Part shown: positions 1 to 64,000 of the stretch, piece by piece
Position numbering within the stretch: position 1 is the first letter of the stretch
How the letters are laid out: each line of letters opens with the position of its first letter
NCBI RefSeq assembly: GCF_027625475.1
Contig: NZ_CP115174.1
Coordinates: 1,302,001-1,366,000 of the forward strand
Origin: Sphingomonas abietis
Lineage (GTDB): Bacteria; Pseudomonadota; Alphaproteobacteria; Sphingomonadales; Sphingomonadaceae
Length of the DNA stretch: 64,000 bases
Direction: 5' to 3'
Program-made: the position numbers and the translations under genes
Notes under the pieces: model-generated
Database searches by the model: none
What the model saw: the letters and a program-made list of their open reading frames with translations, nothing else
Told to the model about the DNA's origin: nothing

Positions 1-99
1 GCCGAGTATGAGGCGGCGGGCCTCGATCTGCTGCTACTGCAGATGAGTCCCCAGGCCGAGGAGATGGAACGCTTCGCGGCCCAGGTGATCAACGGCTAG
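1..99 (+). CDS. C-terminal end of an LLM-class flavin monooxygenase (SfnG-like), partial
   Basis: Frame 1 is open from the left edge to a TAG at 97-99 and encodes 32 residues, including GLDLLLLQ and SPQAEEMERFAAQVI. This tail resembles that of FMNH2-dependent luciferase-like monooxygenases of the dimethyl-sulfone monooxygenase (SfnG) type, which release sulfite from organosulfur compounds. The start and the flavin-binding core lie outside the window, so the subfamily call rests on a short tail and on the sulfur-related neighbours. It could be another LLM-class enzyme, such as an SsuD paralogue. Confidence 0.6.
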   Translation, partial: AEYEAAGLDLLLLQMSPQAEEMERFAAQVING

Positions 100-277
100 G
101 CAGGCCGCCTATGGCCGGGCGAGCAGCCCGCGCGTCGGCTGCCGCTATCTCCAGGCGGCCCGGCGATAGGGCGAGGCGGGTGGCTCCCAAGCGCAGGCGA
201 CGGCGATGTCCGAGCCGCTCGCCGCAGCGCGAGCGCCATGGGCGCTGCGTCGAATTGCCGCGGCGACGCGGCAAGGA

Positions 278-979
278 CTATGGCGTCACCGACCGGATAC
301 GAAGCCGGCGGACCCGCAAATGGCTCGCGGTCGTTCGCAGCGCGAAATAGCCGTGCCGATAGGGTGCGTCATCATCGAGGCCGAACAGCATTTTCCCGTC
401 GCGCAGCACCGCGACACGATGTCCGTCCGCGATCAGGCGAATGTGCATCCAGCGATTGGGCTGGAGCAACGCTGCGGCATCGCGGCGGTCGTTCCCCGGC
501 AGGATCGGGCGATCGCCGGCCTGGCCGACATAGCGGCGTAGCCTTGTCGTGCTGTTCCGGTTGCCGCCAATCCCGACATAATAGGTCCGCAGATCGTCAT
601 AGTCGGCGAAGCGGCCGGATCGCGGACGCGGCGGATGCGTGGCCCCCGGATCATCGGCATCGCTGGCCATCCAGAAGGCGTTCACGTCGCTCACCGCATC
701 GTCGACCCCGCCTTCGGCCACCGCCTCGACATCATAATCGATTTCGACCGGCCCGGTGAGCGGCCGATCGTACCACAGGGTGAGCCCCTTGGGCGCCACG
801 ATGTCGAGGATGCCGCCCTGCGCGGTGATCTGCGCGGGCGCCTCGGCCTCGGCGCGCCAATGGGCGAGGCCGTGGCGGAAATCGTCGGCGGGGGATGCCG
901 CAATCACCAGCGGCGCGGCCAGCAGCAGCCCGGCCCATCGCGCCGACTTATGCGCCGGCCCGTTCGATCGTCTCGTCAT
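278..979 (-). CDS. Secreted DUF6250-domain protein
   Basis: A 233-residue protein with a positively charged start and a hydrophobic segment at about 15-29 (AGLLLAAPLVIAASPA), consistent with a signal peptide. The remainder has beta-rich ConA-like character, with LWYDRPLTGPVEIDYDVEAV, NAFWMASD, YYVGIGGNRNSTTRLRRY and a C-terminal DGKMLFGLDD...GYFALRTT pattern. I recognise this as a DUF6250-type domain, often found near polysaccharide-active enzymes; its activity is not established. Its ATG overlaps the stop of the upstream LamG gene (ATGA, 976-979), so the two are translationally coupled and probably act together in the periplasm or at the surface. Confidence 0.65.
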   Translation of the reverse strand: MTRRSNGPAHKSARWAGLLLAAPLVIAASPADDFRHGLAHWRAEAEAPAQITAQGGILDIVAPKGLTLWYDRPLTGPVEIDYDVEAVAEGGVDDAVSDVNAFWMASDADDPGATHPPRPRSGRFADYDDLRTYYVGIGGNRNSTTRLRRYVGQAGDRPILPGNDRRDAAALLQPNRWMHIRLIADGHRVAVLRDGKMLFGLDDDAPYRHGYFALRTTASHLRVRRLRIRSVTP

Positions 980-3900
980 TTCGTGTCTTCCTGCGCGGTG
1001 GCGTCGTCGCGCGATTCCGTGGCGCCCGCGATCTGCGAGGCGATCGTCACGCCCAGCGCCGCGACATTGTTGGTCGCGCTGGTCTCCGCTGGATCGCCGT
1101 CGAGCGTCAGGCGTACCCGAAGTCCTGGCGTCGGCGTGCCGTGCGGCAGCCGAATGGCGACCGTCGCCGTCTTCGGTTCGAGATCGGTCGGCGCGGCGAG
1201 CGGCGGGATCGGGGCACGGGCCACAACATGGCCGGCGGCATCCTCGACGATCGCGGTGCCACCCGGCGTCGCCTTTGCGCCGAGGCTGTGGGCGGTGACC
1301 GACAGGCGATCGCCGCGCAACGCGAGATCTTCGCCCGACAGACCGATATCCGGCCGGGCCGCCGGATCGTCGCCCGGTGTCGCCAGGGTGAAATCGTAGA
1401 CGATCGTCTGGTGCGGCGGGAAAGCGATGTCGACGCCGGCGCCGCGCTCGAGCGTGACGTCGCGTTGCTCCCCGACGGTGTCGGCGCGGTCGTCGCCATC
1501 GGTGTCGATACCCGCGGAGAGACGCCAGCGGCCCGCCGCCACCTCGTCGCCGGTCATCCGCGCCGTGATCGGCCGATCGGTGAGATTATAGCCGATGATG
1601 CGAAAATGGCGCGGATCGCCGTGCGGGATCAGGAGGGCGACGTCCTCCCCCCGCGCCGGGGCGGCGAAATGCCAGCGCACCAGATTGCCGGGATAATAGG
1701 CGTTGCGGCGGTGCGCGACGCCACCCATTCGGGTGCGCTGGAGCAGCTCGCTCGGTACGCTGACCCGATCGACCCAGAGCTCCGCGTCGGTCAGCACCGG
1801 CATCCGACCGCGATCGCTGGCGATTTCGCCGTCATACAGGGCGACGAGATCATTCTTGTCGCCGGTCTGCTGCCAATGGACGAAGCGGGCATAGTCGCGA
1901 TCGTTGAAGCCGCCGAGATTGCGATCGATCGCGCCGCCATCGGGTTTCACCGTGCCATCGGCGATCGCCTTGGCGAGCGCCGGCCCCTGCGGCGTGCGCG
2001 CCAGCAGGTCGGCGTTGAGCGCCGACAGACCGGCAAGATCATGCTCGGCCATCTCCGTCGCGATCGGACGCAGATAGCGCTCGTCGCCGGTCCAGTCATA
2101 GGCGGCCCAGAAGGAATTGCCGGCGCTGGCGACACCCTTGCCGGTGGCCTTGTCGCTGGCCCATTCGATGTTCGAGGGGAACTGCCAGACGCCGTTCGCG
2201 TCCTTCTTGCCGTGCGCCAGCCAGCCGTCGAGCACCGACAGCAGCAACGCCTTGGTTGCCGGCGCGCCATTATAGTCGACGAGCATCAGGCCGGGATGGG
2301 TGATCAGCAGGCTGTAGGGCTCCTGCCAGCCCAGCGCCGCTTCCCGCACGATGCTCGTGCCGCTGAACAGCGAGCTGACGACATGGGCATGGCCGGCGGG
2401 ATTGACTTGCATCAGCTTTGGATAGTTGCGCGCGACCGCCATGCTGCGCTCGATCGCGCTCGGATCGCCCCAGTCGAGCAGCATCGCCTGGCCGAGCGTG
2501 TTGATGCCCTCCTCGTAGCTGTGCAGCTCGTCGGTGCGGATGCGGCCGAGCCCGTTGCTCCACATGCCATTGGCGAAGGTCGCGTCGAGCACGCGCCGTT
2601 GCGAGGCGGCGATCCGTTCGGGCTCGACCCCCATCATCGCCAGCGGCACCCACTGGTTGACCAGATCGGTATCGTCGGAGAGGCCGCCGCCGAATTCGCC
2701 GTCGGCGATCTGGCGATGATCGATCCACCAGTCGACGAACTGCTGGTAGAGCTTCAAGTCCTCGCTCTGCCGCCAAGCCCAGGCAGGAACGCCCGGCGGC
2801 GGCGCGGGTTCGGGCGACATCGGCGCATAAGGCTGCTCCGGCTCCTTCTCGACCCAATAGGCGCGGGCCGTGGCATTGCCCGGATCGACGCGCAGGACAT
2901 CGCTGATGTCGCGTTCGAACCGGGTCCACACCGGATAGAGCCGAGTGCTGGGCTGTTCCTCGACCAGCCAGGACAGTTCGTCCCGCGCCTGCGCCAGTCG
3001 ATCGGCGACATGCTCGGCCTTGGCCGCGGCGACCGGCTTGTACAGCAGGTCGACGTCGGTGCCGTCGAGCGCATGCATATCGAAGCCGCCGCCGGCCGCG
3101 GCGATGTCGATCATCATCGAGGCGCCGTCGGGCAGGATGCGGTCGCGCGTATCGAGCCACAGCGTGCGCGCCTCGCCGGGCTTCACCGCGACATCGACAT
3201 CGAGCAGATCGCGATCGGGCCAGGTCGGATCCTTGATCCGGATGTTGAGCGGCAGCAGGCCGCGATGCGTCGGCTGGACCGGCAGGGCCGGGAGGTGGAT
3301 CGCCACCCCGTCCAGCCCCATGTTCAGATTGGCGGCGCCATAGGTGAAGCGCTGGGGCGCATTGCCGAGCCGGGCATCGCGGAAATCGCCGGGCACCAGG
3401 ATATGGACGATCGGCAGCGCCGATGCCGATGCCGATGGCGGTGTTGACGCCGGTGTCGATGCCGGCGCGGCGACCGCGGCGCGGGGCTTGCGCGGCGCGC
3501 CTGCGGGCAGCGCGACGACGGTGGCGCGCTCCTGCGGCACGAAGCGGCCGGCGATATATCCGGCCAATCCGTCCAGCGCCGGATAGGAAGCCGGATCGGC
3601 CTTGGCATCGATCCGGTAGTGCAGCCGGAAATCGGCGGCCGGGGCCTCGCCCGCGGTCACGTCGTAGGCGCCGATCTCTTCGATCGGCGTCTCCTGCGCG
3701 ACATTGTCGAAACGGATCGTACCGCCATGCCGCTCATGGTCGAGCGGCGTGCTGCTGCGCTCCAGGCCTTCGGGCCGGCGGAACAGCAGGCCGGCCCCGT
3801 CGCCGTCCGTGCGCTGCAGGTCGCCATAAGCGGGGCCGGCGATCTCGATCCGGTTCCAGGGCTCGTCCGGCAGGGTCAGCGTGTAGGCCTGGCCGCCGGT

Positions 3901-4929
3901 GGCATAGACGTTCCAGTCGGGCAGTTCGAAATAATCGTGGCGACCGGGCAGGCGGGAACGGTTGTAGACGCCTGGCCAGGTCGTTTCGCGGATGCCGTCG
4001 GTGCCGCGCGCCATCTTCTCCTTCTGGTCGCGCGCGTCGCTGAACTCGACCTTGCGGATGCGTATCGACGCTGCCGACAGGTAGAGCGGGGCGATGTCGG
4101 CGGCGGCCCAGCCATAGCGGTGCCACCAATCCTGCCGCACCTGCGGATCGTCGGTCGGCATGGCGGGCGCGGGCGGCGCGGCGGGAGCGTTCGGGGTGCC
4201 GGCGGTGGCGAGCGTGGCGACCGAGGCATCGTCGAGCATATGATCATAGATCCTGATCTCGTCGAGATCGCCGCCATGGCTGTACATCCGGCGGGTGTGG
4301 ACCTGCCACGGCGAGACGACCCGCTGGAAGGGACCGAACCCGAACAGCCCGGCATCATAGACCGCCTTGCGATTCAGCGTCGCGACGCGCTGGCCGTCGA
4401 CCCACAGCTTGACGCCGCTGCGCTCGTCCCAGCCGAAGGCGATGTGGGTCCAGGCGTTGGCCGCGGGGATCGAGGCGATCCGGTAGGATATTCGGGTCCG
4501 CGCAAGGCCGGTGTCGGTGACGAAGGCGTCGTAGCCATGGCCGTTCCAGTCGATCCGCAGGAACACCATGTCCCAGCTGCTGCCATCGCTGCCGCCGACA
4601 CGGAAGATCGGGAACGGGGTCGTCCCGAACGGCGTGCGCGAGCGGAAGAAGAAGGAGAGCGTGCCGCGCTGCGCGTAGATATTGCCGGGTCCCGGCCACG
4701 CGAGCACCAGATCGTCCGAGAAGGTGAATCCGGCTCCCACCTTGCCGTCGGCGATCGCGGTCACCCCCTTGGCGAAGATCGGCGTCGCCCCGCCGGCCGC
4801 GAAATCGGCGACGGAGCCTTTGTCACCCGATAAGGAGAAGAGCAGGCCGGGCTCGGCCCTGGCGCCAGACCCTGCCAGCAAAGCCACGCAGGCGACCGAC
4901 GCCCTCAACCTCGAAAAACGCAACGCCAT
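976..4929 (-). CDS. Large secreted LamG-domain protein with toroid-like core and CARDB-like tail
   Basis: A 1317-residue protein. Residues 1-25 form a signal peptide ending near AGSGARA. Residues about 40-240 look like a LamG/concanavalin-A-like domain (LWVDGQRVATLN, GDLDEIRIYDHML). A Pro/Ala/Ser-rich linker lies near 485-510. Residues about 690-1000 are helical and Trp-rich (DDTDLVNQWVPLAMMG, HSYEEGINTLGQAMLLDW, SAGNSFWAAYDWTGDERYL), like the alpha/alpha-toroid of glycoside hydrolases and polysaccharide lyases; this is inference. The last 130 residues resemble a CARDB domain (TLDGDPAETSATNNVAALGV). It heads a two-gene operon with the DUF6250 protein. A near-match to the shared operator lies 87 bp upstream. 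A carbohydrate-active role is plausible but no catalytic residue is assigned. Confidence 0.6.
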   Translation of the reverse strand: MALRFSRLRASVACVALLAGSGARAEPGLLFSLSGDKGSVADFAAGGATPIFAKGVTAIADGKVGAGFTFSDDLVLAWPGPGNIYAQRGTLSFFFRSRTPFGTTPFPIFRVGGSDGSSWDMVFLRIDWNGHGYDAFVTDTGLARTRISYRIASIPAANAWTHIAFGWDERSGVKLWVDGQRVATLNRKAVYDAGLFGFGPFQRVVSPWQVHTRRMYSHGGDLDEIRIYDHMLDDASVATLATAGTPNAPAAPPAPAMPTDDPQVRQDWWHRYGWAAADIAPLYLSAASIRIRKVEFSDARDQKEKMARGTDGIRETTWPGVYNRSRLPGRHDYFELPDWNVYATGGQAYTLTLPDEPWNRIEIAGPAYGDLQRTDGDGAGLLFRRPEGLERSSTPLDHERHGGTIRFDNVAQETPIEEIGAYDVTAGEAPAADFRLHYRIDAKADPASYPALDGLAGYIAGRFVPQERATVVALPAGAPRKPRAAVAAPASTPASTPPSASASALPIVHILVPGDFRDARLGNAPQRFTYGAANLNMGLDGVAIHLPALPVQPTHRGLLPLNIRIKDPTWPDRDLLDVDVAVKPGEARTLWLDTRDRILPDGASMMIDIAAAGGGFDMHALDGTDVDLLYKPVAAAKAEHVADRLAQARDELSWLVEEQPSTRLYPVWTRFERDISDVLRVDPGNATARAYWVEKEPEQPYAPMSPEPAPPPGVPAWAWRQSEDLKLYQQFVDWWIDHRQIADGEFGGGLSDDTDLVNQWVPLAMMGVEPERIAASQRRVLDATFANGMWSNGLGRIRTDELHSYEEGINTLGQAMLLDWGDPSAIERSMAVARNYPKLMQVNPAGHAHVVSSLFSGTSIVREAALGWQEPYSLLITHPGLMLVDYNGAPATKALLLSVLDGWLAHGKKDANGVWQFPSNIEWASDKATGKGVASAGNSFWAAYDWTGDERYLRPIATEMAEHDLAGLSALNADLLARTPQGPALAKAIADGTVKPDGGAIDRNLGGFNDRDYARFVHWQQTGDKNDLVALYDGEIASDRGRMPVLTDAELWVDRVSVPSELLQRTRMGGVAHRRNAYYPGNLVRWHFAAPARGEDVALLIPHGDPRHFRIIGYNLTDRPITARMTGDEVAAGRWRLSAGIDTDGDDRADTVGEQRDVTLERGAGVDIAFPPHQTIVYDFTLATPGDDPAARPDIGLSGEDLALRGDRLSVTAHSLGAKATPGGTAIVEDAAGHVVARAPIPPLAAPTDLEPKTATVAIRLPHGTPTPGLRVRLTLDGDPAETSATNNVAALGVTIASQIAGATESRDDATAQEDTK

Positions 4930-5307
4930 ACATACTCGCCTGTCATCTCGCAGCCTCGGTTTGGCAGAGGCCGCGACGACCTAGCCCCGTGGCGGGCGGC
5001 ACGACAAAATAGATTTCCTATCGGAAGACTCGGATATTGCCGAAGCTCCGGACGCGGCGGAAAAATGCTATCGCTCCAGCCATGGCGAGAGGCGTTGGAC
5101 GGCCATTGGTGAGGGGCGACGGGCAGCGACTGCTGCGCCCGAACTTGCATCAGGGCTGGTGGGATCGGGCGCGACCGTCGCCGCGATCGCACGCCCGCGT
5201 ATTCGCTACCGTGTCCGTTGCCGCGTTCGCGGGCATCGGGACCGCAGCCCAAAGCCACGGGTTGCGGGGATGCCCGCGCGCGTCGGCGATCACTGTCAGT
5301 ATCGGGA
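4930..5307. other. Intergenic region between LamG gene and receptor remnant
   Basis: Apart from the operator near-match at 5016-5034, I see no convincing gene or RNA in these 378 bases. The open frames here are short, lack family resemblance and have no ribosome site. The region separates the divergently read LamG operon promoter from the 3' end of a degraded TonB receptor. Confidence 0.5.
5016..5034 (-). promoter_or_regulatory. Near-match (one base off) to the shared CTA-N9-TAG operator
   Basis: The sequence TCCTA-N9-TCGGA lies 87 bp upstream of the LamG gene start. It differs from the palindrome found before the other sulfur-related units only in TAG becoming TCG. Its flanks (GATTT on the left, TATT on the right) fit the AT-rich extension of the other copies. 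Confidence 0.4.
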
Positions 5308-5502
5308 TCAGTATCGGGTCCTGAAGGTGACGCCATATCTGGCCGGCTGATTGTAATTCACGATCCGTCCCAGATAGGCCGTGACGCCGGCACCCGACGG
5401 TGCTGCCAATAGCCCCTGCGAGATGATGTTCTTCTCGTTCGTGGCATTGTTGGCGTAGAGTGAGATGCCATACGCGGGGTTCCGCGACGATGGTGGCAAC
5501 GT
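5308..5502 (-). pseudogene. C-terminal remnant of a TonB-dependent receptor
   Basis: About 64 residues read NPAYGISLYANNATNEKN, then AYLGRIVNYNQPARYGVTFRTRY and a stop. This is the typical last beta-strand pair of a TonB-dependent outer-membrane receptor, with the aromatic C-terminal residue needed for barrel assembly. The frame meets stop codons immediately upstream (5503-5505 and again 5509 or so), and no plug or barrel is present on either side. It is therefore a truncated relic; the opposite-strand nitroreductase gene begins 165 bp beyond the break. Confidence 0.75.
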
Positions 5503-5666
5503 TTATGTTCAGGAGGCCGCGCGGGCTGATCCGGGCAAGGCGGCCGCGCTGCGCATCTTCGCCCGATATTGGGGACGCACGCTGCTGCACGAGCTGCTCG
5601 GCGTCGGGGAGGCGCCGATCGACGATCGCGAGGAGCCACGCCTCGCCTCAATATCGGGAGGACGGG

Positions 5667-6524
5667 ATGAGTGAAATGAGGGCGTTGGCCCATCCGGACG
5701 ACGATGCCGGCGCACGGCGCGCGGCGCGGTTGTATGAACGCTATCGGGACACGCTGGATGTGCCCGTGGCCTGGAACGAGACGCTCGACACGATGCTGTC
5801 GCACCGCTCGGTTCGTGCCTATTTGCCCGATCCCGTGCCGGAGGGGACGTTGGAATTGCTGGTCGCGGCGGCGCAGTCGGCGGCGAGTTCGTCCAATCTC
5901 CAGCCCTGGAGCGTCGTCGCGGTTGAGGATCCGGCGCGCAAGGCACGGCTCGCGGGGCTCGCCGGGAACCAAACCCAAATTCTCCAGGCACCGCTCTTGC
6001 TGTTATGGATTCTGGACCTCCACCGCCTCACCGCGATCGGTGAAGCGATCGGCGCGCCGGCCGACGGGCCGCAGTTTCTCGAAAGCTTCCTGCTGAGCGC
6101 GGTGGATACCTCGCTTGCCGCCCAGAATGCCGTGGTGGCACTCGAATCGATCGGCCTCGGCAGTTGTTATATCGGCGGCATTCGCAACAAGCCTGCCGAG
6201 GTGGCGGCCGAACTCGGCCTGCCGCCACAGGCGTTCGCACTGTTCGGGCTGACGGTGGGCCATCCCGATCCCGCCGCACCCGCCTCGGTCAAGCCGCGCC
6301 TGCCTCAGGAGGCGGTGCTGTTCCGCGAGCAATATGGCTCGGAACGCAATGCGCTCGCCATTGCCGCTTATGATCTCCGGTTGCGCAGCTTTCAGCGTGA
6401 GCAGGGCATGACGGAGCGCGACTGGACGGAACAGGCGAGCCAGCGGGTGCGTGGTGCCGCCTCGCTCGCCGGTCGAGACGCGCTTCGCGAGGTGCTGCAC
6501 GGGCTCGGTTTCCGGCTCGACTAG
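5667..6524 (+). CDS. Nitroreductase-family NAD(P)H:FMN oxidoreductase
   Basis: A 285-residue member of the nitroreductase fold (NfsA/FRP type). Visible landmarks are the FMN-phosphate loop HRSVRAYLPDPVP at about 36-48, SAASSSNLQPWSVVAVED at about 70-87 and a C-terminal GLGSCYIGGIRNKP at about 167-180. I chose ATG 5667 because GGGAGGACGGG precedes it; the longer GTG-initiated frame overlaps the receptor remnant. The family reduces flavins, quinones or nitro compounds with NAD(P)H. The gene lies 44 bp before an SsuD-like monooxygenase, so supplying reduced FMN to that enzyme, as SsuE does elsewhere, is a reasonable inference. No shared operator was seen upstream. Confidence 0.8.
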   Translation: MSEMRALAHPDDDAGARRAARLYERYRDTLDVPVAWNETLDTMLSHRSVRAYLPDPVPEGTLELLVAAAQSAASSSNLQPWSVVAVEDPARKARLAGLAGNQTQILQAPLLLLWILDLHRLTAIGEAIGAPADGPQFLESFLLSAVDTSLAAQNAVVALESIGLGSCYIGGIRNKPAEVAAELGLPPQAFALFGLTVGHPDPAAPASVKPRLPQEAVLFREQYGSERNALAIAAYDLRLRSFQREQGMTERDWTEQASQRVRGAASLAGRDALREVLHGLGFRLD

Positions 6525-6568
6525 CCAGCATGTCAGCCACCCTTCCATTTCGTTTTCAAGGAGTTCCC

Positions 6569-7684
6569 ATGTCGAACGCCTCCGAATTCCTCTGGTATAT
6601 CCCCAATCAGATCGAGGGAGGGCATCGCGGCGATATCAGCGACGCCGATCCGGCGGGCCTCGAGACCCTGATGCGTCAGGCGGAGGCTCTGGAGCAGCAT
6701 GGCTGGAAGGGCGCGCTGATCGGCACCGGCTGGGGCCGCCCCGATACGTTCACGGTCGCGACGGCGTTGGCGGCGCGGACCAGGACGTTCGAGCCCCTCA
6801 TCGCGATTCGGCCCGGTTACTGGCGGCCGGCCAATTTCGCGTCGGCGGCGGCGACACTGGATCGACTGAGTGGTGGGCGGGTCCGCATCAACATCGTCTC
6901 GGGGCAGGACAATCTCGCCGCCTATGGCGACAGTGAGGGAGACCAGGCGCACCGCTATGGCCGCACGAAGGACTTCATGCGGCTCGTCCGCCGGCTCTGG
7001 ACGGAGGAGGACGTGACCTTCGAGACCGAGCATTTCCGTGTTGCGGGATCGACCGTCTCGCCCCGGATCATAGCGCGCGGCGATCGCCTTCATCCGAAGC
7101 TGTATTTCGGCGGTGCGTCCGAAGCCGCCGAGCGCGTGGCGGCGACCGAAGCGGACGTGCAGCTTTTCTGGGGCGAGCCGCTCGACGGCGTCGCCGACCG
7201 TATCGCGCGGTTGAGGCAGCTCAGCCGCGATCTCGATCGCGACCTGCCGCCGCTGGAATTCGGCCTGCGGATCACGACTTTGGTGCGCGACACGACCGAG
7301 CAGGCATGGGCCGACGCCGAGGCCAAGGTGGAGGAGATGGCCAGGGCGCAGAGCCTCCCGGACCAGCATCGGCGTGCGCCGGCGGTGGGGCAACAACGGC
7401 TGCTGGATCTCCATGCCCGCGGCGAGGTGCTGGACGACAATCTCTATACCGCGCCGGGCCGCTACGGCGGCGGCGGTGCCGGGACCACATGGCTGGTCGG
7501 CTCGGCCGCCGATGTCGCCAGCTCGCTACGCAAATATCGCGACCTCGGCATCAGCCAGTTCGTATTGTCCGACACGCCATATCTGTCGGAGATCGCGCGG
7601 CAGGGCGACCAATTGCTGCCGCTGCTGCGCGACGAACCGCGATCGACGGTAGAGCGCCTGTTCGCCGCCGACAGCATCGCCTGA
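6569..7684 (+). CDS. ssuD: LLM-class FMNH2-dependent alkanesulfonate monooxygenase
   Basis: A 371-residue luciferase-like monooxygenase. The N terminus (EFLWYIPNQIEGGHRGD), the barrel motif GRVRINIVSGQDNLAAYGD, HRYGRTKDFMRLVRRLW and LHPKLYFGGASEAAERVAA match the SsuD/alkanesulfonate monooxygenase group. Such enzymes split the C-S bond of sulfonates with FMNH2 and O2, releasing sulfite and an aldehyde. The start is ATG 6569 with AAGGAG nine bases upstream rather than the in-frame ATG 6530. Its exact substrate cannot be read from the sequence; dibenzothiophene-sulfone-type or methanesulfonate-type relatives are alternatives. It follows a flavin-reductase-like gene and precedes remnants of sulfite- and taurine-processing genes. 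Confidence 0.78.
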   Translation: MSNASEFLWYIPNQIEGGHRGDISDADPAGLETLMRQAEALEQHGWKGALIGTGWGRPDTFTVATALAARTRTFEPLIAIRPGYWRPANFASAAATLDRLSGGRVRINIVSGQDNLAAYGDSEGDQAHRYGRTKDFMRLVRRLWTEEDVTFETEHFRVAGSTVSPRIIARGDRLHPKLYFGGASEAAERVAATEADVQLFWGEPLDGVADRIARLRQLSRDLDRDLPPLEFGLRITTLVRDTTEQAWADAEAKVEEMARAQSLPDQHRRAPAVGQQRLLDLHARGEVLDDNLYTAPGRYGGGGAGTTWLVGSAADVASSLRKYRDLGISQFVLSDTPYLSEIARQGDQLLPLLRDEPRSTVERLFAADSIA

Positions 7685-7705
7685 TCGTCCGGCGCGGGAA
7701 GCCCG

Positions 7706-7978
7706 ATGATGGAAGATGCCCCCGAGCGCGAAGAGCATGTCGCCGGTGGTGGACTGCTTCATCGGCGTGCATTGCTGTTCGCAGGTGCGGCCTCGGCCGG
7801 CGGATGGGCGACCGGTCTTCGTGCCACGAACGCGCCGGCGTCGATGCTGGAACCCGGCATGCCTCTTTCGGGCTATGGGGTGCGGGCGAAATCGAGCGAG
7901 GCGATCCAGCGGATCGTGCCGGACCTCGCCTTTCCGGGCTCCGGATCGTCGCGGCGGACGCGCGGCTGGACCGCTTGA
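7706..7978 (+). pseudogene. N-terminal remnant of a SoxC-like sulfite dehydrogenase
   Basis: Ninety codons resemble the start of molybdopterin sulfite dehydrogenases (SoxC type): GGGLLHRRALLFAGAASAGG is a twin-arginine-like signal, followed by MLEPGMPLSGYGVRAKSSE and FPGSGSSR. Intact SoxC proteins continue for more than 300 residues with the Moco domain. Here the frame ends at TGA 7976-7978, and no Moco-domain sequence is found in any frame downstream. The gene is therefore truncated. Its likely former job was oxidising sulfite released by the monooxygenase just upstream. Confidence 0.65.
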
Positions 7979-8305
7979 GTCTGTCCCGGATCGTGATGCC
8001 GAATCGCGGCGGCTTCGTCAGCCTCGAACACCAGCAGTTCGACGGGAATATCAAGCGTGTGAAACCCCCGAAAGCCACCGGAGAGTGAGGCGGCAGACGG
8101 TCTTCTCCGTGTCGTGCGGGGGGGGCCGCTAGCCATCGAACATCGAGCAGATGGGTGCTTCGGGCAGGCGGGCACCTGCGTGCGGCAAAGATTAGCTTGT
8201 CCACCCCGAATGGAAAATCTCTACCAGTCCGATAGGCATTAACTAGGCTGGGGCCGATCGGAGCGTGAACCCGCTCTTGCCATGAGGAAGCGATAAGTAA
8301 CGGTA
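7979..8305 (+). other. Decayed spacer between two gene remnants
   Basis: About 330 bases without an intact gene. A frame ending at 8088 carries RIVMPNRGGFVSLEHQ, which I could not place. A run of eight G follows at about 8119-8126. The only clear element is the palindromic operator at 8219-8237. Confidence 0.45.
8219..8237 (+). promoter_or_regulatory. Shared CTA-N9-TAG operator, copy 1
   Basis: CTCTA-CCAGTCCGA-TAGGC with flanks AAT on the left and ATT on the right (AATCTCTA...TAGGCATT), an imperfect palindrome with the T-N11-A spacing of LysR-type binding sites. It stands in front of the degraded TauD-like gene, the amidotransferase and serine acetyltransferase 1. Confidence 0.6.
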
Positions 8306-8419
8306 ATGGCTTCTCGTTTCCATCGACTGCCAGCGTGCGCCCGCGCCGACGCGCCGCCGGCGATGTGCAGCAAAGGCCGTGCCGATATCGCCGACCAGAG
8401 CGAACCCGACGAAGGCGCC

Positions 8420-8760
8420 GATCGTTATCGGGCGGAATTTATCCCGACACTGATCGAGGCGGTATATTCTTTGATACGCGTCCATCCCGAAACCGGCGAA
8501 CGCCCGCTCGTGCCGGATAGCGTCTGCCAGGCCTTCGCCGAGCTTGGCGCCGTCGAGCCAGGGCGGCTCGACAACATCATTCAGGCCGCCATCGTCCGGC
8601 TGGAAAACGGCATGCGCCGGCGCGACGGTGACGTGGCGATCCGGCACGATCGCGCCACCGCGCCTGACCCGATCGATGATGATCGTGATCGGCGCCATGT
8701 GGTGCGCGGCGTGACCGTCCGCGGCAACGTGCCGGTTGGCATCGACAGTCGGTGTTCCCG
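8420..8760 (+). pseudogene. C-terminal remnant of a TauD/TfdA-family dioxygenase
   Basis: Within a frame open from 8306 to 8803, residues from about 8430 read YSLIRVHPETGERPLV, then RRRDGDVAIRHDRATAPDPI and RGVTVRGNVPVG. They follow the last third of TauD/TfdA 2-oxoglutarate dioxygenases (RTHPETGR..., W..GDVA.WDNRATQHYA, RR.T.RGD.PVG). The distal iron-ligand His of the RATQHYA motif is gone and the HxD half of the iron site is absent. The 2-oxoglutarate-binding Arg near the end is kept. This is best read as a decayed taurine- or sulfonate-dioxygenase gene. Confidence 0.65.
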
Positions 8761-8790
8761 CCGGGTCACCCTGGGCGCGCTACCGGAATT

Positions 8791-9567
8791 GTGCGTCGCG
8801 TGACCCTGGCAGGCGCCCCGACGGCACCGGGCCGGACGAAGCCTCTGGTCGGCGTTTTGGCCAGCAACCGGACGCTCGACGGCCGGCGGACGCAAGCCGT
8901 CGCTTCGCGCTTCGTCGTACCCTTGACCGACATCGCCGGAGTGACGGTGCTGATCGTGCCGGCCATCGCCGACGCGGTCGATCCGGTCGCGTTGTCCGCG
9001 ATCCTCGATGGATTGCTGCTGCCAGGCTGCTGCTCGAACGTGGCGGTATCGCGCTATCGCGCAGGCGCCGCGGTGCCATGCGACGACGCGGGCCGGGACG
9101 ACGTCGCGCTGCGACTGGCCGACGCGATGATCGGGGCAGGGCGGCCCGTCTTCGGTATCTGTCGCGGGATGCAGGAACTCAACGTGCTGTTCGGGGGCAC
9201 CCTGTCGGACGTGCCGGGCGAGACCGGCCATTATCGCGACGGTGCCGAAGACGATGTGCCCGCCCTGTTCGACCATCATCACGATATCGACATAGCCGAA
9301 GGCGGTATGCTGGCGGCCGCGATCGGCGCCGGGCGCCATCGCGTGAACTCGGTCCATCGCCAGGGGATCAACCGCCTGGGCGCGGGTTTGTCGATCGAGG
9401 CGCGCGCGCCGGATGATCTCGTCGAAGCGGTCTCGGCGAGACCGTGCGGTGCGCCGGTGCTGGGCGTCCAATGGCATCCGGAATGGGACGTCGACCAGAG
9501 CCCGGCGGGCCGCGCGTTTTTCGAATTGCTGGCGCGAGCCGTTCGCGGCGATCCACTCACCGTCTGA
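8791..9567 (+). CDS. Class I glutamine amidotransferase, gamma-glutamyl-GABA hydrolase (PuuD)-like
   Basis: About 258 residues with the full triad of class I glutamine amidotransferases of the peptidase C26/PuuD type. The nucleophile Cys is in VFGICRGMQELNVLFGGTL at about 125-143, and the catalytic His and Glu are in GVQWHPEWD near the C terminus. HRQGINRLG also fits PuuD-like hydrolases of gamma-glutamyl amides. The start is uncertain: GTG 8791 or 8800 avoids the overlap with the TauD remnant, whereas an in-frame start at 8752 exists; none has a clear ribosome site. It sits 15 bp before serine acetyltransferase 1. The context suggests release of an amino-acid sulfur source from a gamma-glutamyl adduct, but this is inference. 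Confidence 0.75.
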   Translation: MRRVTLAGAPTAPGRTKPLVGVLASNRTLDGRRTQAVASRFVVPLTDIAGVTVLIVPAIADAVDPVALSAILDGLLLPGCCSNVAVSRYRAGAAVPCDDAGRDDVALRLADAMIGAGRPVFGICRGMQELNVLFGGTLSDVPGETGHYRDGAEDDVPALFDHHHDIDIAEGGMLAAAIGAGRHRVNSVHRQGINRLGAGLSIEARAPDDLVEAVSARPCGAPVLGVQWHPEWDVDQSPAGRAFFELLARAVRGDPLTV

Positions 9568-9582
9568 CAGGAAGGACATACC

Positions 9583-10575
9583 ATGCCATCACCCTGGATC
9601 GAGGACGAGGTCGCGATACCGCCGGGCGCCCCCAGCTGGGATATCGATGCGCTGACGGGGGGCTTGCGGCAGGCGCGCGACGATTGGCGACGCGCTCATC
9701 GCCGCGATGTCGCCCGCGAACGGGTGGGCTTCCCGTCACGCGCTCGTCTGGAGGCGATCATTGCCCTGCTCGCCGGCGCGCTGTTTCCCCTCCGGCTGGG
9801 GCCGAGCACGGTGAACCCGGAGAACGAGGATCGCTTTGTCGCGCAGACGCTGGACACGGTGCTGGTCCAGCTACGCTGGCAGATCACCCTGGAACTGGGT
9901 TATTCGCAATCGGCGCCATCGCAAGGGGCGATCGAGCAGCGCGCCGCGCGAATCTCGCAGGCTTTCGCCGCACAGCTGCCCGATCTCCGTCGCTTGCTCG
10001 ATCAGGATGTCGAAGCCGCCTATGCGGGCGATCCTGCCGCGCGGAGCGTCGACGAGGTGCTGCTCTGCTATCCCAGCGTCACCGCCCTCATCCATCACCG
10101 CATCGCCCATGCCCTCTACGAACTGGACGTGCCGATCATCGCGCGGATCATCGCCGAGGTCGCGCATTCGGCGACTGCGATCGATATCCATCCGGGAGCC
10201 CGGATCGGAAAGAGCTTTTTCGTCGACCATGGCAGCGGCGTGGTGATCGGCGAGACGGCCATCATCGGCGACCGGGTGCGGCTCTACCAGGCGGTGACGC
10301 TCGGCGCGCGGAGCTTCCCCACGGAAGAGAGCGGCGGGCTGAAAAAGGGTCTCGAACGTCACCCGATCGTCGAGGACGATGTCGTGATCTATGCGGGCGC
10401 GACGATTCTGGGGCGGGTGACGATCGGGCGTGGCGCGGTGATCGGCGGCAATGTCTGGCTGACCCAGAGCGTGCCGGCGGGCAGCATCGTCCATCAGGCG
10501 TCGGCCGAGAGCGATCGCCCGGGGCAGGGTGATCTGCCGAGCGGCCACCTCAATCTGGCGGCCCTCGCGATCTGA
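9583..10575 (+). CDS. cysE: Serine O-acetyltransferase 1
   Basis: A 330-residue protein making O-acetylserine from serine and acetyl-CoA, the first step of cysteine synthesis. The N-terminal helical domain (PSRARLEAIIALLAGALFPL, VDEVLLCYPSVTALIHHRIA) is followed by the left-handed beta-helix: ATAIDIHPGARIGKSFFVDH, GVVIGETAIIGDRVRLYQAV, HPIVEDDVVIYAGATILG. The catalytic His of DIHPGA and of FVDHGSG are present. It begins 15 bp after the amidotransferase with AGGAAGG upstream. It is paralogous to a second serine acetyltransferase at 27.8 kb (both share the ALFPLR.GP helix and the beta-helix). Its length exceeds that of E. coli CysE and matches the EpsC-like long form. Confidence 0.9.
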   Translation: MPSPWIEDEVAIPPGAPSWDIDALTGGLRQARDDWRRAHRRDVARERVGFPSRARLEAIIALLAGALFPLRLGPSTVNPENEDRFVAQTLDTVLVQLRWQITLELGYSQSAPSQGAIEQRAARISQAFAAQLPDLRRLLDQDVEAAYAGDPAARSVDEVLLCYPSVTALIHHRIAHALYELDVPIIARIIAEVAHSATAIDIHPGARIGKSFFVDHGSGVVIGETAIIGDRVRLYQAVTLGARSFPTEESGGLKKGLERHPIVEDDVVIYAGATILGRVTIGRGAVIGGNVWLTQSVPAGSIVHQASAESDRPGQGDLPSGHLNLAALAI

Positions 10576-10597
10576 GACGTCCGGCGAGCGAGCCGCC

Positions 10598-12133
10598 TCA
10601 GGCCGCCTTGAGGACGTTGTGACACACCGCCGTCGCATCGCTTGCCGGACATGTCTGCCCCATCCGCGTCTCCAGCCGCGTCAAGACCGCGGCGCCATCG
10701 TGCCTGGCGCTCCACTCGCGCATCTTCTTGCCCCAGTCATCGGCCCGCTTGGCGGTGCGCTGGGCATAACCGCCGCTGTTCCGCCCGAGCGCGTCTATGA
10801 CCATAGCCGCGCTCTGCTCGACCGCACCCTTGTCGTCGGGGGTGAGCCGCATCACCGTGTTGGCGTAGAGAACCGCCCACTGGATCCGCGTCGCGGGGCC
10901 TTCGGCGATCTCCGCAGCCTTGCGCGCCCACGAAATCGCGGCGGTGTTGTCCTTCTGCTCCTCCGCGATGCCCGAGAGATCGATCATGTAATAATAAGGC
11001 GCGACGGCGTGCGGCAGTTCGGCCTCGAGCAACTTGGTCGCGCCTGCGGGATCGCCGGCATCGTCGAGCGCCTGGCCCGCATTGGGCATCACTGCCTGCC
11101 GCATCATCGGATCGGTCGCGGCATGATCGACGAAGGCGACACGTTCGCGCACCTTGGCGAGCACAGCGGGCGCGACCTTGCCGCCATTCTCGCTCTTCGA
11201 CAGCGCGATGTCGGCGTCGATGGTGCCGAATCGGTCGCCGAGCGGCACGCTCCTGTCCGCTGCCACCTTGTCGAGCGACGCCAGCAACTGCACGCCCAAT
11301 GCCTTGCGTGTCGCCGGATCGGGCAGCGCGCGGATCAGCGACGCGCCGCCGAAGGTCAATTCCTGGCGATTGGCCTTCACCTCCGCATAGTCGGACAGGA
11401 TCTGCGGCAACAACGCCTGGACCTCGGCCTGCTGCGCCGGGGTCAGCTGGGCGACGTCGCCGTTGCCGCCGCTCATCTCCAGCGCGGTGAGTTGCAGATG
11501 CCGCTTGATCGCCGGATCGGGGGCAGCGCCGGCCAGCTTGGCGAGGAAAGCCGCAGCCCGTTTGGAATCGCCGAAATGCTTCGGATCGTCGAGCCAATCG
11601 AAGCTCGCGAGCAGCCGCCAGTCGTCGGTAGAGAGATGCGTGGGATCGTCGGCCTGCCGGAGCAAATCCTCGGTCGATGTCGTGCGGGTGGCGGCGACAC
11701 GCAGAATGTCGGCCAGCGTCGAGGCGGTCGATCCGCCCGACAAGCGCGTGATCTCGCTATGATCGGGGCGGAGCAGGATGACGGTCGGATAGCCCTGGAT
11801 ACCGAACTTCTCGCCCCAGATCTGTGCGCCCTTGGCGTCGCCATCGAGATGAACGGGAATGAATGCGCGCGTCTGCGCGATGAAAGCCGGATCCTTGAAC
11901 AGCGTGGATTTCATCAGGTTGCACGGCGGGCACCATTTGGCGCCCCAGTAGAGCAGCACGGGTTTGTTCGTTTCCTTGGCCTCGGCGAAGGCATCGTCGA
12001 CATCGCCCTCGCGCCAGGCGATCTGCTGCGCCGTGGCGGCGGTCTGCGTGCCCGTTTCTGTTTTCGCGGGGCGATCGCAACCAGTCGTCGCCAGAAAGCA
12101 TCCCAGCATCAGCCCGCTGATTGGTCGCCACAT
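10598..12133 (-). CDS. Thioredoxin-fold lipoprotein
   Basis: A 511-residue protein. The N terminus has a lipobox-like ATTGC at 16-20, so it is probably lipid-anchored. Residues about 45-170 form a thioredoxin domain with active site WGAKWCPPCNLMKSTLF and the cis-Pro segment IQGYPTVILL. The remaining roughly 330 residues are helical and repeat-like (LAKLAGAAPDPAIKRHLQ, AEEQKDNTAAISWARKAAEI), reminiscent of TPR-type hairpins. It probably reduces or isomerises disulfides in the periplasm. It is convergent with serine acetyltransferase 1. An upstream TCCTA half-site (12143-12147) is not a full operator. Confidence 0.75.
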   Translation of the reverse strand: MWRPISGLMLGCFLATTGCDRPAKTETGTQTAATAQQIAWREGDVDDAFAEAKETNKPVLLYWGAKWCPPCNLMKSTLFKDPAFIAQTRAFIPVHLDGDAKGAQIWGEKFGIQGYPTVILLRPDHSEITRLSGGSTASTLADILRVAATRTTSTEDLLRQADDPTHLSTDDWRLLASFDWLDDPKHFGDSKRAAAFLAKLAGAAPDPAIKRHLQLTALEMSGGNGDVAQLTPAQQAEVQALLPQILSDYAEVKANRQELTFGGASLIRALPDPATRKALGVQLLASLDKVAADRSVPLGDRFGTIDADIALSKSENGGKVAPAVLAKVRERVAFVDHAATDPMMRQAVMPNAGQALDDAGDPAGATKLLEAELPHAVAPYYYMIDLSGIAEEQKDNTAAISWARKAAEIAEGPATRIQWAVLYANTVMRLTPDDKGAVEQSAAMVIDALGRNSGGYAQRTAKRADDWGKKMREWSARHDGAAVLTRLETRMGQTCPASDATAVCHNVLKAA

Positions 12134-12275
12134 CCGCTAAAATCCTATCTATCAGAAAAACAACATGCGCCGAACTTAGGAGGTGTCAGACCGTCGAAGG
12201 GAAGGATAAGCCGGGCGTAGACGGTGTAAAGAGGCTGCGATGCGGCGCCCGGTTCGCGCTGTTTCCGCCAGCCGA

Positions 12276-13088
12276 TCACTTCAATTCCGGATATCCTCGC
12301 CGCGTCGAATGGGCTGCCAGTTTTTCAAGCGCGTCGTATCGCGACTGCCGCAGCACATCGACACCGGCGATCAGCAGCGCATCGACGCTCGCGCCATTGG
12401 CGTCATCACGGATGGCCTGCCGGACGGCCCTTCGCAAAATGCGCAGTCCGGCGTCGGACGTCGCCGCCGATGTCACCAGCGGCAGGCCGGGCGAGGGCGG
12501 GCTCCAGGCCAAGGTTCTCAATCGGCGGGTGGATAGCGGATCCTCGCGCTCGAGATGCGCGAAGGTCACGCAATCGATCGCGGCGATGTCCGCCTCGCCC
12601 GCCGCTACGGCTCTTATGCTCGCATGATGCGACCCGGTGATGAGGACCGATCCGAAGAATCGGCCATCGGTCGCCAGCGGCGCCGCCATGGTGCGGAAGA
12701 GATTCATGCCGGTGTTCGAATTCTCGGCGTTGACCGCTGCCCGTCGGCCCCTCAATTCGGGGAGGGCAACGGCAGCCTCGTCCCGGCGGACGACGATGCG
12801 GCTGCGATGCGAGGCGCCCTCGCAGCCGGCCGCCTTGTAGTGGGGGGTCGCGACATATCGCAAACGGCCGCGCCATTGCGTCGCGAGCGGATAGCCGCAG
12901 GCCTGGGCGAGCAGCAGATTCGGGTCGTCCCAAATCTCTTCGAGCGATCGGGTCCGGTCGAGCCCCGCGGGTACATCGTCGAGCCCGGCCGCACGCAGAT
13001 GATGCGCGATGGCAGACCAGAGCGCATCATTGGCGCTTTGCAGCCCGGGGGCATCGTACATTGCGAGCGACGCGACATGACCCGTCAT
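12276..13088 (-). CDS. PhnD-like substrate-binding-fold protein without signal peptide
   Basis: A 270-residue protein with the fold of phosphate/phosphonate ABC binding proteins (PhnD family): ASLAMYDAPGLQSANDALW at the start, RSIVVRRDEA-like strand, LRGRRAAVNAENSNTGMNLF, SHHASIRAVAAGEADIAAID. These are the PhnD hallmarks of ligand-loop and hinge. There is no signal peptide or lipobox, so it may be cytoplasmic or a sensor. No cognate permease or ATPase is adjacent. Its ATG overlaps the stop of the upstream desaturase gene (13085-13088), so both are made together. The ligand is unknown. Confidence 0.7.
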   Translation of the reverse strand: MTGHVASLAMYDAPGLQSANDALWSAIAHHLRAAGLDDVPAGLDRTRSLEEIWDDPNLLLAQACGYPLATQWRGRLRYVATPHYKAAGCEGASHRSRIVVRRDEAAVALPELRGRRAAVNAENSNTGMNLFRTMAAPLATDGRFFGSVLITGSHHASIRAVAAGEADIAAIDCVTFAHLEREDPLSTRRLRTLAWSPPSPGLPLVTSAATSDAGLRILRRAVRQAIRDDANGASVDALLIAGVDVLRQSRYDALEKLAAHSTRRGYPELK

Positions 13089-14008
13089 CGAGGTGCCGTT
13101 TCCGCCAAGAAGCGGGGATGGATCAGCGCATCATGAGCGCGCAAGCCGTAACGCCGCGCGACGTCGCCATAGCCGCGATAGACGAGGCCGCCATTGGCAT
13201 GGACGATGGCCGCACGGTTCCGACGGTAGAAGGCCGGTATCCGATACCAGGGCAACGCCGGAGCCGCATGGTGGACGGCATGGAGGTTGTTGTGGAGGAA
13301 CAGCAGCGACAGCGGCCCGGCTCGCTCGACGATCGCGACGCGATGGCCCGGCGCGGTCGCGGCACGATGCTCCGCGAACGATCGCAGCAGCGTGAGCGCG
13401 CTGCCCGGATAGACGAAAGCGAGCAGATAAAGACCGACGCCGAGGTGGCAGATCGAAAGCCACGTCAATATGAGCGCGACGCCGATCATATGCGGCGCCC
13501 AATCGCGCACAGCCTCGGACGGCGTCCGCCATGCCCGTATGGCCTGCGCGCCGAGGAAGCCCGCGATCATGATCGCCGGCCCGAGCAGCAGCCGGCCGAG
13601 CAATGGCGCCTGGACGGTCGCAACGGCACGCCGAAGCGTCTCGCGCCACCCGGTCGCAGGCAACAGATAATGGGATTCGGGATCTTCGCGGGGATCGGTC
13701 GTCTCGCTGGTGGCGTGATGCGCAAGGTGATCGCGACGATAGCATGTGTAGGGAAGCCACAGCGACAGCGGAACGGCACCGATCAGGCTGTTGAGCCTTG
13801 GCCACGGGGTCGGATGGCCATGGATCGTCTCATGCTGGAGCGAACTGTGCCACGCGACGAACCATCCGCCCGCCACGACGAGCAACCCGGTCGGCAACGC
13901 TGCGTGGAACCAGGTGACCGCCATCCATCCGCCATAGACCACCATGGTCAGGGCCATGGTCGGCCATTCGATCGTCATCCGGCGTTTCGAGCGCGAGTCG
14001 GTGTTCAA
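13085..14008 (-). CDS. Membrane fatty acid desaturase/hydroxylase family protein
   Basis: A 307-residue integral membrane di-iron enzyme. Three His boxes are visible: HSSLQHETIHGHP at about 54-66, RRDHLAHHATSE at about 92-103 and FLHNNLHAVHHAAPALPW at about 238-255. Hydrophobic segments lie between them (GLLVVAGGWFVAW, LLGPAIMIAGFLGAQAI, MIGVALILTWLSICHLGVGL). The best ribosome site (GGAGG, ten bases away) favours TTG 14008 over ATG 13978. The family introduces double bonds or hydroxyls into lipids. Its substrate here is unknown, and the linkage to a PhnD-like protein and a sulfur-type operator is unusual. A perfect copy of the operator lies 123 bp upstream. Confidence 0.82.
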   Translation of the reverse strand: MNTDSRSKRRMTIEWPTMALTMVVYGGWMAVTWFHAALPTGLLVVAGGWFVAWHSSLQHETIHGHPTPWPRLNSLIGAVPLSLWLPYTCYRRDHLAHHATSETTDPREDPESHYLLPATGWRETLRRAVATVQAPLLGRLLLGPAIMIAGFLGAQAIRAWRTPSEAVRDWAPHMIGVALILTWLSICHLGVGLYLLAFVYPGSALTLLRSFAEHRAATAPGHRVAIVERAGPLSLLFLHNNLHAVHHAAPALPWYRIPAFYRRNRAAIVHANGGLVYRGYGDVARRYGLRAHDALIHPRFLAETAPR

Positions 14009-14130
14009 TGCGTCCGTGCCTCCAAAACGTCCCGCCGGCTGAGCAAGAACTGGCGGAGCCGGTCGAGCGATGACCGCTCATCCGAACGGTATGGCGAAAC
14101 TGACGACGCAGCGCGGGCTCAGCAACAAAT

Positions 14131-14149
14131 GTCTACTTCAGTGCTAGAC
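14131..14149 (-). promoter_or_regulatory. Shared CTA-N9-TAG operator, copy 2
   Basis: GTCTA-CTTCAGTGC-TAGAC with outer AAT/AAT flanks, a perfect five-base inverted repeat with nine-base spacer. It lies between the desaturase gene, which it precedes by 123 bp, and the 3' end of the HAL-like gene. Confidence 0.65.
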
Positions 14150-14293
14150 AATGTTTCTTAGGTCGGATGATCCCGCAGAAACCGACCACCGATGGGGTCC
14201 GGCTCGATCCCGCGCAGGGACATCGCGGCCGATCGGGGAGGGAATGGCGAGGATCGCTCGCTGGTCCCCCACCAAGTGACCTCGGCGCTCCCG

Positions 14294-15787
14294 CTACACC
14301 CCTGAGGCGCGCGGAACCGCCTGCGCGGCCATGAATTCGGCCAGCTGCGAGACTTCGGGGCCGAGCGGTCGATCTTCGCCAAGCGGCGCGCATTGGGATC
14401 GCACCACGGCCTGGATTGCGCGCATATCCCCACCGAGCCGGTCAGCGACGCCGCGCAGCTCGATCGCCTGGGCCGCGACGATGAGCTCGATCGCGACCAG
14501 ATGGCGCAGATGCGCGATGCCGTCGCTCACCTTGGCGACGACCGCAGGCGCCATCGAGGCCTGGTCCTCGATCCCGTCCGACACCGCCATCACGCCGAGC
14601 GAAATGGGCTGGGCAAGGTGGCGGATCAGGGCCTCGGACGCCGCGATCGTCTTCTGTAGCGCGCCGAAGCCTGTCCAGGCGGGGCCGAGCGGCGTCAGAT
14701 AGCGCGGCAATTCCGAAACGGCGGCCGACATCATCTTCAACGTGCGGTGCGCGGTGCCGGTCGCGACATGGGTCAAGGCCTGACCAAGCCTCTCCCAGCT
14801 CAGCACGAAGGCGGTCAGGTCAAAATTGCCCTGGGACAGCATCACCCCGTCATCCGCCAGGACGACCGGATTGTCGCCGGAGCTTGCGAGTTCGATCCGG
14901 ACCGCCTCACGGGCTTCCCGGATGGCGTGGAGCAGCGCGCCCAGCACCTGGGGCACGCAGCGGTAGCTCAGCGGATCCTGCAGCCGCCGCGCGGCGCCGG
15001 GCGCCCATAGAGCGCTGCCGGCCAGCAGGGCCCGCAGCCGCGCGCCAGCCTCGATCTGGCCGAAGGCGGGACGCGCGGCGAGGGCGCGGGCATCGAGGAT
15101 CGAGAGATTGGCGCGGAAGCCTTCGAGGGCCAGCGCGGTGGCCACGAGCGACCAGTCGAACAGACGCTCGACATCGGCAAGCACCAAGCACGCCAGGCCC
15201 ACCGAATAGCTGTTGGCGGCCACCAGCGCATGGCCGTCCCTGGCGGCGAGGGGGAGGGGATCGAGGCCCGCCGCGCGTAGCGCCTGGTCTGCCGGCAGCA
15301 GCTCGCCATCGCGCTCGACCATGCCATATCCCATCAGCCCGCGGGCAAGGTGGGCGAGCTGGGCGAGATCGCCGGCGCCGATCGAACCCAGGGCTGGAAC
15401 GGCGGGATGAATGCCGGCATTGAGCGCGTCGAGCAGCGCGGCACAGGCCGGCCACGAAACTCCGCTGCCGCCGGCGATCATTCCGGAAATCCGCGCCGCC
15501 ATCATGGCTCTCACGGTCTCGCGCGGCAGCAAGGGGCCGACGCCGACCGAGCGGCCATCGGCGACGCGACGCTGGAATGCCGCCTGCTCTTCCGCGTCGA
15601 GCCGCGTATCGGCGTTCGCGCCGAGCGCCGTCGTCAAACCATAGACCGGCAGTTGTCGCGCCGCATAATCCTCGACCACGGCATGCGCGGCCTGGATGCG
15701 TCCACGCGCGGCATCCGACAGGACGAGCGTGGCGCCCGTGCGGGCGATGGCGGCGACATCGTCCGGCGAGAGCGGCGAATCCGTCAT
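14294..15787 (-). CDS. Histidine ammonia-lyase-fold protein lacking the MIO serine
   Basis: A 497-residue protein of the aromatic amino acid lyase family. Landmarks: VYGLTTALGAN (Tyr loop) at about 48-58, QDPLSYRCVPQVLGAL, ASSGDNPVV, SQGNFDL, and VSDGIEDQASMAP (catalytic Glu). The core motif, normally GSxGASGDLAPLAH, reads GSIGAGDLAQLAH at residues 134-146. The Ser of the Ala-Ser-Gly triad that cyclises to MIO is missing; I re-read the DNA at 15365-15388 to confirm. The usual NG after the EGLAL motif is also altered (DGHALVAANSYSVG). I chose ATG 15787, which has GACGAGG upstream; ATG 15802 is an alternative. It ends the transporter operon. An MIO-independent lyase, such as an ergothionase-type enzyme, is inferred. 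Confidence 0.75.
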   Translation of the reverse strand: MTDSPLSPDDVAAIARTGATLVLSDAARGRIQAAHAVVEDYAARQLPVYGLTTALGANADTRLDAEEQAAFQRRVADGRSVGVGPLLPRETVRAMMAARISGMIAGGSGVSWPACAALLDALNAGIHPAVPALGSIGAGDLAQLAHLARGLMGYGMVERDGELLPADQALRAAGLDPLPLAARDGHALVAANSYSVGLACLVLADVERLFDWSLVATALALEGFRANLSILDARALAARPAFGQIEAGARLRALLAGSALWAPGAARRLQDPLSYRCVPQVLGALLHAIREAREAVRIELASSGDNPVVLADDGVMLSQGNFDLTAFVLSWERLGQALTHVATGTAHRTLKMMSAAVSELPRYLTPLGPAWTGFGALQKTIAASEALIRHLAQPISLGVMAVSDGIEDQASMAPAVVAKVSDGIAHLRHLVAIELIVAAQAIELRGVADRLGGDMRAIQAVVRSQCAPLGEDRPLGPEVSQLAEFMAAQAVPRASGV

Positions 15788-15926
15788 GTCGAGCCTCGTC
15801 ATCGCGGCGATATTCCAGCCGTCTCGGCACCACTTCCGCGGCCAAGCCAATGGCACGGCGCTGCCCGGGCCATGGCAGCGCGGGTGTCGACCGCAGAGAC
15901 GCCGGCGGCGGCGGCAGAGGCGCTCA

Positions 15927-16937
15927 TCAGGCGAAGCGGAGGCGCTGGCCGATGCCCAGGCGCGCACCTTTTTCGAGCATCGCATGGCCAAGGGCGATGT
16001 CGGACAGCGACAGGCCGCGGTGCCAGAACAGGATCGTCTCGTCGTCGCTCTGGCGGCCGGGTTTCAGCCCGGCCACAATCTCGCCGAGCTCGGCATGCAG
16101 CGTCGCCTCCGAAAGCTTGCCCGTTTCGACATCGGCCCGCAGGCTGCCGAACTTGCCGCCCTTGCACTGCCCCCAGTCGTCGACGACGATCTTCGCCATG
16201 ATGTCGGTGAGGGAGAGCTCGACGGCGCTCATCGTCCCATAGGGAATGACGAGCGCACCGGGCTTGATCCAGTCGGTGCGCAGCAACGGCGTCGGCTCGT
16301 GGAGGCGCGATGCCTCGACGACGATATCCGCGCCCTCGACGCAGCTCTGCCAGTCGGTCGTCGCGCGAACCGGCTTGCCAAGATCGCGGCTCAACCGGGC
16401 CGCGAAGCCGTCGCGGCTTTCCGGGCGGCGCGAATGGACGCGGATCTCGTCGAAATCGAACAGACGATCGAGCAGGCGCACATTCCAGTAGGCAGTGCCG
16501 CGGGCGCCGATATGGCCCAAGATCTTCGATCCCTTGCGGGCGAGATATTTGGCGCCGAGCGCCGAGACGGCGCCGGTGCGCATGTCGGTGATCCCGCTCG
16601 CGTCGAGCATCGCGCGCGGCACGCCGGTCGCGGGATCGAACAGCATCAGCATCGCGAGTTCGGAGGGCAGGCCTTGCTGATAATTGTCGACGAAATCGCC
16701 GACCACCTTGACCCCGGCAAGGTCGATCGGGGCGCGGAGCGCGCCGCGCAGCACATTGAAATGGCCGTTGGAAACCTTGGGTTCGAGATGGACCCGAGGC
16801 TCGATCACCGCTTCGCCGCGTCCCTGTGCGGCAAGCCCCTGTTCGATCGCGAGGAGAAGTTCGTCATCGTCGATCGCCAGCGCCTCGATATCGAAGCGGT
16901 TGAGATAGGTGATGTAGATCGGCGGCGTCTCGGCCAT
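15927..16937 (-). CDS. Ornithine cyclodeaminase/mu-crystallin family protein
   Basis: A 336-residue NAD(P)-binding protein. The first half has the dimer and substrate domain (EPRVHLEPKVSNGHFNVLRG, GLPSELAMLMLFDPATGVPR, DASGITDMRTGAVSALGAKY). The Rossmann fold follows with KILGHIGARGTAYWNVRLLD, a dinucleotide loop of form GxxGxG-like. GADIVVEAS and MSAVELSLTDI are typical of the family. Members deaminate ornithine, reduce cyclic ketimines or act on N-substituted amino acids; the substrate here cannot be assigned. ATG 16937 is preferred over 16952 because GAGGACC lies just upstream. It follows the sulfotransferase gene by 36 bp and precedes the HAL-like gene by 139 bp. Confidence 0.8.
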   Translation of the reverse strand: MAETPPIYITYLNRFDIEALAIDDDELLLAIEQGLAAQGRGEAVIEPRVHLEPKVSNGHFNVLRGALRAPIDLAGVKVVGDFVDNYQQGLPSELAMLMLFDPATGVPRAMLDASGITDMRTGAVSALGAKYLARKGSKILGHIGARGTAYWNVRLLDRLFDFDEIRVHSRRPESRDGFAARLSRDLGKPVRATTDWQSCVEGADIVVEASRLHEPTPLLRTDWIKPGALVIPYGTMSAVELSLTDIMAKIVVDDWGQCKGGKFGSLRADVETGKLSEATLHAELGEIVAGLKPGRQSDDETILFWHRGLSLSDIALGHAMLEKGARLGIGQRLRFA

Positions 16938-16973
16938 ATCGGTCCTCGTCATATTGATCGTCTGTTTGATGGT

Positions 16974-19031
16974 CTATGTCCGCCAGGCGTCGGCGGCCTC
17001 GCCCAGCGCCGAACGGAGATCGGCCAGCCATGGCTCGAACGCCCGCCACTGATCGAGCCCGTCGCGGAAGATCGGCTGGCGGACCTGCTCGCTGCTGGGC
17101 GTCCGCACGGCGCGGCGGTTCTGATGGAAGTCGAGACAGGCCGGGTCGAACGCCAGACCGCAATGCTCGAGCAGGCGGCGGACCTGGGCGTCGAGATCGT
17201 CGATCACATCCTCGTGGACGACCTTGAGCACGCGCCCGGGCAGCACCGCCTCCCAGTGCCGCATCAGATCGAGATAGGTGCGGTAATAGCGCGCGATGTC
17301 GTCGATCGAGTAAGTGAACTCCTGCCCGCGCGCGAACAGCTGCTTCAGGTTGGAGAAGCAGCACGCCATCGGGCTGCGGCGAACGTCGATGATCTTCGCG
17401 TTGGGCAGGATGAGATGGATGAGGCCGATATGCCGGAAATTGTTCGGCATCTTGTCGACGAAAAAAGGGCGGCCGAGCACGCGATGCGCCCGTGTGCCGG
17501 CAAGATAGGCGTCGCCCAGTGCGCGGGCCCGTTCGCGGTCGAGATCGGCGAGGACGGCCGGATAGCGCGGACGATCGAGATCGGGATCGCGGCCCTGCAA
17601 TTCCTGCACGATCCGCTGGATATCGGGCAATTCCTGGGTGCCTTCGACGTGCGGATGGCTGGCAAGGATCTGTTCGATCAGCGTGCTGCCTGAGCGCGGC
17701 AGGCCGACGACGAAGATGGGATCCGGGGCCGGCGCGCCGAAATCGGCTCTGGCGGCGAAGAAGGCGGGCGTGCCCACGCGTTTCTGCTCGGCCGTGTTGG
17801 TTTCGAGGATGTCCGGACGATAATGGCTGGACGCGCGCTGCAGGGCGTTGCCCTGCGCATAATGCGTCCATGCATCGGCAGTGTCGCCGACATCCTCGAG
17901 CGCCTTGCCGAGCGCGAAGTTGAGATGGACACGATCTACGTCGCTGGTGCCGGGTGCCGCCTGCGCCGCCCGCATCGCGGCGAGATCGTCGGCCGGGAAG
18001 CGATAGGTTTTGAGGTTGGCGAGGCTCCACCAGCCGTCGCCGAAATCCGGGCGCAAGGTCACGGCGGTTCGGTAGGCGGCAATGGCATCGGGCAGACGAC
18101 CGACCGTCTTCAGCGCGTGCCCCCGCCAGAGCTCGATATCGGCGAGGTGCGCCCGCAGGCCGGCATCGTCCCCGGGGTCGTCCGGCAGCGCGGCGCGGAT
18201 CTGCTCATAGAGCCGGATCGCCTCGTCGGTCTGGCCGAGCCCGACGGCGATCGTCGCGGCCATCTCACGCAAGGCGAGATTGTCGCCATCCTCCGCCAGC
18301 AGCGGTGCGAGTACCGCGCCGGCCTCGGCGAATTTGTGCCGGGCGAGCAGCGTCTGGGCATATTCGTGGCGCGCGGCGCGGTGATCGGGCACCATCGCGA
18401 GCACCGCCGCGTAGAGGATCTCGGCGTCGTCCAGCACGTCCTGCGACAGGCCGATCTTCGCCAGGAGCCGCATCGCCTCGGGATGATCGCCATGGTCGAG
18501 CAGGAAGCGCCGCATGAGCGCCTCGGCGCCCACCCCATCCCCGTCGGCGAACAGCGAGGTCGCCTGCACGATCGGATAGGGCAGCGATTGCAGCGCCAAT
18601 TCCTGCGACCTGGCCTCCTGCGCGCCGGCGTCGTCGCCGACCATCCGGGAGAGGCTGGCCAGCATGTGCCAGCTCTGCGCCAGCGCCGGATTGATGCTGA
18701 CGGCGGCACGGAATGCCGCGATCGCCGCTGGCGCGTCACGGCGGACGACGTGGCAGAGGCCGCGCTCCTGATGGATCAGACTGAAGCCCGGCTGATCCGC
18801 CACGAGCCGGTCGAGGATCGCCAGCGCGCCTTCGATGTCGCCGAGGAAGCGGAGGCTGGTCGCGCGGAGCAGCAGCAGATTCCGATCCGCCGGGAATCGC
18901 TGGAGGGCGACGATGGCTTCGATGGCGGCCCGGCGATGATCGCCGCCGTGCTGGATCGCGCGGAGCCGAGCGATACATGCGCTCCGCGTCTCGTCGGTCG
19001 CCGCGGGCAGGGGCGGTTCAGTATCGGTCAT
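16974..19031 (-). CDS. TPR-repeat sulfotransferase
   Basis: A 685-residue fusion. Residues about 20-400 are tetratricopeptide repeats (RLVADQPGFSLIHQERGLCH, LRAHLADIELWRGHALKTVG, GDGWWSLANLKTYRFPADDL). Residues about 440-685 are a sulfotransferase domain: FVVGLPRSGSTLIEQILASH is the PAPS 5'-phosphosulfate loop and DVRRSPMACCFSNLKQLF the 3'-phosphate-binding region. There is no signal peptide. It may transfer sulfo groups to a small molecule or protein. Within a sulfur-scavenging operon it could instead act in reverse or on a sulfated intermediate, which is speculation. It lies 81 bp after the ATPase gene in the same direction. Confidence 0.85.
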   Translation of the reverse strand: MTDTEPPLPAATDETRSACIARLRAIQHGGDHRRAAIEAIVALQRFPADRNLLLLRATSLRFLGDIEGALAILDRLVADQPGFSLIHQERGLCHVVRRDAPAAIAAFRAAVSINPALAQSWHMLASLSRMVGDDAGAQEARSQELALQSLPYPIVQATSLFADGDGVGAEALMRRFLLDHGDHPEAMRLLAKIGLSQDVLDDAEILYAAVLAMVPDHRAARHEYAQTLLARHKFAEAGAVLAPLLAEDGDNLALREMAATIAVGLGQTDEAIRLYEQIRAALPDDPGDDAGLRAHLADIELWRGHALKTVGRLPDAIAAYRTAVTLRPDFGDGWWSLANLKTYRFPADDLAAMRAAQAAPGTSDVDRVHLNFALGKALEDVGDTADAWTHYAQGNALQRASSHYRPDILETNTAEQKRVGTPAFFAARADFGAPAPDPIFVVGLPRSGSTLIEQILASHPHVEGTQELPDIQRIVQELQGRDPDLDRPRYPAVLADLDRERARALGDAYLAGTRAHRVLGRPFFVDKMPNNFRHIGLIHLILPNAKIIDVRRSPMACCFSNLKQLFARGQEFTYSIDDIARYYRTYLDLMRHWEAVLPGRVLKVVHEDVIDDLDAQVRRLLEHCGLAFDPACLDFHQNRRAVRTPSSEQVRQPIFRDGLDQWRAFEPWLADLRSALGEAADAWRT

Positions 19032-19112
19032 CGATCGCTCTCATAGCGTGCCGGCGTCCGATCCGTGAGCGCGCGGAGGTGGACCATAGGGTCCAGGGGC
19101 AAGGAGATGCGG

Positions 19113-19931
19113 TCATCGTGCCGAGGCGGCGGCCTGCGCCACGAACCGCGCGACATAATCGGACGACGGCGCGCTCAGCAAGGTGGCGGGTGGCCCCGCC
19201 TGCTCGACCCGGCCATCGCGCATCACGACGATGTGCGCGCCCAGGCGCAGCGCCTCGCGGATATCATGAGTGACGAAGACGATGGTCTTGCCGAGCTCGG
19301 CCTGAAGATCGAGCAGCTGCGCCTGGAGTTCGTCGCGGATCAGCGGATCGAGCGCGCTGAACGCCTCGTCCATCAGCAGCACATCGGGATCGCAGGCGAG
19401 CGCGCGAGCCAGTCCGACGCGCTGGCGCATCCCGCCCGACAGGGCATCGGGATAGGCGCGCTCATAGCCGCCGAGGCCGAGCTTCGCCAGCCATGCGGCG
19501 GCCCGCGCCTCGGCATCGCCGCGCTTCACGCCATGCAGCGCCAGGCCGAAGGCCGCATTCTGAAGAACCGTGCGATGCGGCAGCAGCGCGAAATTCTGGA
19601 ACACCATGGCGACATGGGTGCGGCGGAAGGCGCGCAGTGCCGGCAGGCCGAGCCGGGTGATATCCTCGCCATCGAAGCGGATCGCGCCAGATGATGGGTC
19701 GATCAATCGGATCAGGCAACGCAGCAGCGTCGATTTGCCCGAGCCGGACAGTCCCATGATCACGGAGATGGCGTCGCTGGGCAGCACCAGATCGATGTCG
19801 CGCAGTGCCACCGTGCAGCCCGTGCGTTCGAGGATGGCGGCCTTGTCCAGCCCTTGCGCGACGAGGACCTGCGCCGCCTTGCCATGGCCACCATAAAGTT
19901 TGTTGACGCCGGTGAGTGCGATCTCAGCCAC
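19113..19931 (-). CDS. Quaternary-amine type ABC transporter ATPase
   Basis: A 272-residue ATPase of the ProV/OpuCA/EgtV group. Walker A GLSGSGKSTLLRCLIRLIDP, Q-loop MVFQNFALLPHRTVLQNAAF, signature DALSGGMRQRVGLARAL, Walker B DVLLMDEAFSALDP and switch His VTHD are intact. There are no C-terminal CBS domains, unlike osmoregulated ProV. Its GTG start overlaps the end of the fused permease/binding-protein gene (19924-19931), showing translational coupling. It energises uptake of a betaine-like compound. The absence of CBS domains argues for a nutrient rather than an osmoprotection role. Confidence 0.88.
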   Translation of the reverse strand: MAEIALTGVNKLYGGHGKAAQVLVAQGLDKAAILERTGCTVALRDIDLVLPSDAISVIMGLSGSGKSTLLRCLIRLIDPSSGAIRFDGEDITRLGLPALRAFRRTHVAMVFQNFALLPHRTVLQNAAFGLALHGVKRGDAEARAAAWLAKLGLGGYERAYPDALSGGMRQRVGLARALACDPDVLLMDEAFSALDPLIRDELQAQLLDLQAELGKTIVFVTHDIREALRLGAHIVVMRDGRVEQAGPPATLLSAPSSDYVARFVAQAAASAR

Positions 19932-21939
19932 GGCGCGTCCTCCGGTCGGCGACCAGCGCCTGGGTCGTTCGATCGAGCGCCATCGCCAGCACGACGATGG
20001 CGAGGCCGGCCTCGAACCCCTTGCCGACGTCGAGCGACTGGATGCCGTTCAACACCTCCTCGCCGAGCCCGCGCGCGCCGATCATCGAGGCCGTCACCAC
20101 CATGGCCAGGGCCATCATGATCATCTGGTTGAGGCCGGCGAGGATGCTGTCGCGTGCCAGCGGCATCTCGACATGGATCAGCGTCTGCCACGGCGTCGCG
20201 CCGAAGGCCGCCGCCGCCTCGCGTACCTCCGGATCGGCGTTGCGGATGCCGAGCGCGGTCAGGCGGATCAGCGGCGGCGTCGCGTAGATCACCATCGCCA
20301 GGATCGCCGGCGCCTTTCCGAGGCCCAGCAGCATCAGGGCCGGGATCAGATACACGAAGCCCGGCATCGCCTGCATGAAATCGAGGATGGGGGGAACCAC
20401 CGATCGGGCGAGCCGCGACTTGGCGGTGACGATGCCGAGCGGCAGGCCGATGGCCAGTGCGATCAGCGACGATACCAGCATGAGTGTCAGCGTCTGGAGC
20501 ATCTGGTCCCACAGGCCGAGCACGCCGATGATGAAGAAGGCGGCGGCGACCATCAGGGGAGGGACCGCACGACGCGCGCCGAGCAAGGTGACGCCGGAGA
20601 AGAGCGCGATGATCAGCCACCAGGGAATGACGCGCAGCGCCGCGTCGATCGACGAGGTCAGCGCGGTGAGAGTCCCCGCGATTCGCCGGAACGTGCCCCC
20701 CGAATTGGTGACGAGGCTCGCCACCCAGCGATTGACCGGCGCGCGGATCGACACTTCCCAGCCGGCTGGGAACGCGCCCGATGCTGCGGCCGTATCGGCG
20801 TCGCCATGCTGCAGGCTATGGTCGAGACGGGCGGCCGCCTCCGCCGACAGCCATTGCCGCCGAAGCCCGGGGTTCGCCCGCAGGAACAGCAGGGCCTGGG
20901 CGGCCGGGGAGCGCTGGTGAGCCTGTGCGTCGGCCAGTTCCGCATTCAGCACGCTGGCCGGAATGCTGATCTTCTCGAACAGCGCGCGCAGCGCCGGCGC
21001 GCGGGCGGCGAAGGCTGCGTTAAGGCCGGCCGAAAGCAGCGCCGGAGGCCAGCTACAGGCGGTGCGATGCTGTCCGTCGGGATTTACGAGGTCGGCCCAG
21101 CAGCCGGCTTCGTAGGGTGCCTCGCTGAGCCGGAACAGCCGGAACCGGCCGGCGATGGTGCTGGGCGAATAGCCGTAGAAGACGATCGGTCGATGCTGGA
21201 CCATCGCCGCGACGATGGCGGCATCCATCGCGGCGCCGGATCCGGGGCGAAAGTCGACATAGCGGTCGTTCAGGCCATAGGCGTGAAGCTTCGCGGTGTT
21301 GACGCGTTCGCATGTCCAACCCGACGGACAATTGAGGAAACGTGCCTTGGTCGGTTGCTCGGGATCGCGGAAAAGCGCCGCATAGCGCGGATCGGCCAAC
21401 TGCTGGACCCGGGCCAGGCCGGCGGCCGGGGCATTCGGGCCATGCACCAGGGCGTCGGGTACATAGATGCCTTCCTGGCCACCCGTCACGGTCTGGCCGA
21501 CCGCGATGACCTGGCCACGGGCGCTCGCGGCATTCCAGATCGGGCTGCGTCCCGCCCACTCCTCGGCGATGACCTCGATATCGCCGGTGGCGACCGCCTG
21601 TTCGAGCGTGACGGTGGTGCCGGGCGTGGTCGTCGTCACGCAGCCATAGCCGCGTTCGAGAATGGCGCGATCGAGCGCGGTCAGGAACGCACCGCTGTCC
21701 CAGTCGAGGCCGGCGAATGCGATCGGCGTGGGGACCGGGCATGCGGTCGCCGCGGCCCGCGCCGGCGCAGATATCCAGAATGCCGCCATCAGCAGCAGCG
21801 GTGCGATGAGGGATGACAGGCGCAGAACGGGCGTCGGTCGCGGGCCCGTCGTCGGGCTCACCATCCGGGGGATCGCGATGCGGAATCGCGGTGCGGCCGG
21901 ATCATCGGGCCGCACCGCGTCCTTCGGGGCACTGGTCAT
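19924..21939 (-). CDS. ABC transporter fusion: N-terminal OpuAC/ProX-type binding domain, C-terminal permease
   Basis: A 671-residue fusion. After an N-terminal membrane anchor or signal (about 42-62) comes a glycine-betaine-type binding domain to about residue 370 (FAGLDWDSGAFLTALDRAI, DIEVIAEEWAGRSPIWN, with Trp residues typical of the quaternary-ammonium site). Residues about 420-665 are the permease with several membrane segments and the EAA-like loop (EVREAAAAFGATPWQTLIHV). Binding-protein/permease fusions occur in OpuBC-like and in EgtU ergothioneine transporters, but in those, as I recall, the permease comes first. The gene begins 10 bp after the TonB receptor gene. Substrate: a quaternary amine, not identified. 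Confidence 0.85.
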   Translation of the reverse strand: MTSAPKDAVRPDDPAAPRFRIAIPRMVSPTTGPRPTPVLRLSSLIAPLLLMAAFWISAPARAAATACPVPTPIAFAGLDWDSGAFLTALDRAILERGYGCVTTTTPGTTVTLEQAVATGDIEVIAEEWAGRSPIWNAASARGQVIAVGQTVTGGQEGIYVPDALVHGPNAPAAGLARVQQLADPRYAALFRDPEQPTKARFLNCPSGWTCERVNTAKLHAYGLNDRYVDFRPGSGAAMDAAIVAAMVQHRPIVFYGYSPSTIAGRFRLFRLSEAPYEAGCWADLVNPDGQHRTACSWPPALLSAGLNAAFAARAPALRALFEKISIPASVLNAELADAQAHQRSPAAQALLFLRANPGLRRQWLSAEAAARLDHSLQHGDADTAAASGAFPAGWEVSIRAPVNRWVASLVTNSGGTFRRIAGTLTALTSSIDAALRVIPWWLIIALFSGVTLLGARRAVPPLMVAAAFFIIGVLGLWDQMLQTLTLMLVSSLIALAIGLPLGIVTAKSRLARSVVPPILDFMQAMPGFVYLIPALMLLGLGKAPAILAMVIYATPPLIRLTALGIRNADPEVREAAAAFGATPWQTLIHVEMPLARDSILAGLNQMIMMALAMVVTASMIGARGLGEEVLNGIQSLDVGKGFEAGLAIVVLAMALDRTTQALVADRRTRRG

Positions 21940-21949
21940 GGGCGCGATG

Positions 21950-24544
21950 TCAGAAGCTGACGCCCACCTTCACGCCATAGGTGAGCGGCCGAACCGGGAT
22001 CTCCTGCTTGATGCGCTCGGTCGAGGAGGTAAAGGTGCTGGCATGGCTGTTGGCGAGATTGTCGCCGAAGAGCGAGATCGTCCAATTGTCGCGGCGGAAG
22101 CCGATGGTCGCGTCGAGCAGCGCGTAGCCGGGCATACGGTAGCGCAGCAGCGCGGTCGACGGGATCGTGACGCCCTCGCCCGAGGGGTAGGTCGACGGCT
22201 CATTGTACATCGCGCTGGTATAGGTCACGCCTCCCGAGACGAACCAGTTGAGACTATTCTGGCCCTGCCATTCATATCGGGCGCGCAGATTGCCCTGGAA
22301 ACGGGGGCTCAACGGCAGGCGCGAGCCGACATTCCCGAACGGGCTGACCGCAGTGCTGATGCACTGGCCGAACGTCGAAGAGCCCGGATAATCGGACACG
22401 AAGCAGGGCGAACTGACCTGCTTGCTGTCGTTATAGGTGGCGCCGCCCTGGATCGACAGGCCGGCATAGGGCCGAACCGTGACCTGCGCCTCGGCGCCCT
22501 TGACGTGGAAATTGGCGCCGTTCGTGACGAAGGCCAGGTTGCCGAAGCCCTCGGGATTGAAGAACTGCAACTGCATGTTCTTCCAGACCATATAATAAGC
22601 TGAAAGGTTGAGCGTGACCGTGCGGTCGAAGAGGTCGGTCTTGAGGCCGACTTCCCAATTGGTCAGGCTGTCCGGCTTGTAGCCGTTGGGGCGGATATAT
22701 TGGGGCGTGCCGTCCGCATCGGGCAGGATCGGCTTGGGCCCGCGATTGAAACCGCCCGGGCGGAAGCCCTGGCTGAACAACCCGTAGATCATCGTGCCGG
22801 GTCTCGGCTTCCAGGTCAGCACGCCCCGGCTCTTGAAGCCGTGATAGGTGACGTGATCATTGTTGGCGCCGAGATCGACGTCATAGCCCGGGAGCGTACA
22901 GACGAGCACGTTGAAGCAGGCGCCGGGCGAGGTGCCGAACTGCGACCCGACCTCATATTCCTTGTAATTATAGTAGCGCGTGCCGCCGGTCAGCGTGAGC
23001 GTCGGGGTGATGTCCCAATCGACCGACCCGAAGAAGGCATATTGACGATATCCGCGCTGGAGGTCGTCGCCGAACGTGGTGCCCGCCGGCTCGAAGCCGG
23101 GCTCGTTCGCGGCGGCGCCCGGCAGGGTCTGGTTGAGGCCGTTGCAGCCGGTGCCGGCGGCAATCAACGCGCTCGTGCAGGTCGGAATGGTCCCATAGAA
23201 ATAGCGCTGCACATCGTCGATCTCGAACTTCTCGTAATAGGCGCCGGCGAGCAGGCGAAGCGGCTTGTCCTCGGGCGACGAGATGCGAAGCTCTTCGGTG
23301 TGATGCCTGTTGTGGATGTCGTCATGCCAATAGGCGACCGGCGAATAGCAATGGGTCGCCCCCGTTCCAAAGCCGGTGGCGCTGCCGGTGCATTGATAAT
23401 ACATGCCGCCGGCGGTGCGGGAGTAGTTGGAATAATCCTGCTGCTGCTCGACATGGCGATCCATATAGGCGCCGGTATAGACGAGCTTCCAGTCGCCGAT
23501 CTTGCCGTTCACGGTCCACGCCGTGTTCTCGAACGTGTCCTTGTTGTAGCTGGGCACGAAGGTCGTGGTCTCGAGCGACCCCAGTTTCTGGAAATCGGAG
23601 CCGGACGGGAAGGATGAGAATGTCCCCTCGGCATCGAGGCGCTGATAGCTTTCGGTGACGAGCAGGTTCCAGTCGGAATTGATATCCCAGAGCGCCTCGA
23701 TGCGACCGCCGGTATAGTCGATCGGGTTATAGTCCTTCTTGGCGAGCGCATCGTTATTGTAGACGCCGTTGTTCGCCTGGTTGGTCGGGCTGGGCACGAA
23801 GCCATAGGCCTGCGAACCGCTATCGGAGGCGAGGCGCGTGAAGGCACTCGCGACATTGTCGATATAGCCGCCCTCGTGATTTTCGTAGAAGGTCGCGCGG
23901 ATCGCCACGCTGTCACGGATCACCGGCAGGTTGACGGTCCCGGTGAACGAGCCGTTGGGCGCTCCCCCTGCGGTGCCGCCGAAACTGCCTTCGACGTGCC
24001 CGGAGAATTGGTCGATGACCGGCTTGTTGGTAATGTAGCGCACGGCGCCCGCCTCGGCGCCACCACCGAACAGCGTGCCCTGAGGCCCCTCGAGAACCTC
24101 GATGCGCTCAAGATCCGCGGCATAGACGTCGACATTGCGCCCCGGAAACTGCATCGACTGGTCGTCCAGGTACAGCGCCACGTTCGGGAAGGTCGAAATT
24201 CCGCCCGAGCCCTGGGTCGCGGCGACACCGGCGGAGAGGCCCCGCATGAAGATGAGGCCCTGGCCCGGCCCCTGCGAACCCAGCGTGACGTTGGGTGTGT
24301 ATTTGATCAGGTCGTTGAAGGTGTTGACGTTGAGCTGGGACAGCGTCTTGCCGGACAGCGCCTGCAGCGTCATCGGCACGGTCTGGATGGACTGATCGCG
24401 ACGTTGCGCGGTGACGATGATGTCACCCCCATCGGCCGCGGCCGGAGCCGCGCTCGCTGGCGCGTCGTCCGCCCGGGCAGGCATGATGCAGGCAGCGGCA
24501 ACGGTGCAGGCCAACGACAGCCGCACCCGGCGCAAGGATGTCAT
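21950..24544 (-). CDS. TonB-dependent receptor heading the betaine-type uptake operon
   Basis: An 864-residue outer-membrane receptor. Signal peptide about 1-25 (ACTVAAACIMPARA). Plug domain about 45-160 with DIIVTAQRRDQSIQTVPMTL, SGGISTFPNVALYLDDQ, RIEVLEGPQGTLFGGGAEAG and YITNKP. The barrel ends in PLTYGVKVGVSF with the terminal Phe. ATG 24544 has GGGGGA upstream; the longer frame begins at a TTG. It is the first gene of an operon that continues through the fused transporter, so it probably brings the same solute across the outer membrane. A perfect shared operator lies 105 bp upstream. Confidence 0.9.
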   Translation of the reverse strand: MTSLRRVRLSLACTVAAACIMPARADDAPASAAPAAADGGDIIVTAQRRDQSIQTVPMTLQALSGKTLSQLNVNTFNDLIKYTPNVTLGSQGPGQGLIFMRGLSAGVAATQGSGGISTFPNVALYLDDQSMQFPGRNVDVYAADLERIEVLEGPQGTLFGGGAEAGAVRYITNKPVIDQFSGHVEGSFGGTAGGAPNGSFTGTVNLPVIRDSVAIRATFYENHEGGYIDNVASAFTRLASDSGSQAYGFVPSPTNQANNGVYNNDALAKKDYNPIDYTGGRIEALWDINSDWNLLVTESYQRLDAEGTFSSFPSGSDFQKLGSLETTTFVPSYNKDTFENTAWTVNGKIGDWKLVYTGAYMDRHVEQQQDYSNYSRTAGGMYYQCTGSATGFGTGATHCYSPVAYWHDDIHNRHHTEELRISSPEDKPLRLLAGAYYEKFEIDDVQRYFYGTIPTCTSALIAAGTGCNGLNQTLPGAAANEPGFEPAGTTFGDDLQRGYRQYAFFGSVDWDITPTLTLTGGTRYYNYKEYEVGSQFGTSPGACFNVLVCTLPGYDVDLGANNDHVTYHGFKSRGVLTWKPRPGTMIYGLFSQGFRPGGFNRGPKPILPDADGTPQYIRPNGYKPDSLTNWEVGLKTDLFDRTVTLNLSAYYMVWKNMQLQFFNPEGFGNLAFVTNGANFHVKGAEAQVTVRPYAGLSIQGGATYNDSKQVSSPCFVSDYPGSSTFGQCISTAVSPFGNVGSRLPLSPRFQGNLRARYEWQGQNSLNWFVSGGVTYTSAMYNEPSTYPSGEGVTIPSTALLRYRMPGYALLDATIGFRRDNWTISLFGDNLANSHASTFTSSTERIKQEIPVRPLTYGVKVGVSF

Positions 24545-24649
24545 CAATGGAAAATCCCCCAAGATTTTGGCCGGTGTCCCTGCAGGCCGGCCGGATCATT
24601 TTATATCCTGGCACAACAGCGGCGTAGCCCGCCATCCCCGTGCGTTAAT

Positions 24650-24668
24650 CTCTAGTAGGGTGCTAGGG
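24650..24668 (-). promoter_or_regulatory. Shared CTA-N9-TAG operator, copy 3
   Basis: CTCTA-GTAGGGTGC-TAGGG with AAT to the left and AAATT to the right. It lies 105 bp upstream of the TonB receptor that starts the six-gene operon. The rest of 24669-24847 holds no recognisable gene. Confidence 0.65.
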
Positions 24669-24847
24669 AAATTAGGGTCAAGATAGCGAAGCTTGCGGCG
24701 GTAAAAATCTAGGTTTGCTCTTCGGTGGAGGAGGCCGGGCGCCTCAATGATGCCGGAGGCGGCTTAACGCACGCGCCACTCTGGCGAGGCTCGACGTCGG
24801 GGACGGTCGATCGATCCGGCCCGTGCCGATATCGACCGTCCGTTCGA

Positions 24848-25639
24848 TCAGAAGGCGGGGATGACGGCGCCTTTGTAGCGCGCGACGATAAACCGGCGAA
24901 CGGCATCACTCCGCAGCGCGGCGACGAGCGCGCGCACCCGAGGATCGGCGTCCGCGCCGGGCCGGCCGACCAGATAGTTCACATAGGGGCTGTTCTTGTC
25001 TTCGATCAGCAAGGCGTCGCGCTGGGGATCGAGCTTCGCATCGAGCGCATAGTTGGTGTTGATGAGGGCGAGGTCGACCTGGTCGAGGATGCGCGGCAGG
25101 GTGGCCGCTTCGATCTCGCGGATCTTCAGGCCCTTCGGATTGGCGACGATGTCCCGCACGGTCGCGAGCGGGTCGCCGGGATGGCGCAATTTCAGCAGAC
25201 CGGCTTTGGCAAGCAGGAGAAGCGCGCGACCATTGTTGCTGGCCTCGCTGGGGATCGCGACGTCCGCGCCCTGGGGGAGGGCGGCCAGGGACTTCCATTT
25301 GCGCGAATAGCCACCCAGCGGTTCGACATGGATGCCGGCGATCGGCACCAGATGCGTGCCATGCGCGCGGTTGAAGTCATCCAGATATGGCTTGGTCTGG
25401 AAATAATTGACGTCGATGAGCCCCTGATCGACCTGGCTGTTGGGCTGCACATAGTCGTTGAAGACGCGGATATCGAGCTTCAGCCCCTGCTTGGCGAGGA
25501 CCGGGCGGACCTGTTCGAGGATCTCGGCATGCGGCACCGCCGTCGCGGCGACGCTCAGCGTGTGCGGATCATGGGCCGGACGAGGGCCGTGGCAGCCGGC
25601 GAGGGCGATCAGCGAAAGCAGGAAGGCGCGGCGTAGCAT
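24848..25639 (-). CDS. metQ: Methionine ABC transporter substrate-binding lipoprotein
   Basis: A 263-residue NlpA/MetQ-family protein. Signal with lipobox LIALAGCHG (Cys 15), then LSVAATAVPHAEILEQVRPV, DYVQPNSQVDQGLIDVNYFQ, KPYLDDFNRAHGTHLVPIAG and ALINTNYALDAKLDP, all characteristic of MetQ. It binds D/L-methionine or related thio-compounds at the inner membrane. It is the third gene of metN-metI-metQ, 9 bp after metI. Confidence 0.9.
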   Translation of the reverse strand: MLRRAFLLSLIALAGCHGPRPAHDPHTLSVAATAVPHAEILEQVRPVLAKQGLKLDIRVFNDYVQPNSQVDQGLIDVNYFQTKPYLDDFNRAHGTHLVPIAGIHVEPLGGYSRKWKSLAALPQGADVAIPSEASNNGRALLLLAKAGLLKLRHPGDPLATVRDIVANPKGLKIREIEAATLPRILDQVDLALINTNYALDAKLDPQRDALLIEDKNSPYVNYLVGRPGADADPRVRALVAALRSDAVRRFIVARYKGAVIPAF

Positions 25640-25648
25640 GTCTGTCTC

Positions 25649-26311
25649 TCAGCGATGGGTCACGCGGCGCACGATCCGGTCGCCGGTGATCTGAATGATC
25701 TGGACGAGGATGAGCAGCAGCGCGACGGTGATGACCATGACGTCGGTCTGGAAGCGTTGATAGCCGGACCGGATGGCGAGATCGCCGAGCCCGCCGGCGC
25801 CGACCACCCCAGCCATCGCCGTGAACGATACCAGGGCGATGGCGGTCACGGTGGCGGCCGCGACGATGCCGGGCCGTGCTTCGGGCAGCAGCACGCGACG
25901 CACGATCTGCGCCTGCGTCGCGCCGAGCGACTGCACCGCCTCGATGGTCGCGCGGTCGACGTCGCGCAGGGCCGTCTCGACCAGTCGCGCGAAGAAGGGC
26001 GCGGCGCCGACGACCAGCGGCGGGATCGCACCAAGAACGCCGAGCGAGGTGCCGACGAGCAGCACGGTCAGCGGTATCATCACGATGAGCAGGATGATGA
26101 AGGGGACGGCGCGGACCAGGTTGACGATCAGTCCGAGCACCAGATTGAGCCGGCGATGCGCGCGCATCCCGCCCGGCGCGGTCAGGTACAGCAGCAGCCC
26201 CAGCGGCAGGCCGAGCGCGATCGTCAGCACGAAGCTGCCGCCCAGCATCGCAAGCGTGTCGAGCGTCGCCTGGCCGATCTCGGCCGGGTCCGTGTTGGCG
26301 AACAGCGTCAC
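25649..26311 (-). CDS. metI: Methionine ABC transporter permease
   Basis: A 220-residue permease with about five membrane segments and the MetI signatures NLVRAVPFIILLIVMIPLTV and ATIEAVQSLGATQAQIVRRV (EAA loop). TIEAVQSLGAT couples to the ATPase. It starts at GTG 26311, overlapping the metN stop by four bases. With MetN and MetQ it forms the methionine importer. Confidence 0.9.
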   Translation of the reverse strand: MTLFANTDPAEIGQATLDTLAMLGGSFVLTIALGLPLGLLLYLTAPGGMRAHRRLNLVLGLIVNLVRAVPFIILLIVMIPLTVLLVGTSLGVLGAIPPLVVGAAPFFARLVETALRDVDRATIEAVQSLGATQAQIVRRVLLPEARPGIVAAATVTAIALVSFTAMAGVVGAGGLGDLAIRSGYQRFQTDVMVITVALLLILVQIIQITGDRIVRRVTHR

Positions 26312-27360
26312 TGGCCGAGCCTTTCGATCGTGGCGACCGCTTCCAGGGCGGCAAGCGCCGGGGCGATGCCTTCGCCGCTGAGGGCGAGGAGCAGCTGGCT
26401 GTAATCGCCGGATCGAAGCCGCCCCACACGGCCGTCGAGCAGGCTGATATCGACGCCGGTCTGCCGGGCAATGGTCGCAAGGAGCGGAGCGCGGGCAGCC
26501 TCGCCCGTCATCGTGGCCCTGACGACCTGCGCGCCCGGCGGCGTCTGCAACGGTTGGTGCGGGTCGGTTTCCGCCACCATCCGCCGCGTCACCGCATGCC
26601 GCGGGAACAGGAACAGATCGCGGACTTCGCCATGTTCGACGATCCTGCCGTCATCCATCACGACGAGATCGTCGCACAGATCCCGGATCACCTCCATTTG
26701 GTGCGTGACCATGATGATCGTCAGCCCCAGCTCGCGATTGAGGCTGTCGAGCAGGCGCAGGATCGACCGGGTTGTCTCGGGATCGAGCGCGCTCGTCGCC
26801 TCGTCGCAGAGCAGGATCTCAGGATCGGTCGCGAGCGCGCGTGCGATGCCGACGCGCTGCTTCTGGCCGCCCGATAGCTGCGCCGGATAGCGATCACCGA
26901 GCCCGGTGAGCCCGACGCGGTCCAGCAGATGAGCGACGCGCAACCGTCGATCCTCGCCGCTTCTCTGAAGCAGGCGCAGCGGCAGGGCGATATTCTCCGC
27001 CACCGTCGCCGACGACAGCAGCCCGAAGGACTGGAAGATCATGCCGACGCGGCGGCGCAGGTGGCGCAAGCCCTCCGGCGTTAGGCCATCGATCGCCTGG
27101 CCGAAGACGGACACGCGCCCCTGGTCGGGCTGCTCGAGCCCGTTGACGAGCCGGACCACCGTCGATTTGCCCGCGCCGGAGGGGCCGATGATCCCGCATA
27201 TCCGCCCGGGCGATACCACAAAGCTGATATCGGTGACGGCGGCTCGTGCCGTTCCCGGATAGCGGCGGGATACGCCCGCAAATGCGACCGGCGGCGGCGT
27301 CGCTTCGGCACCGGATATGGCGGAGGATATGGCGGGATCGGGCGGATGGGTGTGGGGCAT
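26308..27360 (-). CDS. metN: Methionine ABC transporter ATPase with NIL domain
   Basis: A 350-residue ATPase. Walker A IGPSGAGKSTVVRLVNGLEQ, signature AQLSGGQKQRVGIARAL, Walker B EILLCDEATSALDPET and VTHQMEVI are intact. The C-terminal 80 residues (LATIARQTGVDISLLDGRVG) are the NIL domain that binds methionine and inhibits transport when internal methionine is high. A perfect copy of the shared operator lies 66 bp upstream. I see no SAM riboswitch in the leader. Confidence 0.9.
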   Translation of the reverse strand: MPHTHPPDPAISSAISGAEATPPPVAFAGVSRRYPGTARAAVTDISFVVSPGRICGIIGPSGAGKSTVVRLVNGLEQPDQGRVSVFGQAIDGLTPEGLRHLRRRVGMIFQSFGLLSSATVAENIALPLRLLQRSGEDRRLRVAHLLDRVGLTGLGDRYPAQLSGGQKQRVGIARALATDPEILLCDEATSALDPETTRSILRLLDSLNRELGLTIIMVTHQMEVIRDLCDDLVVMDDGRIVEHGEVRDLFLFPRHAVTRRMVAETDPHQPLQTPPGAQVVRATMTGEAARAPLLATIARQTGVDISLLDGRVGRLRSGDYSQLLLALSGEGIAPALAALEAVATIERLGQ

Positions 27361-27425
27361 GACATCGCGTTCTGTCGGTATGAGCGGGCGGCCCTAAGCC
27401 ATGGTTCGGGCCGTCGGCAAGGAAA

Positions 27426-27444
27426 CTCTACTGCTAGGATAGGA
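27426..27444 (-). promoter_or_regulatory. Shared CTA-N9-TAG operator, copy 4 (metNIQ)
   Basis: CTCTA-CTGCTAGGA-TAGGA with AAA on the left and AAT on the right, 66 bp upstream of metN. Its presence before a methionine importer is the strongest hint that the palindrome answers to sulfur status. Confidence 0.65.
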
Positions 27445-27574
27445 AATGAGGCTTTCCACCTGCTTGGCTTGCTTGCCCGAAACGCGTTGGATTTCGACTA
27501 TTTTAGCCATTCGGCGCATCGAGGCGGCAACGGCGGCGACAATAATTCCTGAGTCCATTGATAGACAATTAATA

Positions 27575-27682
27575 TGGTCAGGCCTGTGAGGTCGGTTAGA
27601 GGGAAAGGATCAGGTGGCATCCTTTTTCCCCGCCATTCTGATACTCTCCACACTGGGCCGCCTCCGGGCGGCCCTTTTTTCC
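27575..27682 (+). ncRNA. Possible short RNA ending at an intrinsic terminator
   Basis: A plus-strand transcript starting after a TAATAT (27568-27573) would contain the bulged hairpin 27601-27630 and end at the terminator 27655-27680. No open frame with a ribosome site precedes that terminator on this strand, so its target is unexplained. The TAATAT has no good -35 partner. It could equally be the relic 3' end of a lost gene. Confidence 0.3.
27655..27682 (+). terminator. Intrinsic terminator
   Basis: GGGCCGCC-TCCG-GGCGGCCC is a perfect eight-base-pair stem with a four-base loop, followed by six T (27675-27680) on the plus strand. On the minus strand it is not followed by T, so it acts on plus-strand transcription. 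Confidence 0.85.
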
Positions 27683-27818
27683 GGTGGGTGGAGAAACGAC
27701 CTCCGGAGGCAGTCCGCCGACCTGGTCGGGTGACACATCGCGATCGGGTCGATCGAAAGTCCGAGCCGCCGTCACGCCTGTCACCGGGCGCGACGACCGA
27801 CAGCAGGACTGGTTCCGG

Positions 27819-28727
27819 TCAGCCGCGCTCGCCGAGAGAATGAGCCCCGATTTCGGGACGGGGGGCCCGCACGAAGCTGCCTTCGGGCACGGCTTGCCGC
27901 AGCACCACGTTCGCATCGATGACCACGTCTGCGCCGATGTCGATCGGCCCCAGCAGGACGGCGCCGGGGAAGATCACGACCCGGTCTCCGATGCTCGGGT
28001 GGCGCCGCTCGCCGCGCGCACGGCCGACGCCGCCGATCGTCACCCCCTGGTGGATATGGGCGTCGACGCCGATGACGGCGGTCTCCCCGATGATCACCCC
28101 GGTGCCATGGTCGATGAACAAGCCGGGGCCGATCTGTGCGCCGGGATGAATGTCGATCCCGGTTTCCCGATGGGCGATTTCCGCGATCGATCGCGCCACG
28201 ATCCGCGATCCGGCACGATATAGCTGATGCGCGATGCGGTGGTGAATGATCGCAATCAGCGAGGGATAGGACAGCAGCACTTCATCGACGCTGTTGGCCG
28301 CAGGATCGATGCGATAGGCGGCCTGGACGTCGGCATCAATCAGCCGCCGGATGTCGGCGAGACGGGCGGCGAGCAACCCGATGACGGCGATCGCGCGCGC
28401 CGCCGCCTCGGGCTGCTTGCCCTTGATATCCGGCAGGTCGAACTCGAGGATCAATTGCGCAGCCAATTGATCGAGCGTGGTTTCGAGGGTCGCACCGACA
28501 TAGGCGTTTTCGTTGGCGGTGGTCAGTTCGGGTGGCCCGAAGCGGAGCGGGAACAGCGCCGAGATCAGGTCCACCAGCACCCGCTTGAGAGCCGAGCGCG
28601 ACGGAAAATGGACACCGAGCTCGGTGTGACGGGCGTGTGCGCCCCGCCAGTCAAGCCGCGCCGTGCGCAGATCGTCGATCGTGCGATCGATGTTGGCGGG
28701 GAAGGCGGCTTCGGGGACATCGGTCAT
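27819..28727 (-). CDS. cysE: Serine O-acetyltransferase 2
   Basis: A 302-residue serine acetyltransferase. The N-terminal helical part (RSALKRVLVDLISALFPLRF, VDEVLLSYPSLIAIIHHRIA) and beta-helix (RETGIDIHPGAQIGPGLFID, HGTGVIIGETAVIGVDAHIH) are complete, with the catalytic His of DIHPGA and of IDHGTG. HPSIGDRVVIFPGAVLLGPI completes the helix. It is paralogous to the copy at 9.6 kb. It begins by a four-base ATGA overlap with a small upstream gene and shares that gene's operator, so it is probably induced under sulfur limitation. Confidence 0.9.
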   Translation of the reverse strand: MTDVPEAAFPANIDRTIDDLRTARLDWRGAHARHTELGVHFPSRSALKRVLVDLISALFPLRFGPPELTTANENAYVGATLETTLDQLAAQLILEFDLPDIKGKQPEAAARAIAVIGLLAARLADIRRLIDADVQAAYRIDPAANSVDEVLLSYPSLIAIIHHRIAHQLYRAGSRIVARSIAEIAHRETGIDIHPGAQIGPGLFIDHGTGVIIGETAVIGVDAHIHQGVTIGGVGRARGERRHPSIGDRVVIFPGAVLLGPIDIGADVVIDANVVLRQAVPEGSFVRAPRPEIGAHSLGERG

Positions 28728-29026
28728 GGGCGTCGGCTTCTCGTGCGGGTAAGGTGCCGGTTGGCTATCCGGGTGAGCGGAAACGGCGGATGCTCGCCAT
28801 GGGCGAGCCGCAGGCGTTCGATCGGGAAATCTTCGGCCCCGGATCCGACGGCGATGCGGCCGGCATCACCAGCATCGAGCAGCCGATGACCAGCGGTCGG
28901 ATCGTTCCGCGTGTCGAGATCGGCCTCCAATGCCTGCGGGCGGCTGCGCAGCCAATGGCTTTGCCGCCGCCCGGAACCGCTGTCGAAAGGCCCCGGGGTG
29001 ATGCGTGCATCGAACTTGGCGGTCAT
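28724..29026 (-). CDS. Uncharacterised 100-residue protein coupled to serine acetyltransferase 2
   Basis: ATG 29026 has a strong ribosome site (AGGAGAGG) and the stop overlaps the acetyltransferase ATG (28724-28727). The protein starts MTAKFDARITPGPFDSG and contains HWLRSRPQALEADLDTRND, GHRLLDAGDAGRIAVGSGAE and a basic tail (NRHLTRTRSRRP). I recognise no domain, signal peptide or metal site. The coupling suggests a partner or regulator of the acetyltransferase. The frame continues upstream to 29161 without a better start. Confidence 0.6.
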   Translation of the reverse strand: MTAKFDARITPGPFDSGSGRRQSHWLRSRPQALEADLDTRNDPTAGHRLLDAGDAGRIAVGSGAEDFPIERLRLAHGEHPPFPLTRIANRHLTRTRSRRP

Positions 29027-29095
29027 CGGTCCTCTCCTGCCGCTGCGATCCGGTGGCGTCGGGGGTAGCCATGCCTCAGCGCCACGCCAAGAAAT

Positions 29096-29114
29096 CTCTA
29101 CTACATCACTAGAC
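29096..29114 (-). promoter_or_regulatory. Shared CTA-N9-TAG operator, copy 5
   Basis: CTCTA-CTACATCAC-TAGAC, flanked AAT on the left and AAT on the right, 70 bp upstream of the unknown-cysE2 operon. It lies in a divergent 294-bp gap that also contains copy 6. Confidence 0.65.
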
Positions 29115-29232
29115 AATAACTCTTCACCACCGCGGCTCGTTGCCGCCGGGCAGAGACACATATAGAATCTTCTGGTCGGGCGCGCGGCAATCCTGTTTCT
29201 CAGGCCTTCGCGGCGACGGCAGGTGCAAGATA

Positions 29233-29251
29233 TCCTATCCCATGACTAGGA
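29233..29251 (+). promoter_or_regulatory. Shared CTA-N9-TAG operator, copy 6
   Basis: TCCTA-TCCCATGAC-TAGGA is a perfect five-base inverted repeat with a nine-base spacer, 70 bp upstream of the secreted protein gene at 29321. Confidence 0.65.
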
Positions 29252-29320
29252 AATTTTGCCTTCCCTGCGCCGATGCTCGTCCCCAGGTTTCCGCCCGGAT
29301 GGATCTTGAGGATCGAGCGA

Positions 29321-29773
29321 ATGCGTCATTATCGGAACGGCCTTGTCGTCTTGGCGCTGCTCGCCTCATCGGCCACGGCGAGCCTCGCCCAATCAACCGT
29401 ACCGGTGCCGCCAGCGAAGCCATATCAGGTCGAGTGGGTCTATCGTGCCAAATATGGCTTCCAGGACGAATGGTGGCGTCTCTTCCAAAAATATCAGATC
29501 GCGGAGTTGGATGAGGAGAAGCGCCGCGGTTTCGTGAAGGACTATAGCGTCTTCCGTCCCGGACTTCACACCAGCGAGGATAGCCGCTGGGACTATCGGA
29601 TCATCATCACCTATAACGGCTATGAAGGCTCCACCCATGAAAGCGAGGTGGAGAAGGCCCTGTTCCCCGACGTCGCCACCCGAAAGCGCGACGAGGACCG
29701 GCGCTGGGAATTGACGACGAACCATTGGGATCTGCCGATCCACGAGATCGATCCTCATGCGACGGCGGACTGA
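29321..29773 (+). CDS. Small secreted protein of unknown function
   Basis: A 150-residue protein with a clear signal peptide (residues 1-24, [19 protein letters not shown]). The mature part is rich in aromatic and charged residues ([60 protein letters not shown]). The pattern is like small alpha/beta-barrel (NIPSNAP/ABM-type) dimers, but that is only an impression. ATG 29321 is used because the signal peptide starts there. It stands behind operator copy 6 and 20 bp before the deformylase gene, so it may belong to the same regulon. Confidence 0.7.
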
Positions 29774-29793
29774 GGCACGAGGACAGACGCAGC

Positions 29794-30341
29794 ATGATCT
29801 ACGACATCCTCAAAATGGTGACCCGCGGCTTCTCGAGGTTGCACGGCCGATCGAAGACCCCGCGGACCCCGATCTGAAAAGCATCATCGCCAATCTTTAC
29901 GAGACGATGCACGCAACCAATGGCGTGGGTCTCGCCGCACCGCAGGTCGGGATCAATCTGCGGCTGCTGATCTTCGGGTTCGACAGCAATCCGCGCTATC
30001 CCGACGAGGCGCCGGTCCCGGTCACGACCCTCATCAATCCGTGGATGGAAATGCTCAGCGAGGACATGGAAGACGGTTGGGAAGGGTGCCTGTCTGTCCC
30101 CGGTATGCGCGGCCTGGTGCCCCGTGCGACCCACATCCGCTATGGCGGTATGTTGGAGGATGGCGTCACGTTCGAGCGCGAGGCGCGGGGCTTTCATGCC
30201 CGCGTCTTCCAACATGAGTTCGACCATCTGAACGGGATACTCTACCCGCTGCGTATCCGGGATTTGACGCAATTCGGCTTCATCGAAGCGCTTTTCCCCG
30301 AGAGCGGGCTCGCCGCGCTGGAAAGCACTGAACGGGCGTAA
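29794..30341 (+). pseudogene. def: Peptide deformylase with a frameshift after codon 8
   Basis: The body frame carries all three deformylase motifs: [26 protein letters not shown] and the metal site [14 protein letters not shown]. The natural start (ATG 29794, MIYDILKM) is in another frame. Reading joins correctly if one G is added at ATGGTGAC (about 29816-29820), giving [16 protein letters not shown] as in normal deformylases. Either the gene is frameshifted or one G of a GGG run was lost in sequencing. The intact protein would be about 183 residues. It would remove formyl groups from nascent N-terminal Met, and is likely an accessory copy. Confidence 0.7.
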
Positions 30342-30420
30342 TTTTGCGGGATCGCGGGAGGGGCAAAACTCGATCTGCGCGGTTGAAAAGATTTTTCATG
30401 GTGCGCCGCAATGTCATATT

Positions 30421-30439
30421 CCCTAGTACCCGACTTGGG
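30421..30439 (+). promoter_or_regulatory. Near-match (one base off) to the shared operator
   Basis: CCCTA-GTACCCGAC-TTGGG differs from CTA-N9-TAG only in TAG becoming TTG. It is just 17 bp before the receptor ATG, which would overlap the ribosome site region; weaker than the other copies. Confidence 0.3.
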
Positions 30440-30455
30440 TAATGGGGGAATTAGC

Positions 30456-32855
30456 ATGAAGTCACGCTATCTGACTGGGGTTGCGGCCCTGTTTGTGACC
30501 ACATTGGCATCTGCAGCGGTGGCTGCGCCGGCGCCCAGCGCCGACACTCATACGACAGCGACGACGAGCGACGACGGCAATATCATCGTCACTGCCCGGC
30601 GCCGTGAAGAATCGCTGCAAAAGGTTCCGATCGCGATTTCTGCTTTTGGCAGTAAGGCGCTGGCCGCAACGGGTACGTTCAATGTCTTCAAGCTGACCCA
30701 GCTTCAGCCGAGCCTTACACTTTATTCCACCAATCCGCGAAACACGACGTTGAACATTCGCGGTCTCGGCTCTCCCTTCGGGCTTACCAACGACGGTATC
30801 GAGCAGGGCGTCGGAATCTATGTCGATGACGTCTATAATAGCCGGGTGGCGTCATCGACCTTCGATTTCGTCGATATCGACCGTGTCGAGGTGCTCCGCG
30901 GACCGCAAGGCACGCTCTACGGAAAGAATACCACCGCCGGCGCGATCAACATAACCACCAAGGCCCCGAGTTTCACCCCGGAAGGGACGATCGAGCTGAC
31001 CGGAGGAAATCTTGATTTCTTCCAAGGCAAAGCGTCTTTCTCAGGTCCGCTCGTCACGGACAAGGTCGCGATCCGCATTTCCGGGGCGATTACCACGCGA
31101 CGCGGCACGATCTTCAACGAAACGAGCGACAAATATGTCAATTCGCTGGATAATCAGGCCATTCGCGCGCAACTGCTTTGGAAGGCAAGCGACCGTCTCG
31201 ATATCACTCTGTCGGGCGACTATAATCGCCAGAACCCCAATTGCTGCGCGCAGGTCTATGCGCGGGTCGGAAAAACGCAGCGAGCGTTAAATCGCCAATA
31301 TGACGCGCTTGCGGCCGCGTTCGGGTATAAACCGCCGAGCTTCAACGCTTTCGATCGTGTCACCGATCTCGACACTCCACTCCGCGCTTTTCAGGAACTC
31401 GGCGGCGTTTCGCTCCGGGCAAAATGGGAACTGGGTTCGGGAACGCTGACGTCGGTTTCGGCATGGCGGTTCTGGAACTGGGATCCATCGAACGATCGAG
31501 ACTTCATCGGTCTGCCGATCACGACGATCTCGGCCAATCCGTCGAAGCAGAACCAGTATACCCAGGAAATACGCTATGCCGGATCGACCGGCAAGATCGA
31601 CTATGTCGGCGGCCTGTTTGCGTTTCATCAGGATCTGAATACGTCGGGCGTCCAGGAACAGGGCTCGGCGGCGAGCCGCTGGTTGCTGAATCCGACCAGC
31701 GCGAACGCGAAGAATCCGGCCGTGCTCGATGGCCTGCGCTCGACCAATACGATCGGTCTCAACAACACGAGCCTCGCCGCTTTCGGGCAGGCGACCTGGC
31801 ATGTGACGGATCGGCTGCGGGTGCAGCCCGGCCTCAGGCTGAATTATGACAAGAAATCAGGTTCTTATGTCGCGGTCGTGACGACGGGAACTGGCAGCAC
31901 GACGCTCAACAGCGATCAGCGTGGCGTGCTGGCGCCGCAAAGCTATCAAGCTTCGTTCAGCAAGTGGAACGTATCGGGCGACATCACCCTGTCCTACGAT
32001 CTCGCCGATGATGCGCTGGCTTATGCGACCTATTCGAGGGGCTTCAAATCCGGCGGCATCAACTTGTCCGGCTTGCCGCTCGATGCCAATAACCAGCCGA
32101 TCTTAGCGTCCGCCACGGTCAAGCCGGAAGACGTCCGCAACTATGAAGTCGGCGTCAAGACCCAATGGTTCCATCATGCCGTGACGCTCAATCTGTCGGC
32201 TTTCTGGACGGACGTGATCAACTATCAGGCCACCGTCACCAACGGTCAGTTGGGCGTCCTTCGCGGTTATCTCGCCAATGCAGGGAAGGTTCGCACGCGC
32301 GGCATCGAAGCCGATTTCAGCGCGCGCCCTTCTGATCGGATCAACCTGTACGCGAACGGCGCCTATACGGACGCCAAATATATTCACTTCGCCGATGCGC
32401 CTTGTCCGCCCGAACTGTCGGGCGGCACAACCGGGGCGGTGCCCAGTCCGGCAGGCACGCCCGGTGGCGTCAGCCCTGCGACGTGCGACATTTCGGGACA
32501 GCGCCTGCCCGGCGTATCCAAATGGTCGGCATCGTTCGGCGCCGAATACAGCCTTCCGGCATCGATTGGCGGTGAGGTCGGACGGCTCTATGCGGGCGTG
32601 GACGGCAATTATCGTTCTACCTTCTCATCCAACCCCTCGCCATCGGCCTATACCAACATTGCGGGCTATGCTCTGGTGAACTTCCGGGCCGGTTTCCGGT
32701 TCGGCAAGGGGTGGGACGTCTTTGGTTGGGTGAGAAACGCCTTCAATCAGGACTATTACGAGGTGCTGGCGACCCAGTCGGGAAATACGGGCCTCGTCGT
32801 CGGCCAGCCGGGCGAACCTCGCACGTTCGGCGGCACGCTACGCGCCAACTTCTAA
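30456..32855 (+). CDS. TonB-dependent receptor
   Basis: A 799-residue outer-membrane receptor. Signal peptide about 1-24 (GVAALFVTTLASAAVAAPA). Plug about 45-160: NIIVTARRREESLQKVPIAI, LNIRGLGSPFGLTNDGIEQG, RVEVLRGPQGTLYGKNTTAG and INITTKAP. The barrel ends with PGEPRTFGGTLRANF, terminal Phe present. ATG 30456 begins the signal peptide; upstream codons to 30411 are not needed. Codon use is less GC-extreme than in neighbours. No transporter partner is adjacent, so the ligand is unknown. Confidence 0.9.
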   Translation: MKSRYLTGVAALFVTTLASAAVAAPAPSADTHTTATTSDDGNIIVTARRREESLQKVPIAISAFGSKALAATGTFNVFKLTQLQPSLTLYSTNPRNTTLNIRGLGSPFGLTNDGIEQGVGIYVDDVYNSRVASSTFDFVDIDRVEVLRGPQGTLYGKNTTAGAINITTKAPSFTPEGTIELTGGNLDFFQGKASFSGPLVTDKVAIRISGAITTRRGTIFNETSDKYVNSLDNQAIRAQLLWKASDRLDITLSGDYNRQNPNCCAQVYARVGKTQRALNRQYDALAAAFGYKPPSFNAFDRVTDLDTPLRAFQELGGVSLRAKWELGSGTLTSVSAWRFWNWDPSNDRDFIGLPITTISANPSKQNQYTQEIRYAGSTGKIDYVGGLFAFHQDLNTSGVQEQGSAASRWLLNPTSANAKNPAVLDGLRSTNTIGLNNTSLAAFGQATWHVTDRLRVQPGLRLNYDKKSGSYVAVVTTGTGSTTLNSDQRGVLAPQSYQASFSKWNVSGDITLSYDLADDALAYATYSRGFKSGGINLSGLPLDANNQPILASATVKPEDVRNYEVGVKTQWFHHAVTLNLSAFWTDVINYQATVTNGQLGVLRGYLANAGKVRTRGIEADFSARPSDRINLYANGAYTDAKYIHFADAPCPPELSGGTTGAVPSPAGTPGGVSPATCDISGQRLPGVSKWSASFGAEYSLPASIGGEVGRLYAGVDGNYRSTFSSNPSPSAYTNIAGYALVNFRAGFRFGKGWDVFGWVRNAFNQDYYEVLATQSGNTGLVVGQPGEPRTFGGTLRANF

Positions 32856-32877
32856 TGTCCAGCTTCGGATCGAGCAC

Positions 32878-32910
32878 CCATCGGCTCTCCACCACCCCAA
32901 GAGCCGATGG
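32878..32910 (+). terminator. Perfect hairpin after the TonB receptor gene
   Basis: CCATCGGCTCT (32878-32888) and AGAGCCGATGG (32900-32910) form an 11-base-pair stem with an 11-base loop, 23 bp after the stop. No T run follows, so it may be a stabilising hairpin or factor-assisted terminator. Confidence 0.6.
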
Positions 32911-33150
32911 ACCGCGCCACTGCTCAATTCCCGCACTTCAGAGCGGCGTGACGGCTTAGGCTGTTCGGCCTAAACCCTGCCGCTGCGAGGCTCGCCCCTT
33001 AGAAGGGGGTAAGCTATGCGGTTTTCCCCTGGGCGCTAATGGGCCGGGGAAAATGGCTTGGTGCCGGTCTGGCTCGCCTCCGATCCTCGGCGGCTTCTGC
33101 GTTTCTGTGGCCGGGTGCGCCGGGGCGGCCAGGCCGCCCCGGCGTCAGCC

Positions 33151-33603
33151 TCAGCCGCTCGCGTGCAGGGCGTGCTTGAGATCGCGGATCTCGTCATGCC
33201 CGGCCTTCACGATCAGATAGGCCTGATCGATGTCGGCGCGCGTCGCCGGGCTCAGTTCCTTGTCGCGCTGGGCGTCCTCGAACTTGTGCTTGATGTGATC
33301 CTCGCCGGCTTCGACCTGATCGACGATGGTCGTGTCGTCGCTCGACATGCTGTTCCGCAGATTGAGGAACAAGCGATGGGCACCGGCCAACAGTGTGCCG
33401 TCATTCTCGGGCTCGCCGCCCAGCGATCGGACTTTGCCCTGCAATTCGGTCGTCAGTTGCTGGCGCTCGGCGCCGCGACGCCGAAAGATCTCCTCGAAAC
33501 GCGAGCCTTGGGCGGCCTTTGACGCCTCCGTATAGCCGTCCGCGCTATCGATGACCGTTTCGATCAGCGAGTTCAGCGTTTTGATGTCGTGATCGTTGCT
33601 CAT
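33151..33603 (-). CDS. DUF2383 (PA2169-type) four-helix-bundle protein
   Basis: A 150-residue ferritin-like protein. The DUF2383 pattern is clear: LNSLIETVIDSADGYTEASK at the start, IFRRRGAERQQLTTELQGKV, then EAGEDHIKHKFEDAQRDKEL. The second half is a further helical pair (DQAYLIVKAGHDEIRDLKHA). The family is stress-associated and of unknown function. There is no signal peptide. It is isolated, facing the receptor gene across about 295 bp that contain only the hairpin noted. Confidence 0.85.
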   Translation of the reverse strand: MSNDHDIKTLNSLIETVIDSADGYTEASKAAQGSRFEEIFRRRGAERQQLTTELQGKVRSLGGEPENDGTLLAGAHRLFLNLRNSMSSDDTTIVDQVEAGEDHIKHKFEDAQRDKELSPATRADIDQAYLIVKAGHDEIRDLKHALHASG

Positions 33604-34079
33604 GAGACTGAACCTTCAATAGTGGACCCTCTCAACTGATCGTTCCTGCGCTCGGGTCCAGAAATTGGCCAGATTCATAAAATAAAAAGCGATGGATAAC
33701 GTAGATCAATATTTTGAACGCGATGAGTCGTTGGCCAACTGCGGGATGGTCAAGGCGATGGGGTGCATGTCATGCAATGCCGCGATCAAAATTGCGGTCT
33801 ATTGCTATGAGTGCATGGCTTTCGACTGTCTGCCGGGAGGCTTGGGTGCTGCACTCGCGCCTGTGTGCGCGCCGAGGTCAGGGGCGGTCTGGTCGCCTTC
33901 CGCCTCCACAATGATCGCCAGGCTGTCGGCAGATCAGTGCGGCAGCCGGACGTGAAGGGGTGCCGGAAACCGGGAGTAACGGGCAGGGGCTGGATGCCGG
34001 CTTGCGCGACGGCGAGCATTGCGCCTCGTTCCCGCGCGTCTCACAGGCTGGCGACGCCGCGCTTGCCGGGAGTGAAGGG
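33604..34079. other. Intergenic region upstream of the VOC gene
   Basis: Nearly 480 bases with no supported gene. A frame at 33692 starts MDNVDQYFERDESLANCGM with CMSCN and CYEC cysteines but lacks a ribosome site and a plausible end. From about 33950 the DNA reads like a REP-type intergenic repeat (GGCTGGATGCCGGCTTGCGC), whose translation WMPACA is a known artefact pattern. Confidence 0.4.
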
Positions 34080-34484
34080 ATGTTGACCGTTGACGCTATT
34101 GATCACCTCGTTCTCCATGTTCGGGACGTCGACGTCTCTGCGGCCTGGTACGCGCAGATGTTGGGGATGGTGCGCGAGGATCGACCAGCCGCTTCGGGCG
34201 ACATCCGGACCAGCATGATGTTCGGGCAGAACAAGATCAATCTCCGGCCGCTGACTGCGACGCAGAAGGACTGGTTCACAGGCAGGATGCCGTGCCCGGG
34301 TAGTGACGATCTCTGTTTTTTGACGGAGGCGAGCCCCGACGACGTAGCGGCGCATTTTCGAGAGCAGGGCGCCCAGATCATTCTAGGCCCGGTCATCAAG
34401 AGCGGCGCTCGTGGTCCCATCTGCTCGGTCTATGTTCGCGATCCCGATGGCAACCTTGTCGAAGTCTCCTCCTACCGAGCCTAG
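34080..34484 (+). CDS. VOC-family (glyoxalase/extradiol-type) protein
   Basis: A 134-residue single VOC module. It begins MLTVDAIDHLVLHVRDVDVS with the first metal-site His, continues AAWYAQMLGMV and ends VYVRDPDGNLVEVSSYRA with the terminal Glu ligand. INLRPL in the middle fits the family. ATG 34080 has GGGAGTGAAGGG upstream; the longer frame runs back into repeat-like DNA. Members include glyoxalases, fosfomycin-type resistance proteins and dioxygenases; the substrate is unknown. Confidence 0.85.
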   Translation: MLTVDAIDHLVLHVRDVDVSAAWYAQMLGMVREDRPAASGDIRTSMMFGQNKINLRPLTATQKDWFTGRMPCPGSDDLCFLTEASPDDVAAHFREQGAQIILGPVIKSGARGPICSVYVRDPDGNLVEVSSYRA

Positions 34485-34910
34485 CGGTAGGGAGATGAGA
34501 CAAACCCGAACAAATGGCTGACAATGGGGACGTCTGGGCCGGCAATATCGGGATTTGGATCGTGTCGGCGCGGCGGCGCTGCGGAAAGAGGCGGACCAGA
34601 CCCCGGCATTGCGCCGGGTTGTCGCGAGCGTCCGGAACTCGCGGACTGAGCCGATGCCGATCGGCGATGCGTCAGGCATCGCTCGAAACGATATGTCGGC
34701 CGGATCCGCGTCCGTCATGCGGCGTGCCGTCCCCGGGCAGGCTGGGGCGCTGCGATGCCGGAAATCGCGACGGCACGGGCCTCGTTGCTGCGATGCGGCG
34801 TCTTGTCAGTCGTGCCCGGTTGGCGTACCCGCCGCGCATCCGCCCCACGCCGGACGACGGCCGGTGAGTGGCGATGCGTTCGCTTCCGTCACTCCAAACG
34901 GTGGGAAAAG
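34485..34910. other. Leader region of acnB
   Basis: About 425 bases without a supported gene. The open frames here have no recognisable domain. I saw no obvious riboswitch; the only functional expectation is the acnB promoter. Confidence 0.4.
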
Positions 34911-37703
34911 ATGAGCTTCTACCCTGATTACCTGACCGAAATCGAAAACAGAGCAGGTCAGGGACTCGCGCCCAAGCCGATCGATGACGGCGGCCTGCTC
35001 GCCGACATCATCGCGCTCATCAAGGAGCCCGATGACGGGCGCCGGGCCGATGCGCTCCAATTCTTCATCTACAATACCCTGCCGGGCACCACCAGCGCGG
35101 CGGGCGTCAAAGCGGCGTTTCTGAAGCAGATCATCCTCGGAGATGCGGTCGTCCCGGAGATCACGCCGGCCTTCGCGCTCGAACTGCTGTCGCACATGAA
35201 GGGCGGCCCTTCGGTCGAAGTCCTGCTCGACATCGCGCTCGGCGACGACGCCACCATCGCCGCGCAGGCGGGCGAGGTGCTGAAGACCCAGGTGTTCCTG
35301 TACGACGCCGACATGGCGCGCCTGCGCGATGCCTATGCGGCCGGCAACGCCGTCGCGAAGGGCGTGCTCGAAAGCTATGCCCAGGCCGAGTTCTTCACCA
35401 AGCTCCCGGATGTCGCGGACGAGATCAACGTCGTCACCTTCATCGCCGGCGAGGGCGATATCTCGACCGATCTGCTGTCACCGGGCAACCAGGCGCACTC
35501 ACGCTCGGATCGCGAGCTGCACGGCCAGTGCATGATCTCGCCGGCCGCGCAGCAGGCGATCGTCGCGCTCAAGGCCCAGCATCCCGATAAGCGGGTGATG
35601 CTGATCGCCGAGAAGGGCACGATGGGCGTCGGCTCGTCGCGCATGTCGGGCGTGAACAATGTGGCGCTGTGGACCGGCAAGCAGCAGAGCCCCTATGTGC
35701 CCTTCGTCAATTATGCGCCGGTCGTCGCCGGCACCAACGGCATCTCGCCGATCTTCGCGACCACCGTGGACGTGACCGGCGGCATCGGCATCAACCTGAA
35801 GAACTGGGTCAAGCAGACCGGGCCGGACGGCAAGCCGATCATCAACAATGACGGCAATCCGGTGCTCGAGGAGAAATTCTCGGTCGAGACCGGCACCGTC
35901 CTCAAGATCGACGTGAAGAACAAGACGCTGACCGACGAGGCCGGCCATACGCTGGTCGATGTCGCCGCCGCCTTCACGCCGCAGAAGATGGAGTTCATGA
36001 AGGCGGGCAGCTCCTATGCCATCGTCTTCGGCAAGAAGCTCCAGACCTTCGCGGCAGAGACGCTGGGTGTCGAGGCGCCCGCGGTCTACGCAGCCAACAA
36101 GGAAATCACCGCCGACGGCGTCGGCCTGACCGCGGTCGAGAAGATCTTCAACCGCAATGCCGTGGGGGTGACTCCCGGCAAGGTGCTGCACGCCGGATCG
36201 GACGTGCGCGTGAAGGTCAACATCGTCGGATCGCAGGACACGACCGGCCTGATGACCGCGCAGGAGCTGGAAGCGATGGCGGCCACCGTCATCTCGCCGC
36301 TGGTCGATGGCGCCTATCAGTCGGGCTGCCATACGGCATCGGTGTGGGACAAGAAGGCGCAGGCCAACATCCCCAAGCTCATGGCCTTCATGAACAATTT
36401 CGGCCTGATCACCGCGCGCGACCCCAAGGGCGTCTATCATGCGATGACCGACGTCATCCACAAGGTGCTGAACGACATCACCGTGGACGACTGGGCGATC
36501 ATCATCGGCGGCGACAGCCACACCCGCATGTCCAAGGGCGTGGCCTTCGGCGCGGATTCGGGCACCGTCGCGCTGGCGCTCGCCACCGGCGAGGCGACCA
36601 TGCCGATCCCGCAGTCGGTGAAGGTCACCTTCAAGGGCACGATGCAGCCGCACATGGACTTCCGGGATGTCGTCCATGCGACGCAGGCGCAGATGCTGGC
36701 GCAGTGCGGTGGCGAGAATGTCTTCCAGGGCCGGATCATCGAGGTCCATATCGGCACGCTGCTCGCCGATCAGGCCTTCACCTTCACCGACTGGACGGCC
36801 GAGATGAAGGCCAAGGCCTCGATCTGCATCTCGCAGGACGAGACGCTGATCGCATCGCTGGAGATCGCCAAGGCGCGCATCCAGATCATGATCGACAAGG
36901 GCATGGAAAATGTCGCGGGGACGCTGAAGGGCCTGATCGCCAAGGCCGATGCCCGCATCGCCGAGATCCGCTCGGGCGAGAAGCCGGCACTGGCCCCCGA
37001 TGCCAACGCGAAATATTTCGCCGAGGTCGTCGTCGATCTGGATCTGATCGACGAGCCGATGATCGCCGACCCGGACGTGAACAATGCGGACGTGTCCAAG
37101 CGCTACACCCACGATACGATCCGGCCGATGTCCTATTATGGCGGCACCAAGAAGGTCGATCTGGGCTTCGTCGGCTCGTGCATGGTCCACAAGGGCGACA
37201 TGAAGATCGTCGCCCAGATGCTCAAGAATATCGAGAAGACCGAGGGCAAGGTCGAGTTCAAGGCGCCGCTGGTCGTCGCCGCGCCGACCTACAACATCAT
37301 CGACGAGCTGAAGGCCGAGGGCGACTGGGAGATCCTCCAGAAATATTCGGGCTTCGAATTCGATGACGTGAAGCCGAAGACGGCCACCCGCACCGAATAT
37401 GAGAATATTCTCTATCTGGAGCGTCCGGGCTGCAACCTGTGCATGGGCAACCAGGAGAAGGCGGAGAAGGGCGACACCGTGCTCGCCACCTCCACCCGCC
37501 TGTTCCAGGGCCGCGTCGTCGAGGACAGCGCCGAGAAGAAGGGCGAATCGCTGCTCGCCTCGACCCCGGTCGTGGTGCTGTCGGCGATTCTCGGACGGAC
37601 ACCGAACGCCGAGGAATATAAGAGCGCGGTCGAAGGGATAGATTTGACCAAATTCTCGCCGCCGGGGGCTGCGCCGATCGATTCACGGTCGGTTTTTTTC
37701 TAA
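34911..37703 (+). CDS. acnB: Aconitate hydratase B / 2-methylisocitrate dehydratase
   Basis: A 930-residue aconitase of the AcnB type, converting citrate to isocitrate in the TCA cycle and able to act on 2-methylcitrate products. The N-terminal HEAT-like domain (TSAAGVKAAFLKQIILGDAV, SHMKGGPSVEVLLDIALGDD) is the AcnB hallmark. The swivel and core follow (EKGTMGVGSSRMSGVNNVAL, VDDWAIIIGGDSHTRMSKGV). The cluster ligands lie in SGCHTASVWD and in RPGCNLCMGNQEKA. ATG 34911 follows GGGAAAAG closely and yields the expected length. Confidence 0.95.
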   Translation: MSFYPDYLTEIENRAGQGLAPKPIDDGGLLADIIALIKEPDDGRRADALQFFIYNTLPGTTSAAGVKAAFLKQIILGDAVVPEITPAFALELLSHMKGGPSVEVLLDIALGDDATIAAQAGEVLKTQVFLYDADMARLRDAYAAGNAVAKGVLESYAQAEFFTKLPDVADEINVVTFIAGEGDISTDLLSPGNQAHSRSDRELHGQCMISPAAQQAIVALKAQHPDKRVMLIAEKGTMGVGSSRMSGVNNVALWTGKQQSPYVPFVNYAPVVAGTNGISPIFATTVDVTGGIGINLKNWVKQTGPDGKPIINNDGNPVLEEKFSVETGTVLKIDVKNKTLTDEAGHTLVDVAAAFTPQKMEFMKAGSSYAIVFGKKLQTFAAETLGVEAPAVYAANKEITADGVGLTAVEKIFNRNAVGVTPGKVLHAGSDVRVKVNIVGSQDTTGLMTAQELEAMAATVISPLVDGAYQSGCHTASVWDKKAQANIPKLMAFMNNFGLITARDPKGVYHAMTDVIHKVLNDITVDDWAIIIGGDSHTRMSKGVAFGADSGTVALALATGEATMPIPQSVKVTFKGTMQPHMDFRDVVHATQAQMLAQCGGENVFQGRIIEVHIGTLLADQAFTFTDWTAEMKAKASICISQDETLIASLEIAKARIQIMIDKGMENVAGTLKGLIAKADARIAEIRSGEKPALAPDANAKYFAEVVVDLDLIDEPMIADPDVNNADVSKRYTHDTIRPMSYYGGTKKVDLGFVGSCMVHKGDMKIVAQMLKNIEKTEGKVEFKAPLVVAAPTYNIIDELKAEGDWEILQKYSGFEFDDVKPKTATRTEYENILYLERPGCNLCMGNQEKAEKGDTVLATSTRLFQGRVVEDSAEKKGESLLASTPVVVLSAILGRTPNAEEYKSAVEGIDLTKFSPPGAAPIDSRSVFF

Positions 37704-37739
37704 AACGACCGCTGCGTCCAAGGCGATAGCAGTGGTCGT

Positions 37740-37783
37740 CTGGATGGGCGGCGCGGGCAATTCTGCCTGCGCCGCCCATCCAG
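37740..37783 (+). terminator. Long perfect hairpin after acnB
   Basis: CTGGATGGGCGGCGC (37740-37754) pairs with GCGCCGCCCATCCAG (37769-37783), a 15-base-pair stem with a 14-base loop. It lies between acnB and the convergent gene at 37857. There is no T run, so the type of termination is unclear. Confidence 0.6.
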
Positions 37784-37831
37784 CCTCGCATCGTCCCGAC
37801 TGCCAGGGGGCGCTTCCCGTTCTTGGGAAAG

Positions 37832-37874
37832 GGTCAGGCTCAGGAGAGGGTCGGGCTCAGGAGAGGGTCAGGCC
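37832..37874. repeat. Short tandem repeat at a gene end
   Basis: Two and a half copies of a 17-base unit (GGTCAGGCTCAGGAGAG, second copy with one change) run into the 3' end of the following minus-strand gene. The repeat supplies its last codons (LTLS) and stop. Confidence 0.6.
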
Positions 37875-38492
37875 GCTGCGATAGCGGTCGACGGCTTGCA
37901 GCAGCCCGGCCGCTTCGGCAGGTACGATGCCCGAGCTGATGTCGTGGCCCGTCGCATCTTTCAGCCGGAAGGCGAGGCCGTCCCCGGCGCCGGGCTGATA
38001 GCGGGCCGCGACCGCGCGCAGCACGGCTTCGTCCACGCCGAACGCCATCGTCTTGGAGAGCGGGCATTCGAGGTTGTTCTCGGTGGTCGGGCAGACGTCC
38101 TGTCCATGGCGCGCCTCGCTCAGGGCGACCTGTCGGAGACCCTGGTCGGTCATGTAGTGGGCCGTGCGATAGTCCCGCTGGGTGCCCCAGTAGCGCAGCG
38201 ACTGGCGGACCTCGTAGCGCACCGCGCCGCTTTGCTTGTCGACGATCGCGCGCAGATGATTGTCGTGCCCGTAGGGCGAGAGGATCTTCCAGCCCTCGCG
38301 ATGTGCCTTCTCCGTCGAGAGGGTGGCGTGGAACTCCAGCGGATCATCCTTCACGGTCGTCGCGGTGCGGAATGCGTCCGGCGACATCGCCAGCAGGGAT
38401 TTCGGCGCGCGCGTCTCGGCCTGGGCGATTGCAGGCATGGCGATCGCAGGGATCGCGGCGGACATCAGGGCGGCAAAGATCAGGCTACGCAT
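37857..38492 (-). CDS. Secreted protein of unknown function
   Basis: A 211-residue protein with signal peptide (LIFAALMSAAIPAIAMPAIA). The mature part contains DDPLEFHATLSTEKAHREGW, HDNHLRAIVDKQSGAVRYEV, RYWGTQRDYRTAHYM and two Cys (DVCPTTENNLECPLS) that may form a disulfide. No family was recognised. ATG 38492 has GGAGAAAG upstream. The gene ends inside a short tandem repeat. The 95-residue gene upstream lies 30 bp away in the same direction and is probably co-transcribed. Confidence 0.65.
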   Translation of the reverse strand: MRSLIFAALMSAAIPAIAMPAIAQAETRAPKSLLAMSPDAFRTATTVKDDPLEFHATLSTEKAHREGWKILSPYGHDNHLRAIVDKQSGAVRYEVRQSLRYWGTQRDYRTAHYMTDQGLRQVALSEARHGQDVCPTTENNLECPLSKTMAFGVDEAVLRAVAARYQPGAGDGLAFRLKDATGHDISSGIVPAEAAGLLQAVDRYRSGLTLS

Positions 38493-38522
38493 GGCTTTCT
38501 CCAATAAGTCGGGTGGATGGGA

Positions 38523-38810
38523 TCAGTCGGGGGCGTGGATTCTGGCGGACGTACCGGCGGCGCTGGCGATCCCGCCGTCGACGCAGGCGGCGGTCGACTG
38601 GGCGGGCATTCCAAATACCGGCAGCTTGCCGCCGGGCAGGCTGTGCATCGCGATGCCGCACGGCTTGGCCGTCGCGATCGGGCGATAGGCCTGATGCGGG
38701 CTGCGGCCGGCGGTGGCGCCATGGCCGGCGGGCTGCTGGTGCTGGGCCAGCGCCGGCCATGCTGCCGTGGGAAGCAGCAATGCTGTTGCGATCGGGGGCA
38801 GGCGGATCAT
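38523..38810 (-). CDS. Small secreted protein of unknown function
   Basis: A 95-residue protein with signal peptide (ATALLLPTAAWPALAQ) followed by a His- and Pro-rich stretch (HQQPAGHGATAGRSPHQAYR) and two Cys (KPCGIAM, AACVDGG). His and Met placement might suit metal binding, but this is inference. It is divergent from the two-component operon at 39044, sharing a 233-bp promoter region. Confidence 0.5.
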   Translation of the reverse strand: MIRLPPIATALLLPTAAWPALAQHQQPAGHGATAGRSPHQAYRPIATAKPCGIAMHSLPGGKLPVFGMPAQSTAACVDGGIASAAGTSARIHAPD

Positions 38811-39043
38811 CGAAACGGTCTCCGCGAGGCGGGGATGCCTCGTCCCTTCCAGTTAGGATGCGGGATTTGCCCATCCGTCGCGCGATTGTAAGGAATGATG
38901 TCGCCATCTCCGCATGGGCTGCCGCCGCGGGCATCGTGCCCTAGATGCGCTCCGTCCGGTGGCGTGCCGGCGGTGGAGAAGATTATGTCGCGTTGCATCC
39001 GTTCCCCGATCGTGCCGGCGCTGGCCGTGGCGGAGCATTCGCG

Positions 39044-39754
39044 ATGACCTCGCCCGTCATCGTGCTGGTCGAGGATGATCCGGCGCTCCGCACGCTCACC
39101 ACGCGCGCGCTGCAGGAGAATGGCTATGTCGTGCGCCCCTGCGGCACCGCGCCGGAGATGTGGCTGGCGATGGAGGCGGGGCCGGTCGATCTCGTGCTGC
39201 TCGACATCATGCTGCCCGGCACCAGCGGCATCGATCTGTGCCGGGCGCTGCGCCGCGACAGCGAGGTGCCGATCATCTTCATCAGCGCGAAGGGCAGCGA
39301 GACCGATCGTGTCATCGGCCTGGAACTGGGTGCCGACGATTATCTCGCCAAGCCGTTCGGCACCCGTGAACTGATCGCGCGGGTGCGTGCGGTGCTGCGC
39401 CGGGGCGGCGCGGAAAGCCGCCGGGCCGAACGCGGGCAGGGGATCGTCCGCTTCGACGGCTTCGCGCTCAACCTGCCGCGCCGCGAGCTGACCTCGCCGG
39501 GCGGCGCGGTGATCGATCTCACCGGTGCCGAGTTCGACCTGCTGGTCGCGCTGACCGACCATGCCCAGCGGGTCATCGCCCGCGAGCGGCTGATCGAGCT
39601 CTCGCGCACGCGGATGGGCGACAGCTCGGATCGGTCGGTGGACGTGCTGGTCAGCCGGGTGCGGCGCAAGCTGTCGAGCGCCGGCAAGGACGCGCCGATC
39701 ATCACGGTGCGTGGCATCGGCTACATGTTCAACACCGAGGTCACGCGGCTTTGA
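39044..39754 (+). CDS. OmpR/PhoB-family response regulator
   Basis: A 236-residue regulator. The receiver (1-120) starts MTSPVIVLVEDDPALRTLTT, has the phosphorylated Asp in VDLVLLDIMLPG and the Lys in DDYLAKPFG. The C-terminal winged helix (about 135-230) shows LTGAEFDLLVALTDHAQRVI and SVDVLVSRVRRKLSSAGKDA. ATG 39044 gives a normal N terminus; the upstream frame is not needed. It overlaps the partner kinase region and probably controls nearby genes, perhaps the divergent secreted pair. Confidence 0.92.
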   Translation: MTSPVIVLVEDDPALRTLTTRALQENGYVVRPCGTAPEMWLAMEAGPVDLVLLDIMLPGTSGIDLCRALRRDSEVPIIFISAKGSETDRVIGLELGADDYLAKPFGTRELIARVRAVLRRGGAESRRAERGQGIVRFDGFALNLPRRELTSPGGAVIDLTGAEFDLLVALTDHAQRVIARERLIELSRTRMGDSSDRSVDVLVSRVRRKLSSAGKDAPIITVRGIGYMFNTEVTRL

Positions 39755-39759
39755 CGAGG

Positions 39760-41076
39760 ATGGCGCGATACCGGCGACCGATCTCGGTCGGGCTGCTCGG
39801 GCGGCTGCTCGCGATCCTGCTGCTGACGCTGGCGGTGGAGTTCGTTGCCAGCACCTTGCTCTACGAACGATCCAGCCGCGCGCTGATCCGCGACGACGAG
39901 GCCCATCGGCTGGCCGAGCATCTGGTCATCGCCCGCAAGCTGGTGTCGGATCAGCGCTGGCCCGAGCGGCCGGCGATGGCGGCGCGACTGACCACCAATC
40001 GCTATGATATTCACTGGTCCGGCTCCGCCCGGCCGGGGCCACCGGTCGGGCTGGAGCGCGGCCCGATCTGGATGCGCGTGCTCGACTGGGAGCCGAGCCT
40101 CGCCGACAGCGATCTGCGCGTGCAGATGGTGCCGGTCGGGCGCCAGGCGCAGCTGTTCGGTGCGTTGCGGCTGGCGGACGGCACATGGCTGCGATTCCGC
40201 GCGACCGCCCCCACCGGCGGCGGTCGTCCGGGCTGGCACAGGATCCTGCTGGCGCTGTTGCCCGCTGCCGTCCTGCTGGTGCTGAGCGCGGCCCTGTTCC
40301 GCCACACGCTGCGACCGATGGCGATGCTCGCGCGCGCCGCCGACCGGATCGGGCGGAGCGCGGGCTTGACCCTGCCCGAGGCGGGGCCGCGTGAAGTCCG
40401 CCGCGTGATCCACGCCTTCAACGCGATGCAGGCCCGCATCCACCGCCTGATCGTCGATCGCACGGAGGCGCTCGCCGCCGTCGGCCATGATCTGCGGACG
40501 CCGCTGGCCCGGCTTCAGTTGCGCACCGATGCGATCGCCGATCCGGCACTGCGCCGCGCCTTCGAGACCGACGTCGCCGAGATGGAGGCGATGGTCGGCT
40601 CCCTGCTGTCCTATCTGGGCGGCGAGGACGATCCGGAAACGCCGATCCGCACCGACGTCGCGATCTTGGCGGCGACCATCGTCGACGATGCGATCGATCG
40701 GGGGGGCGACGCCCATTATGTCGGTGACGATCATCTCGAGGCGATGGTGCGACCGATCGGGCTGAAGCGGGCGATCGGCAATCTCGTCGAGAATGCGCTG
40801 CATTATGGGCATCATGCCCGCGTCTCGGTGTCGGCGGAGGGCGATCGGCTGGTGGTGCGGGTCGATGACGACGGCCCCGGCATCGCCGAGGATCAGCTGG
40901 AGGCGGTGTTGCAACCCTTCGCCCGGCTCGATCCGGCCCGCAGCCGCAACACCAGCGGGCTGGGACTGGGCCTCGCCATCGTCGCGCGAGCGGCCGAGGC
41001 CGAGGGGGGCGTGCTGCATCTCGCCAATCGGCCGGAAGGGGGCCTGCGCGCCGAACTGAGACTACCGCGCCGCTGA
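39760..41076 (+). CDS. Sensor histidine kinase partner
   Basis: A 438-residue membrane kinase. Two membrane segments (LLAILLLTLAVEFVAST, about 15-31; ILLALLPAAVLLVLSAALF, about 163-181) bracket a periplasmic domain of about 130 residues. HAMP follows, then H-box AAVGHDLRTPLARLQLR, N-box AIGNLVENALHYGHHA, G1 VRVDDDGPGIAEDQ and G2 SGLGLGLAIVARAAE. ATG 39760 with GACGAGG is preferred over TTG 39751, which overlaps the regulator stop. It phosphorylates the response regulator just upstream. Confidence 0.9.
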   Translation: MARYRRPISVGLLGRLLAILLLTLAVEFVASTLLYERSSRALIRDDEAHRLAEHLVIARKLVSDQRWPERPAMAARLTTNRYDIHWSGSARPGPPVGLERGPIWMRVLDWEPSLADSDLRVQMVPVGRQAQLFGALRLADGTWLRFRATAPTGGGRPGWHRILLALLPAAVLLVLSAALFRHTLRPMAMLARAADRIGRSAGLTLPEAGPREVRRVIHAFNAMQARIHRLIVDRTEALAAVGHDLRTPLARLQLRTDAIADPALRRAFETDVAEMEAMVGSLLSYLGGEDDPETPIRTDVAILAATIVDDAIDRGGDAHYVGDDHLEAMVRPIGLKRAIGNLVENALHYGHHARVSVSAEGDRLVVRVDDDGPGIAEDQLEAVLQPFARLDPARSRNTSGLGLGLAIVARAAEAEGGVLHLANRPEGGLRAELRLPRR

Positions 41077-41203
41077 CGGCCAGCCGCCGGTCGGCCGCCC
41101 GCAGCAAGACTTCCTTACAGTCCCGCGGCAACGCAGCAAAAGCGGCCCGCTACCTCCTGGCACAGCGCCGCCGCATCCGGCGGCGGCCTTTAGGAGTATG
41201 CAC

Positions 41204-41899
41204 ATGAACGAACTGATCGGTCGCGTCCTTCGGTTCGAGAAGGATGTCTATCCCCGCCGCAGCGCGCTGTACGGCGCTCTCGCCAGCGAGGGGCAATCGC
41301 CCACCGCGCTGATGATCTCCTGCGCCGATTCGCGGATCGTGCCCGAGCATGTGATGCAGGCCGAGCCCGGCGACCTGTTCGTCTGCCGCAACGCCGGCAA
41401 CATCGTGCCCCCGTTCGCCCAGATGAACGGCGGCGTCTCCTCGACCGTCGAATATGCGGTCGCGGCCCTCGGTGTAAGCGACATCATCGTCTGCGGCCAT
41501 TCTGACTGCGGCGCGATGAAGGCGGTTGCCGAACCGCATCAACTCGAGGACATGCCCAACGTCGCGGCGTGGCTGCGCCACGCGAGCGCCGCGCGGCGTA
41601 TCGTCCGCGATGCCTATCCCGAGATGGACAACGGCGATCTGGTCCGTGCGATCAGCCTTGAGAATGTCGTTGCGCAGCTCGCGCATCTGCGCACCCATCC
41701 CTCGGTGGCGGCAGGGATCGCGCGGGGCCAGATTTCGCTGCACGGCTGGTTCGTCGATATCCATGCCGGAGAGGTTCTGGGTCTCGATGGCGATAGCGGA
41801 CGGTTCGTGCCGCTGCGCGAAGGATCGCCGCTGCCGATGGCGCTGCGCGCCGAACGCCGCGTCGCCACCGAAACCCCGTTTGCGATGGCCGCCGAATGA
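41204..41899 (+). CDS. Beta-class carbonic anhydrase
   Basis: A 231-residue beta-carbonic anhydrase interconverting CO2 and bicarbonate. Zinc ligands are Cys in LMISCADSRIVPE, and His and Cys in VCGHSDCGAMKAV; the Asp/Arg dyad of CADSR is present. ATG 41204 lies seven bases after AGGAG; ATG 41198 is only one base after it. A GC-rich hairpin (41167-41184) precedes the ribosome site. A small frame overlaps its stop. Confidence 0.92.
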   Translation: MNELIGRVLRFEKDVYPRRSALYGALASEGQSPTALMISCADSRIVPEHVMQAEPGDLFVCRNAGNIVPPFAQMNGGVSSTVEYAVAALGVSDIIVCGHSDCGAMKAVAEPHQLEDMPNVAAWLRHASAARRIVRDAYPEMDNGDLVRAISLENVVAQLAHLRTHPSVAAGIARGQISLHGWFVDIHAGEVLGLDGDSGRFVPLREGSPLPMALRAERRVATETPFAMAAE

Positions 41900-42066
41900 G
41901 CAGTGCCCCGCTGTGCGATCACCTGAAAAGCGGCTTCGGCGGCGCGGCGCGGGATGCCATCGAGGCGCAGCCCGGCTGCTTGGTCGGCCCGCTCGGTTGG
42001 GAGGCTGCAATGCAGGGCATCGATCTCGCCGGTAAGGAACACCGCCTCCACGGGTTCGCGACCTGA
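41896..42066 (+). CDS. Possible 56-residue protein coupled to carbonic anhydrase
   Basis: ATG 41896 overlaps the carbonic anhydrase stop as ATGA and the frame runs 56 codons with very GC-rich third positions, as in real genes here. It reads MSSAPLCDHLKSGFGGAARD and WEAAMQGIDLAGKEHRLHGF. No family was recognised and opposite-strand frames also cross it, so it may be chance. Confidence 0.35.
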   Translation: MSSAPLCDHLKSGFGGAARDAIEAQPGCLVGPLGWEAAMQGIDLAGKEHRLHGFAT

Positions 42067-42279
42067 CGGCGTGCGTGGGCACCGTTCCCCGGGAACGAGA
42101 AATCCGCGCATACCCCCCAGCCGTCAAAGGTCGTGACCGTCCGAACCGACCGTGCCGCCATCGCCGACCGCTCGAAGGCGATGGCACAAGTGGCACGGCG
42201 GTTCGGGCGCAGGCGACCATGGGCCTTCCTGCCGAGGGACACCGCAGGCCCCCAGGCGGTTATGGTCCGCCGGTGGCGA

Positions 42280-43896
42280 TCAGTCGTTCAGATAGTCCCA
42301 GACCCGGGAGATGACGACCGATCCCTCGCCGACCGACGAGGCCACCCGCTTGACCGATCCCGCGCGCACATCGCCCACGGCGAATATCCCGCTCTGCGAT
42401 GTCGCATAGGGGGAGGCTTGGCCGACCGCTTCGCCGGTCAGCACGAAGCCGCTGTCATCCAGCGCGACGAGGCCGGACAGCCAGTCGCTGTTGGGCGCAG
42501 CGCCGACCATGATGAACAGCGCGCAGCTGTGGGCTTCGTGCGTCGATCCGTCATGGACGTTGCGGATCGTCACGCCGTCGAGCTTGTCGTCGCCGTGCAG
42601 CGCGCTGACCTCGACGCCATATTCTATCGTGATCGCCGGATCGGCCGCCAGCCGGCTGGAGAGATAGCTCGACATCGACGATGCCAGGGATGTGCCCCGC
42701 ACCAGCAGGCGGACCCGGCTGGCGGTGCGGCTCAGGAACATCGCGGCCTGCCCCGCCGAATTGCCGCCGCCGATCACGATGGTCTCGTTGTTGCGGCAAT
42801 AACGGGCTTCATTCTCGGTCGCGGCATAATAGACGCCGGCGCCCTCGAACGCGGCGAGCCGATCGATCGGCAGGCGTCGATACTGCACCCCCGTCGCCAC
42901 CACGACGGCGCGCCCCCGGACGCGCTGATCATTGTCGAAGGTCGCGCAGAAGCCGGCATCGTCGAGCCGTTCCAGCTTCACCACCCGGCGGGGCATCGCG
43001 AAGCGGGTGCCGAACTTCATCGCCTGGACTTCGCCGCGCCACACCAGGTCGGCGCCGGAAATGCCGGTCGGGAAGCCCATATAATTCTCGATCCGGCTCG
43101 ATGTGCCGGCCTGGCCGCCGATCGCGATATCTTCCACCACCAGCGCATGAAGGCCTTCCGCGCCGGCATAGACGCCGGCGGCGACACCGGCTGGCCCGCC
43201 GCCGACGATCAGCACGTCGAACGCCTCGTCATCGACCAGATCGCGATTGAGGCCGAGCAGGCGCGCCACCTTGTCGGGCGTCGGATCGGCGACGACATTG
43301 CCGCGCCCGAAGATCACCGCCGGATGGTCGGCCGAGATCGCGCAACTCGTCGCCACCGTCGCGGCCTCCGCGCTGCCGAGCGCGTAGGCGCTGTAGGGGA
43401 GGCGGTTGCGGCTCGCGAACTCCGCGATCCGGCGGACCTTTCGATCCGCATCCTCGCCGATCAGCACCAGCGAGCTGTCGCCGGCATCGAGCTGGCGTCG
43501 TCGTCGCGCGGCCAGCACGGTGATGACGATGTCCGACATCTCCTGGATTTCGGACATCAAGCGCAGCATGTCCCGGCGCGGCACCTCGATCACGCGGGTA
43601 TCCCGCACCGCCCGCATCGCCATCGACCAGGCGCCGCCGTTGAGGAAGGAGATCTCCCCCATGAACTGCGTCGGCCCGAGCGTGGACGAGAGATGCCGTT
43701 GTCCGGTGAACGGATTGACCACCTTGATCTCGCCATCCTCGATATAGACGAAGCGATCGACCGGCTCGCCGGGACGCGCGAGAAAGGTGCCTGCCGGATA
43801 ATCGACGATCGTGCCTGCGGCCCGCAGCGCCGCGACGTGCGACGGCGCCAGCGGCACGCGCTGCATCTCCCGCAGATCTTGCCCGATCGTCTCCAT
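42280..43896 (-). CDS. Cyclic-nucleotide-binding domain fused to thioredoxin-reductase-like flavoprotein without CxxC
   Basis: A 538-residue fusion. Residues about 10-130 are a Crp-type cyclic nucleotide fold (AGTFLARPGEPVDRFVYIED, LGPTQFMGEISFLNGG). About 130-215 form a linker. About 225-535 are thioredoxin-reductase-like: FAD loop FDVLIVGGGPAGVAAGVYAG, NADPH loop IVIGGGNSAGQAAMFLSR and GIFAVGDVRAGSVKRVA. The redox pair, normally CATC, reads AATE in VYYAATENEARY, so it cannot reduce thioredoxin in the usual way. ATG 43896 has GGGAGCG upstream. The family is known as cyclic-nucleotide-domain oxidoreductases of unknown partner. Confidence 0.85.
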   Translation of the reverse strand: METIGQDLREMQRVPLAPSHVAALRAAGTIVDYPAGTFLARPGEPVDRFVYIEDGEIKVVNPFTGQRHLSSTLGPTQFMGEISFLNGGAWSMAMRAVRDTRVIEVPRRDMLRLMSEIQEMSDIVITVLAARRRRQLDAGDSSLVLIGEDADRKVRRIAEFASRNRLPYSAYALGSAEAATVATSCAISADHPAVIFGRGNVVADPTPDKVARLLGLNRDLVDDEAFDVLIVGGGPAGVAAGVYAGAEGLHALVVEDIAIGGQAGTSSRIENYMGFPTGISGADLVWRGEVQAMKFGTRFAMPRRVVKLERLDDAGFCATFDNDQRVRGRAVVVATGVQYRRLPIDRLAAFEGAGVYYAATENEARYCRNNETIVIGGGNSAGQAAMFLSRTASRVRLLVRGTSLASSMSSYLSSRLAADPAITIEYGVEVSALHGDDKLDGVTIRNVHDGSTHEAHSCALFIMVGAAPNSDWLSGLVALDDSGFVLTGEAVGQASPYATSQSGIFAVGDVRAGSVKRVASSVGEGSVVISRVWDYLND

Positions 43897-44582
43897 TGCG
43901 CGCTCCCGCCAGGGCCGAAAATATCCGCTCCCCGCGAACGAGGCCCGGCAGTCTTGGCCCAACATTAGCGGCTGCCATGCCTGCCATCCACGATTATCGG
44001 GCAGGTGCGATCCGCCCGATCGTCAATGCGTTTCCGGCCGGTCTGCAACGAAACGATCACCCATATTCAACCGATCCGAATGTCGATGGCTCCAGGCTTT
44101 GAAACCGCAGATTCCATGCCGTTCGGTCCTTGCGGAGGGCAATGCTCCGTCGGTGCAAAAACCCGGTATCCAGGGGGTGTGCGCGAGACCCCGGTGAAGT
44201 CCAGATGGGCTATGGCGGCGTATGGTCTGATCATTTTCACAATCAAGATAAATTGTCCGGCCAATGCAGGATCTTTCGTCGCCCAAAGATGTTCATATGC
44301 CGTAGGGCGCCCGCAGCCGCGGGTGGCCTTTCTGCGGCATATTTGACCTTGATCGCAAGGCTGGCCATAAGGCGCATGTTCCCGGCGATCATGCGCTGCG
44401 GATTTCTAGAGTGGCTGTCACGCCACCGGTTATCATAGCGAGAGGATAGGCACATGGGAGGGGCACCCTCCCATCCGTCTGTCGTGTCAACAATTCGGAT
44501 ATGGATCTTGCAAAGCAGCAGCGCTCAGGTTTCTACGATTTCACCCTTTCCCACTGGCCCCGATCGCAGCATCGAGGCCGCC
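43897..44582. other. Intergenic region before the sugar porter gene
   Basis: About 690 bases without a clear gene. Its one distinct element is a perfect hairpin ATGGGAGGG-GCA-CCCTCCCAT (44454-44474), which contains a potential upstream ATG for the MFS gene. The AT-rich run at about 44225-44260 is a likely promoter area. Confidence 0.45.
44454..44474 (+). promoter_or_regulatory. Leader hairpin of the sugar porter gene
   Basis: A nine-base-pair perfect stem with a three-base loop about 110 bp before the chosen start. It could regulate translation or be a chance palindrome; no T run follows. Confidence 0.35.
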
Positions 44583-45992
44583 ATGGCCGCCTCCGCACCG
44601 TCGGACGGCGCCGCCCGGACGCTCGGCCTCGCCGCGGTGGTGGCGGCGGTCTGCGGCGGCCTCTATGGCTATGATACCGGCATCGTTTCCGGTGCATTGC
44701 TGTCGATGACGGCCGAATTCCACCTCGATCACCAGATGCAGGAGATCGTCACGGCGGCGATTCTGGCGGGTGCGGTCGTCGGCGCGCTCGGCACGAGCTG
44801 GCTGTCGGAGAAGTTCGGGCGAAAAGTGTCGGTTCTGATCGTCGCGGCCTTGTTCGCGGTGGGCGCGATCGGTTGCTCGCTGGCGCCCACCGTAGGGGCC
44901 TTGGTGTGTGGACGGCTGTTCCTGGGCCTGGCGGTCGGCGGATCGACGCAGGTCGTGCCGATGTACATTTCCGAGCTGGCGCCGCCTGAAAAGCGCGGCC
45001 GGCTGGTGACGATGTTCAACGTCGCGATCGGCATCGGCATCCTGCTCGCCAATATCGTGGGCTTCGGGATGCACGGGGTATGGAGCTGGCGCCCGATGGT
45101 GGCGATCGCCGCCGCGCCCGCGCTGCTGATCTTCGTCGCGATGATGTTCATGCCGCGCAGCCCGCGCTGGGCAGCGGAGAATATCGGGCTGACCGAAGCC
45201 GCCGGGATCCTGACCAAGCTGCGGACCAGCCGTCGTCAGGTGCGCAGCGAATTGCGCCAGATCCGCGATGTCGCGCAGGAGGCCAATGACGCCGAGAGCG
45301 GCTGGAGCGGCATCCGCCAGCCTTGGCTGCGTCCGGCGCTGCTGGCGGCGCTCGGTGTCGCCTTCTTCACCCAATGCGGCGGGCTGGAGATGATGATCTA
45401 TTATGCGCCCACCTTCCTGTCGGACGTCGGCTTCGGCAGTTCGAGCGCATTGCTCGCCAGCCTGGGCGTGGCGATCGTCTATGCGGTGGTGACGCTGCTG
45501 GGTTGCCTCTATGTCGATCGTATCGGCCGCCGCCGGCTGATGCTGATCATGATCCCCGGTTCGGTGATCAGCCTGATCGGCCTCGGCGCGATGTTCGCGA
45601 CCGGCGCGCATGGCGGGTTGGCCGGCTGGGCGACGATTGCCTTCCTGCTCGCCTTCATGCTGTTCAATTCGGGCGGCATCCAGGTGTGCGGCTGGCTGCT
45701 CGGATCGGAGATGTTCCCGCTGGCGATGCGCGGCCCGGCCGCCTCGCTCCACGCCGCGATGCTGTGGGGCAGCAATCTCATCGTTACCGGCACCGCGCTG
45801 TCGCTGGTGCAGGCCGTCGGCCTCGGCACGACGATGTGGATCTATGCCGGCATCAACCTGCTGTCGTTCCTGTTCGTCTTCCGCTTCGTGCCCGAGACGG
45901 CAGGCGCCAGCCTCGAGGATATCGAAGGCGCGCTGCGGGCCGGCAAGTTCAGCCCGCGCGCGGGCGGCATCCGTAACTGGAAGGCGCAGTAA
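44583..45992 (+). CDS. Sugar-porter MFS transporter
   Basis: A 469-residue protein with about 12 membrane segments. Sugar-porter signatures are present: GGLYGYDTGIVSGALL near the start, EKFGRKVSVLI in loop 2-3, ELAPPEKRGRLVTMFNVAIG, YVDRIGRRRLMLIMIP in loop 8-9 and VPETAGASLEDIE at the end. It probably imports a monosaccharide or polyol with protons. ATG 44583 has weak GAGG; the frame extends to 44454 but that stretch is not family-like. It is convergent with the ABC exporter and ends at a shared hairpin. Confidence 0.85.
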   Translation: MAASAPSDGAARTLGLAAVVAAVCGGLYGYDTGIVSGALLSMTAEFHLDHQMQEIVTAAILAGAVVGALGTSWLSEKFGRKVSVLIVAALFAVGAIGCSLAPTVGALVCGRLFLGLAVGGSTQVVPMYISELAPPEKRGRLVTMFNVAIGIGILLANIVGFGMHGVWSWRPMVAIAAAPALLIFVAMMFMPRSPRWAAENIGLTEAAGILTKLRTSRRQVRSELRQIRDVAQEANDAESGWSGIRQPWLRPALLAALGVAFFTQCGGLEMMIYYAPTFLSDVGFGSSSALLASLGVAIVYAVVTLLGCLYVDRIGRRRLMLIMIPGSVISLIGLGAMFATGAHGGLAGWATIAFLLAFMLFNSGGIQVCGWLLGSEMFPLAMRGPAASLHAAMLWGSNLIVTGTALSLVQAVGLGTTMWIYAGINLLSFLFVFRFVPETAGASLEDIEGALRAGKFSPRAGGIRNWKAQ

Positions 45993-46002
45993 GCCGCTGC
46001 AT

Positions 46003-46029
46003 CCGGAGCAAGGAACGCCCTTGCTCCGG
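46003..46029. terminator. Bidirectional terminator hairpin
   Basis: CCGGAGCAAGG-AACGC-CCTTGCTCCGG is an 11-base-pair perfect stem with a five-base loop between the convergent MFS and ABC permease genes. Confidence 0.75.
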
Positions 46030-46052
46030 CCCATCCTTGTTCTGGCGGCCCG

Positions 46053-46826
46053 TCAGGGCTTGAGCCGCCAGCCCGTCCGGAAGATCCACCACAGCAAGGC
46101 CAGGCAGGCCGCCATGAAGCCGGCGGTGAAGGCCAGGCTCGCCGCGACGCTGACGTCGCCGATGCCGTAGAAGCTCCAGCGGAAGCCGCTGACGAGATAG
46201 ACGACCGGGTTGAACAGGCTGATCGCCCGCCACGGCTGCGGCAGCATGTCGATCGAGTAGAAGGCCCCGCCGAGGAAGGTGAGCGGCGTCACCACCAGCG
46301 ACGGGATGATCGTCAGCTGCTCGAAGCTCTTCGCCCAGATGCCGATGATGAAGCCGAACAGGCTGAAGGTGATCGACGTCAGCAGCAGGAACGCCACCAT
46401 CCAGACCGGGTGGAGGATCTGCACATCGGTGAAGAAAGTGGAGGTGACGAGGATGATCAGCCCGATCACCACCGATTTGCTCGCCGCCGCGCCGACATAG
46501 GCGATCACCGCCTCGATCGCGGACAGAGGCGCGGACAATATCTCGAAGATCGTGCCGGTGAATTTCGGGAAATAGATGCCGACTGACGCATTGGAGATGC
46601 TCTGGGTCAGCAAGGTCAGCATGATCAGGCCGGGGACGATGAAGGCGCCATAGCCGACACCGCCGACATGCTGCATCCGCGATCCGATCGCGCCGCCGAA
46701 GACGATGAAATAGAGCGCGGTGGTGATCACCGGCGTGGCGATGCTCTGCCACACCGTCCGCACGGTGCGGGCCATTTCGGTGCGATAGATCGCCCAGATG
46801 CCATGGAGGTTCAGGCCGCCGCTCAT
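46053..46826 (-). CDS. ABC-2 type exporter permease
   Basis: A 257-residue permease with six membrane segments ([47 protein letters not shown]-like [14 protein letters not shown]). The ABC-2 signature region includes [20 protein letters not shown] and [20 protein letters not shown]. This pattern is that of DrrB/NodJ-type exporters of drugs, lipids or polysaccharides. Its ATG overlaps the ATPase stop (46823-46826). The substrate is unknown. Confidence 0.88.
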
Positions 46827-47749
46827 GCCGCGCGCTCCACCAGGCCGACGAAGATGTCTTCGAGCGAACTCCGGCTGGTATCGAGATCCCTGAAATCGAT
46901 CCCCAGTTCGCCGAGCCGGCGCAGCAGGCCCGGCATCCCGGTATCGTCCGCCTCGGCATCGAAGCTGTAGACGAGGCGGAGGCCGTCATTCTCCAGCGTG
47001 GGCGACCATGGCGCCAACTCGTCCGGCACATGGCTCATCGGCTCCTGAAGAGCCAGGGTCAGGCGGCGCTTGCCGAGCTTGCGCATCAGCGCGTCCTTGT
47101 CCTCCACCAGCAGGATCTTGCCGCCGTCGATCACGCCGACCCGGTCCGCCATTTCTTCCGCTTCCTCGATATAATGGGTGGTCAGGATGATGGTGACGCC
47201 CTTGTCGCGCAGCTTGCGGACCAGCGCCCACATGTCGCGGCGCAGATTGACGTCGACGCCCGCGGTCGGCTCGTCCAGGAACAGCAGATCGGGTTCGTGG
47301 CTCAGCGCCTTGGCGATCATCACGCGGCGCTTCATCCCGCCCGAAAGCTCGATGATCTTGCTGTTGCGCTTCTCCCACAGCGAAAGATCGCGCAGCAGCT
47401 GCTCGATATAGGCGGGATCCGGCGAGCGGCCGAACAGGCCCCGGCTGAAGCTGACCGTGTTCCAGACCGTGCCGAAGATATCGACCGCGACCTCCTGCGG
47501 CACCAACCCGATCTTGCGCCGGGCGGCGCGCGCGTCCGTCACGATATCATGGCCGTCGACCGCGATCGTGCCGGCCGTCTTCGTCACCGTGCCGCAGACG
47601 ATGCTGATCAATGTCGTCTTGCCGGCGCCGTTCGGCCCCAGCAGCGCGAAGATCTCGCCGCGCCGGATCTCGAGATCGACGCCATCGAGGGCTTTCAGGC
47701 CGGATTTATAGTGCTTGCTGAGTGCGGAAATCGACAGAATCGATGGCAT
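46823..47749 (-). CDS. ABC-2 type exporter ATPase
   Basis: A 308-residue ATPase of the DrrA/CcmA group. Walker [19 protein letters not shown], signature [18 protein letters not shown], Walker [18 protein letters not shown] and switch [17 protein letters not shown] are intact. The C-terminal 80 residues form a typical DrrA extension. It powers the permease encoded immediately downstream. The 225-bp gap to the divergent PilZ gene is the shared promoter region. Confidence 0.92.
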
Positions 47750-47975
47750 GGAAAATCCTCAAACGACCGAAACGGAGCGTGGCAGCCCGGATGCTCCCGC
47801 CGGCTGACAGATAGGCACGGAGAGGGCGCCGCGCATCACGAAAGAAATTTCGCCTAAACTTTACCGGAAAAGCAGCGTTATAGGAAAAATGTGCGCAATC
47901 GTTGCTGGGCCGGAATAACTGCCTCTTAACCTTATCCAGTTTCAAGGAGCAACGAGTTTAACGGTAGCGTGATGT

Positions 47976-48389
47976 ATGACAGACCCTGTGTCCAACGTGG
48001 CGGATCCGTCATCCCCCGATCCGCGCGCATCGCGGGAAAGCCTGTTCCTGGGTGCGGAAATCCGACATGGCGGCGTGGTCCTGCAGGGGCGCGTGCGGAA
48101 CGTATCCAGCACCGGGGCCTGGGTGGATTGCACGCATCGATTGCGGGTCGGCGATAGCCTGCGGATCTCGTTCCAGGGGGTGCAGGATGCCGAAGCGCAG
48201 GTGGCACGCGTCACCGAACGGGGGGTTGGCCTGCATTTCGATGCGCCGATTGATCCCTCGACCTGTCGCAGGAACGTTGCGCCGAAGCAGACCGACTGGA
48301 CCAAGGATTATGTCCTCTGCCTGCGTGAAGGCGCGCGCGAGCCGATTTGGCAAAATGACGCCCTGGTAAAGCGGCCGAAGCTGCGCTGA
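47976..48389 (+). CDS. PilZ-domain protein
   Basis: A 137-residue protein. The PilZ beta-barrel is seen in LFLGAEIRHGGVVLQGRVRN, VSSTGAWVDC and GVGLHFDAP. The canonical c-di-GMP motifs are RxxxR and (D/N)xSxxG; NVSSTGAW fits the second, while the Arg pair at ESLFLGAEIR is atypical, so c-di-GMP binding is uncertain. It is cytoplasmic. It overlaps the next small gene by one base (TGATG). Confidence 0.75.
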   Translation: MTDPVSNVADPSSPDPRASRESLFLGAEIRHGGVVLQGRVRNVSSTGAWVDCTHRLRVGDSLRISFQGVQDAEAQVARVTERGVGLHFDAPIDPSTCRRNVAPKQTDWTKDYVLCLREGAREPIWQNDALVKRPKLR

Positions 48390-48709
48390 TGCGATTTCGT
48401 CCGTCCGGCATTTCCGCGCTACGGGCGCTCGCCCGGAGCGAGCGCGCCGGTGTGAGCGTGATCGGCGTCACCATGTCGGGTGGCGACGCGATCAATGGCC
48501 GCAATGCGCCGTCGCATCTAACCAGCATCGCCTTGAGCGGCGGCGCCGGGACCAGCGCCAAAGCCACCACCTCCTCGACGAGCACCACCACCACCGGCGG
48601 CGCGCAGGTCAAGGCCGGCACCTTGACCTACGGCACCACCGCGAGCGGCAGCACCACGGCCGCGCAGACCAAGAAATCGCGACCGGCCTGCTATCCCTCG
48701 ATCAGCTGA
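48389..48709 (+). CDS. Low-complexity small protein after PilZ gene
   Basis: A 106-residue frame starting at the TGATG junction with the PilZ gene. The first half is basic, and the second is Ser/Thr/Gly-rich (TTSSTSTTTTGGAQV, YGTTASGSTTAAQTKK). There is no signal peptide. Third-position GC is high, as in real genes. No family was recognised; it could be a disordered adaptor or a chance frame. Confidence 0.45.
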   Translation: MRFRPSGISALRALARSERAGVSVIGVTMSGGDAINGRNAPSHLTSIALSGGAGTSAKATTSSTSTTTTGGAQVKAGTLTYGTTASGSTTAAQTKKSRPACYPSIS

Positions 48710-48723
48710 ACACCACTGCGCCA

Positions 48724-50166
48724 TCATCGCTTGGCGGGCGCGCCGTTCGCATCATCCAGCGTGTGGAGGAAGGCGATGATGTCGGCGATCTCGGCTTCGC
48801 TCATCGGATGCTTGTCGCCGGCTTTCCGGTCGAAGGGGGCATCCGCGACATCGATATTGGCATGATAGCGGGTCGGCAGATCGTCATATTTGATGATCTT
48901 GCCGGCGGCATCGCGGGGATAGATGCTGCCCGGATCGACTTCGCGCAGATTGTAGAAATTCATCACCTGCTTGAGCGTGTGGTAGCGGCCATTGTGGAAA
49001 TAGACGCCCCGCTTGGCCGAATTGCGCAATGTCGGGGTCAGGAACATCCCGCAATATTGGGTCTGCCTGGCGATGTCCGTGCGCAGCGGGCCGCATAGCC
49101 CCATATCGAAGAAATGCGGATCGCGGTTGGCGCGGATCGCCGGATTGCGCGGCACGCCGAGCGCCTCATATTCGGTATCCGTGAACAGCGGCGGCAGGCC
49201 GTCGCTGGTCGGCTGGCTGAGGTGGCAGCCGGCGCAATTGGCGCGATCCGGATCGTTGAACAGCCGCAGGCCGCGCATCTCGGCATGGCTCAGCCGCGCT
49301 TTGCCCTCCAGCCAGAGATCATATTTGCTGTTGAAGCGATGGAAGGACTGTGCCTCGATCTGATAGCGCGAGAGCGCCGACATCGCTTCGGTGAACAGCA
49401 TCTCGGGATTGTGCAGCATGGTGTCGCCGAACAGCGGCTGGAGCAGCTTGTCGTAACCGGCGCTCGTCAGCTTGCGGGCGATCTCATATTTGTCCTTGTT
49501 GGCCATCTCGGCCGGATTCATCATCGGGCCGTTGGCCTGGGACATCAGCGTGTCCTCGCGGCCATCCCAGAACAGCCCGCCGCGCGGCACGAGCGAGGCG
49601 AGCGTGTTCGAACCGGCGCTCTTGGTGGCGCGGGCCGTGGTCTGCGCCTGCGCGGCCACCTGATCGAGCGGCGGCGGCGCGTCGTTCTCGGCCGCGACCG
49701 GGCCGATGCTGAAGATGTCCTGCCGGTAGAGATAGGCGAGCGAGGGCGGCGGCCTGACGCCCTCCGAGGTCATGTCCGGGCCACCGGGCTGGACGGAGCG
49801 ACCGTCGGGCGGGCCATAGGCATGATCGGGGCTGTGGCAGGACGCGCAGGATTGCCGGCCCGAAGCGGACAGGGTGGGGTCGTTGAAGATCTTCTCGCCG
49901 ATGGTGGCGAGCAGGCTGAGCGGTTCCGCCGGTGGCCGCAGGAGTTTCACGGGGTGCGGGTTGGCGCCGGTGATGTCTTCGATGGTGCGATCGAGCGAAG
50001 CAGGCGCCCGTTCGGGAAAGGCGAGGAAGAAGCCGCCGACGCCGCCGAGGGCCAGGATGGCCACGCCGCCGGCGAGCGCCAATCGGCGCCAGATGCGTGC
50101 GGAGCGACCGGGAGCGGCCGACATGCCTGTGGGGGTGATCGAGGGGCTGCTCGGTTGATCGTTCAT
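48724..50166 (-). CDS. Di-haem cytochrome c peroxidase/MauG-family protein
   Basis: A 480-residue protein with one N-terminal membrane anchor (ALAGGVAILALGGVGGFFLA). It has two c-haem sites: SCASCHSPDHAYG at about 108-120 and NCAGCHLSQPTSD at about 308-320. GVYFHNGRYHTLKQVMNFYN and EIADIIAFLHTLDD close the second domain. Such enzymes reduce peroxide or oxidise protein side chains in the periplasm. Both haem motifs are CxxCH complete. It lies downstream of the phosphoesterase gene but a terminator separates them. Confidence 0.88.
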   Translation of the reverse strand: MNDQPSSPSITPTGMSAAPGRSARIWRRLALAGGVAILALGGVGGFFLAFPERAPASLDRTIEDITGANPHPVKLLRPPAEPLSLLATIGEKIFNDPTLSASGRQSCASCHSPDHAYGPPDGRSVQPGGPDMTSEGVRPPPSLAYLYRQDIFSIGPVAAENDAPPPLDQVAAQAQTTARATKSAGSNTLASLVPRGGLFWDGREDTLMSQANGPMMNPAEMANKDKYEIARKLTSAGYDKLLQPLFGDTMLHNPEMLFTEAMSALSRYQIEAQSFHRFNSKYDLWLEGKARLSHAEMRGLRLFNDPDRANCAGCHLSQPTSDGLPPLFTDTEYEALGVPRNPAIRANRDPHFFDMGLCGPLRTDIARQTQYCGMFLTPTLRNSAKRGVYFHNGRYHTLKQVMNFYNLREVDPGSIYPRDAAGKIIKYDDLPTRYHANIDVADAPFDRKAGDKHPMSEAEIADIIAFLHTLDDANGAPAKR

Positions 50167-50186
50167 GATGCTGCTTCGCGAGACCG

Positions 50187-50227
50187 ATAAAAAGGCGTCT
50201 CGCCGGGCCGGAGCCCGACGAGACGCC
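50187..50227 (-). terminator. Intrinsic terminator of the phosphoesterase gene
   Basis: On the minus strand GGCGTCTCG and CGAGACGCC (50194-50202 and 50219-50227) form a nine-base-pair stem enclosing a CGGGC/GCCCG inner stem, followed by five T (complement of 50189-50193). Confidence 0.85.
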
Positions 50228-50296
50228 AGAAGGGGATACCGGCCCCGGATCGTTCTGGATGCACCAGAGGACGCCGGGGCCGGACAGGGGGCAGGA

Positions 50297-52063
50297 TCAG
50301 GCCGCCGGAGCGGTCGCCGTCACCGTGCCCTGGGTCGGGTCGAGGAACAGCGGCGTGGTGTGGGCTGCCTGGGTGAAGTCGAACATCGCCATGATGCTGC
50401 CGGCCGTCGCATCGTTGGAGCCACCGCCCAGGCGCTTGCCGCCCAGCCAGTTGTCCTCGATGAAGCGGATCACCGAAGACTGGGTGATCGGCGTGCTGTC
50501 GACATAGTTCACCTTCGCATAGGGCGAGATCAGGATGAACGGAATGCGCGAGCCGGGGCCGCAACGTCCGTTCACGGCCTTGCCGTTGACGTTGAGCGGC
50601 TGGGTCGCGCCGGTGGCGGTGCAGCTGCCTGCGCCATTCTCCTGATCGGCGCCGGTGATGGTGCCGCTGCCGCTCGCAAAGGTGCCGTTCGGCACGTTGA
50701 TCGACGCGCTGGTGGTCGCATCGAACGAGGAGCGGATGATGGTCGGGGCGAGATGGTCGTACCAGCCGTCCGAGTCGTCGTAGGTGACGATCACGGCGGT
50801 GTTCTTCCAGTCCGGCTGCTGCTGGAGGAAGTTGATGACCTTGGTCACGAACGCCTGCTCGTCCAGCGCGTTGGAGTTGCCCGGATGGGCATCCTGGAAC
50901 GCCGGAGCCTTGATGTAGCTGACCGACGCGAAGTTGCCGGCGCTCACCGCGGTGACGAAGTCGTTATAGTCATACTGGTGGTTGACGGCGGTTGCGCCGC
51001 CGGGCGTGTCGGTCGTCTCGGTGTGGCCGATCATCGCGGTCGAGCTCGGCCGGGTGTGGTTCTTGTTCTCGGTCGAGGCGTAATACTGGAACCAGGCGTG
51101 GTGCGGGATGTAATCCACCACCGTGCGGCTGGTGTTCGGCGACACGGTGCTGCGCTTGCAGGAGGTCGTGCCGTTGCTGTTGGTGGCGGTCAGATCGAAG
51201 CCGCCCATGAAGCCGCCCCAGGTGATGTTGGCGGCGTTGAGCAGATCGCCGATATTCTTGCCGGCCATCGTCGTGTTCGCGGTCGCGCTCGAGCAGGTGT
51301 CGCCCGACGGGTCGGCGTCGTTGACCATGGTGTAGGCACCCTGGCCATCGGGGATGGTGTCGCCGGCGACGAACTTGTCGGCGCCCGAGGTGGTGCCCGA
51401 GATGACGTTCAGCGCGCCCGGCGTCGAGGGACCGAAGCTGTCGGTATAGGCATGGTCGTTCATCGCGAAATGCTGGGCGTAGTTCCACATGCCGGTGACG
51501 GTGTTGCCGTCGAAATAGCCCATGACCTGCGCGATCGTGCCGAACGAGCCGGAGCCGCCGGCGATGCCCTTGCCGGTGTTGGTCACGAACGCGTCCATCT
51601 TGCCGCCGTGGGTGGCGAGCTGTTCGGGCGTGTAGGCGTGATTCTGGCTGGCGGTATCGAACTGCGTCCGGTCGATCCGGTACGGGTTCATGTAGCTGGC
51701 GGAGAAGCCGGCCTTGCCGGCTGCGGCCAGATTGTCGGCGTTGGTGGTGTTCGGGTTGGCGGTGAGCAGGGTCGCGTTCTTCTCATAGCCATTAACCTGC
51801 GGCGTACCCGAGGCGGCGGTGAACGTCGGCTCGCCCGAAGGATTCTTCGCCTGCGGATAGGTGCCGAAATAGTGATCGAACGATTCGTTCTCGCCGAAGA
51901 TGACGACGAGGTGCTTGATCGGCGTCGTCGTCGCCAGCTTGTCCTGCTCGCTCAGGCTCGCACCCGTCGAGCTGCTGTCTGCGCTGTTGTGGGAATGGCC
52001 GCACGAGCTGAGCAACAGCGCGATGCAGCCTATCTTTATTGTCGATAACCCCTTGCGGAACAT
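50297..52063 (-). CDS. Phospholipase C/acid phosphatase (AcpA)-family lipoprotein
   Basis: A 588-residue phosphoesterase-family protein. Lipobox ALLLSSCGH near residue 20 marks a lipoprotein. The metal site is seen in KHLVVIFGENESFDHYFGTY, MNDHAYTDSFGPSTPGALNV and TYDDSDGWYDHLAPTI, as in phospholipase C and AcpA relatives. RIPFILISPYAKVNYVDSTP and RFIEDNWLGGKR are family landmarks. It hydrolyses phosphate esters at the cell surface or in the periplasm; lipid or sugar phosphate specificity is open. ATG 52063 is preferred over the frame start at 52078. It ends at an intrinsic terminator. Confidence 0.88.
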   Translation of the reverse strand: MFRKGLSTIKIGCIALLLSSCGHSHNSADSSSTGASLSEQDKLATTTPIKHLVVIFGENESFDHYFGTYPQAKNPSGEPTFTAASGTPQVNGYEKNATLLTANPNTTNADNLAAAGKAGFSASYMNPYRIDRTQFDTASQNHAYTPEQLATHGGKMDAFVTNTGKGIAGGSGSFGTIAQVMGYFDGNTVTGMWNYAQHFAMNDHAYTDSFGPSTPGALNVISGTTSGADKFVAGDTIPDGQGAYTMVNDADPSGDTCSSATANTTMAGKNIGDLLNAANITWGGFMGGFDLTATNSNGTTSCKRSTVSPNTSRTVVDYIPHHAWFQYYASTENKNHTRPSSTAMIGHTETTDTPGGATAVNHQYDYNDFVTAVSAGNFASVSYIKAPAFQDAHPGNSNALDEQAFVTKVINFLQQQPDWKNTAVIVTYDDSDGWYDHLAPTIIRSSFDATTSASINVPNGTFASGSGTITGADQENGAGSCTATGATQPLNVNGKAVNGRCGPGSRIPFILISPYAKVNYVDSTPITQSSVIRFIEDNWLGGKRLGGGSNDATAGSIMAMFDFTQAAHTTPLFLDPTQGTVTATAPAA

Positions 52064-52078
52064 ATGCTTCCTCCACAC

Positions 52079-52434
52079 GCCCTATCCGTTCGGTGCGGCT
52101 GCCCGGTGCAGGCGGCGACGCAACGCGGACGGGAAAACATTTGCCGGATGGCCCAAAAAACCGGAGCCGCAAGCCACGAGGATTCGTGGCCGGCGTCCGC
52201 TAGCACCATCGTCAGATGACAGCGGGATGACGAGAAACATGAACAGTTTTTAATGTTGGAACTTTCGGGCGGTCATCGACTACGAAAGCGCAGATGGCGG
52301 CGGCATTGCCGCGTGTTGTTTCGATGCAGAAATATACCGTCTCAATTCTTCAACCAAAGTGACGCGGTTTTGTCATCCATTTCGAGGATGCGATCCCTTT
52401 CTCACGGCATTTCGCCTTGTGGGTTGGGGGGAAT
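52079..52434. other. Divergent promoter region before the vir operon
   Basis: About 355 bases without a supported gene, with more A and T than neighbouring DNA from 52230 to 52380. It must hold the promoters of the phosphoesterase gene and of the eight-gene vir operon. I found no shared operator copy here. Confidence 0.45.
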
Positions 52435-53088
52435 GTGCAGAAATTCATCATTTTCCTGGCCTGGGGCCTGCTTGTGCCGGTCATGGCGGTCGGCGCGCGT
52501 GCCGATGTCTACCAGATCGATGACCAGGGCGCGGTCTATGTCCGTCACATGTCCGGCGACGTGCAGTGGGGGGCGTCCGGCGCCGGGCGCGATGCCGGCA
52601 GCGACCAGACGCCATCGGACGCGGCGTTCCCCGACACGGGGATGCCCGCGTCGGCCATGACGTTGCTCGCGGCACCGCAGGTGCCCGATGCCTGGCGGCC
52701 GTCGCTGTTGGCGGCCGCCAGCCGCTATGGCATCAGCTCCGATCTGCTGGCGGCGCTGGTCTGGCAGGAAAGCCGCTGGCGGCCCGGGGCGCTCAGCCCG
52801 AAGGGCGCGATGGGGCTTGCCCAATTGATGCCGGCCACCGCGCGCGCGCTGGCGGTGGACGCCCAGAACCCGGCCGCCAATCTGGCCGGCGGCGCGCAAT
52901 ATCTGCGCCGGATGCTCGATCTGTTCGATGGCGACGTCGAACGGGCGCTGGCCGCCTATAATGCCGGCCCGGGCCGCGTGCAGCGTGCCGGCGGCGTCCC
53001 CGCCATCGCCGAGACGCGGGCCTATGTCTCCAACATCCTCCTCCACATGGCGCCGGCCGCTGTCGGCGAAACTGGAATTCCGAAATGA
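52435..53088 (+). CDS. virB1: VirB1-like lytic transglycosylase
   Basis: A 217-residue protein. Signal peptide 1-24 (FLAWGLLVPVMAVGARA). The SLT domain (about 75-205) shows LLAALVWQESRWRPGALSPK with the catalytic Glu, GAMGLAQLMPATARAL, NPAANLAGGAQYLRRML and LAAYNAGPGRVQ. It cuts peptidoglycan to let the secretion channel cross the wall. The start is GTG 52435 after a run of six G; TTG 52417 is possible. It overlaps virB2 by four bases. Confidence 0.85.
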   Translation: MQKFIIFLAWGLLVPVMAVGARADVYQIDDQGAVYVRHMSGDVQWGASGAGRDAGSDQTPSDAAFPDTGMPASAMTLLAAPQVPDAWRPSLLAAASRYGISSDLLAALVWQESRWRPGALSPKGAMGLAQLMPATARALAVDAQNPAANLAGGAQYLRRMLDLFDGDVERALAAYNAGPGRVQRAGGVPAIAETRAYVSNILLHMAPAAVGETGIPK

Positions 53089-53393
53089 CCAAGCGCCTGA
53101 TTGCCTTTATTGTCGCCACTCTGTCATCCAGCGCCGCCTTCGCCCAGGCGACCGGCGGCAACCCTGCCGGTTCCGGCCCGATCGTGGCCGCGCTCGGCTG
53201 GCTGCAGGGTACGCTGCTCGGCAATGTCGCCACCGCGGTGGCGGTGATCGCGGTCGCCATGGTCGGCTTCATGATGCTCACCGGCCGGATGAACTGGCGC
53301 TTCGGTGCCACGGTGATCGTCGGCTGCTTCGTGCTGTTCGGCGCCGGCGCGATCGTCACCGGCATCCAATCGACCGCTCAGGTCACGCGCTGA
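53085..53393 (+). CDS. virB2: VirB2-like pilin
   Basis: A 102-residue TrbC/VirB2 protein. Signal peptide (FIVATLSSSAAFAQ), then two hydrophobic helices (LGNVATAVAVIAVAMVGFMM and ATVIVGCFVLFGAGAIVTGI) split by the polar TGRMNWRFG loop, as in conjugative pilins. It would be the major pilus or channel subunit. It overlaps virB1 (ATGA) and ends 3 bp before virB3. Confidence 0.85.
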   Translation: MTKRLIAFIVATLSSSAAFAQATGGNPAGSGPIVAALGWLQGTLLGNVATAVAVIAVAMVGFMMLTGRMNWRFGATVIVGCFVLFGAGAIVTGIQSTAQVTR

Positions 53394-53396
53394 GCC

Positions 53397-53672
53397 ATGA
53401 CACGTACCCCCGTCTTCCGTGCGCTGACCCGGCCGCAGATGTTCGGGGGCGTCACCTACAGCTTCTTCGTGATCAACATGGGCGTGACCACCGAAGCCTT
53501 CCTGATGACGCGCAGCTTCTGGGCCTTGCCCGTCGCGCTCGTCGTCCACGGCATCGGCTATCTCGCCTGCCTGCGCGAACCGCGCATCTTCGATCTGTGG
53601 CTGACCAAGGTCAGCCGCACGCCCCGCATCCGTAACTGGAAGCGCTGGGGCTGCAACAGCTACGCACCCTGA
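53397..53672 (+). CDS. virB3: VirB3-like inner-membrane protein
   Basis: A 91-residue VirB3 protein. TRTPVFRALTRPQMFGGVTY and the hydrophobic LPVALVVHGIGYLACLREPR segment, followed by IFDLWLTKV, are the family pattern (RP.ML.G...). It works beside the VirB4 ATPase, which starts 11 bp downstream. Confidence 0.85.
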   Translation: MTRTPVFRALTRPQMFGGVTYSFFVINMGVTTEAFLMTRSFWALPVALVVHGIGYLACLREPRIFDLWLTKVSRTPRIRNWKRWGCNSYAP

Positions 53673-53683
53673 GAGGGCCGATC

Positions 53684-56080
53684 ATGACGTGGACGGGGCC
53701 AGCAGCATGGGGCGCGAAGGAGGCGAAGGCCGGCGATCGCCTTCCCTATGCGCGCCACATCGATGCGACGACGCTCAGGCTGCGCGACGGCGCGGTGATG
53801 CGGATGATCCAGGTGCCGGGCCTGCCGTTCGAGACGGAGGATGCCCAGGCGCTCGATCATCATCTCGGCGTCCGCGAGACGATGCTGCGCTCGGTGCTCG
53901 ATGCGCGCTTCGTGGTCTATCACCACATCGTCCGCCGCCGCGTGCAGGTGACGCTGGACGGCACGCCCGACGCGCCGTTCGCCGCCCTGCTCAACCAGCG
54001 CTGGCAGCAGCGGCTGGATACGCGCCGGCTGTTCGTCAACGAGCAGGTGCTGACGATCGTGCGCCGCCCGGCGCGCGGCAAGACGGGCTGGCCCGATCGC
54101 CTCCGTCGCGCGCTGGCCGGCAAGACGACCGAGCCGGATACCGCCGATCTGCGCGCGCTGGATGCCGCCGCGACCGCGCTGGTCGCTGCGCTGGAAAGCT
54201 ATGGCGCGCGGACGCTCGGCACCTATGCGGGCACAGGCGGCACGTGTTCGGAGCCGCTGGAGATCCTGTCGGCCATCTATAATGGCGAGATGCGGCCGGT
54301 GCTGCTGCCCGCCGAGGATGTCGATCTCGGCCACCACATTCCCTATGCCCGTGTCAGTTTCGGCCTCGATGCGATCGAGACGTCGCAGGCCGGCGGTCGT
54401 GGTTTCGCCGGGATGTTGGCGATCAAGGAATATCCCGACACCACCCGCGCCGGGCTGATCGACAACATCCTGCGCCTGCCGCACGAACTGGTGCTGACCG
54501 AGAGCTTCGCGCCGGCCGACCGCCAGGTCGCGCGCGAGCGGATCGATCTCGCCATCCGCCGCATCCGTTCGGCCGACGAGGAAGCCGGAGCCGAGCGGCG
54601 CGAGATGCTCGCCGCGCGCGATGCGCTGGGCGCGGGGCAGGCGGGCTTCGGCGATCATCATCTGTCGCTGTTGGTGCGCGCGGGCGATCTGTCGGCGCTG
54701 GATGGCGCGATGGCGGCGGCTGGCGCGGCGCTGGCCGATATCGGCGTGATCGCGGTGCGCGAGGATATCAATCTGGAGCCGGGCTTCTGGGGCCAGTTTC
54801 CCGGTAACGAGGCCTATCTGGTCCGCCGTGCACTGATCTCCACCGCCAATGCGGCGGGTTTCCTGTCGCTGCACGGAATGCCCTTCGGCCGGCCCGACGG
54901 CAATCACTGGGGCCCGGCCGCGACCGTGTTCGAGACGACCAGCGCGACGCCCTATTTCTTCAATTTCCACGAAGGCGATCTCGGCAATTTCACCGTGATC
55001 GGCCCGTCCGGTTCGGGCAAGACGGTGGTGCTCAACTTCCTCGCCGCGCAGGCCCAGAAGTTCAATCCGCGCACCATCCTGTTCGACAAGGATCGCGGCG
55101 CGGAAATCTTCCTGCGCGCGGCCGGCGGTCATTATGCCCGCCTCCAACCGGGCGAGCCGACCGGCTTCAACCCGCTGCAACTGCCCGATACCGCGATCAA
55201 CCGCGCCTTCCTGCGCGATTGGCTGGGGGTGATGCTGGCCGCCGAAGGCCCGGACGAGCTGGCGGCGATCGCCGGTGCAGTCGATGCCTGCATGGAGGCC
55301 GCGCCCGTCTTCCGCCGCCTGCGCCATTTCCGCGAATTGCTGAGCGGTTCGCGCCGACCGGAGGCGGGCGACCTCGCCTCGCGGCTCGATCCGTGGATCG
55401 GTGGCGGCGAACATGCCTGGCTGTTCGACAATGCGGTCGACGCGCTCGATCTCGATGCGCGCACGCTCGGCTTCGACATGACCGCGCTGCTCGACAGCCC
55501 GGCGCTGCGTACCCCGACGATGCTCTATCTGTTCCACCGGGTCGATGAGCGGCTGGACGGTGAGCCGGCGCTGATCCTGATCGATGAGGGCTGGAAGGCG
55601 CTGGACGATCCCGTTTTCGCGGCGCGCATCCGCGATTGGCTGAAGACGCTGCGTAAGCGCAACGCGCTGGTCGGTTTCGCCACCCAGTCCGCGCGCGACG
55701 CGCTCGACAGCCGGATCGCGTCCGCCATCGTCGAGCAGACCGCGACGATGATCTTCACGCCCAACCCGCGCGCCCGGCCCGAGGATTATTGCGAAGGCTT
55801 CGGACTGTCCGAGCATGAGCTGGAGCTGATCCGGCAATTGCCCGCGCACAGCCGCTGCTTCCTGGTCCGCCATGCCAATCATTCGGTGGTTGCGCGACTC
55901 GATCTGGGCGACATGCCCGATCTGCTGACCGTCCTTTCCGGCCGTGAATCCAGCGTCCGCCGGCTTGATCGGCTGCGCGAGGAGCATGGCGATGCCCCGG
56001 CTGGCTGGTTCCGCGCGCTGACTGGCACGGAGTGGCCGGGCACTACTGACGATCAGCCTTATAGCGAAGCCGCCGAATGA
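53684..56080 (+). CDS. virB4: VirB4-like secretion ATPase
   Basis: A 798-residue ATPase. The N-terminal half has the CagE/VirB4 domain (LPYARHIDATTLRLRDGAVM, NFHEGDLGNFTVIGPSGSGK with Walker A GPSGSGKT at about 441-448). Walker B is in LILIDEGWKALDDPVFAARI, followed by motif GFATQSARDALDSRIASAIV. It powers pilus assembly and substrate movement. GAGAGGG precedes ATG 53684. It overlaps virB6 by four bases. There is no VirB5 gene between. Confidence 0.93.
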   Translation: MTWTGPAAWGAKEAKAGDRLPYARHIDATTLRLRDGAVMRMIQVPGLPFETEDAQALDHHLGVRETMLRSVLDARFVVYHHIVRRRVQVTLDGTPDAPFAALLNQRWQQRLDTRRLFVNEQVLTIVRRPARGKTGWPDRLRRALAGKTTEPDTADLRALDAAATALVAALESYGARTLGTYAGTGGTCSEPLEILSAIYNGEMRPVLLPAEDVDLGHHIPYARVSFGLDAIETSQAGGRGFAGMLAIKEYPDTTRAGLIDNILRLPHELVLTESFAPADRQVARERIDLAIRRIRSADEEAGAERREMLAARDALGAGQAGFGDHHLSLLVRAGDLSALDGAMAAAGAALADIGVIAVREDINLEPGFWGQFPGNEAYLVRRALISTANAAGFLSLHGMPFGRPDGNHWGPAATVFETTSATPYFFNFHEGDLGNFTVIGPSGSGKTVVLNFLAAQAQKFNPRTILFDKDRGAEIFLRAAGGHYARLQPGEPTGFNPLQLPDTAINRAFLRDWLGVMLAAEGPDELAAIAGAVDACMEAAPVFRRLRHFRELLSGSRRPEAGDLASRLDPWIGGGEHAWLFDNAVDALDLDARTLGFDMTALLDSPALRTPTMLYLFHRVDERLDGEPALILIDEGWKALDDPVFAARIRDWLKTLRKRNALVGFATQSARDALDSRIASAIVEQTATMIFTPNPRARPEDYCEGFGLSEHELELIRQLPAHSRCFLVRHANHSVVARLDLGDMPDLLTVLSGRESSVRRLDRLREEHGDAPAGWFRALTGTEWPGTTDDQPYSEAAE

Positions 56081-57261
56081 CCTGCCCCGCGCTCGACATC
56101 GAGAATGGCGGGCTGGCATCGGCGCTGCACGCGGTCGATTGCCGCACCGGGGAGAGCACGTCGGTCGCCTTCGGGCGGCTGTTCGGCGCGCATGGCACGC
56201 TGTTGCCGGCGCTCACCGGGCTGCTGACCCTCTATGTCGCGATCTTCGCGATCGGGCTGCTGACCGGACGGACCCGGCTGGGCGTCACCTCGCTCACCCC
56301 GCGCATGATGACGATGGGGCTGGTGCTCACCTTCGCGACATCGTGGCTGGCCTATCAAAATGTGATCTGGACGCTGACGACCGGCGCGCCCGATCAGATC
56401 GCCTCGCTGATCGCCGGCACCCATGGTTCGGCCAGCGCCGCCTTCGCGGACAAGCTGGACATGATCTTCTCCGCGATCGCGGACAGCACCAAACAGACTG
56501 CGACATCGGTGGTGAGCGCGACCGGCGCGACCACCAATGGCGCCACGCCCGGCGGCGGCATGTTCACGCCGCAGGGGATGCTGTGGCTGTCCGGCCTGAT
56601 GCTGCTGGTCGGCACGGTGGGCGTGCTGGTGACGGCCAAGGTGGCGTTGGCGGCCTTGCTGGCGGTGGGGCCGGTGTTCATCGTGATGGCGCTGTTCGCG
56701 GGCACGCGCGGGCTGTTCGAGGGCTGGCTGAAGGCGGTGGTGTCGTTCGCGATGGTGCCGATGTTCGTCGTCCTGATCGGCGGCGCGGCGCTCTCGATGA
56801 TCGCCCCGCTGATCCAGGCGGCGCTGATGGATTCGACCACCACGTCCACCAAGGCCGTCACGGCTCTGTTCCTCGGGGCGTGCGTCTATTCCGCGTTGAT
56901 GGTGATCGTGGTGAAGGTGACGACGACGATCGTGGCCGGCTGGCGGTTGCCCTTTGGCACCGCACCGGAACCAACGGTCGCGCCTGCAATGCCCGCCGCG
57001 GCGGCGGCACCCGCTCCGCTGCTGGCGACACGGGCCAACGGGCAGGCGGCCGACACCGTGCGCTCGATCGTCGCCGCACTGCCCGCGCCCGATGGGGGAT
57101 CGGCGGCGGCAGCGTCCACCACCACCAATGTCAGCCGGATCACGCGCGATATCGCCGCCCCGCTGGCCGCACCCGCACCCAGCGGATCGGCGCGCCTGCA
57201 AGGCGTCGGCAGCCGGTTCCGCACCTCGCCCGCCGCCCCATCAAGAGCCCAGTTGAAATGA
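56077..57261 (+). CDS. virB6: VirB6-like polytopic membrane protein
   Basis: A 394-residue protein with six or so membrane segments (LLTLYVAIFAIGLLTG, MGLVLTFATSWLAYQNVIW, LWLSGLMLLVGTVGVLVTAK, ALLAVGPVFIVMALFAGT, SFAMVPMFVVLIGGAALSMI, FLGACVYSALMVIVVKV). ALLAVGPVFIVMALF is the TrbL/VirB6 core signature. The last 110 residues are Ala/Pro-rich and disordered. It forms the inner-membrane channel. Its stop overlaps the virB9 ATG; no virB8 lies between. Confidence 0.85.
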   Translation: MTCPALDIENGGLASALHAVDCRTGESTSVAFGRLFGAHGTLLPALTGLLTLYVAIFAIGLLTGRTRLGVTSLTPRMMTMGLVLTFATSWLAYQNVIWTLTTGAPDQIASLIAGTHGSASAAFADKLDMIFSAIADSTKQTATSVVSATGATTNGATPGGGMFTPQGMLWLSGLMLLVGTVGVLVTAKVALAALLAVGPVFIVMALFAGTRGLFEGWLKAVVSFAMVPMFVVLIGGAALSMIAPLIQAALMDSTTTSTKAVTALFLGACVYSALMVIVVKVTTTIVAGWRLPFGTAPEPTVAPAMPAAAAAPAPLLATRANGQAADTVRSIVAALPAPDGGSAAAASTTTNVSRITRDIAAPLAAPAPSGSARLQGVGSRFRTSPAAPSRAQLK

Positions 57262-58034
57262 ACCGTCTTGTCCTGTCGACTGCCCTGTTCGCCACGATGG
57301 CGGCGTCGCCCGTCATCGCGCGCGATCCGCGCATCGCGACGCGCCTTTATGACCCCGCCCGGATCGTCACGATCTCCGGTCGTCCCGATGTCCAGTCGAC
57401 GATCGAGTTCGGGGAGGATGAACGGATCGAGAATATCGCGGTCGGCGATTCCTCGACCTGGCAGGTAACGCCCAACAAGCGCGCCTCGCTGCTGTTCGTG
57501 AAGCCGATGAAGGCGCCGGCCCGCACCAACATGACGGTCGTCACCGATCAGCGCACCTATCTCTTCGATCTCGTCACGACGCCGGGGCGGGCGCCGCTCT
57601 ACGAACTGCGCTTCACCTATCCGCCGCGGCCGACGCCGGTGACGATGCCGGCTCCCGCCCCCGTGATCGCGGCGGTGGAGGCGCCGGCGCCCAAGGCACC
57701 CGAGACGACGCCGGCCGATCTCGATTTCAACTGGGCCACCAATGGGCCGAAGCAGCTCCTGCCGAGCCGCGCATTCGATGACGGCGTATCGACATGGCTG
57801 GCGTGGCCGAAGGACGCGACGATGCCGGCCATCCTCGTCCGCGAGCCCAATGGCGAGGAGGGGCCGGTCAACTACACCGTGAAGGGCGATTATGTGGTGG
57901 TCGATGGTGTGCCGCCCCAGATCGTGCTGCGTCAAGGCAAGCTGATCGCCACGCTGACCCCTGCGCCGCGCCCGCCGAAGCCGGTGCGGGCGACCGATGA
58001 CGCCGCTCCCCAGACCGCGAGCACCCAGCCATGA
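57258..58034 (+). CDS. virB9: VirB9-like outer-membrane channel component
   Basis: A 258-residue VirB9/CagX protein. Signal peptide (LSTALFATMAASPVIA), N-terminal domain (YDPARIVTISGRPDVQSTIE, IAVGDSSTWQVTPNKRASLL, MTVVTDQRTYLFDLVT) and C-terminal domain (NWATNGPKQLLPSRAFDDGV, PAILVREPNGEEGPVNYTVK). It would form the outer-membrane core with VirB10. VirB7, its usual lipoprotein partner, is not encoded nearby. It overlaps virB6 and virB10 by four bases each. Confidence 0.88.
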   Translation: MNRLVLSTALFATMAASPVIARDPRIATRLYDPARIVTISGRPDVQSTIEFGEDERIENIAVGDSSTWQVTPNKRASLLFVKPMKAPARTNMTVVTDQRTYLFDLVTTPGRAPLYELRFTYPPRPTPVTMPAPAPVIAAVEAPAPKAPETTPADLDFNWATNGPKQLLPSRAFDDGVSTWLAWPKDATMPAILVREPNGEEGPVNYTVKGDYVVVDGVPPQIVLRQGKLIATLTPAPRPPKPVRATDDAAPQTASTQP

Positions 58035-59095
58035 CGCCGACCCGCGAACCGATCCTGCTGCGCCCGATCATGGATGTCGATCCGCGCACGCAGGCCGATC
58101 CGCAGGCGCTGGTGCTGGCCAGCCGCAATGCCTATCCGCTGGTGGCGCAGGCCGGGCGCCGTTCCGATTCCGCCGGGCTGGCGATCGGCGGCGCCGTCGC
58201 GCTCCTGCTCGGCGGCGGTACCTTCTGGATGATGAGCCAGCATCGCGCGCCGGCCCCGATCGCAGCCCCGCTGCCGGTATCGCCGCCGGCGGTGTCGCCG
58301 GTGACCGCGGCTCCTCCGGCCTTGCCCGTACCGCTGCCGGTCGCCACGCGACCGATATCCATCGCCCAGGTCGAGGCCGCCGCCGCGCCGGCGATGGTCT
58401 TCGACGGATCGACCGCGCCCGCGACCGAGACGGCGACCACAGCGCCCCCCGCACCGGGCAAGAGCGGGGTCGCGACCGTTCCCGCCGTGACCGGCGACAA
58501 TGATCAGTTCGCGCTGCGCGTCGGCGGATCGGAGGATGTCGTCAGCGCCGAGAAGCTCAGCGATCCCGCCAACACCGTCACCCAGGGCACCCTGATCCCG
58601 GCGGTGCTGGAAACCGCGATCGACACCGATCTGCCGGGCTATGTCCGCGCCGTGGTCAGCCGCGACGTGCGGTCCTTCGACGGCACCCATATCCTCATCC
58701 CGCGTTCGACCCGGCTGATCGGCCAGTACAAGTCCGGCCTCGCGGCCGGGCAGACGCGCGCCTATGTCATCTGGACGCGGCTGATCCGGCCGGATGGCGT
58801 ATCGGTGGCGCTCGGTTCGCCGGCGGTCGATTTCTCCGGCACGTCGGGCCTGACCGGCAAGGTCGACAGCCATTTCCTCAAGCGCTTCGGCGCTGCAGCG
58901 CTGCTCACCGTGATCGGCGGCCTTTCGGCGATCGGCAATAATTCGGTCGTGCTGTCGAGCGGACAGAATGCCGGCGCCGTGGCCGCGCAGGGCAATGGCC
59001 AGATCCCGCCGACCGTGCATGTACCGCAGGGCCAGCCGATCCGGGTGTTCACCGCGCGCGATCTCGATTTCTCGACGGTGGCGCAGGCCGGATGA
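58031..59095 (+). CDS. virB10: VirB10-like envelope-spanning component
   Basis: A 354-residue TrbI/VirB10 protein. One inner-membrane helix at about 56-74 (AIGGAVALLLGGGTFWMM), a Pro-rich periplasmic arm (about 75-150), then the beta-barrel domain: LIPAVLETAIDTDLPGYVRA, SFDGTHILIPRSTRLIGQYK and KVDSHFLKRFGAAALLTVIG. QGQPIRVFTARDLDFS ends it. It links both membranes and senses ATP use. It overlaps virB11 by four bases. Confidence 0.92.
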   Translation: MTPTREPILLRPIMDVDPRTQADPQALVLASRNAYPLVAQAGRRSDSAGLAIGGAVALLLGGGTFWMMSQHRAPAPIAAPLPVSPPAVSPVTAAPPALPVPLPVATRPISIAQVEAAAAPAMVFDGSTAPATETATTAPPAPGKSGVATVPAVTGDNDQFALRVGGSEDVVSAEKLSDPANTVTQGTLIPAVLETAIDTDLPGYVRAVVSRDVRSFDGTHILIPRSTRLIGQYKSGLAAGQTRAYVIWTRLIRPDGVSVALGSPAVDFSGTSGLTGKVDSHFLKRFGAAALLTVIGGLSAIGNNSVVLSSGQNAGAVAAQGNGQIPPTVHVPQGQPIRVFTARDLDFSTVAQAG

Positions 59096-60078
59096 GCGGT
59101 GCGACCGCGCCGATGGCGGGGAAGGGCGCGGGCGGCGTCTATCTCGATGCCTATCTCGCGCCGTTGAAGCCCTGGCTGACGCGCGAGGAAGTGACCGAGA
59201 TCCTGGTCAACCGGCCGGGCGAGATCTGGGTGGAAAGCGCCGGTGCCGGGATGCAGCGGATCGACCTGCCCGAGATGGACGATCGGCATCTCCAGCGCCT
59301 CGCCGAGCAGGTGGCACGGATCAGCCATCAGGGCATCAACCGCGAGCAGCCGTTGCTGGCCGCGATGCTGCCCGATGGCGCGCGCGTGCAGTTCGTGGCG
59401 CCATCGGCGACGCGCGCGCATTGGGCGATGGCGATCCGCCGTCATCGGCTGGTCGATCTGCCGCTCTCGGCCTATGATGACGGCCCGCTGCCGACGACCC
59501 AGGATCTCGCGGCGATGCCCGATCCGGTCGCCGATCCGGTCGGTTTCCTGACCCAGGCGGTGCGGCGGCGGCAGACCATCCTGATTTCCGGCGGCACCTC
59601 CACCGGCAAGACCACCTTCCTGAATGCGCTGCTCGGCGAAGTCTCGCCGGCGGAGCGCATCGTGCTGGTCGAGGACACCCCGGAAATCCGGCTGCGCCAT
59701 GACAATGGCCTCGGTCTCGTCGCGGTGAAGGGCGAATTGGGCGAGGCCCGCATCGGCACCGACGATCTGCTCCAGGCAGCACTGCGTCTGCGGCCCGATC
59801 GCATCGTGCTCGGCGAGTTGCGCGGGCGCGAGGCGGTCAGTTTCCTGCGGGCGATCAACACTGGCCATCCCGGCTCCTTTACCACCATCCACGCGAACTC
59901 GCCGGGCGGCGCGCTGGAGCAGCTTGCCTTGATGGTCATGCAGGCGGGGTTGGGCCTCGATCGGCGCGATACCCTCGCTTATGCCCGTTCGATGATCGAT
60001 ATCGTGGTCCAGCTCGGGCGCGTCGATGGTCGCCGCCGGATCGTGGCGATCGACTGGATCGCCGCCGGACGGGGGTGA
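59092..60078 (+). CDS. virB11: VirB11-like hexameric ATPase
   Basis: A 328-residue secretion ATPase. Walker A is ISGGTSTGKTTFLNALLG at about 163-180, the Asp box EDTPEIRL follows, and Walker B is RIVLGELRGREAVSFLRAI with the His box GHPGSFTTIHANSP. It drives pilus assembly or substrate transfer with VirB4. It ends the operon: no virD4, relaxase or entry-exclusion gene follows; the next gene is on the other strand. Confidence 0.92.
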   Translation: MSGATAPMAGKGAGGVYLDAYLAPLKPWLTREEVTEILVNRPGEIWVESAGAGMQRIDLPEMDDRHLQRLAEQVARISHQGINREQPLLAAMLPDGARVQFVAPSATRAHWAMAIRRHRLVDLPLSAYDDGPLPTTQDLAAMPDPVADPVGFLTQAVRRRQTILISGGTSTGKTTFLNALLGEVSPAERIVLVEDTPEIRLRHDNGLGLVAVKGELGEARIGTDDLLQAALRLRPDRIVLGELRGREAVSFLRAINTGHPGSFTTIHANSPGGALEQLALMVMQAGLGLDRRDTLAYARSMIDIVVQLGRVDGRRRIVAIDWIAAGRG

Positions 60079-60108
60079 GCCCCGCGCAGCGCGCGCAGGC
60101 AGCCTTCG

Positions 60109-62601
60109 TCAGGGCGCCGGCATATCCTTCTCGCGCAGCATCCGATCGACCCGCGCGCTGAGATCGTCGATCGCGAAGGGCTTGGTCAGCACCTCCATGC
60201 CGCGTTCGATATGGCCATGGTTGAGCACCGCATTCTCGGCATAGCCGGTGATGAACAGGATTTTCAGCGTCGGTCGCAGCGCGCGCGCGGCATCCGCCAC
60301 CTGCCGGCCATTGAGCCCGCCGGGCAGGCCGACGTCGGTGATCAGCAGGTCGATCCGGCCGCCCGCCTGCAGGATACGCAGGCCGGCGGGGCCGTCGCCG
60401 GCCTCCAGGCAGGCATAGCCCAGTTCCTCCAGCGCATCGACGATCAGCATCCTGACCGTCGGCTCGTCGTCGACGACCAGCACGGTCTCGCCGGCCTTCG
60501 CGGGGACGATGGCGGTCGGCGCCTGCTCCTCCTCGATCTCGTCGGCCTCGCCGGCATGGCGGGGCAGATAGATGCACACCATCGTGCCCTGACCGAGCTC
60601 CGAATAGATGCGGACGTGTCCGTTGGACTGGCGGGCGAAGCCATAGACCATCGACAGGCCGAGGCCGGTGCCCTGGCCGAGCGGCTTGGTGGTGAAGAAG
60701 GGATCGAAGACGCGCTTCAGATTCTCCTTCTCGATGCCGGTCCCGGTGTCGCTGACGCAGACCGTGACATATTGGCCAGGGTCCAGCCCGCGTTCGCTGG
60801 CGGCGCGGGAGTCGAGCCATTTGTTGCCGGTCTCGATCGTGATCCGGCCGCCCCGCGGCATCGCGTCGCGCGCGTTGATGCACAGGTTGAGGATCGCGTT
60901 CTCGAGCTGGTTGGCGTCGACCAGCGTCGGCCACAGACCCACCGCCGCCACGGTCTCCACCTCGATGGCCGGCCCGACGGTGCGCTGGACCAGCTCCACC
61001 AGTTCCGACATCAGGCGGTTGATCACCACCGGCTTGGGCGAGAGCGTCTGCCGGCGCGAGAAAGCGAGCAGGCGATGGGTGAGGGCGGCGGCGCGGCGCG
61101 CGGCACCCTGGCCGGCGGAGAGATATTTCTCGACATCCGCCATGCGGCCCTGCGCGAGGCGGGTGCCGATCATTTCGAACGCGCCGGAGATGCCGGCCAG
61201 CAGATTGTTGAAATCATGGGCGAGGCCGCCGGTCAGCTGGCCGACCGCTTCCATCTTCTGGGCCTGGCGCAGCGCATCCTCGGCATCGCGCAGCCGCTCC
61301 TGCTCGCGTAGCCTTTCGCTCACGTCGAAGGCGAACTGATAGGCGCCGATCTGCCGCCCCGCCTCGTCGCGCAGCACGCTCGCGCGGACCTCGTAATGGC
61401 ATCGGTCACGGCTCGGATCGCCGAGCGAGACGATCTCGGTGAATTCCTCGCCGGCCAAGACCCGGTCCCAGATGGCTTGCGCGGGGCCGAGGCTCTCGGG
61501 CTGGTCGGCGAGCAGCTCGAGCATGTTGTCGCCGATCTTCGGCCGCACGCCGAAGATCCGCTCGAACTCCTGCGCCGCGGCGCCATTGATCGCCAGCCAG
61601 TGATAGTGCGTATCGAGCACATGGACGAAGGCATTGGTGCCTTCGACGATATCGGCGAGCAGCCGGCGTTCCGCCAGCATATCGGCGACCCGGCTCTCCA
61701 GCGTTTCGTTGAGCCGGACGAGCGCGAGCTCGGCCTGGCGGCGCTGGGTGATATCCTGGAACAGCACGGCGACCTGATGGCGGCTCTGAGGTTCGATCCG
61801 GAAGGCCGAGAGGGACAGATAGCGCCCGGTCGCCTCCAATTCGCGCTCGAAGCGGATCGGCATGCCGGTCTTCAGCACGCCGCCATAGCGCTCCACCCAG
61901 TCGCCCGCCTCGGCCGGCACCATTTCGCGGACCTTCTGCCCGACGACGTTGGGGATGCCGGCATTTGCGGCATAGGCGGCATTGGCCTCGATATGGATAT
62001 AGTCGCTGAGCGGGCCGTGCGGACCATCGAGGAATTCGATGATGCAAAAGCCCTCGTCCATGGCCTCGAACAGGGTGCGGTAACGCTCTTCCTTTTCGCT
62101 GCGCTGCCTGAGCGCCAGCCGCAGTTCGAGCTGGTCCATCACCTGCCGTGCCAGAACCCGCAGCGTGCGCTGCTGCAATTCGGTCAGCGCCTTCGGTGCG
62201 ACGTCGAGCACGCACAAGGTGCCGATCGGATAGCCGTCCCGCGTCTTCAGCAAGGCGCCGGCGTAGAAACGCAGATGCGGCTCGCCGGTCACCAGCGGAT
62301 TGCCGTCGAACCGCGGATCGGCGGTGGCATCCGGCACCAGCAGGAAATCGTCTTCCAGGATCGCGCGGGCGCAGAACGACGTCTCGAGCGGGGTCTCGCG
62401 GACGCCGAGGCCGACCTCCGCCTTGAAGAACTGGCGGCCATCCCCGATCAGGTTGACGACGGCGATCGGCGCCCCGCAGATATCCGCCGCGAGTTGCGCC
62501 ACTTCGTCGAATGCGCTTTCCCGCGGGGTGTCGAGGATGTTGTAGCGATCCAGCGCAGCCAGCCGGCGCGCCTCCCGATCCTGCTGACTCATGTCCGTCA
62601 T
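60109..62601 (-). CDS. Hybrid sensor histidine kinase with GAF, PAS and receiver domains
   Basis: An 830-residue soluble kinase. A GAF domain (about 10-165; RYNILDTPRESAFDEVAQLA, ETSFCARAILEDDFLLVPDA) is followed by two PAS domains (about 190-300 and 312-440; LFEAMDEGFCIIEFL, LDTHYHWLAINGAAAQEFER). HisKA has VGQLTGGLAHDFNNLLAGIS, the ATPase NAILNLCINARDAMPRGG and GQGTGLGLSMVYGFARQS. The C-terminal receiver (about 705-820) has TVLVVDDEPTVRMLIVDALE and the acceptor Asp in DLLITDVGLPG. It senses an unknown signal in the cytoplasm. No response-regulator gene is adjacent. Confidence 0.9.
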   Translation of the reverse strand: MTDMSQQDREARRLAALDRYNILDTPRESAFDEVAQLAADICGAPIAVVNLIGDGRQFFKAEVGLGVRETPLETSFCARAILEDDFLLVPDATADPRFDGNPLVTGEPHLRFYAGALLKTRDGYPIGTLCVLDVAPKALTELQQRTLRVLARQVMDQLELRLALRQRSEKEERYRTLFEAMDEGFCIIEFLDGPHGPLSDYIHIEANAAYAANAGIPNVVGQKVREMVPAEAGDWVERYGGVLKTGMPIRFERELEATGRYLSLSAFRIEPQSRHQVAVLFQDITQRRQAELALVRLNETLESRVADMLAERRLLADIVEGTNAFVHVLDTHYHWLAINGAAAQEFERIFGVRPKIGDNMLELLADQPESLGPAQAIWDRVLAGEEFTEIVSLGDPSRDRCHYEVRASVLRDEAGRQIGAYQFAFDVSERLREQERLRDAEDALRQAQKMEAVGQLTGGLAHDFNNLLAGISGAFEMIGTRLAQGRMADVEKYLSAGQGAARRAAALTHRLLAFSRRQTLSPKPVVINRLMSELVELVQRTVGPAIEVETVAAVGLWPTLVDANQLENAILNLCINARDAMPRGGRITIETGNKWLDSRAASERGLDPGQYVTVCVSDTGTGIEKENLKRVFDPFFTTKPLGQGTGLGLSMVYGFARQSNGHVRIYSELGQGTMVCIYLPRHAGEADEIEEEQAPTAIVPAKAGETVLVVDDEPTVRMLIVDALEELGYACLEAGDGPAGLRILQAGGRIDLLITDVGLPGGLNGRQVADAARALRPTLKILFITGYAENAVLNHGHIERGMEVLTKPFAIDDLSARVDRMLREKDMPAP

Positions 62602-62711
62602 GGGTGTCGGGTGCTCGCCTGTCGATGATCCGCAAAAGCGCGGTTTACTTCAGGAAGTAGGGATGCGCCAAGGGGCAGAAGGTTCCCGTGAAATGATCGT
62701 GAGACGTTCGC

Positions 62712-64000
62712 TCAGGGCGTCGCCTCGGGGGCCGAGCTCACCCGGTTCCGGCCCGATTGCTTGGCTTCGTAGAGTGCCGCGTCGGCGCGGCCGTACAGGC
62801 TGTCGAAATCCTCCCCGGCGCGCAGTTCCGCCAGGCCGAAGCTTGCCGTCACGCGGATCGTCTGGCCATCGAAGGCGATGACGGTGGCGGCGATCGCCTG
62901 GCGCAGGCGATCCGCCAGCAGCCATGCGCCGGTGGACGCGGTGTGCGGCATCAGCAGGCCGAATTCCTCGCCGCCGATCCGGCCGACGAGATCGGTCGAG
63001 CGGGTGTGGCTGTCGAAGATCTGCCCGGTCATCGCCAGCACGGCATCGCCGCCGGGATGGCCCCAGCTGTCGTTCACATGCTTGAAGTCGTCGAGGTCGA
63101 GGATGGTGAGGCTCAGCCGCGTGTCATGCCGTCCGGCTAGCGACACCAGTTCGTGTGCGCGTTCGACGAAATGCCGCCGGTTGGCGCAGCCGGTCAGCGT
63201 GTCGATGGTCGCGAGCTGCGCCAGCCGTTCGTTGGCGGCGCGCAGATCGGCGGTGCGCTCGGAAATCTGGCGTTCGAGTTCGCCCTGCCGGCGACGCAGA
63301 TAGCCGGTTCGCCAGCGGAACAGGGCGACGATGCCAAGCAGCAGCAGCAAGGCGGCGACCAGACGCACCCACCATTGCTGCGACCATGACGGGAGAACCC
63401 TGATCGGCACCGCCAGATCGCGTTCCGTCCACAGGCCGTCACGATTGGATCCGCGCAGGCGCAGCATATAATCGCCCGGCGGAAGATTGGTGTAGGCTGC
63501 GAGACGGCGGCTGGCATCGGTCTCCGTCCAGGCCTGGTCGAATCCGTCGAGCTTGTAGGCATAATGGTTGCGTTCGGGCGCCGTGAAATCGAGCGCGGAG
63601 AATTCGACGGCGAGGCTGTTGGTCCGAGGCGTCAGGACGACGGGCGTGCTGTTGCCGGCATGGTTGAACGGGGCGATCGGCACGGAAATGCCGCCGACCC
63701 GCACATCGGTCACCACCACCGGCGGCCGGAAGCGCCACGGCGGCAGGACGCCGGGGCGCACGACCGTCAGCCCGTCCTTGGCGCCGAACAGGGCCTCCCC
63801 GGCCGCATCGGCACCGCGCGACCCGACGAAATAATCCCGCAACGCGGAGCCGTCTGCCGGGCCGACCCGACGGATCGCGAAGGTGGCGGAGTCGACGCGG
63901 GCGAGGCCGTCGTCGGTGCCGGCCCAGATCGTCCCGGTGCCGTCCATTTCCAGGCTGTCGACATTCTCGTGCGGCAGGCCGTTGGCCACGCCGAAGCGCC
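62712..64000 (-). CDS. Propeller/Y_Y_Y-domain diguanylate cyclase, 5' end beyond window
   Basis: The frame is open to the right edge, so only the last 428 or so residues are here. They include propeller repeats (FGVANGLPHENVDSLEMDGT, GTIWAGTDDGLARVD), a Y_Y_Y domain (YAYKLDGFDQAWTETDASRR, YTNLPPGDYMLRLRGSN), one membrane helix (LVAALLLLLGIVALFRW), a short coiled coil and a GGDEF domain. The active site is GRIGGEEFGLLMP with an intact RSTD inhibitory site. It should make cyclic di-GMP in response to a periplasmic signal. This type is built like the two-component regulator propeller sensors. Confidence 0.88.
   Translation of the reverse strand, partial: RFGVANGLPHENVDSLEMDGTGTIWAGTDDGLARVDSATFAIRRVGPADGSALRDYFVGSRGADAAGEALFGAKDGLTVVRPGVLPPWRFRPPVVVTDVRVGGISVPIAPFNHAGNSTPVVLTPRTNSLAVEFSALDFTAPERNHYAYKLDGFDQAWTETDASRRLAAYTNLPPGDYMLRLRGSNRDGLWTERDLAVPIRVLPSWSQQWWVRLVAALLLLLGIVALFRWRTGYLRRRQGELERQISERTADLRAANERLAQLATIDTLTGCANRRHFVERAHELVSLAGRHDTRLSLTILDLDDFKHVNDSWGHPGGDAVLAMTGQIFDSHTRSTDLVGRIGGEEFGLLMPHTASTGAWLLADRLRQAIAATVIAFDGQTIRVTASFGLAELRAGEDFDSLYGRADAALYEAKQSGRNRVSSAPEATP

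Follow-up and report, generated by a model that had tools for sequence, protein, structure and literature searches.

A MIO-less lyase of the histidine ammonia-lyase fold from Sphingomonas abietis with a recurrent OCD-family partner: a possible route for sulfur-bearing histidine betaines

The described systems closest to the lyase analysed herein are the histidine ammonia-lyase (HAL) HutH, which shares with it the fold, the carboxylate Arg, and the Gln-Asp-Pro, Phe and Glu residues, and the ergothionase of T. denticola (PDB 6s7j/6s7q), which shares with it both the HAL fold and a one-residue deletion at the MIO site. A passage of PMC13405746 describes an ergothionase that lacks MIO and is active, an ergothionase has been reported for Agrobacterium radiobacter in passages of the same source and of PMC7653990, and a catabolic pathway for ergothioneine sulfonate (Yan et al., 2022, ACS Catal) is cited, for A. 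radiobacter, in portions of PMC13405746 and PMC9967237. In our literature search, the ergothioneine sulfonate enzymes were traced only as this citation of Yan et al. (2022); the present lyase possibly acts on the same substrate, and the catabolism described there may cover its relatives.

The lyase gene is located in a stretch of 64,000 nucleotides of S. abietis DNA, hereafter called the window:

14294..15787, minus strand: predicted MIO-less HAL-fold lyase, an uninterrupted ORF of 497 aa with ATG at 15787 and stop at 14294
15350..15388, minus strand: motif GSIGAGDLAQLAH of the lyase (residues 134-146), aligned with the HAL counterpart GSVGASGDLAPLAH

In a Pfam-type profile search, the protein matched PF00221 at 435 bits as a full-length aromatic amino acid lyase, and with 350 bits it scored below the curated cutoff of the NCBIfam hutH model (539). 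The MIO site reads GSIGA-GD in the lyase vs. GSVGASGD in HAL; alignment with P. putida HAL showed that the Ala-Ser-Gly triad, from which members of HutH form MIO, is one residue short in the lyase, with no Ser left. These results bear out the preliminary description of this DNA, which had read the triad as Ala-Gly within an intact frame and the Tyr, Gln-Asp-Pro, Asn-Phe and Glu motifs as kept, while the position it gave for the motif (15365-15388) lies inside the motif and spans only the first eight residues. The lyase retains Tyr49, Gln270-Asp271-Pro272, Arg276, Asn321-Phe322 and Glu407, and Tyr49, Arg276, Gln270-Asp271, Asn321-Phe322 and Glu407 were invariant across 50 aligned sequences. Further substitutions relative to HAL were His83 → Arg79, Asn195 → Ala190, Tyr280 → Leu273 and Val386 → Lys379. 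An AF2 model (pLDDT 89.4) had the HAL fold, with ergothionase 6s7j at Foldseek rank 1 and tied with HAL by Z. A separate, ASG-bearing HutH (C1:582867) is encoded elsewhere in the host genome, adjoined by HutI- and HutG-like ORFs (named by eye) and with HutU nearby.

The gap at the MIO site was found throughout the relatives. A search yielded 1113 homologues, of which 120 were listed, and after P0002, the window's own copy, was dropped, 119 were compared, the nearest being approximately 80% identical to the lyase. All 119 listed relatives share the gap (109 Ala-Ala, 10 Ala-Gly) and carry Lys for HAL Val386 and Leu for Tyr280, and 117 of them carry Arg for His83, the rest being one gap and one His. 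In addition, a scan of genome contigs yielded 193 relatives, the best 80 of which (42-65% identity) were used for the analysis of loci; these include Rhizobium, Mesorhizobium, Azospirillum, Inquilinus, Ancylobacter, Methylobacterium, Labrys and others, and the triad is absent from the lyase in all 80. Since the gap is common to the 119 listed relatives and the 80 best loci, the loss of the triad is a family trait, and a local sequencing error, to which close relatives with an intact triad were to have pointed according to the preliminary description, was ruled out. Many relatives carry the database name histidine ammonia-lyase, yet none of the 119 compared (of 1113 homologues) is able to form MIO.

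In the host's order, a HAL-like match at E ≤ 1e-60 was present in 85 of 396 genomes, and the ASG triad was intact in all 29 loci fetched. No orthologue of the lyase was found among the 395 other sampled genomes, where the best other match was 37% identical, and the best match in nine other genomes of the host's genus was at most 35% identical (E ≤ 1e-40). The lyase gene was likely gained horizontally in the host organism.

Other MIO-less proteins of this fold were encountered as well. Five rhizobial genomes examined encode two to four MIO-less HAL-fold proteins each, plus a true HutH; further types with GSxGY and GSIGCADIG motifs were seen at rhizobial loci (L215, L222, L224, L227-L230), and one such protein on S. 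meliloti pSymA (L196) has Ala where Lys is usual. Several MIO-less types are present in two R. rhizogenes genomes, and the A. radiobacter ergothionase therefore need not be of the window's type.

The best PDB sequence match of the lyase was ergothionase 6s7j (277 bits; HAL, 214 bits). Both have Lys in place of HAL Val386, a residue that we take to be catalytic in ergothionase, Leu in place of Tyr280, and the conserved Tyr/Arg/Glu (Tyr53, Arg283 and Glu414 positions). They differ, however, in that the lyase has Arg79 for His83, Ala for Glu142, Asp404 for Gly, and Thr-Thr for Asn56-Arg57. Among the 120 listed of 1826 homologues of the T. denticola ergothionase, the gap and His83 were found in all 120, Glu at 142 and Leu for Tyr280 each in 118, and Lys for Val386 in 115. 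In a quick maximum-likelihood tree of 64 rows, the lyase fell in a clade of 36 rows (SH-aLRT 98) that is separate from the clade of the T. denticola ergothionase (SH-aLRT 100). Grouping with true MIO lyases, which had been named in advance as counting against a MIO-free enzyme, was not seen, this split being weakly supported (70). Next to an ergothionase-side gene of Burkholderia arboris are genes for an amidohydrolase, a DUF917 protein and a thiourocanate hydratase, the last scoring 1050 bits (cutoff 930); the 25.5 kb of that locus contained no match to the ornithine-cyclodeaminase-family (OCD) protein described below. In contrast, the searches of the host genome found neither a thiourocanate hydratase route nor a DUF917 protein, its sole urocanase scoring as ordinary HutU, and the lyase has an OCD-like partner:

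15927..16952, minus strand: OCD/mu-crystallin-family protein with an NADP-type motif and altered catalytic positions (PF02423, 194 bits)

This gene is directly upstream of the lyase gene. What is new here is that an OCD-family protein is the most constant partner of the lyase: its orthologue (65-81% identity) was present in 69 of the 80 best loci (of 193), in 65 of these 69 within 1.5 kb and on the same strand, and it is more conserved than the lyase itself; two of the 11 loci without it are short stretches. No report of an OCD-family partner for such lyases was found in our literature search. Alanine dehydrogenase from Archaeoglobus (AlaDH, PDB 1omo) has in common with the partner the fold family, the Rossmann domain, and Lys65 and Arg108, the equivalents of which were kept in 88 of 88 OCD sequences, the window's included. 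The three AlaDH residues that we take to be catalytic, in contrast, were altered in all 88: Lys41 is replaced by Arg, Arg52 by Asn, and Asp219 by Met (84), Val (3) or Gln (1). The partner also differs in reading Ser-Arg-Arg after the second Rossmann strand (Arg175 in 87 of 88), which presumably indicates NADP, as it usually does. The pairing provides the lyase with a concrete partner, and from it a means of cleaving a carbon-sulfur bond of a ring can be predicted.

The co-occurrence of the two genes was assessed in a class sample of 385 genomes including the window's, with thresholds of E ≤ 1e-85 for the lyase and E ≤ 1e-110 for OCD. The lyase was present in 9 genomes and OCD in 27, and all 9 lyase genomes, the window's included, had OCD (p 1e-11). 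Of the 27 OCD genomes, 18 had no match to this lyase at the threshold of E ≤ 1e-85; ten of these encode a different HAL-fold protein that lacks an intact triad, in some cases a very divergent one, and in eight none was seen. Urocanase was found in 24 of the 27 OCD genomes, in one case as a fragment, vs. 75 of the 358 without OCD (Fisher p 1e-12, this and the preceding p value being uncorrected for lineage or genome size); the exceptions were G593, G684 and G746, the last of which has a urocanase piece at a contig edge.

The two genes belong to a longer same-strand run in the window:

21950..24562, minus strand: TonB-dependent outer-membrane receptor at the head of the run (PF00593 and PF07715)
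19924..21939, minus strand: OpuAC substrate-binding domain fused to a choline/betaine-type permease (PF04069 and PF00528)
19113..19931, minus strand: ATPase of a betaine/choline/proline-type ABC importer (NCBIfam proV, 298 bits, cutoff 327; choXWV ATPase, 288 bits, cutoff 484)
16974..19031, minus strand: TPR-sulfotransferase protein between the importer ATPase and OCD (PF13469, Sulfotransfer_3, 167 bits)
13085..14008, minus strand: desaturase-family protein, a recurrent neighbour (PF00487, 101 bits)
12276..13088, minus strand: protein of PhnD-like binding-protein fold, no signal peptide by eye (PF12974, 68 bits; nearest PDB entries ArrX/AioX)

As had been described, the run begins with a TonB receptor and a transporter of the quaternary-amine type. 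The lyase gene does not end the operon as claimed, since the desaturase-family and PhnD-like genes come after it on the same strand. The OpuAC-permease fusion scored 265 bits with the NCBIfam choXWV permease model (cutoff 363). EgtU, like this protein, is a binding domain fused to a permease. The EgtUV importer, as described in part of PMC9732360, is likewise an ABC importer with a binding domain of the quaternary-amine-binding kind; the window's domain differs in being N-terminal and in having glycine betaine/proline-binding proteins as its nearest PDB chains.

Outside the OCD-lyase pair, the window's run recurred in part among the 80 best loci (of 193). The TonB receptor had no match in them and the TPR-sulfotransferase no tblastn match at 1e-6. 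The window's PhnD-like gene had a tblastn match in 5 of the 80 (44% in L091), and with the Polaromonas PhnD-like protein as a query, a PhnD-like gene was found within 2.8 kb in 49 of the 80. PF00487 desaturase-family genes were repeatedly seen beside the lyase or OCD in several lineages: homologues of the window's gene in L086-L088 and L091 (50-52% identical), and homologues of an Azospirillum gene in L134, L144, L153, L156 and L160 (44-50% identical). Sulfur-related genes lie on both sides of the run (window 5460-10575 and 24848-28727), most of them below curated cutoffs. They include an SsuD-like monooxygenase (6530-7684, 240 bits, cutoff 510), a methionine-type ABC importer, a MetQ-like lipoprotein below cutoff, and genes of nitroreductase-like and serine acetyltransferase-like kind, among them one for an EpsC-type serine acetyltransferase (27819-28727); four of the genes rest on model scores and the others were named by eye.

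The neighbourhoods of the relatives were then compared within the same 80 best loci (of 193). In 23 of the 80, the lyase gene has a gene for an OsmF-type binding protein no more than 300 bp away, with full importers present in, e.g., L053, L067 and L198; these and the window's importer are different transporters for the same, betaine-type class of substrate. A HutC-type repressor was likewise encoded within 300 bp in 24 of the 80, and the one scored, that of L053, passed the NCBIfam HutC cutoff (279 vs. 220). A YeiH-like exporter was encoded within 4.6 kb of the lyase in 14 of the 80, all from related rhizobia (Rhizobium, Aminobacter and a Rhizobiales). Against the NCBIfam YeiH cutoff of 233, the exporter of Polaromonas passed with 344 and the two others scored (132 and 150) did not; the window has no YeiH, and one is encoded elsewhere in the host genome. 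YeiH/SuyZ exporters are tied, in a part of PMC11582611, to sulfite arising from sulfonate dissimilation. CoA-transferase, SDR and MaoC genes were found in 22, 25 and 25 of the 80, and no match to hutU, hutI, hutG or hutF in any.

Hut genes do adjoin OCD in three further lineages. In Paracoccus saliphilus, one stretch holds OCD, an exporter below the YeiH cutoff, hutF, hutI, hutH, hutG, hutU and a MIO-less lyase; in G746, a C-terminal piece of urocanase at a contig edge and HutD adjoin an importer, the lyase (45%) and OCD (86%); and in G480, HutU adjoins an OCD paralogue of 60% identity. The urocanases of G480 and P. saliphilus score as ordinary HutU, as does that of the window's genome. Polaromonas JS666 has LysR, YeiH, a MIO-less lyase, a TctC-type binding protein, OCD and PhnD-like genes. 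The Polaromonas and P. saliphilus lyases share only 31-33% identity with that of the window (P. saliphilus, 31%) and are nearer to ergothionase, and OCD therefore pairs with both lyase types. These two OCD-linked lyases retain His at HAL position 83, where Arg does not track the presence of OCD, which weakened Arg79 as a candidate mark of a sulfonate pocket.

The loss of the MIO triad, the fold, the clade, the OCD pairing with its altered residues, and the associations with importer, repressor, exporter and urocanase are the observations from which we interpret the locus. Judged from sequence, the lyase would be a HAL-fold enzyme that frees trimethylamine, independently of MIO, from a histidine betaine carrying sulfur (most likely ergothioneine sulfonate), and the OCD-family protein would yield urocanate and sulfite; we assign this reading a probability of roughly 0.38. 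The betaine, a putative substrate, would be taken up via the TonB receptor and then the OpuAC/permease/ATPase importer. The lyase would take the beta proton and expel trimethylamine, a presumed release, leaving a 2-substituted urocanate. Elimination without MIO would call for a group that leaves readily unaided, and the trimethylamine of a betaine would fit, as in ergothionase. The NADPH-type OCD-family protein would add hydride at C2 and release sulfite, a step that we infer, so that urocanate could proceed to the ordinary Hut route and sulfite could serve as a sulfur source. A sulfonated ring is suggested by the exporters encoded close to relatives and by the sulfur-related genes on either side of the window's run. 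The proposal is weakened because none of the 80 best loci (of 193) has hut genes and two of the three exporters scored below the cutoff; hut neighbourhoods were found only outside these 80 loci and with the looser matches given above (lyase 31% and 45%, OCD paralogue 60%). The 11 loci lacking OCD, the 18 OCD genomes lacking this lyase, the confinement of the 14 exporter loci to related rhizobia and the absence of YeiH from the window also count against it. Possible, though doubtful, is the wider proposal of a further ergothioneine-type route, in which a MIO-free lyase clade would free trimethylamine and an OCD protein devoid of amino-acid chemistry would cut the ring C-S bond with NADPH, urocanate passing to Hut and sulfite to assimilation after TonB-dependent uptake. 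If true, ergothioneine-type degradation in soil- and plant-associated bacteria would be wider than a survey with one ergothionase sequence suggests, as presented in part of PMC13405746.

The preliminary description had pointed to ergothionase and proposed a MIO-free enzyme of that type for a betaine of thiohistidine. The deletion, the shared Lys and Leu, the top rank of 6s7j and the importers uphold this proposal, and the position outside the ergothionase clade and the lack of thiourocanate hydratase and DUF917 in the genome do not. A strict ergothionase, which would convert ergothioneine to thiourocanate while the OCD-like protein frees sulfide or acts elsewhere, would also be in keeping with the OCD pairing of the ergothionase-nearer lyases in Polaromonas and P. 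saliphilus and with the enzyme reported for A. radiobacter in the passages mentioned at the outset. However, Arg79, Ala and Asp404 replace the ergothionase residues in the separate clade, and ergothioneine sulfonate suits both the OCD-like protein and the sulfite/sulfate-type exporters found close to relatives rather better than ergothioneine does, leaving a strict ergothionase fairly unlikely. Should the substrate be hercynine (histidine betaine) or another sulfur-free histidine betaine, urocanate would be made directly, in line with the HutC-type repressor, the betaine importers and the hut neighbourhoods of OCD in three lineages; such a substrate would, however, explain neither OCD as a conserved partner nor the YeiH-like exporters, and we regard it as quite unlikely.

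A betaine without an imidazole ring, e.g., of an aromatic amino acid, would give an acrylate to be processed via CoA-transferase, MaoC and SDR as in beta-oxidation. This fits the frequency of these genes and the lack of hut genes in the 80 best loci (of 193), the altered His83 position, and the tight array in which L053 and L198 combine them with the lyase. Nevertheless, a HutC-type regulator lies inside both arrays, OCD and urocanase co-occur across genomes, and no such array was found in the window's surroundings, so that we consider a non-imidazole betaine unlikely. An inactive or moonlighting HAL homologue would account for a triad that has no Ser and cannot form MIO, but is very unlikely given the residues invariant in the 50 aligned sequences and the active MIO-less ergothionase of PMC13405746, as covered in the passage cited. 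As for hypaphorine, tried as a candidate substrate, the literature search gave no relevant title.

On pAMI4 of Paracoccus aminophilus (L197, 9101-23267), a MIO-less lyase gene lies between a CoA-transferase/SDR/MaoC set and genes for six LLM flavin monooxygenases, with no OCD match in the 25.4 kb of that stretch; this set and the CoA-transferase, SDR and MaoC neighbours elsewhere suggest another fate for the lyase product. In Mesorhizobium (L092-L112, e.g., L098), the OCD-lyase pair was seen beside genes resembling those for rhizopine (moc) catabolism, named by eye and including a weak match to an inositol dehydrogenase model. Lastly, the 2.7 Mb genome G480 (L150, L151, L171, L188 and L192) contained nine HAL-like and seven urocanase matches, and is apparently specialised on histidine-like compounds.
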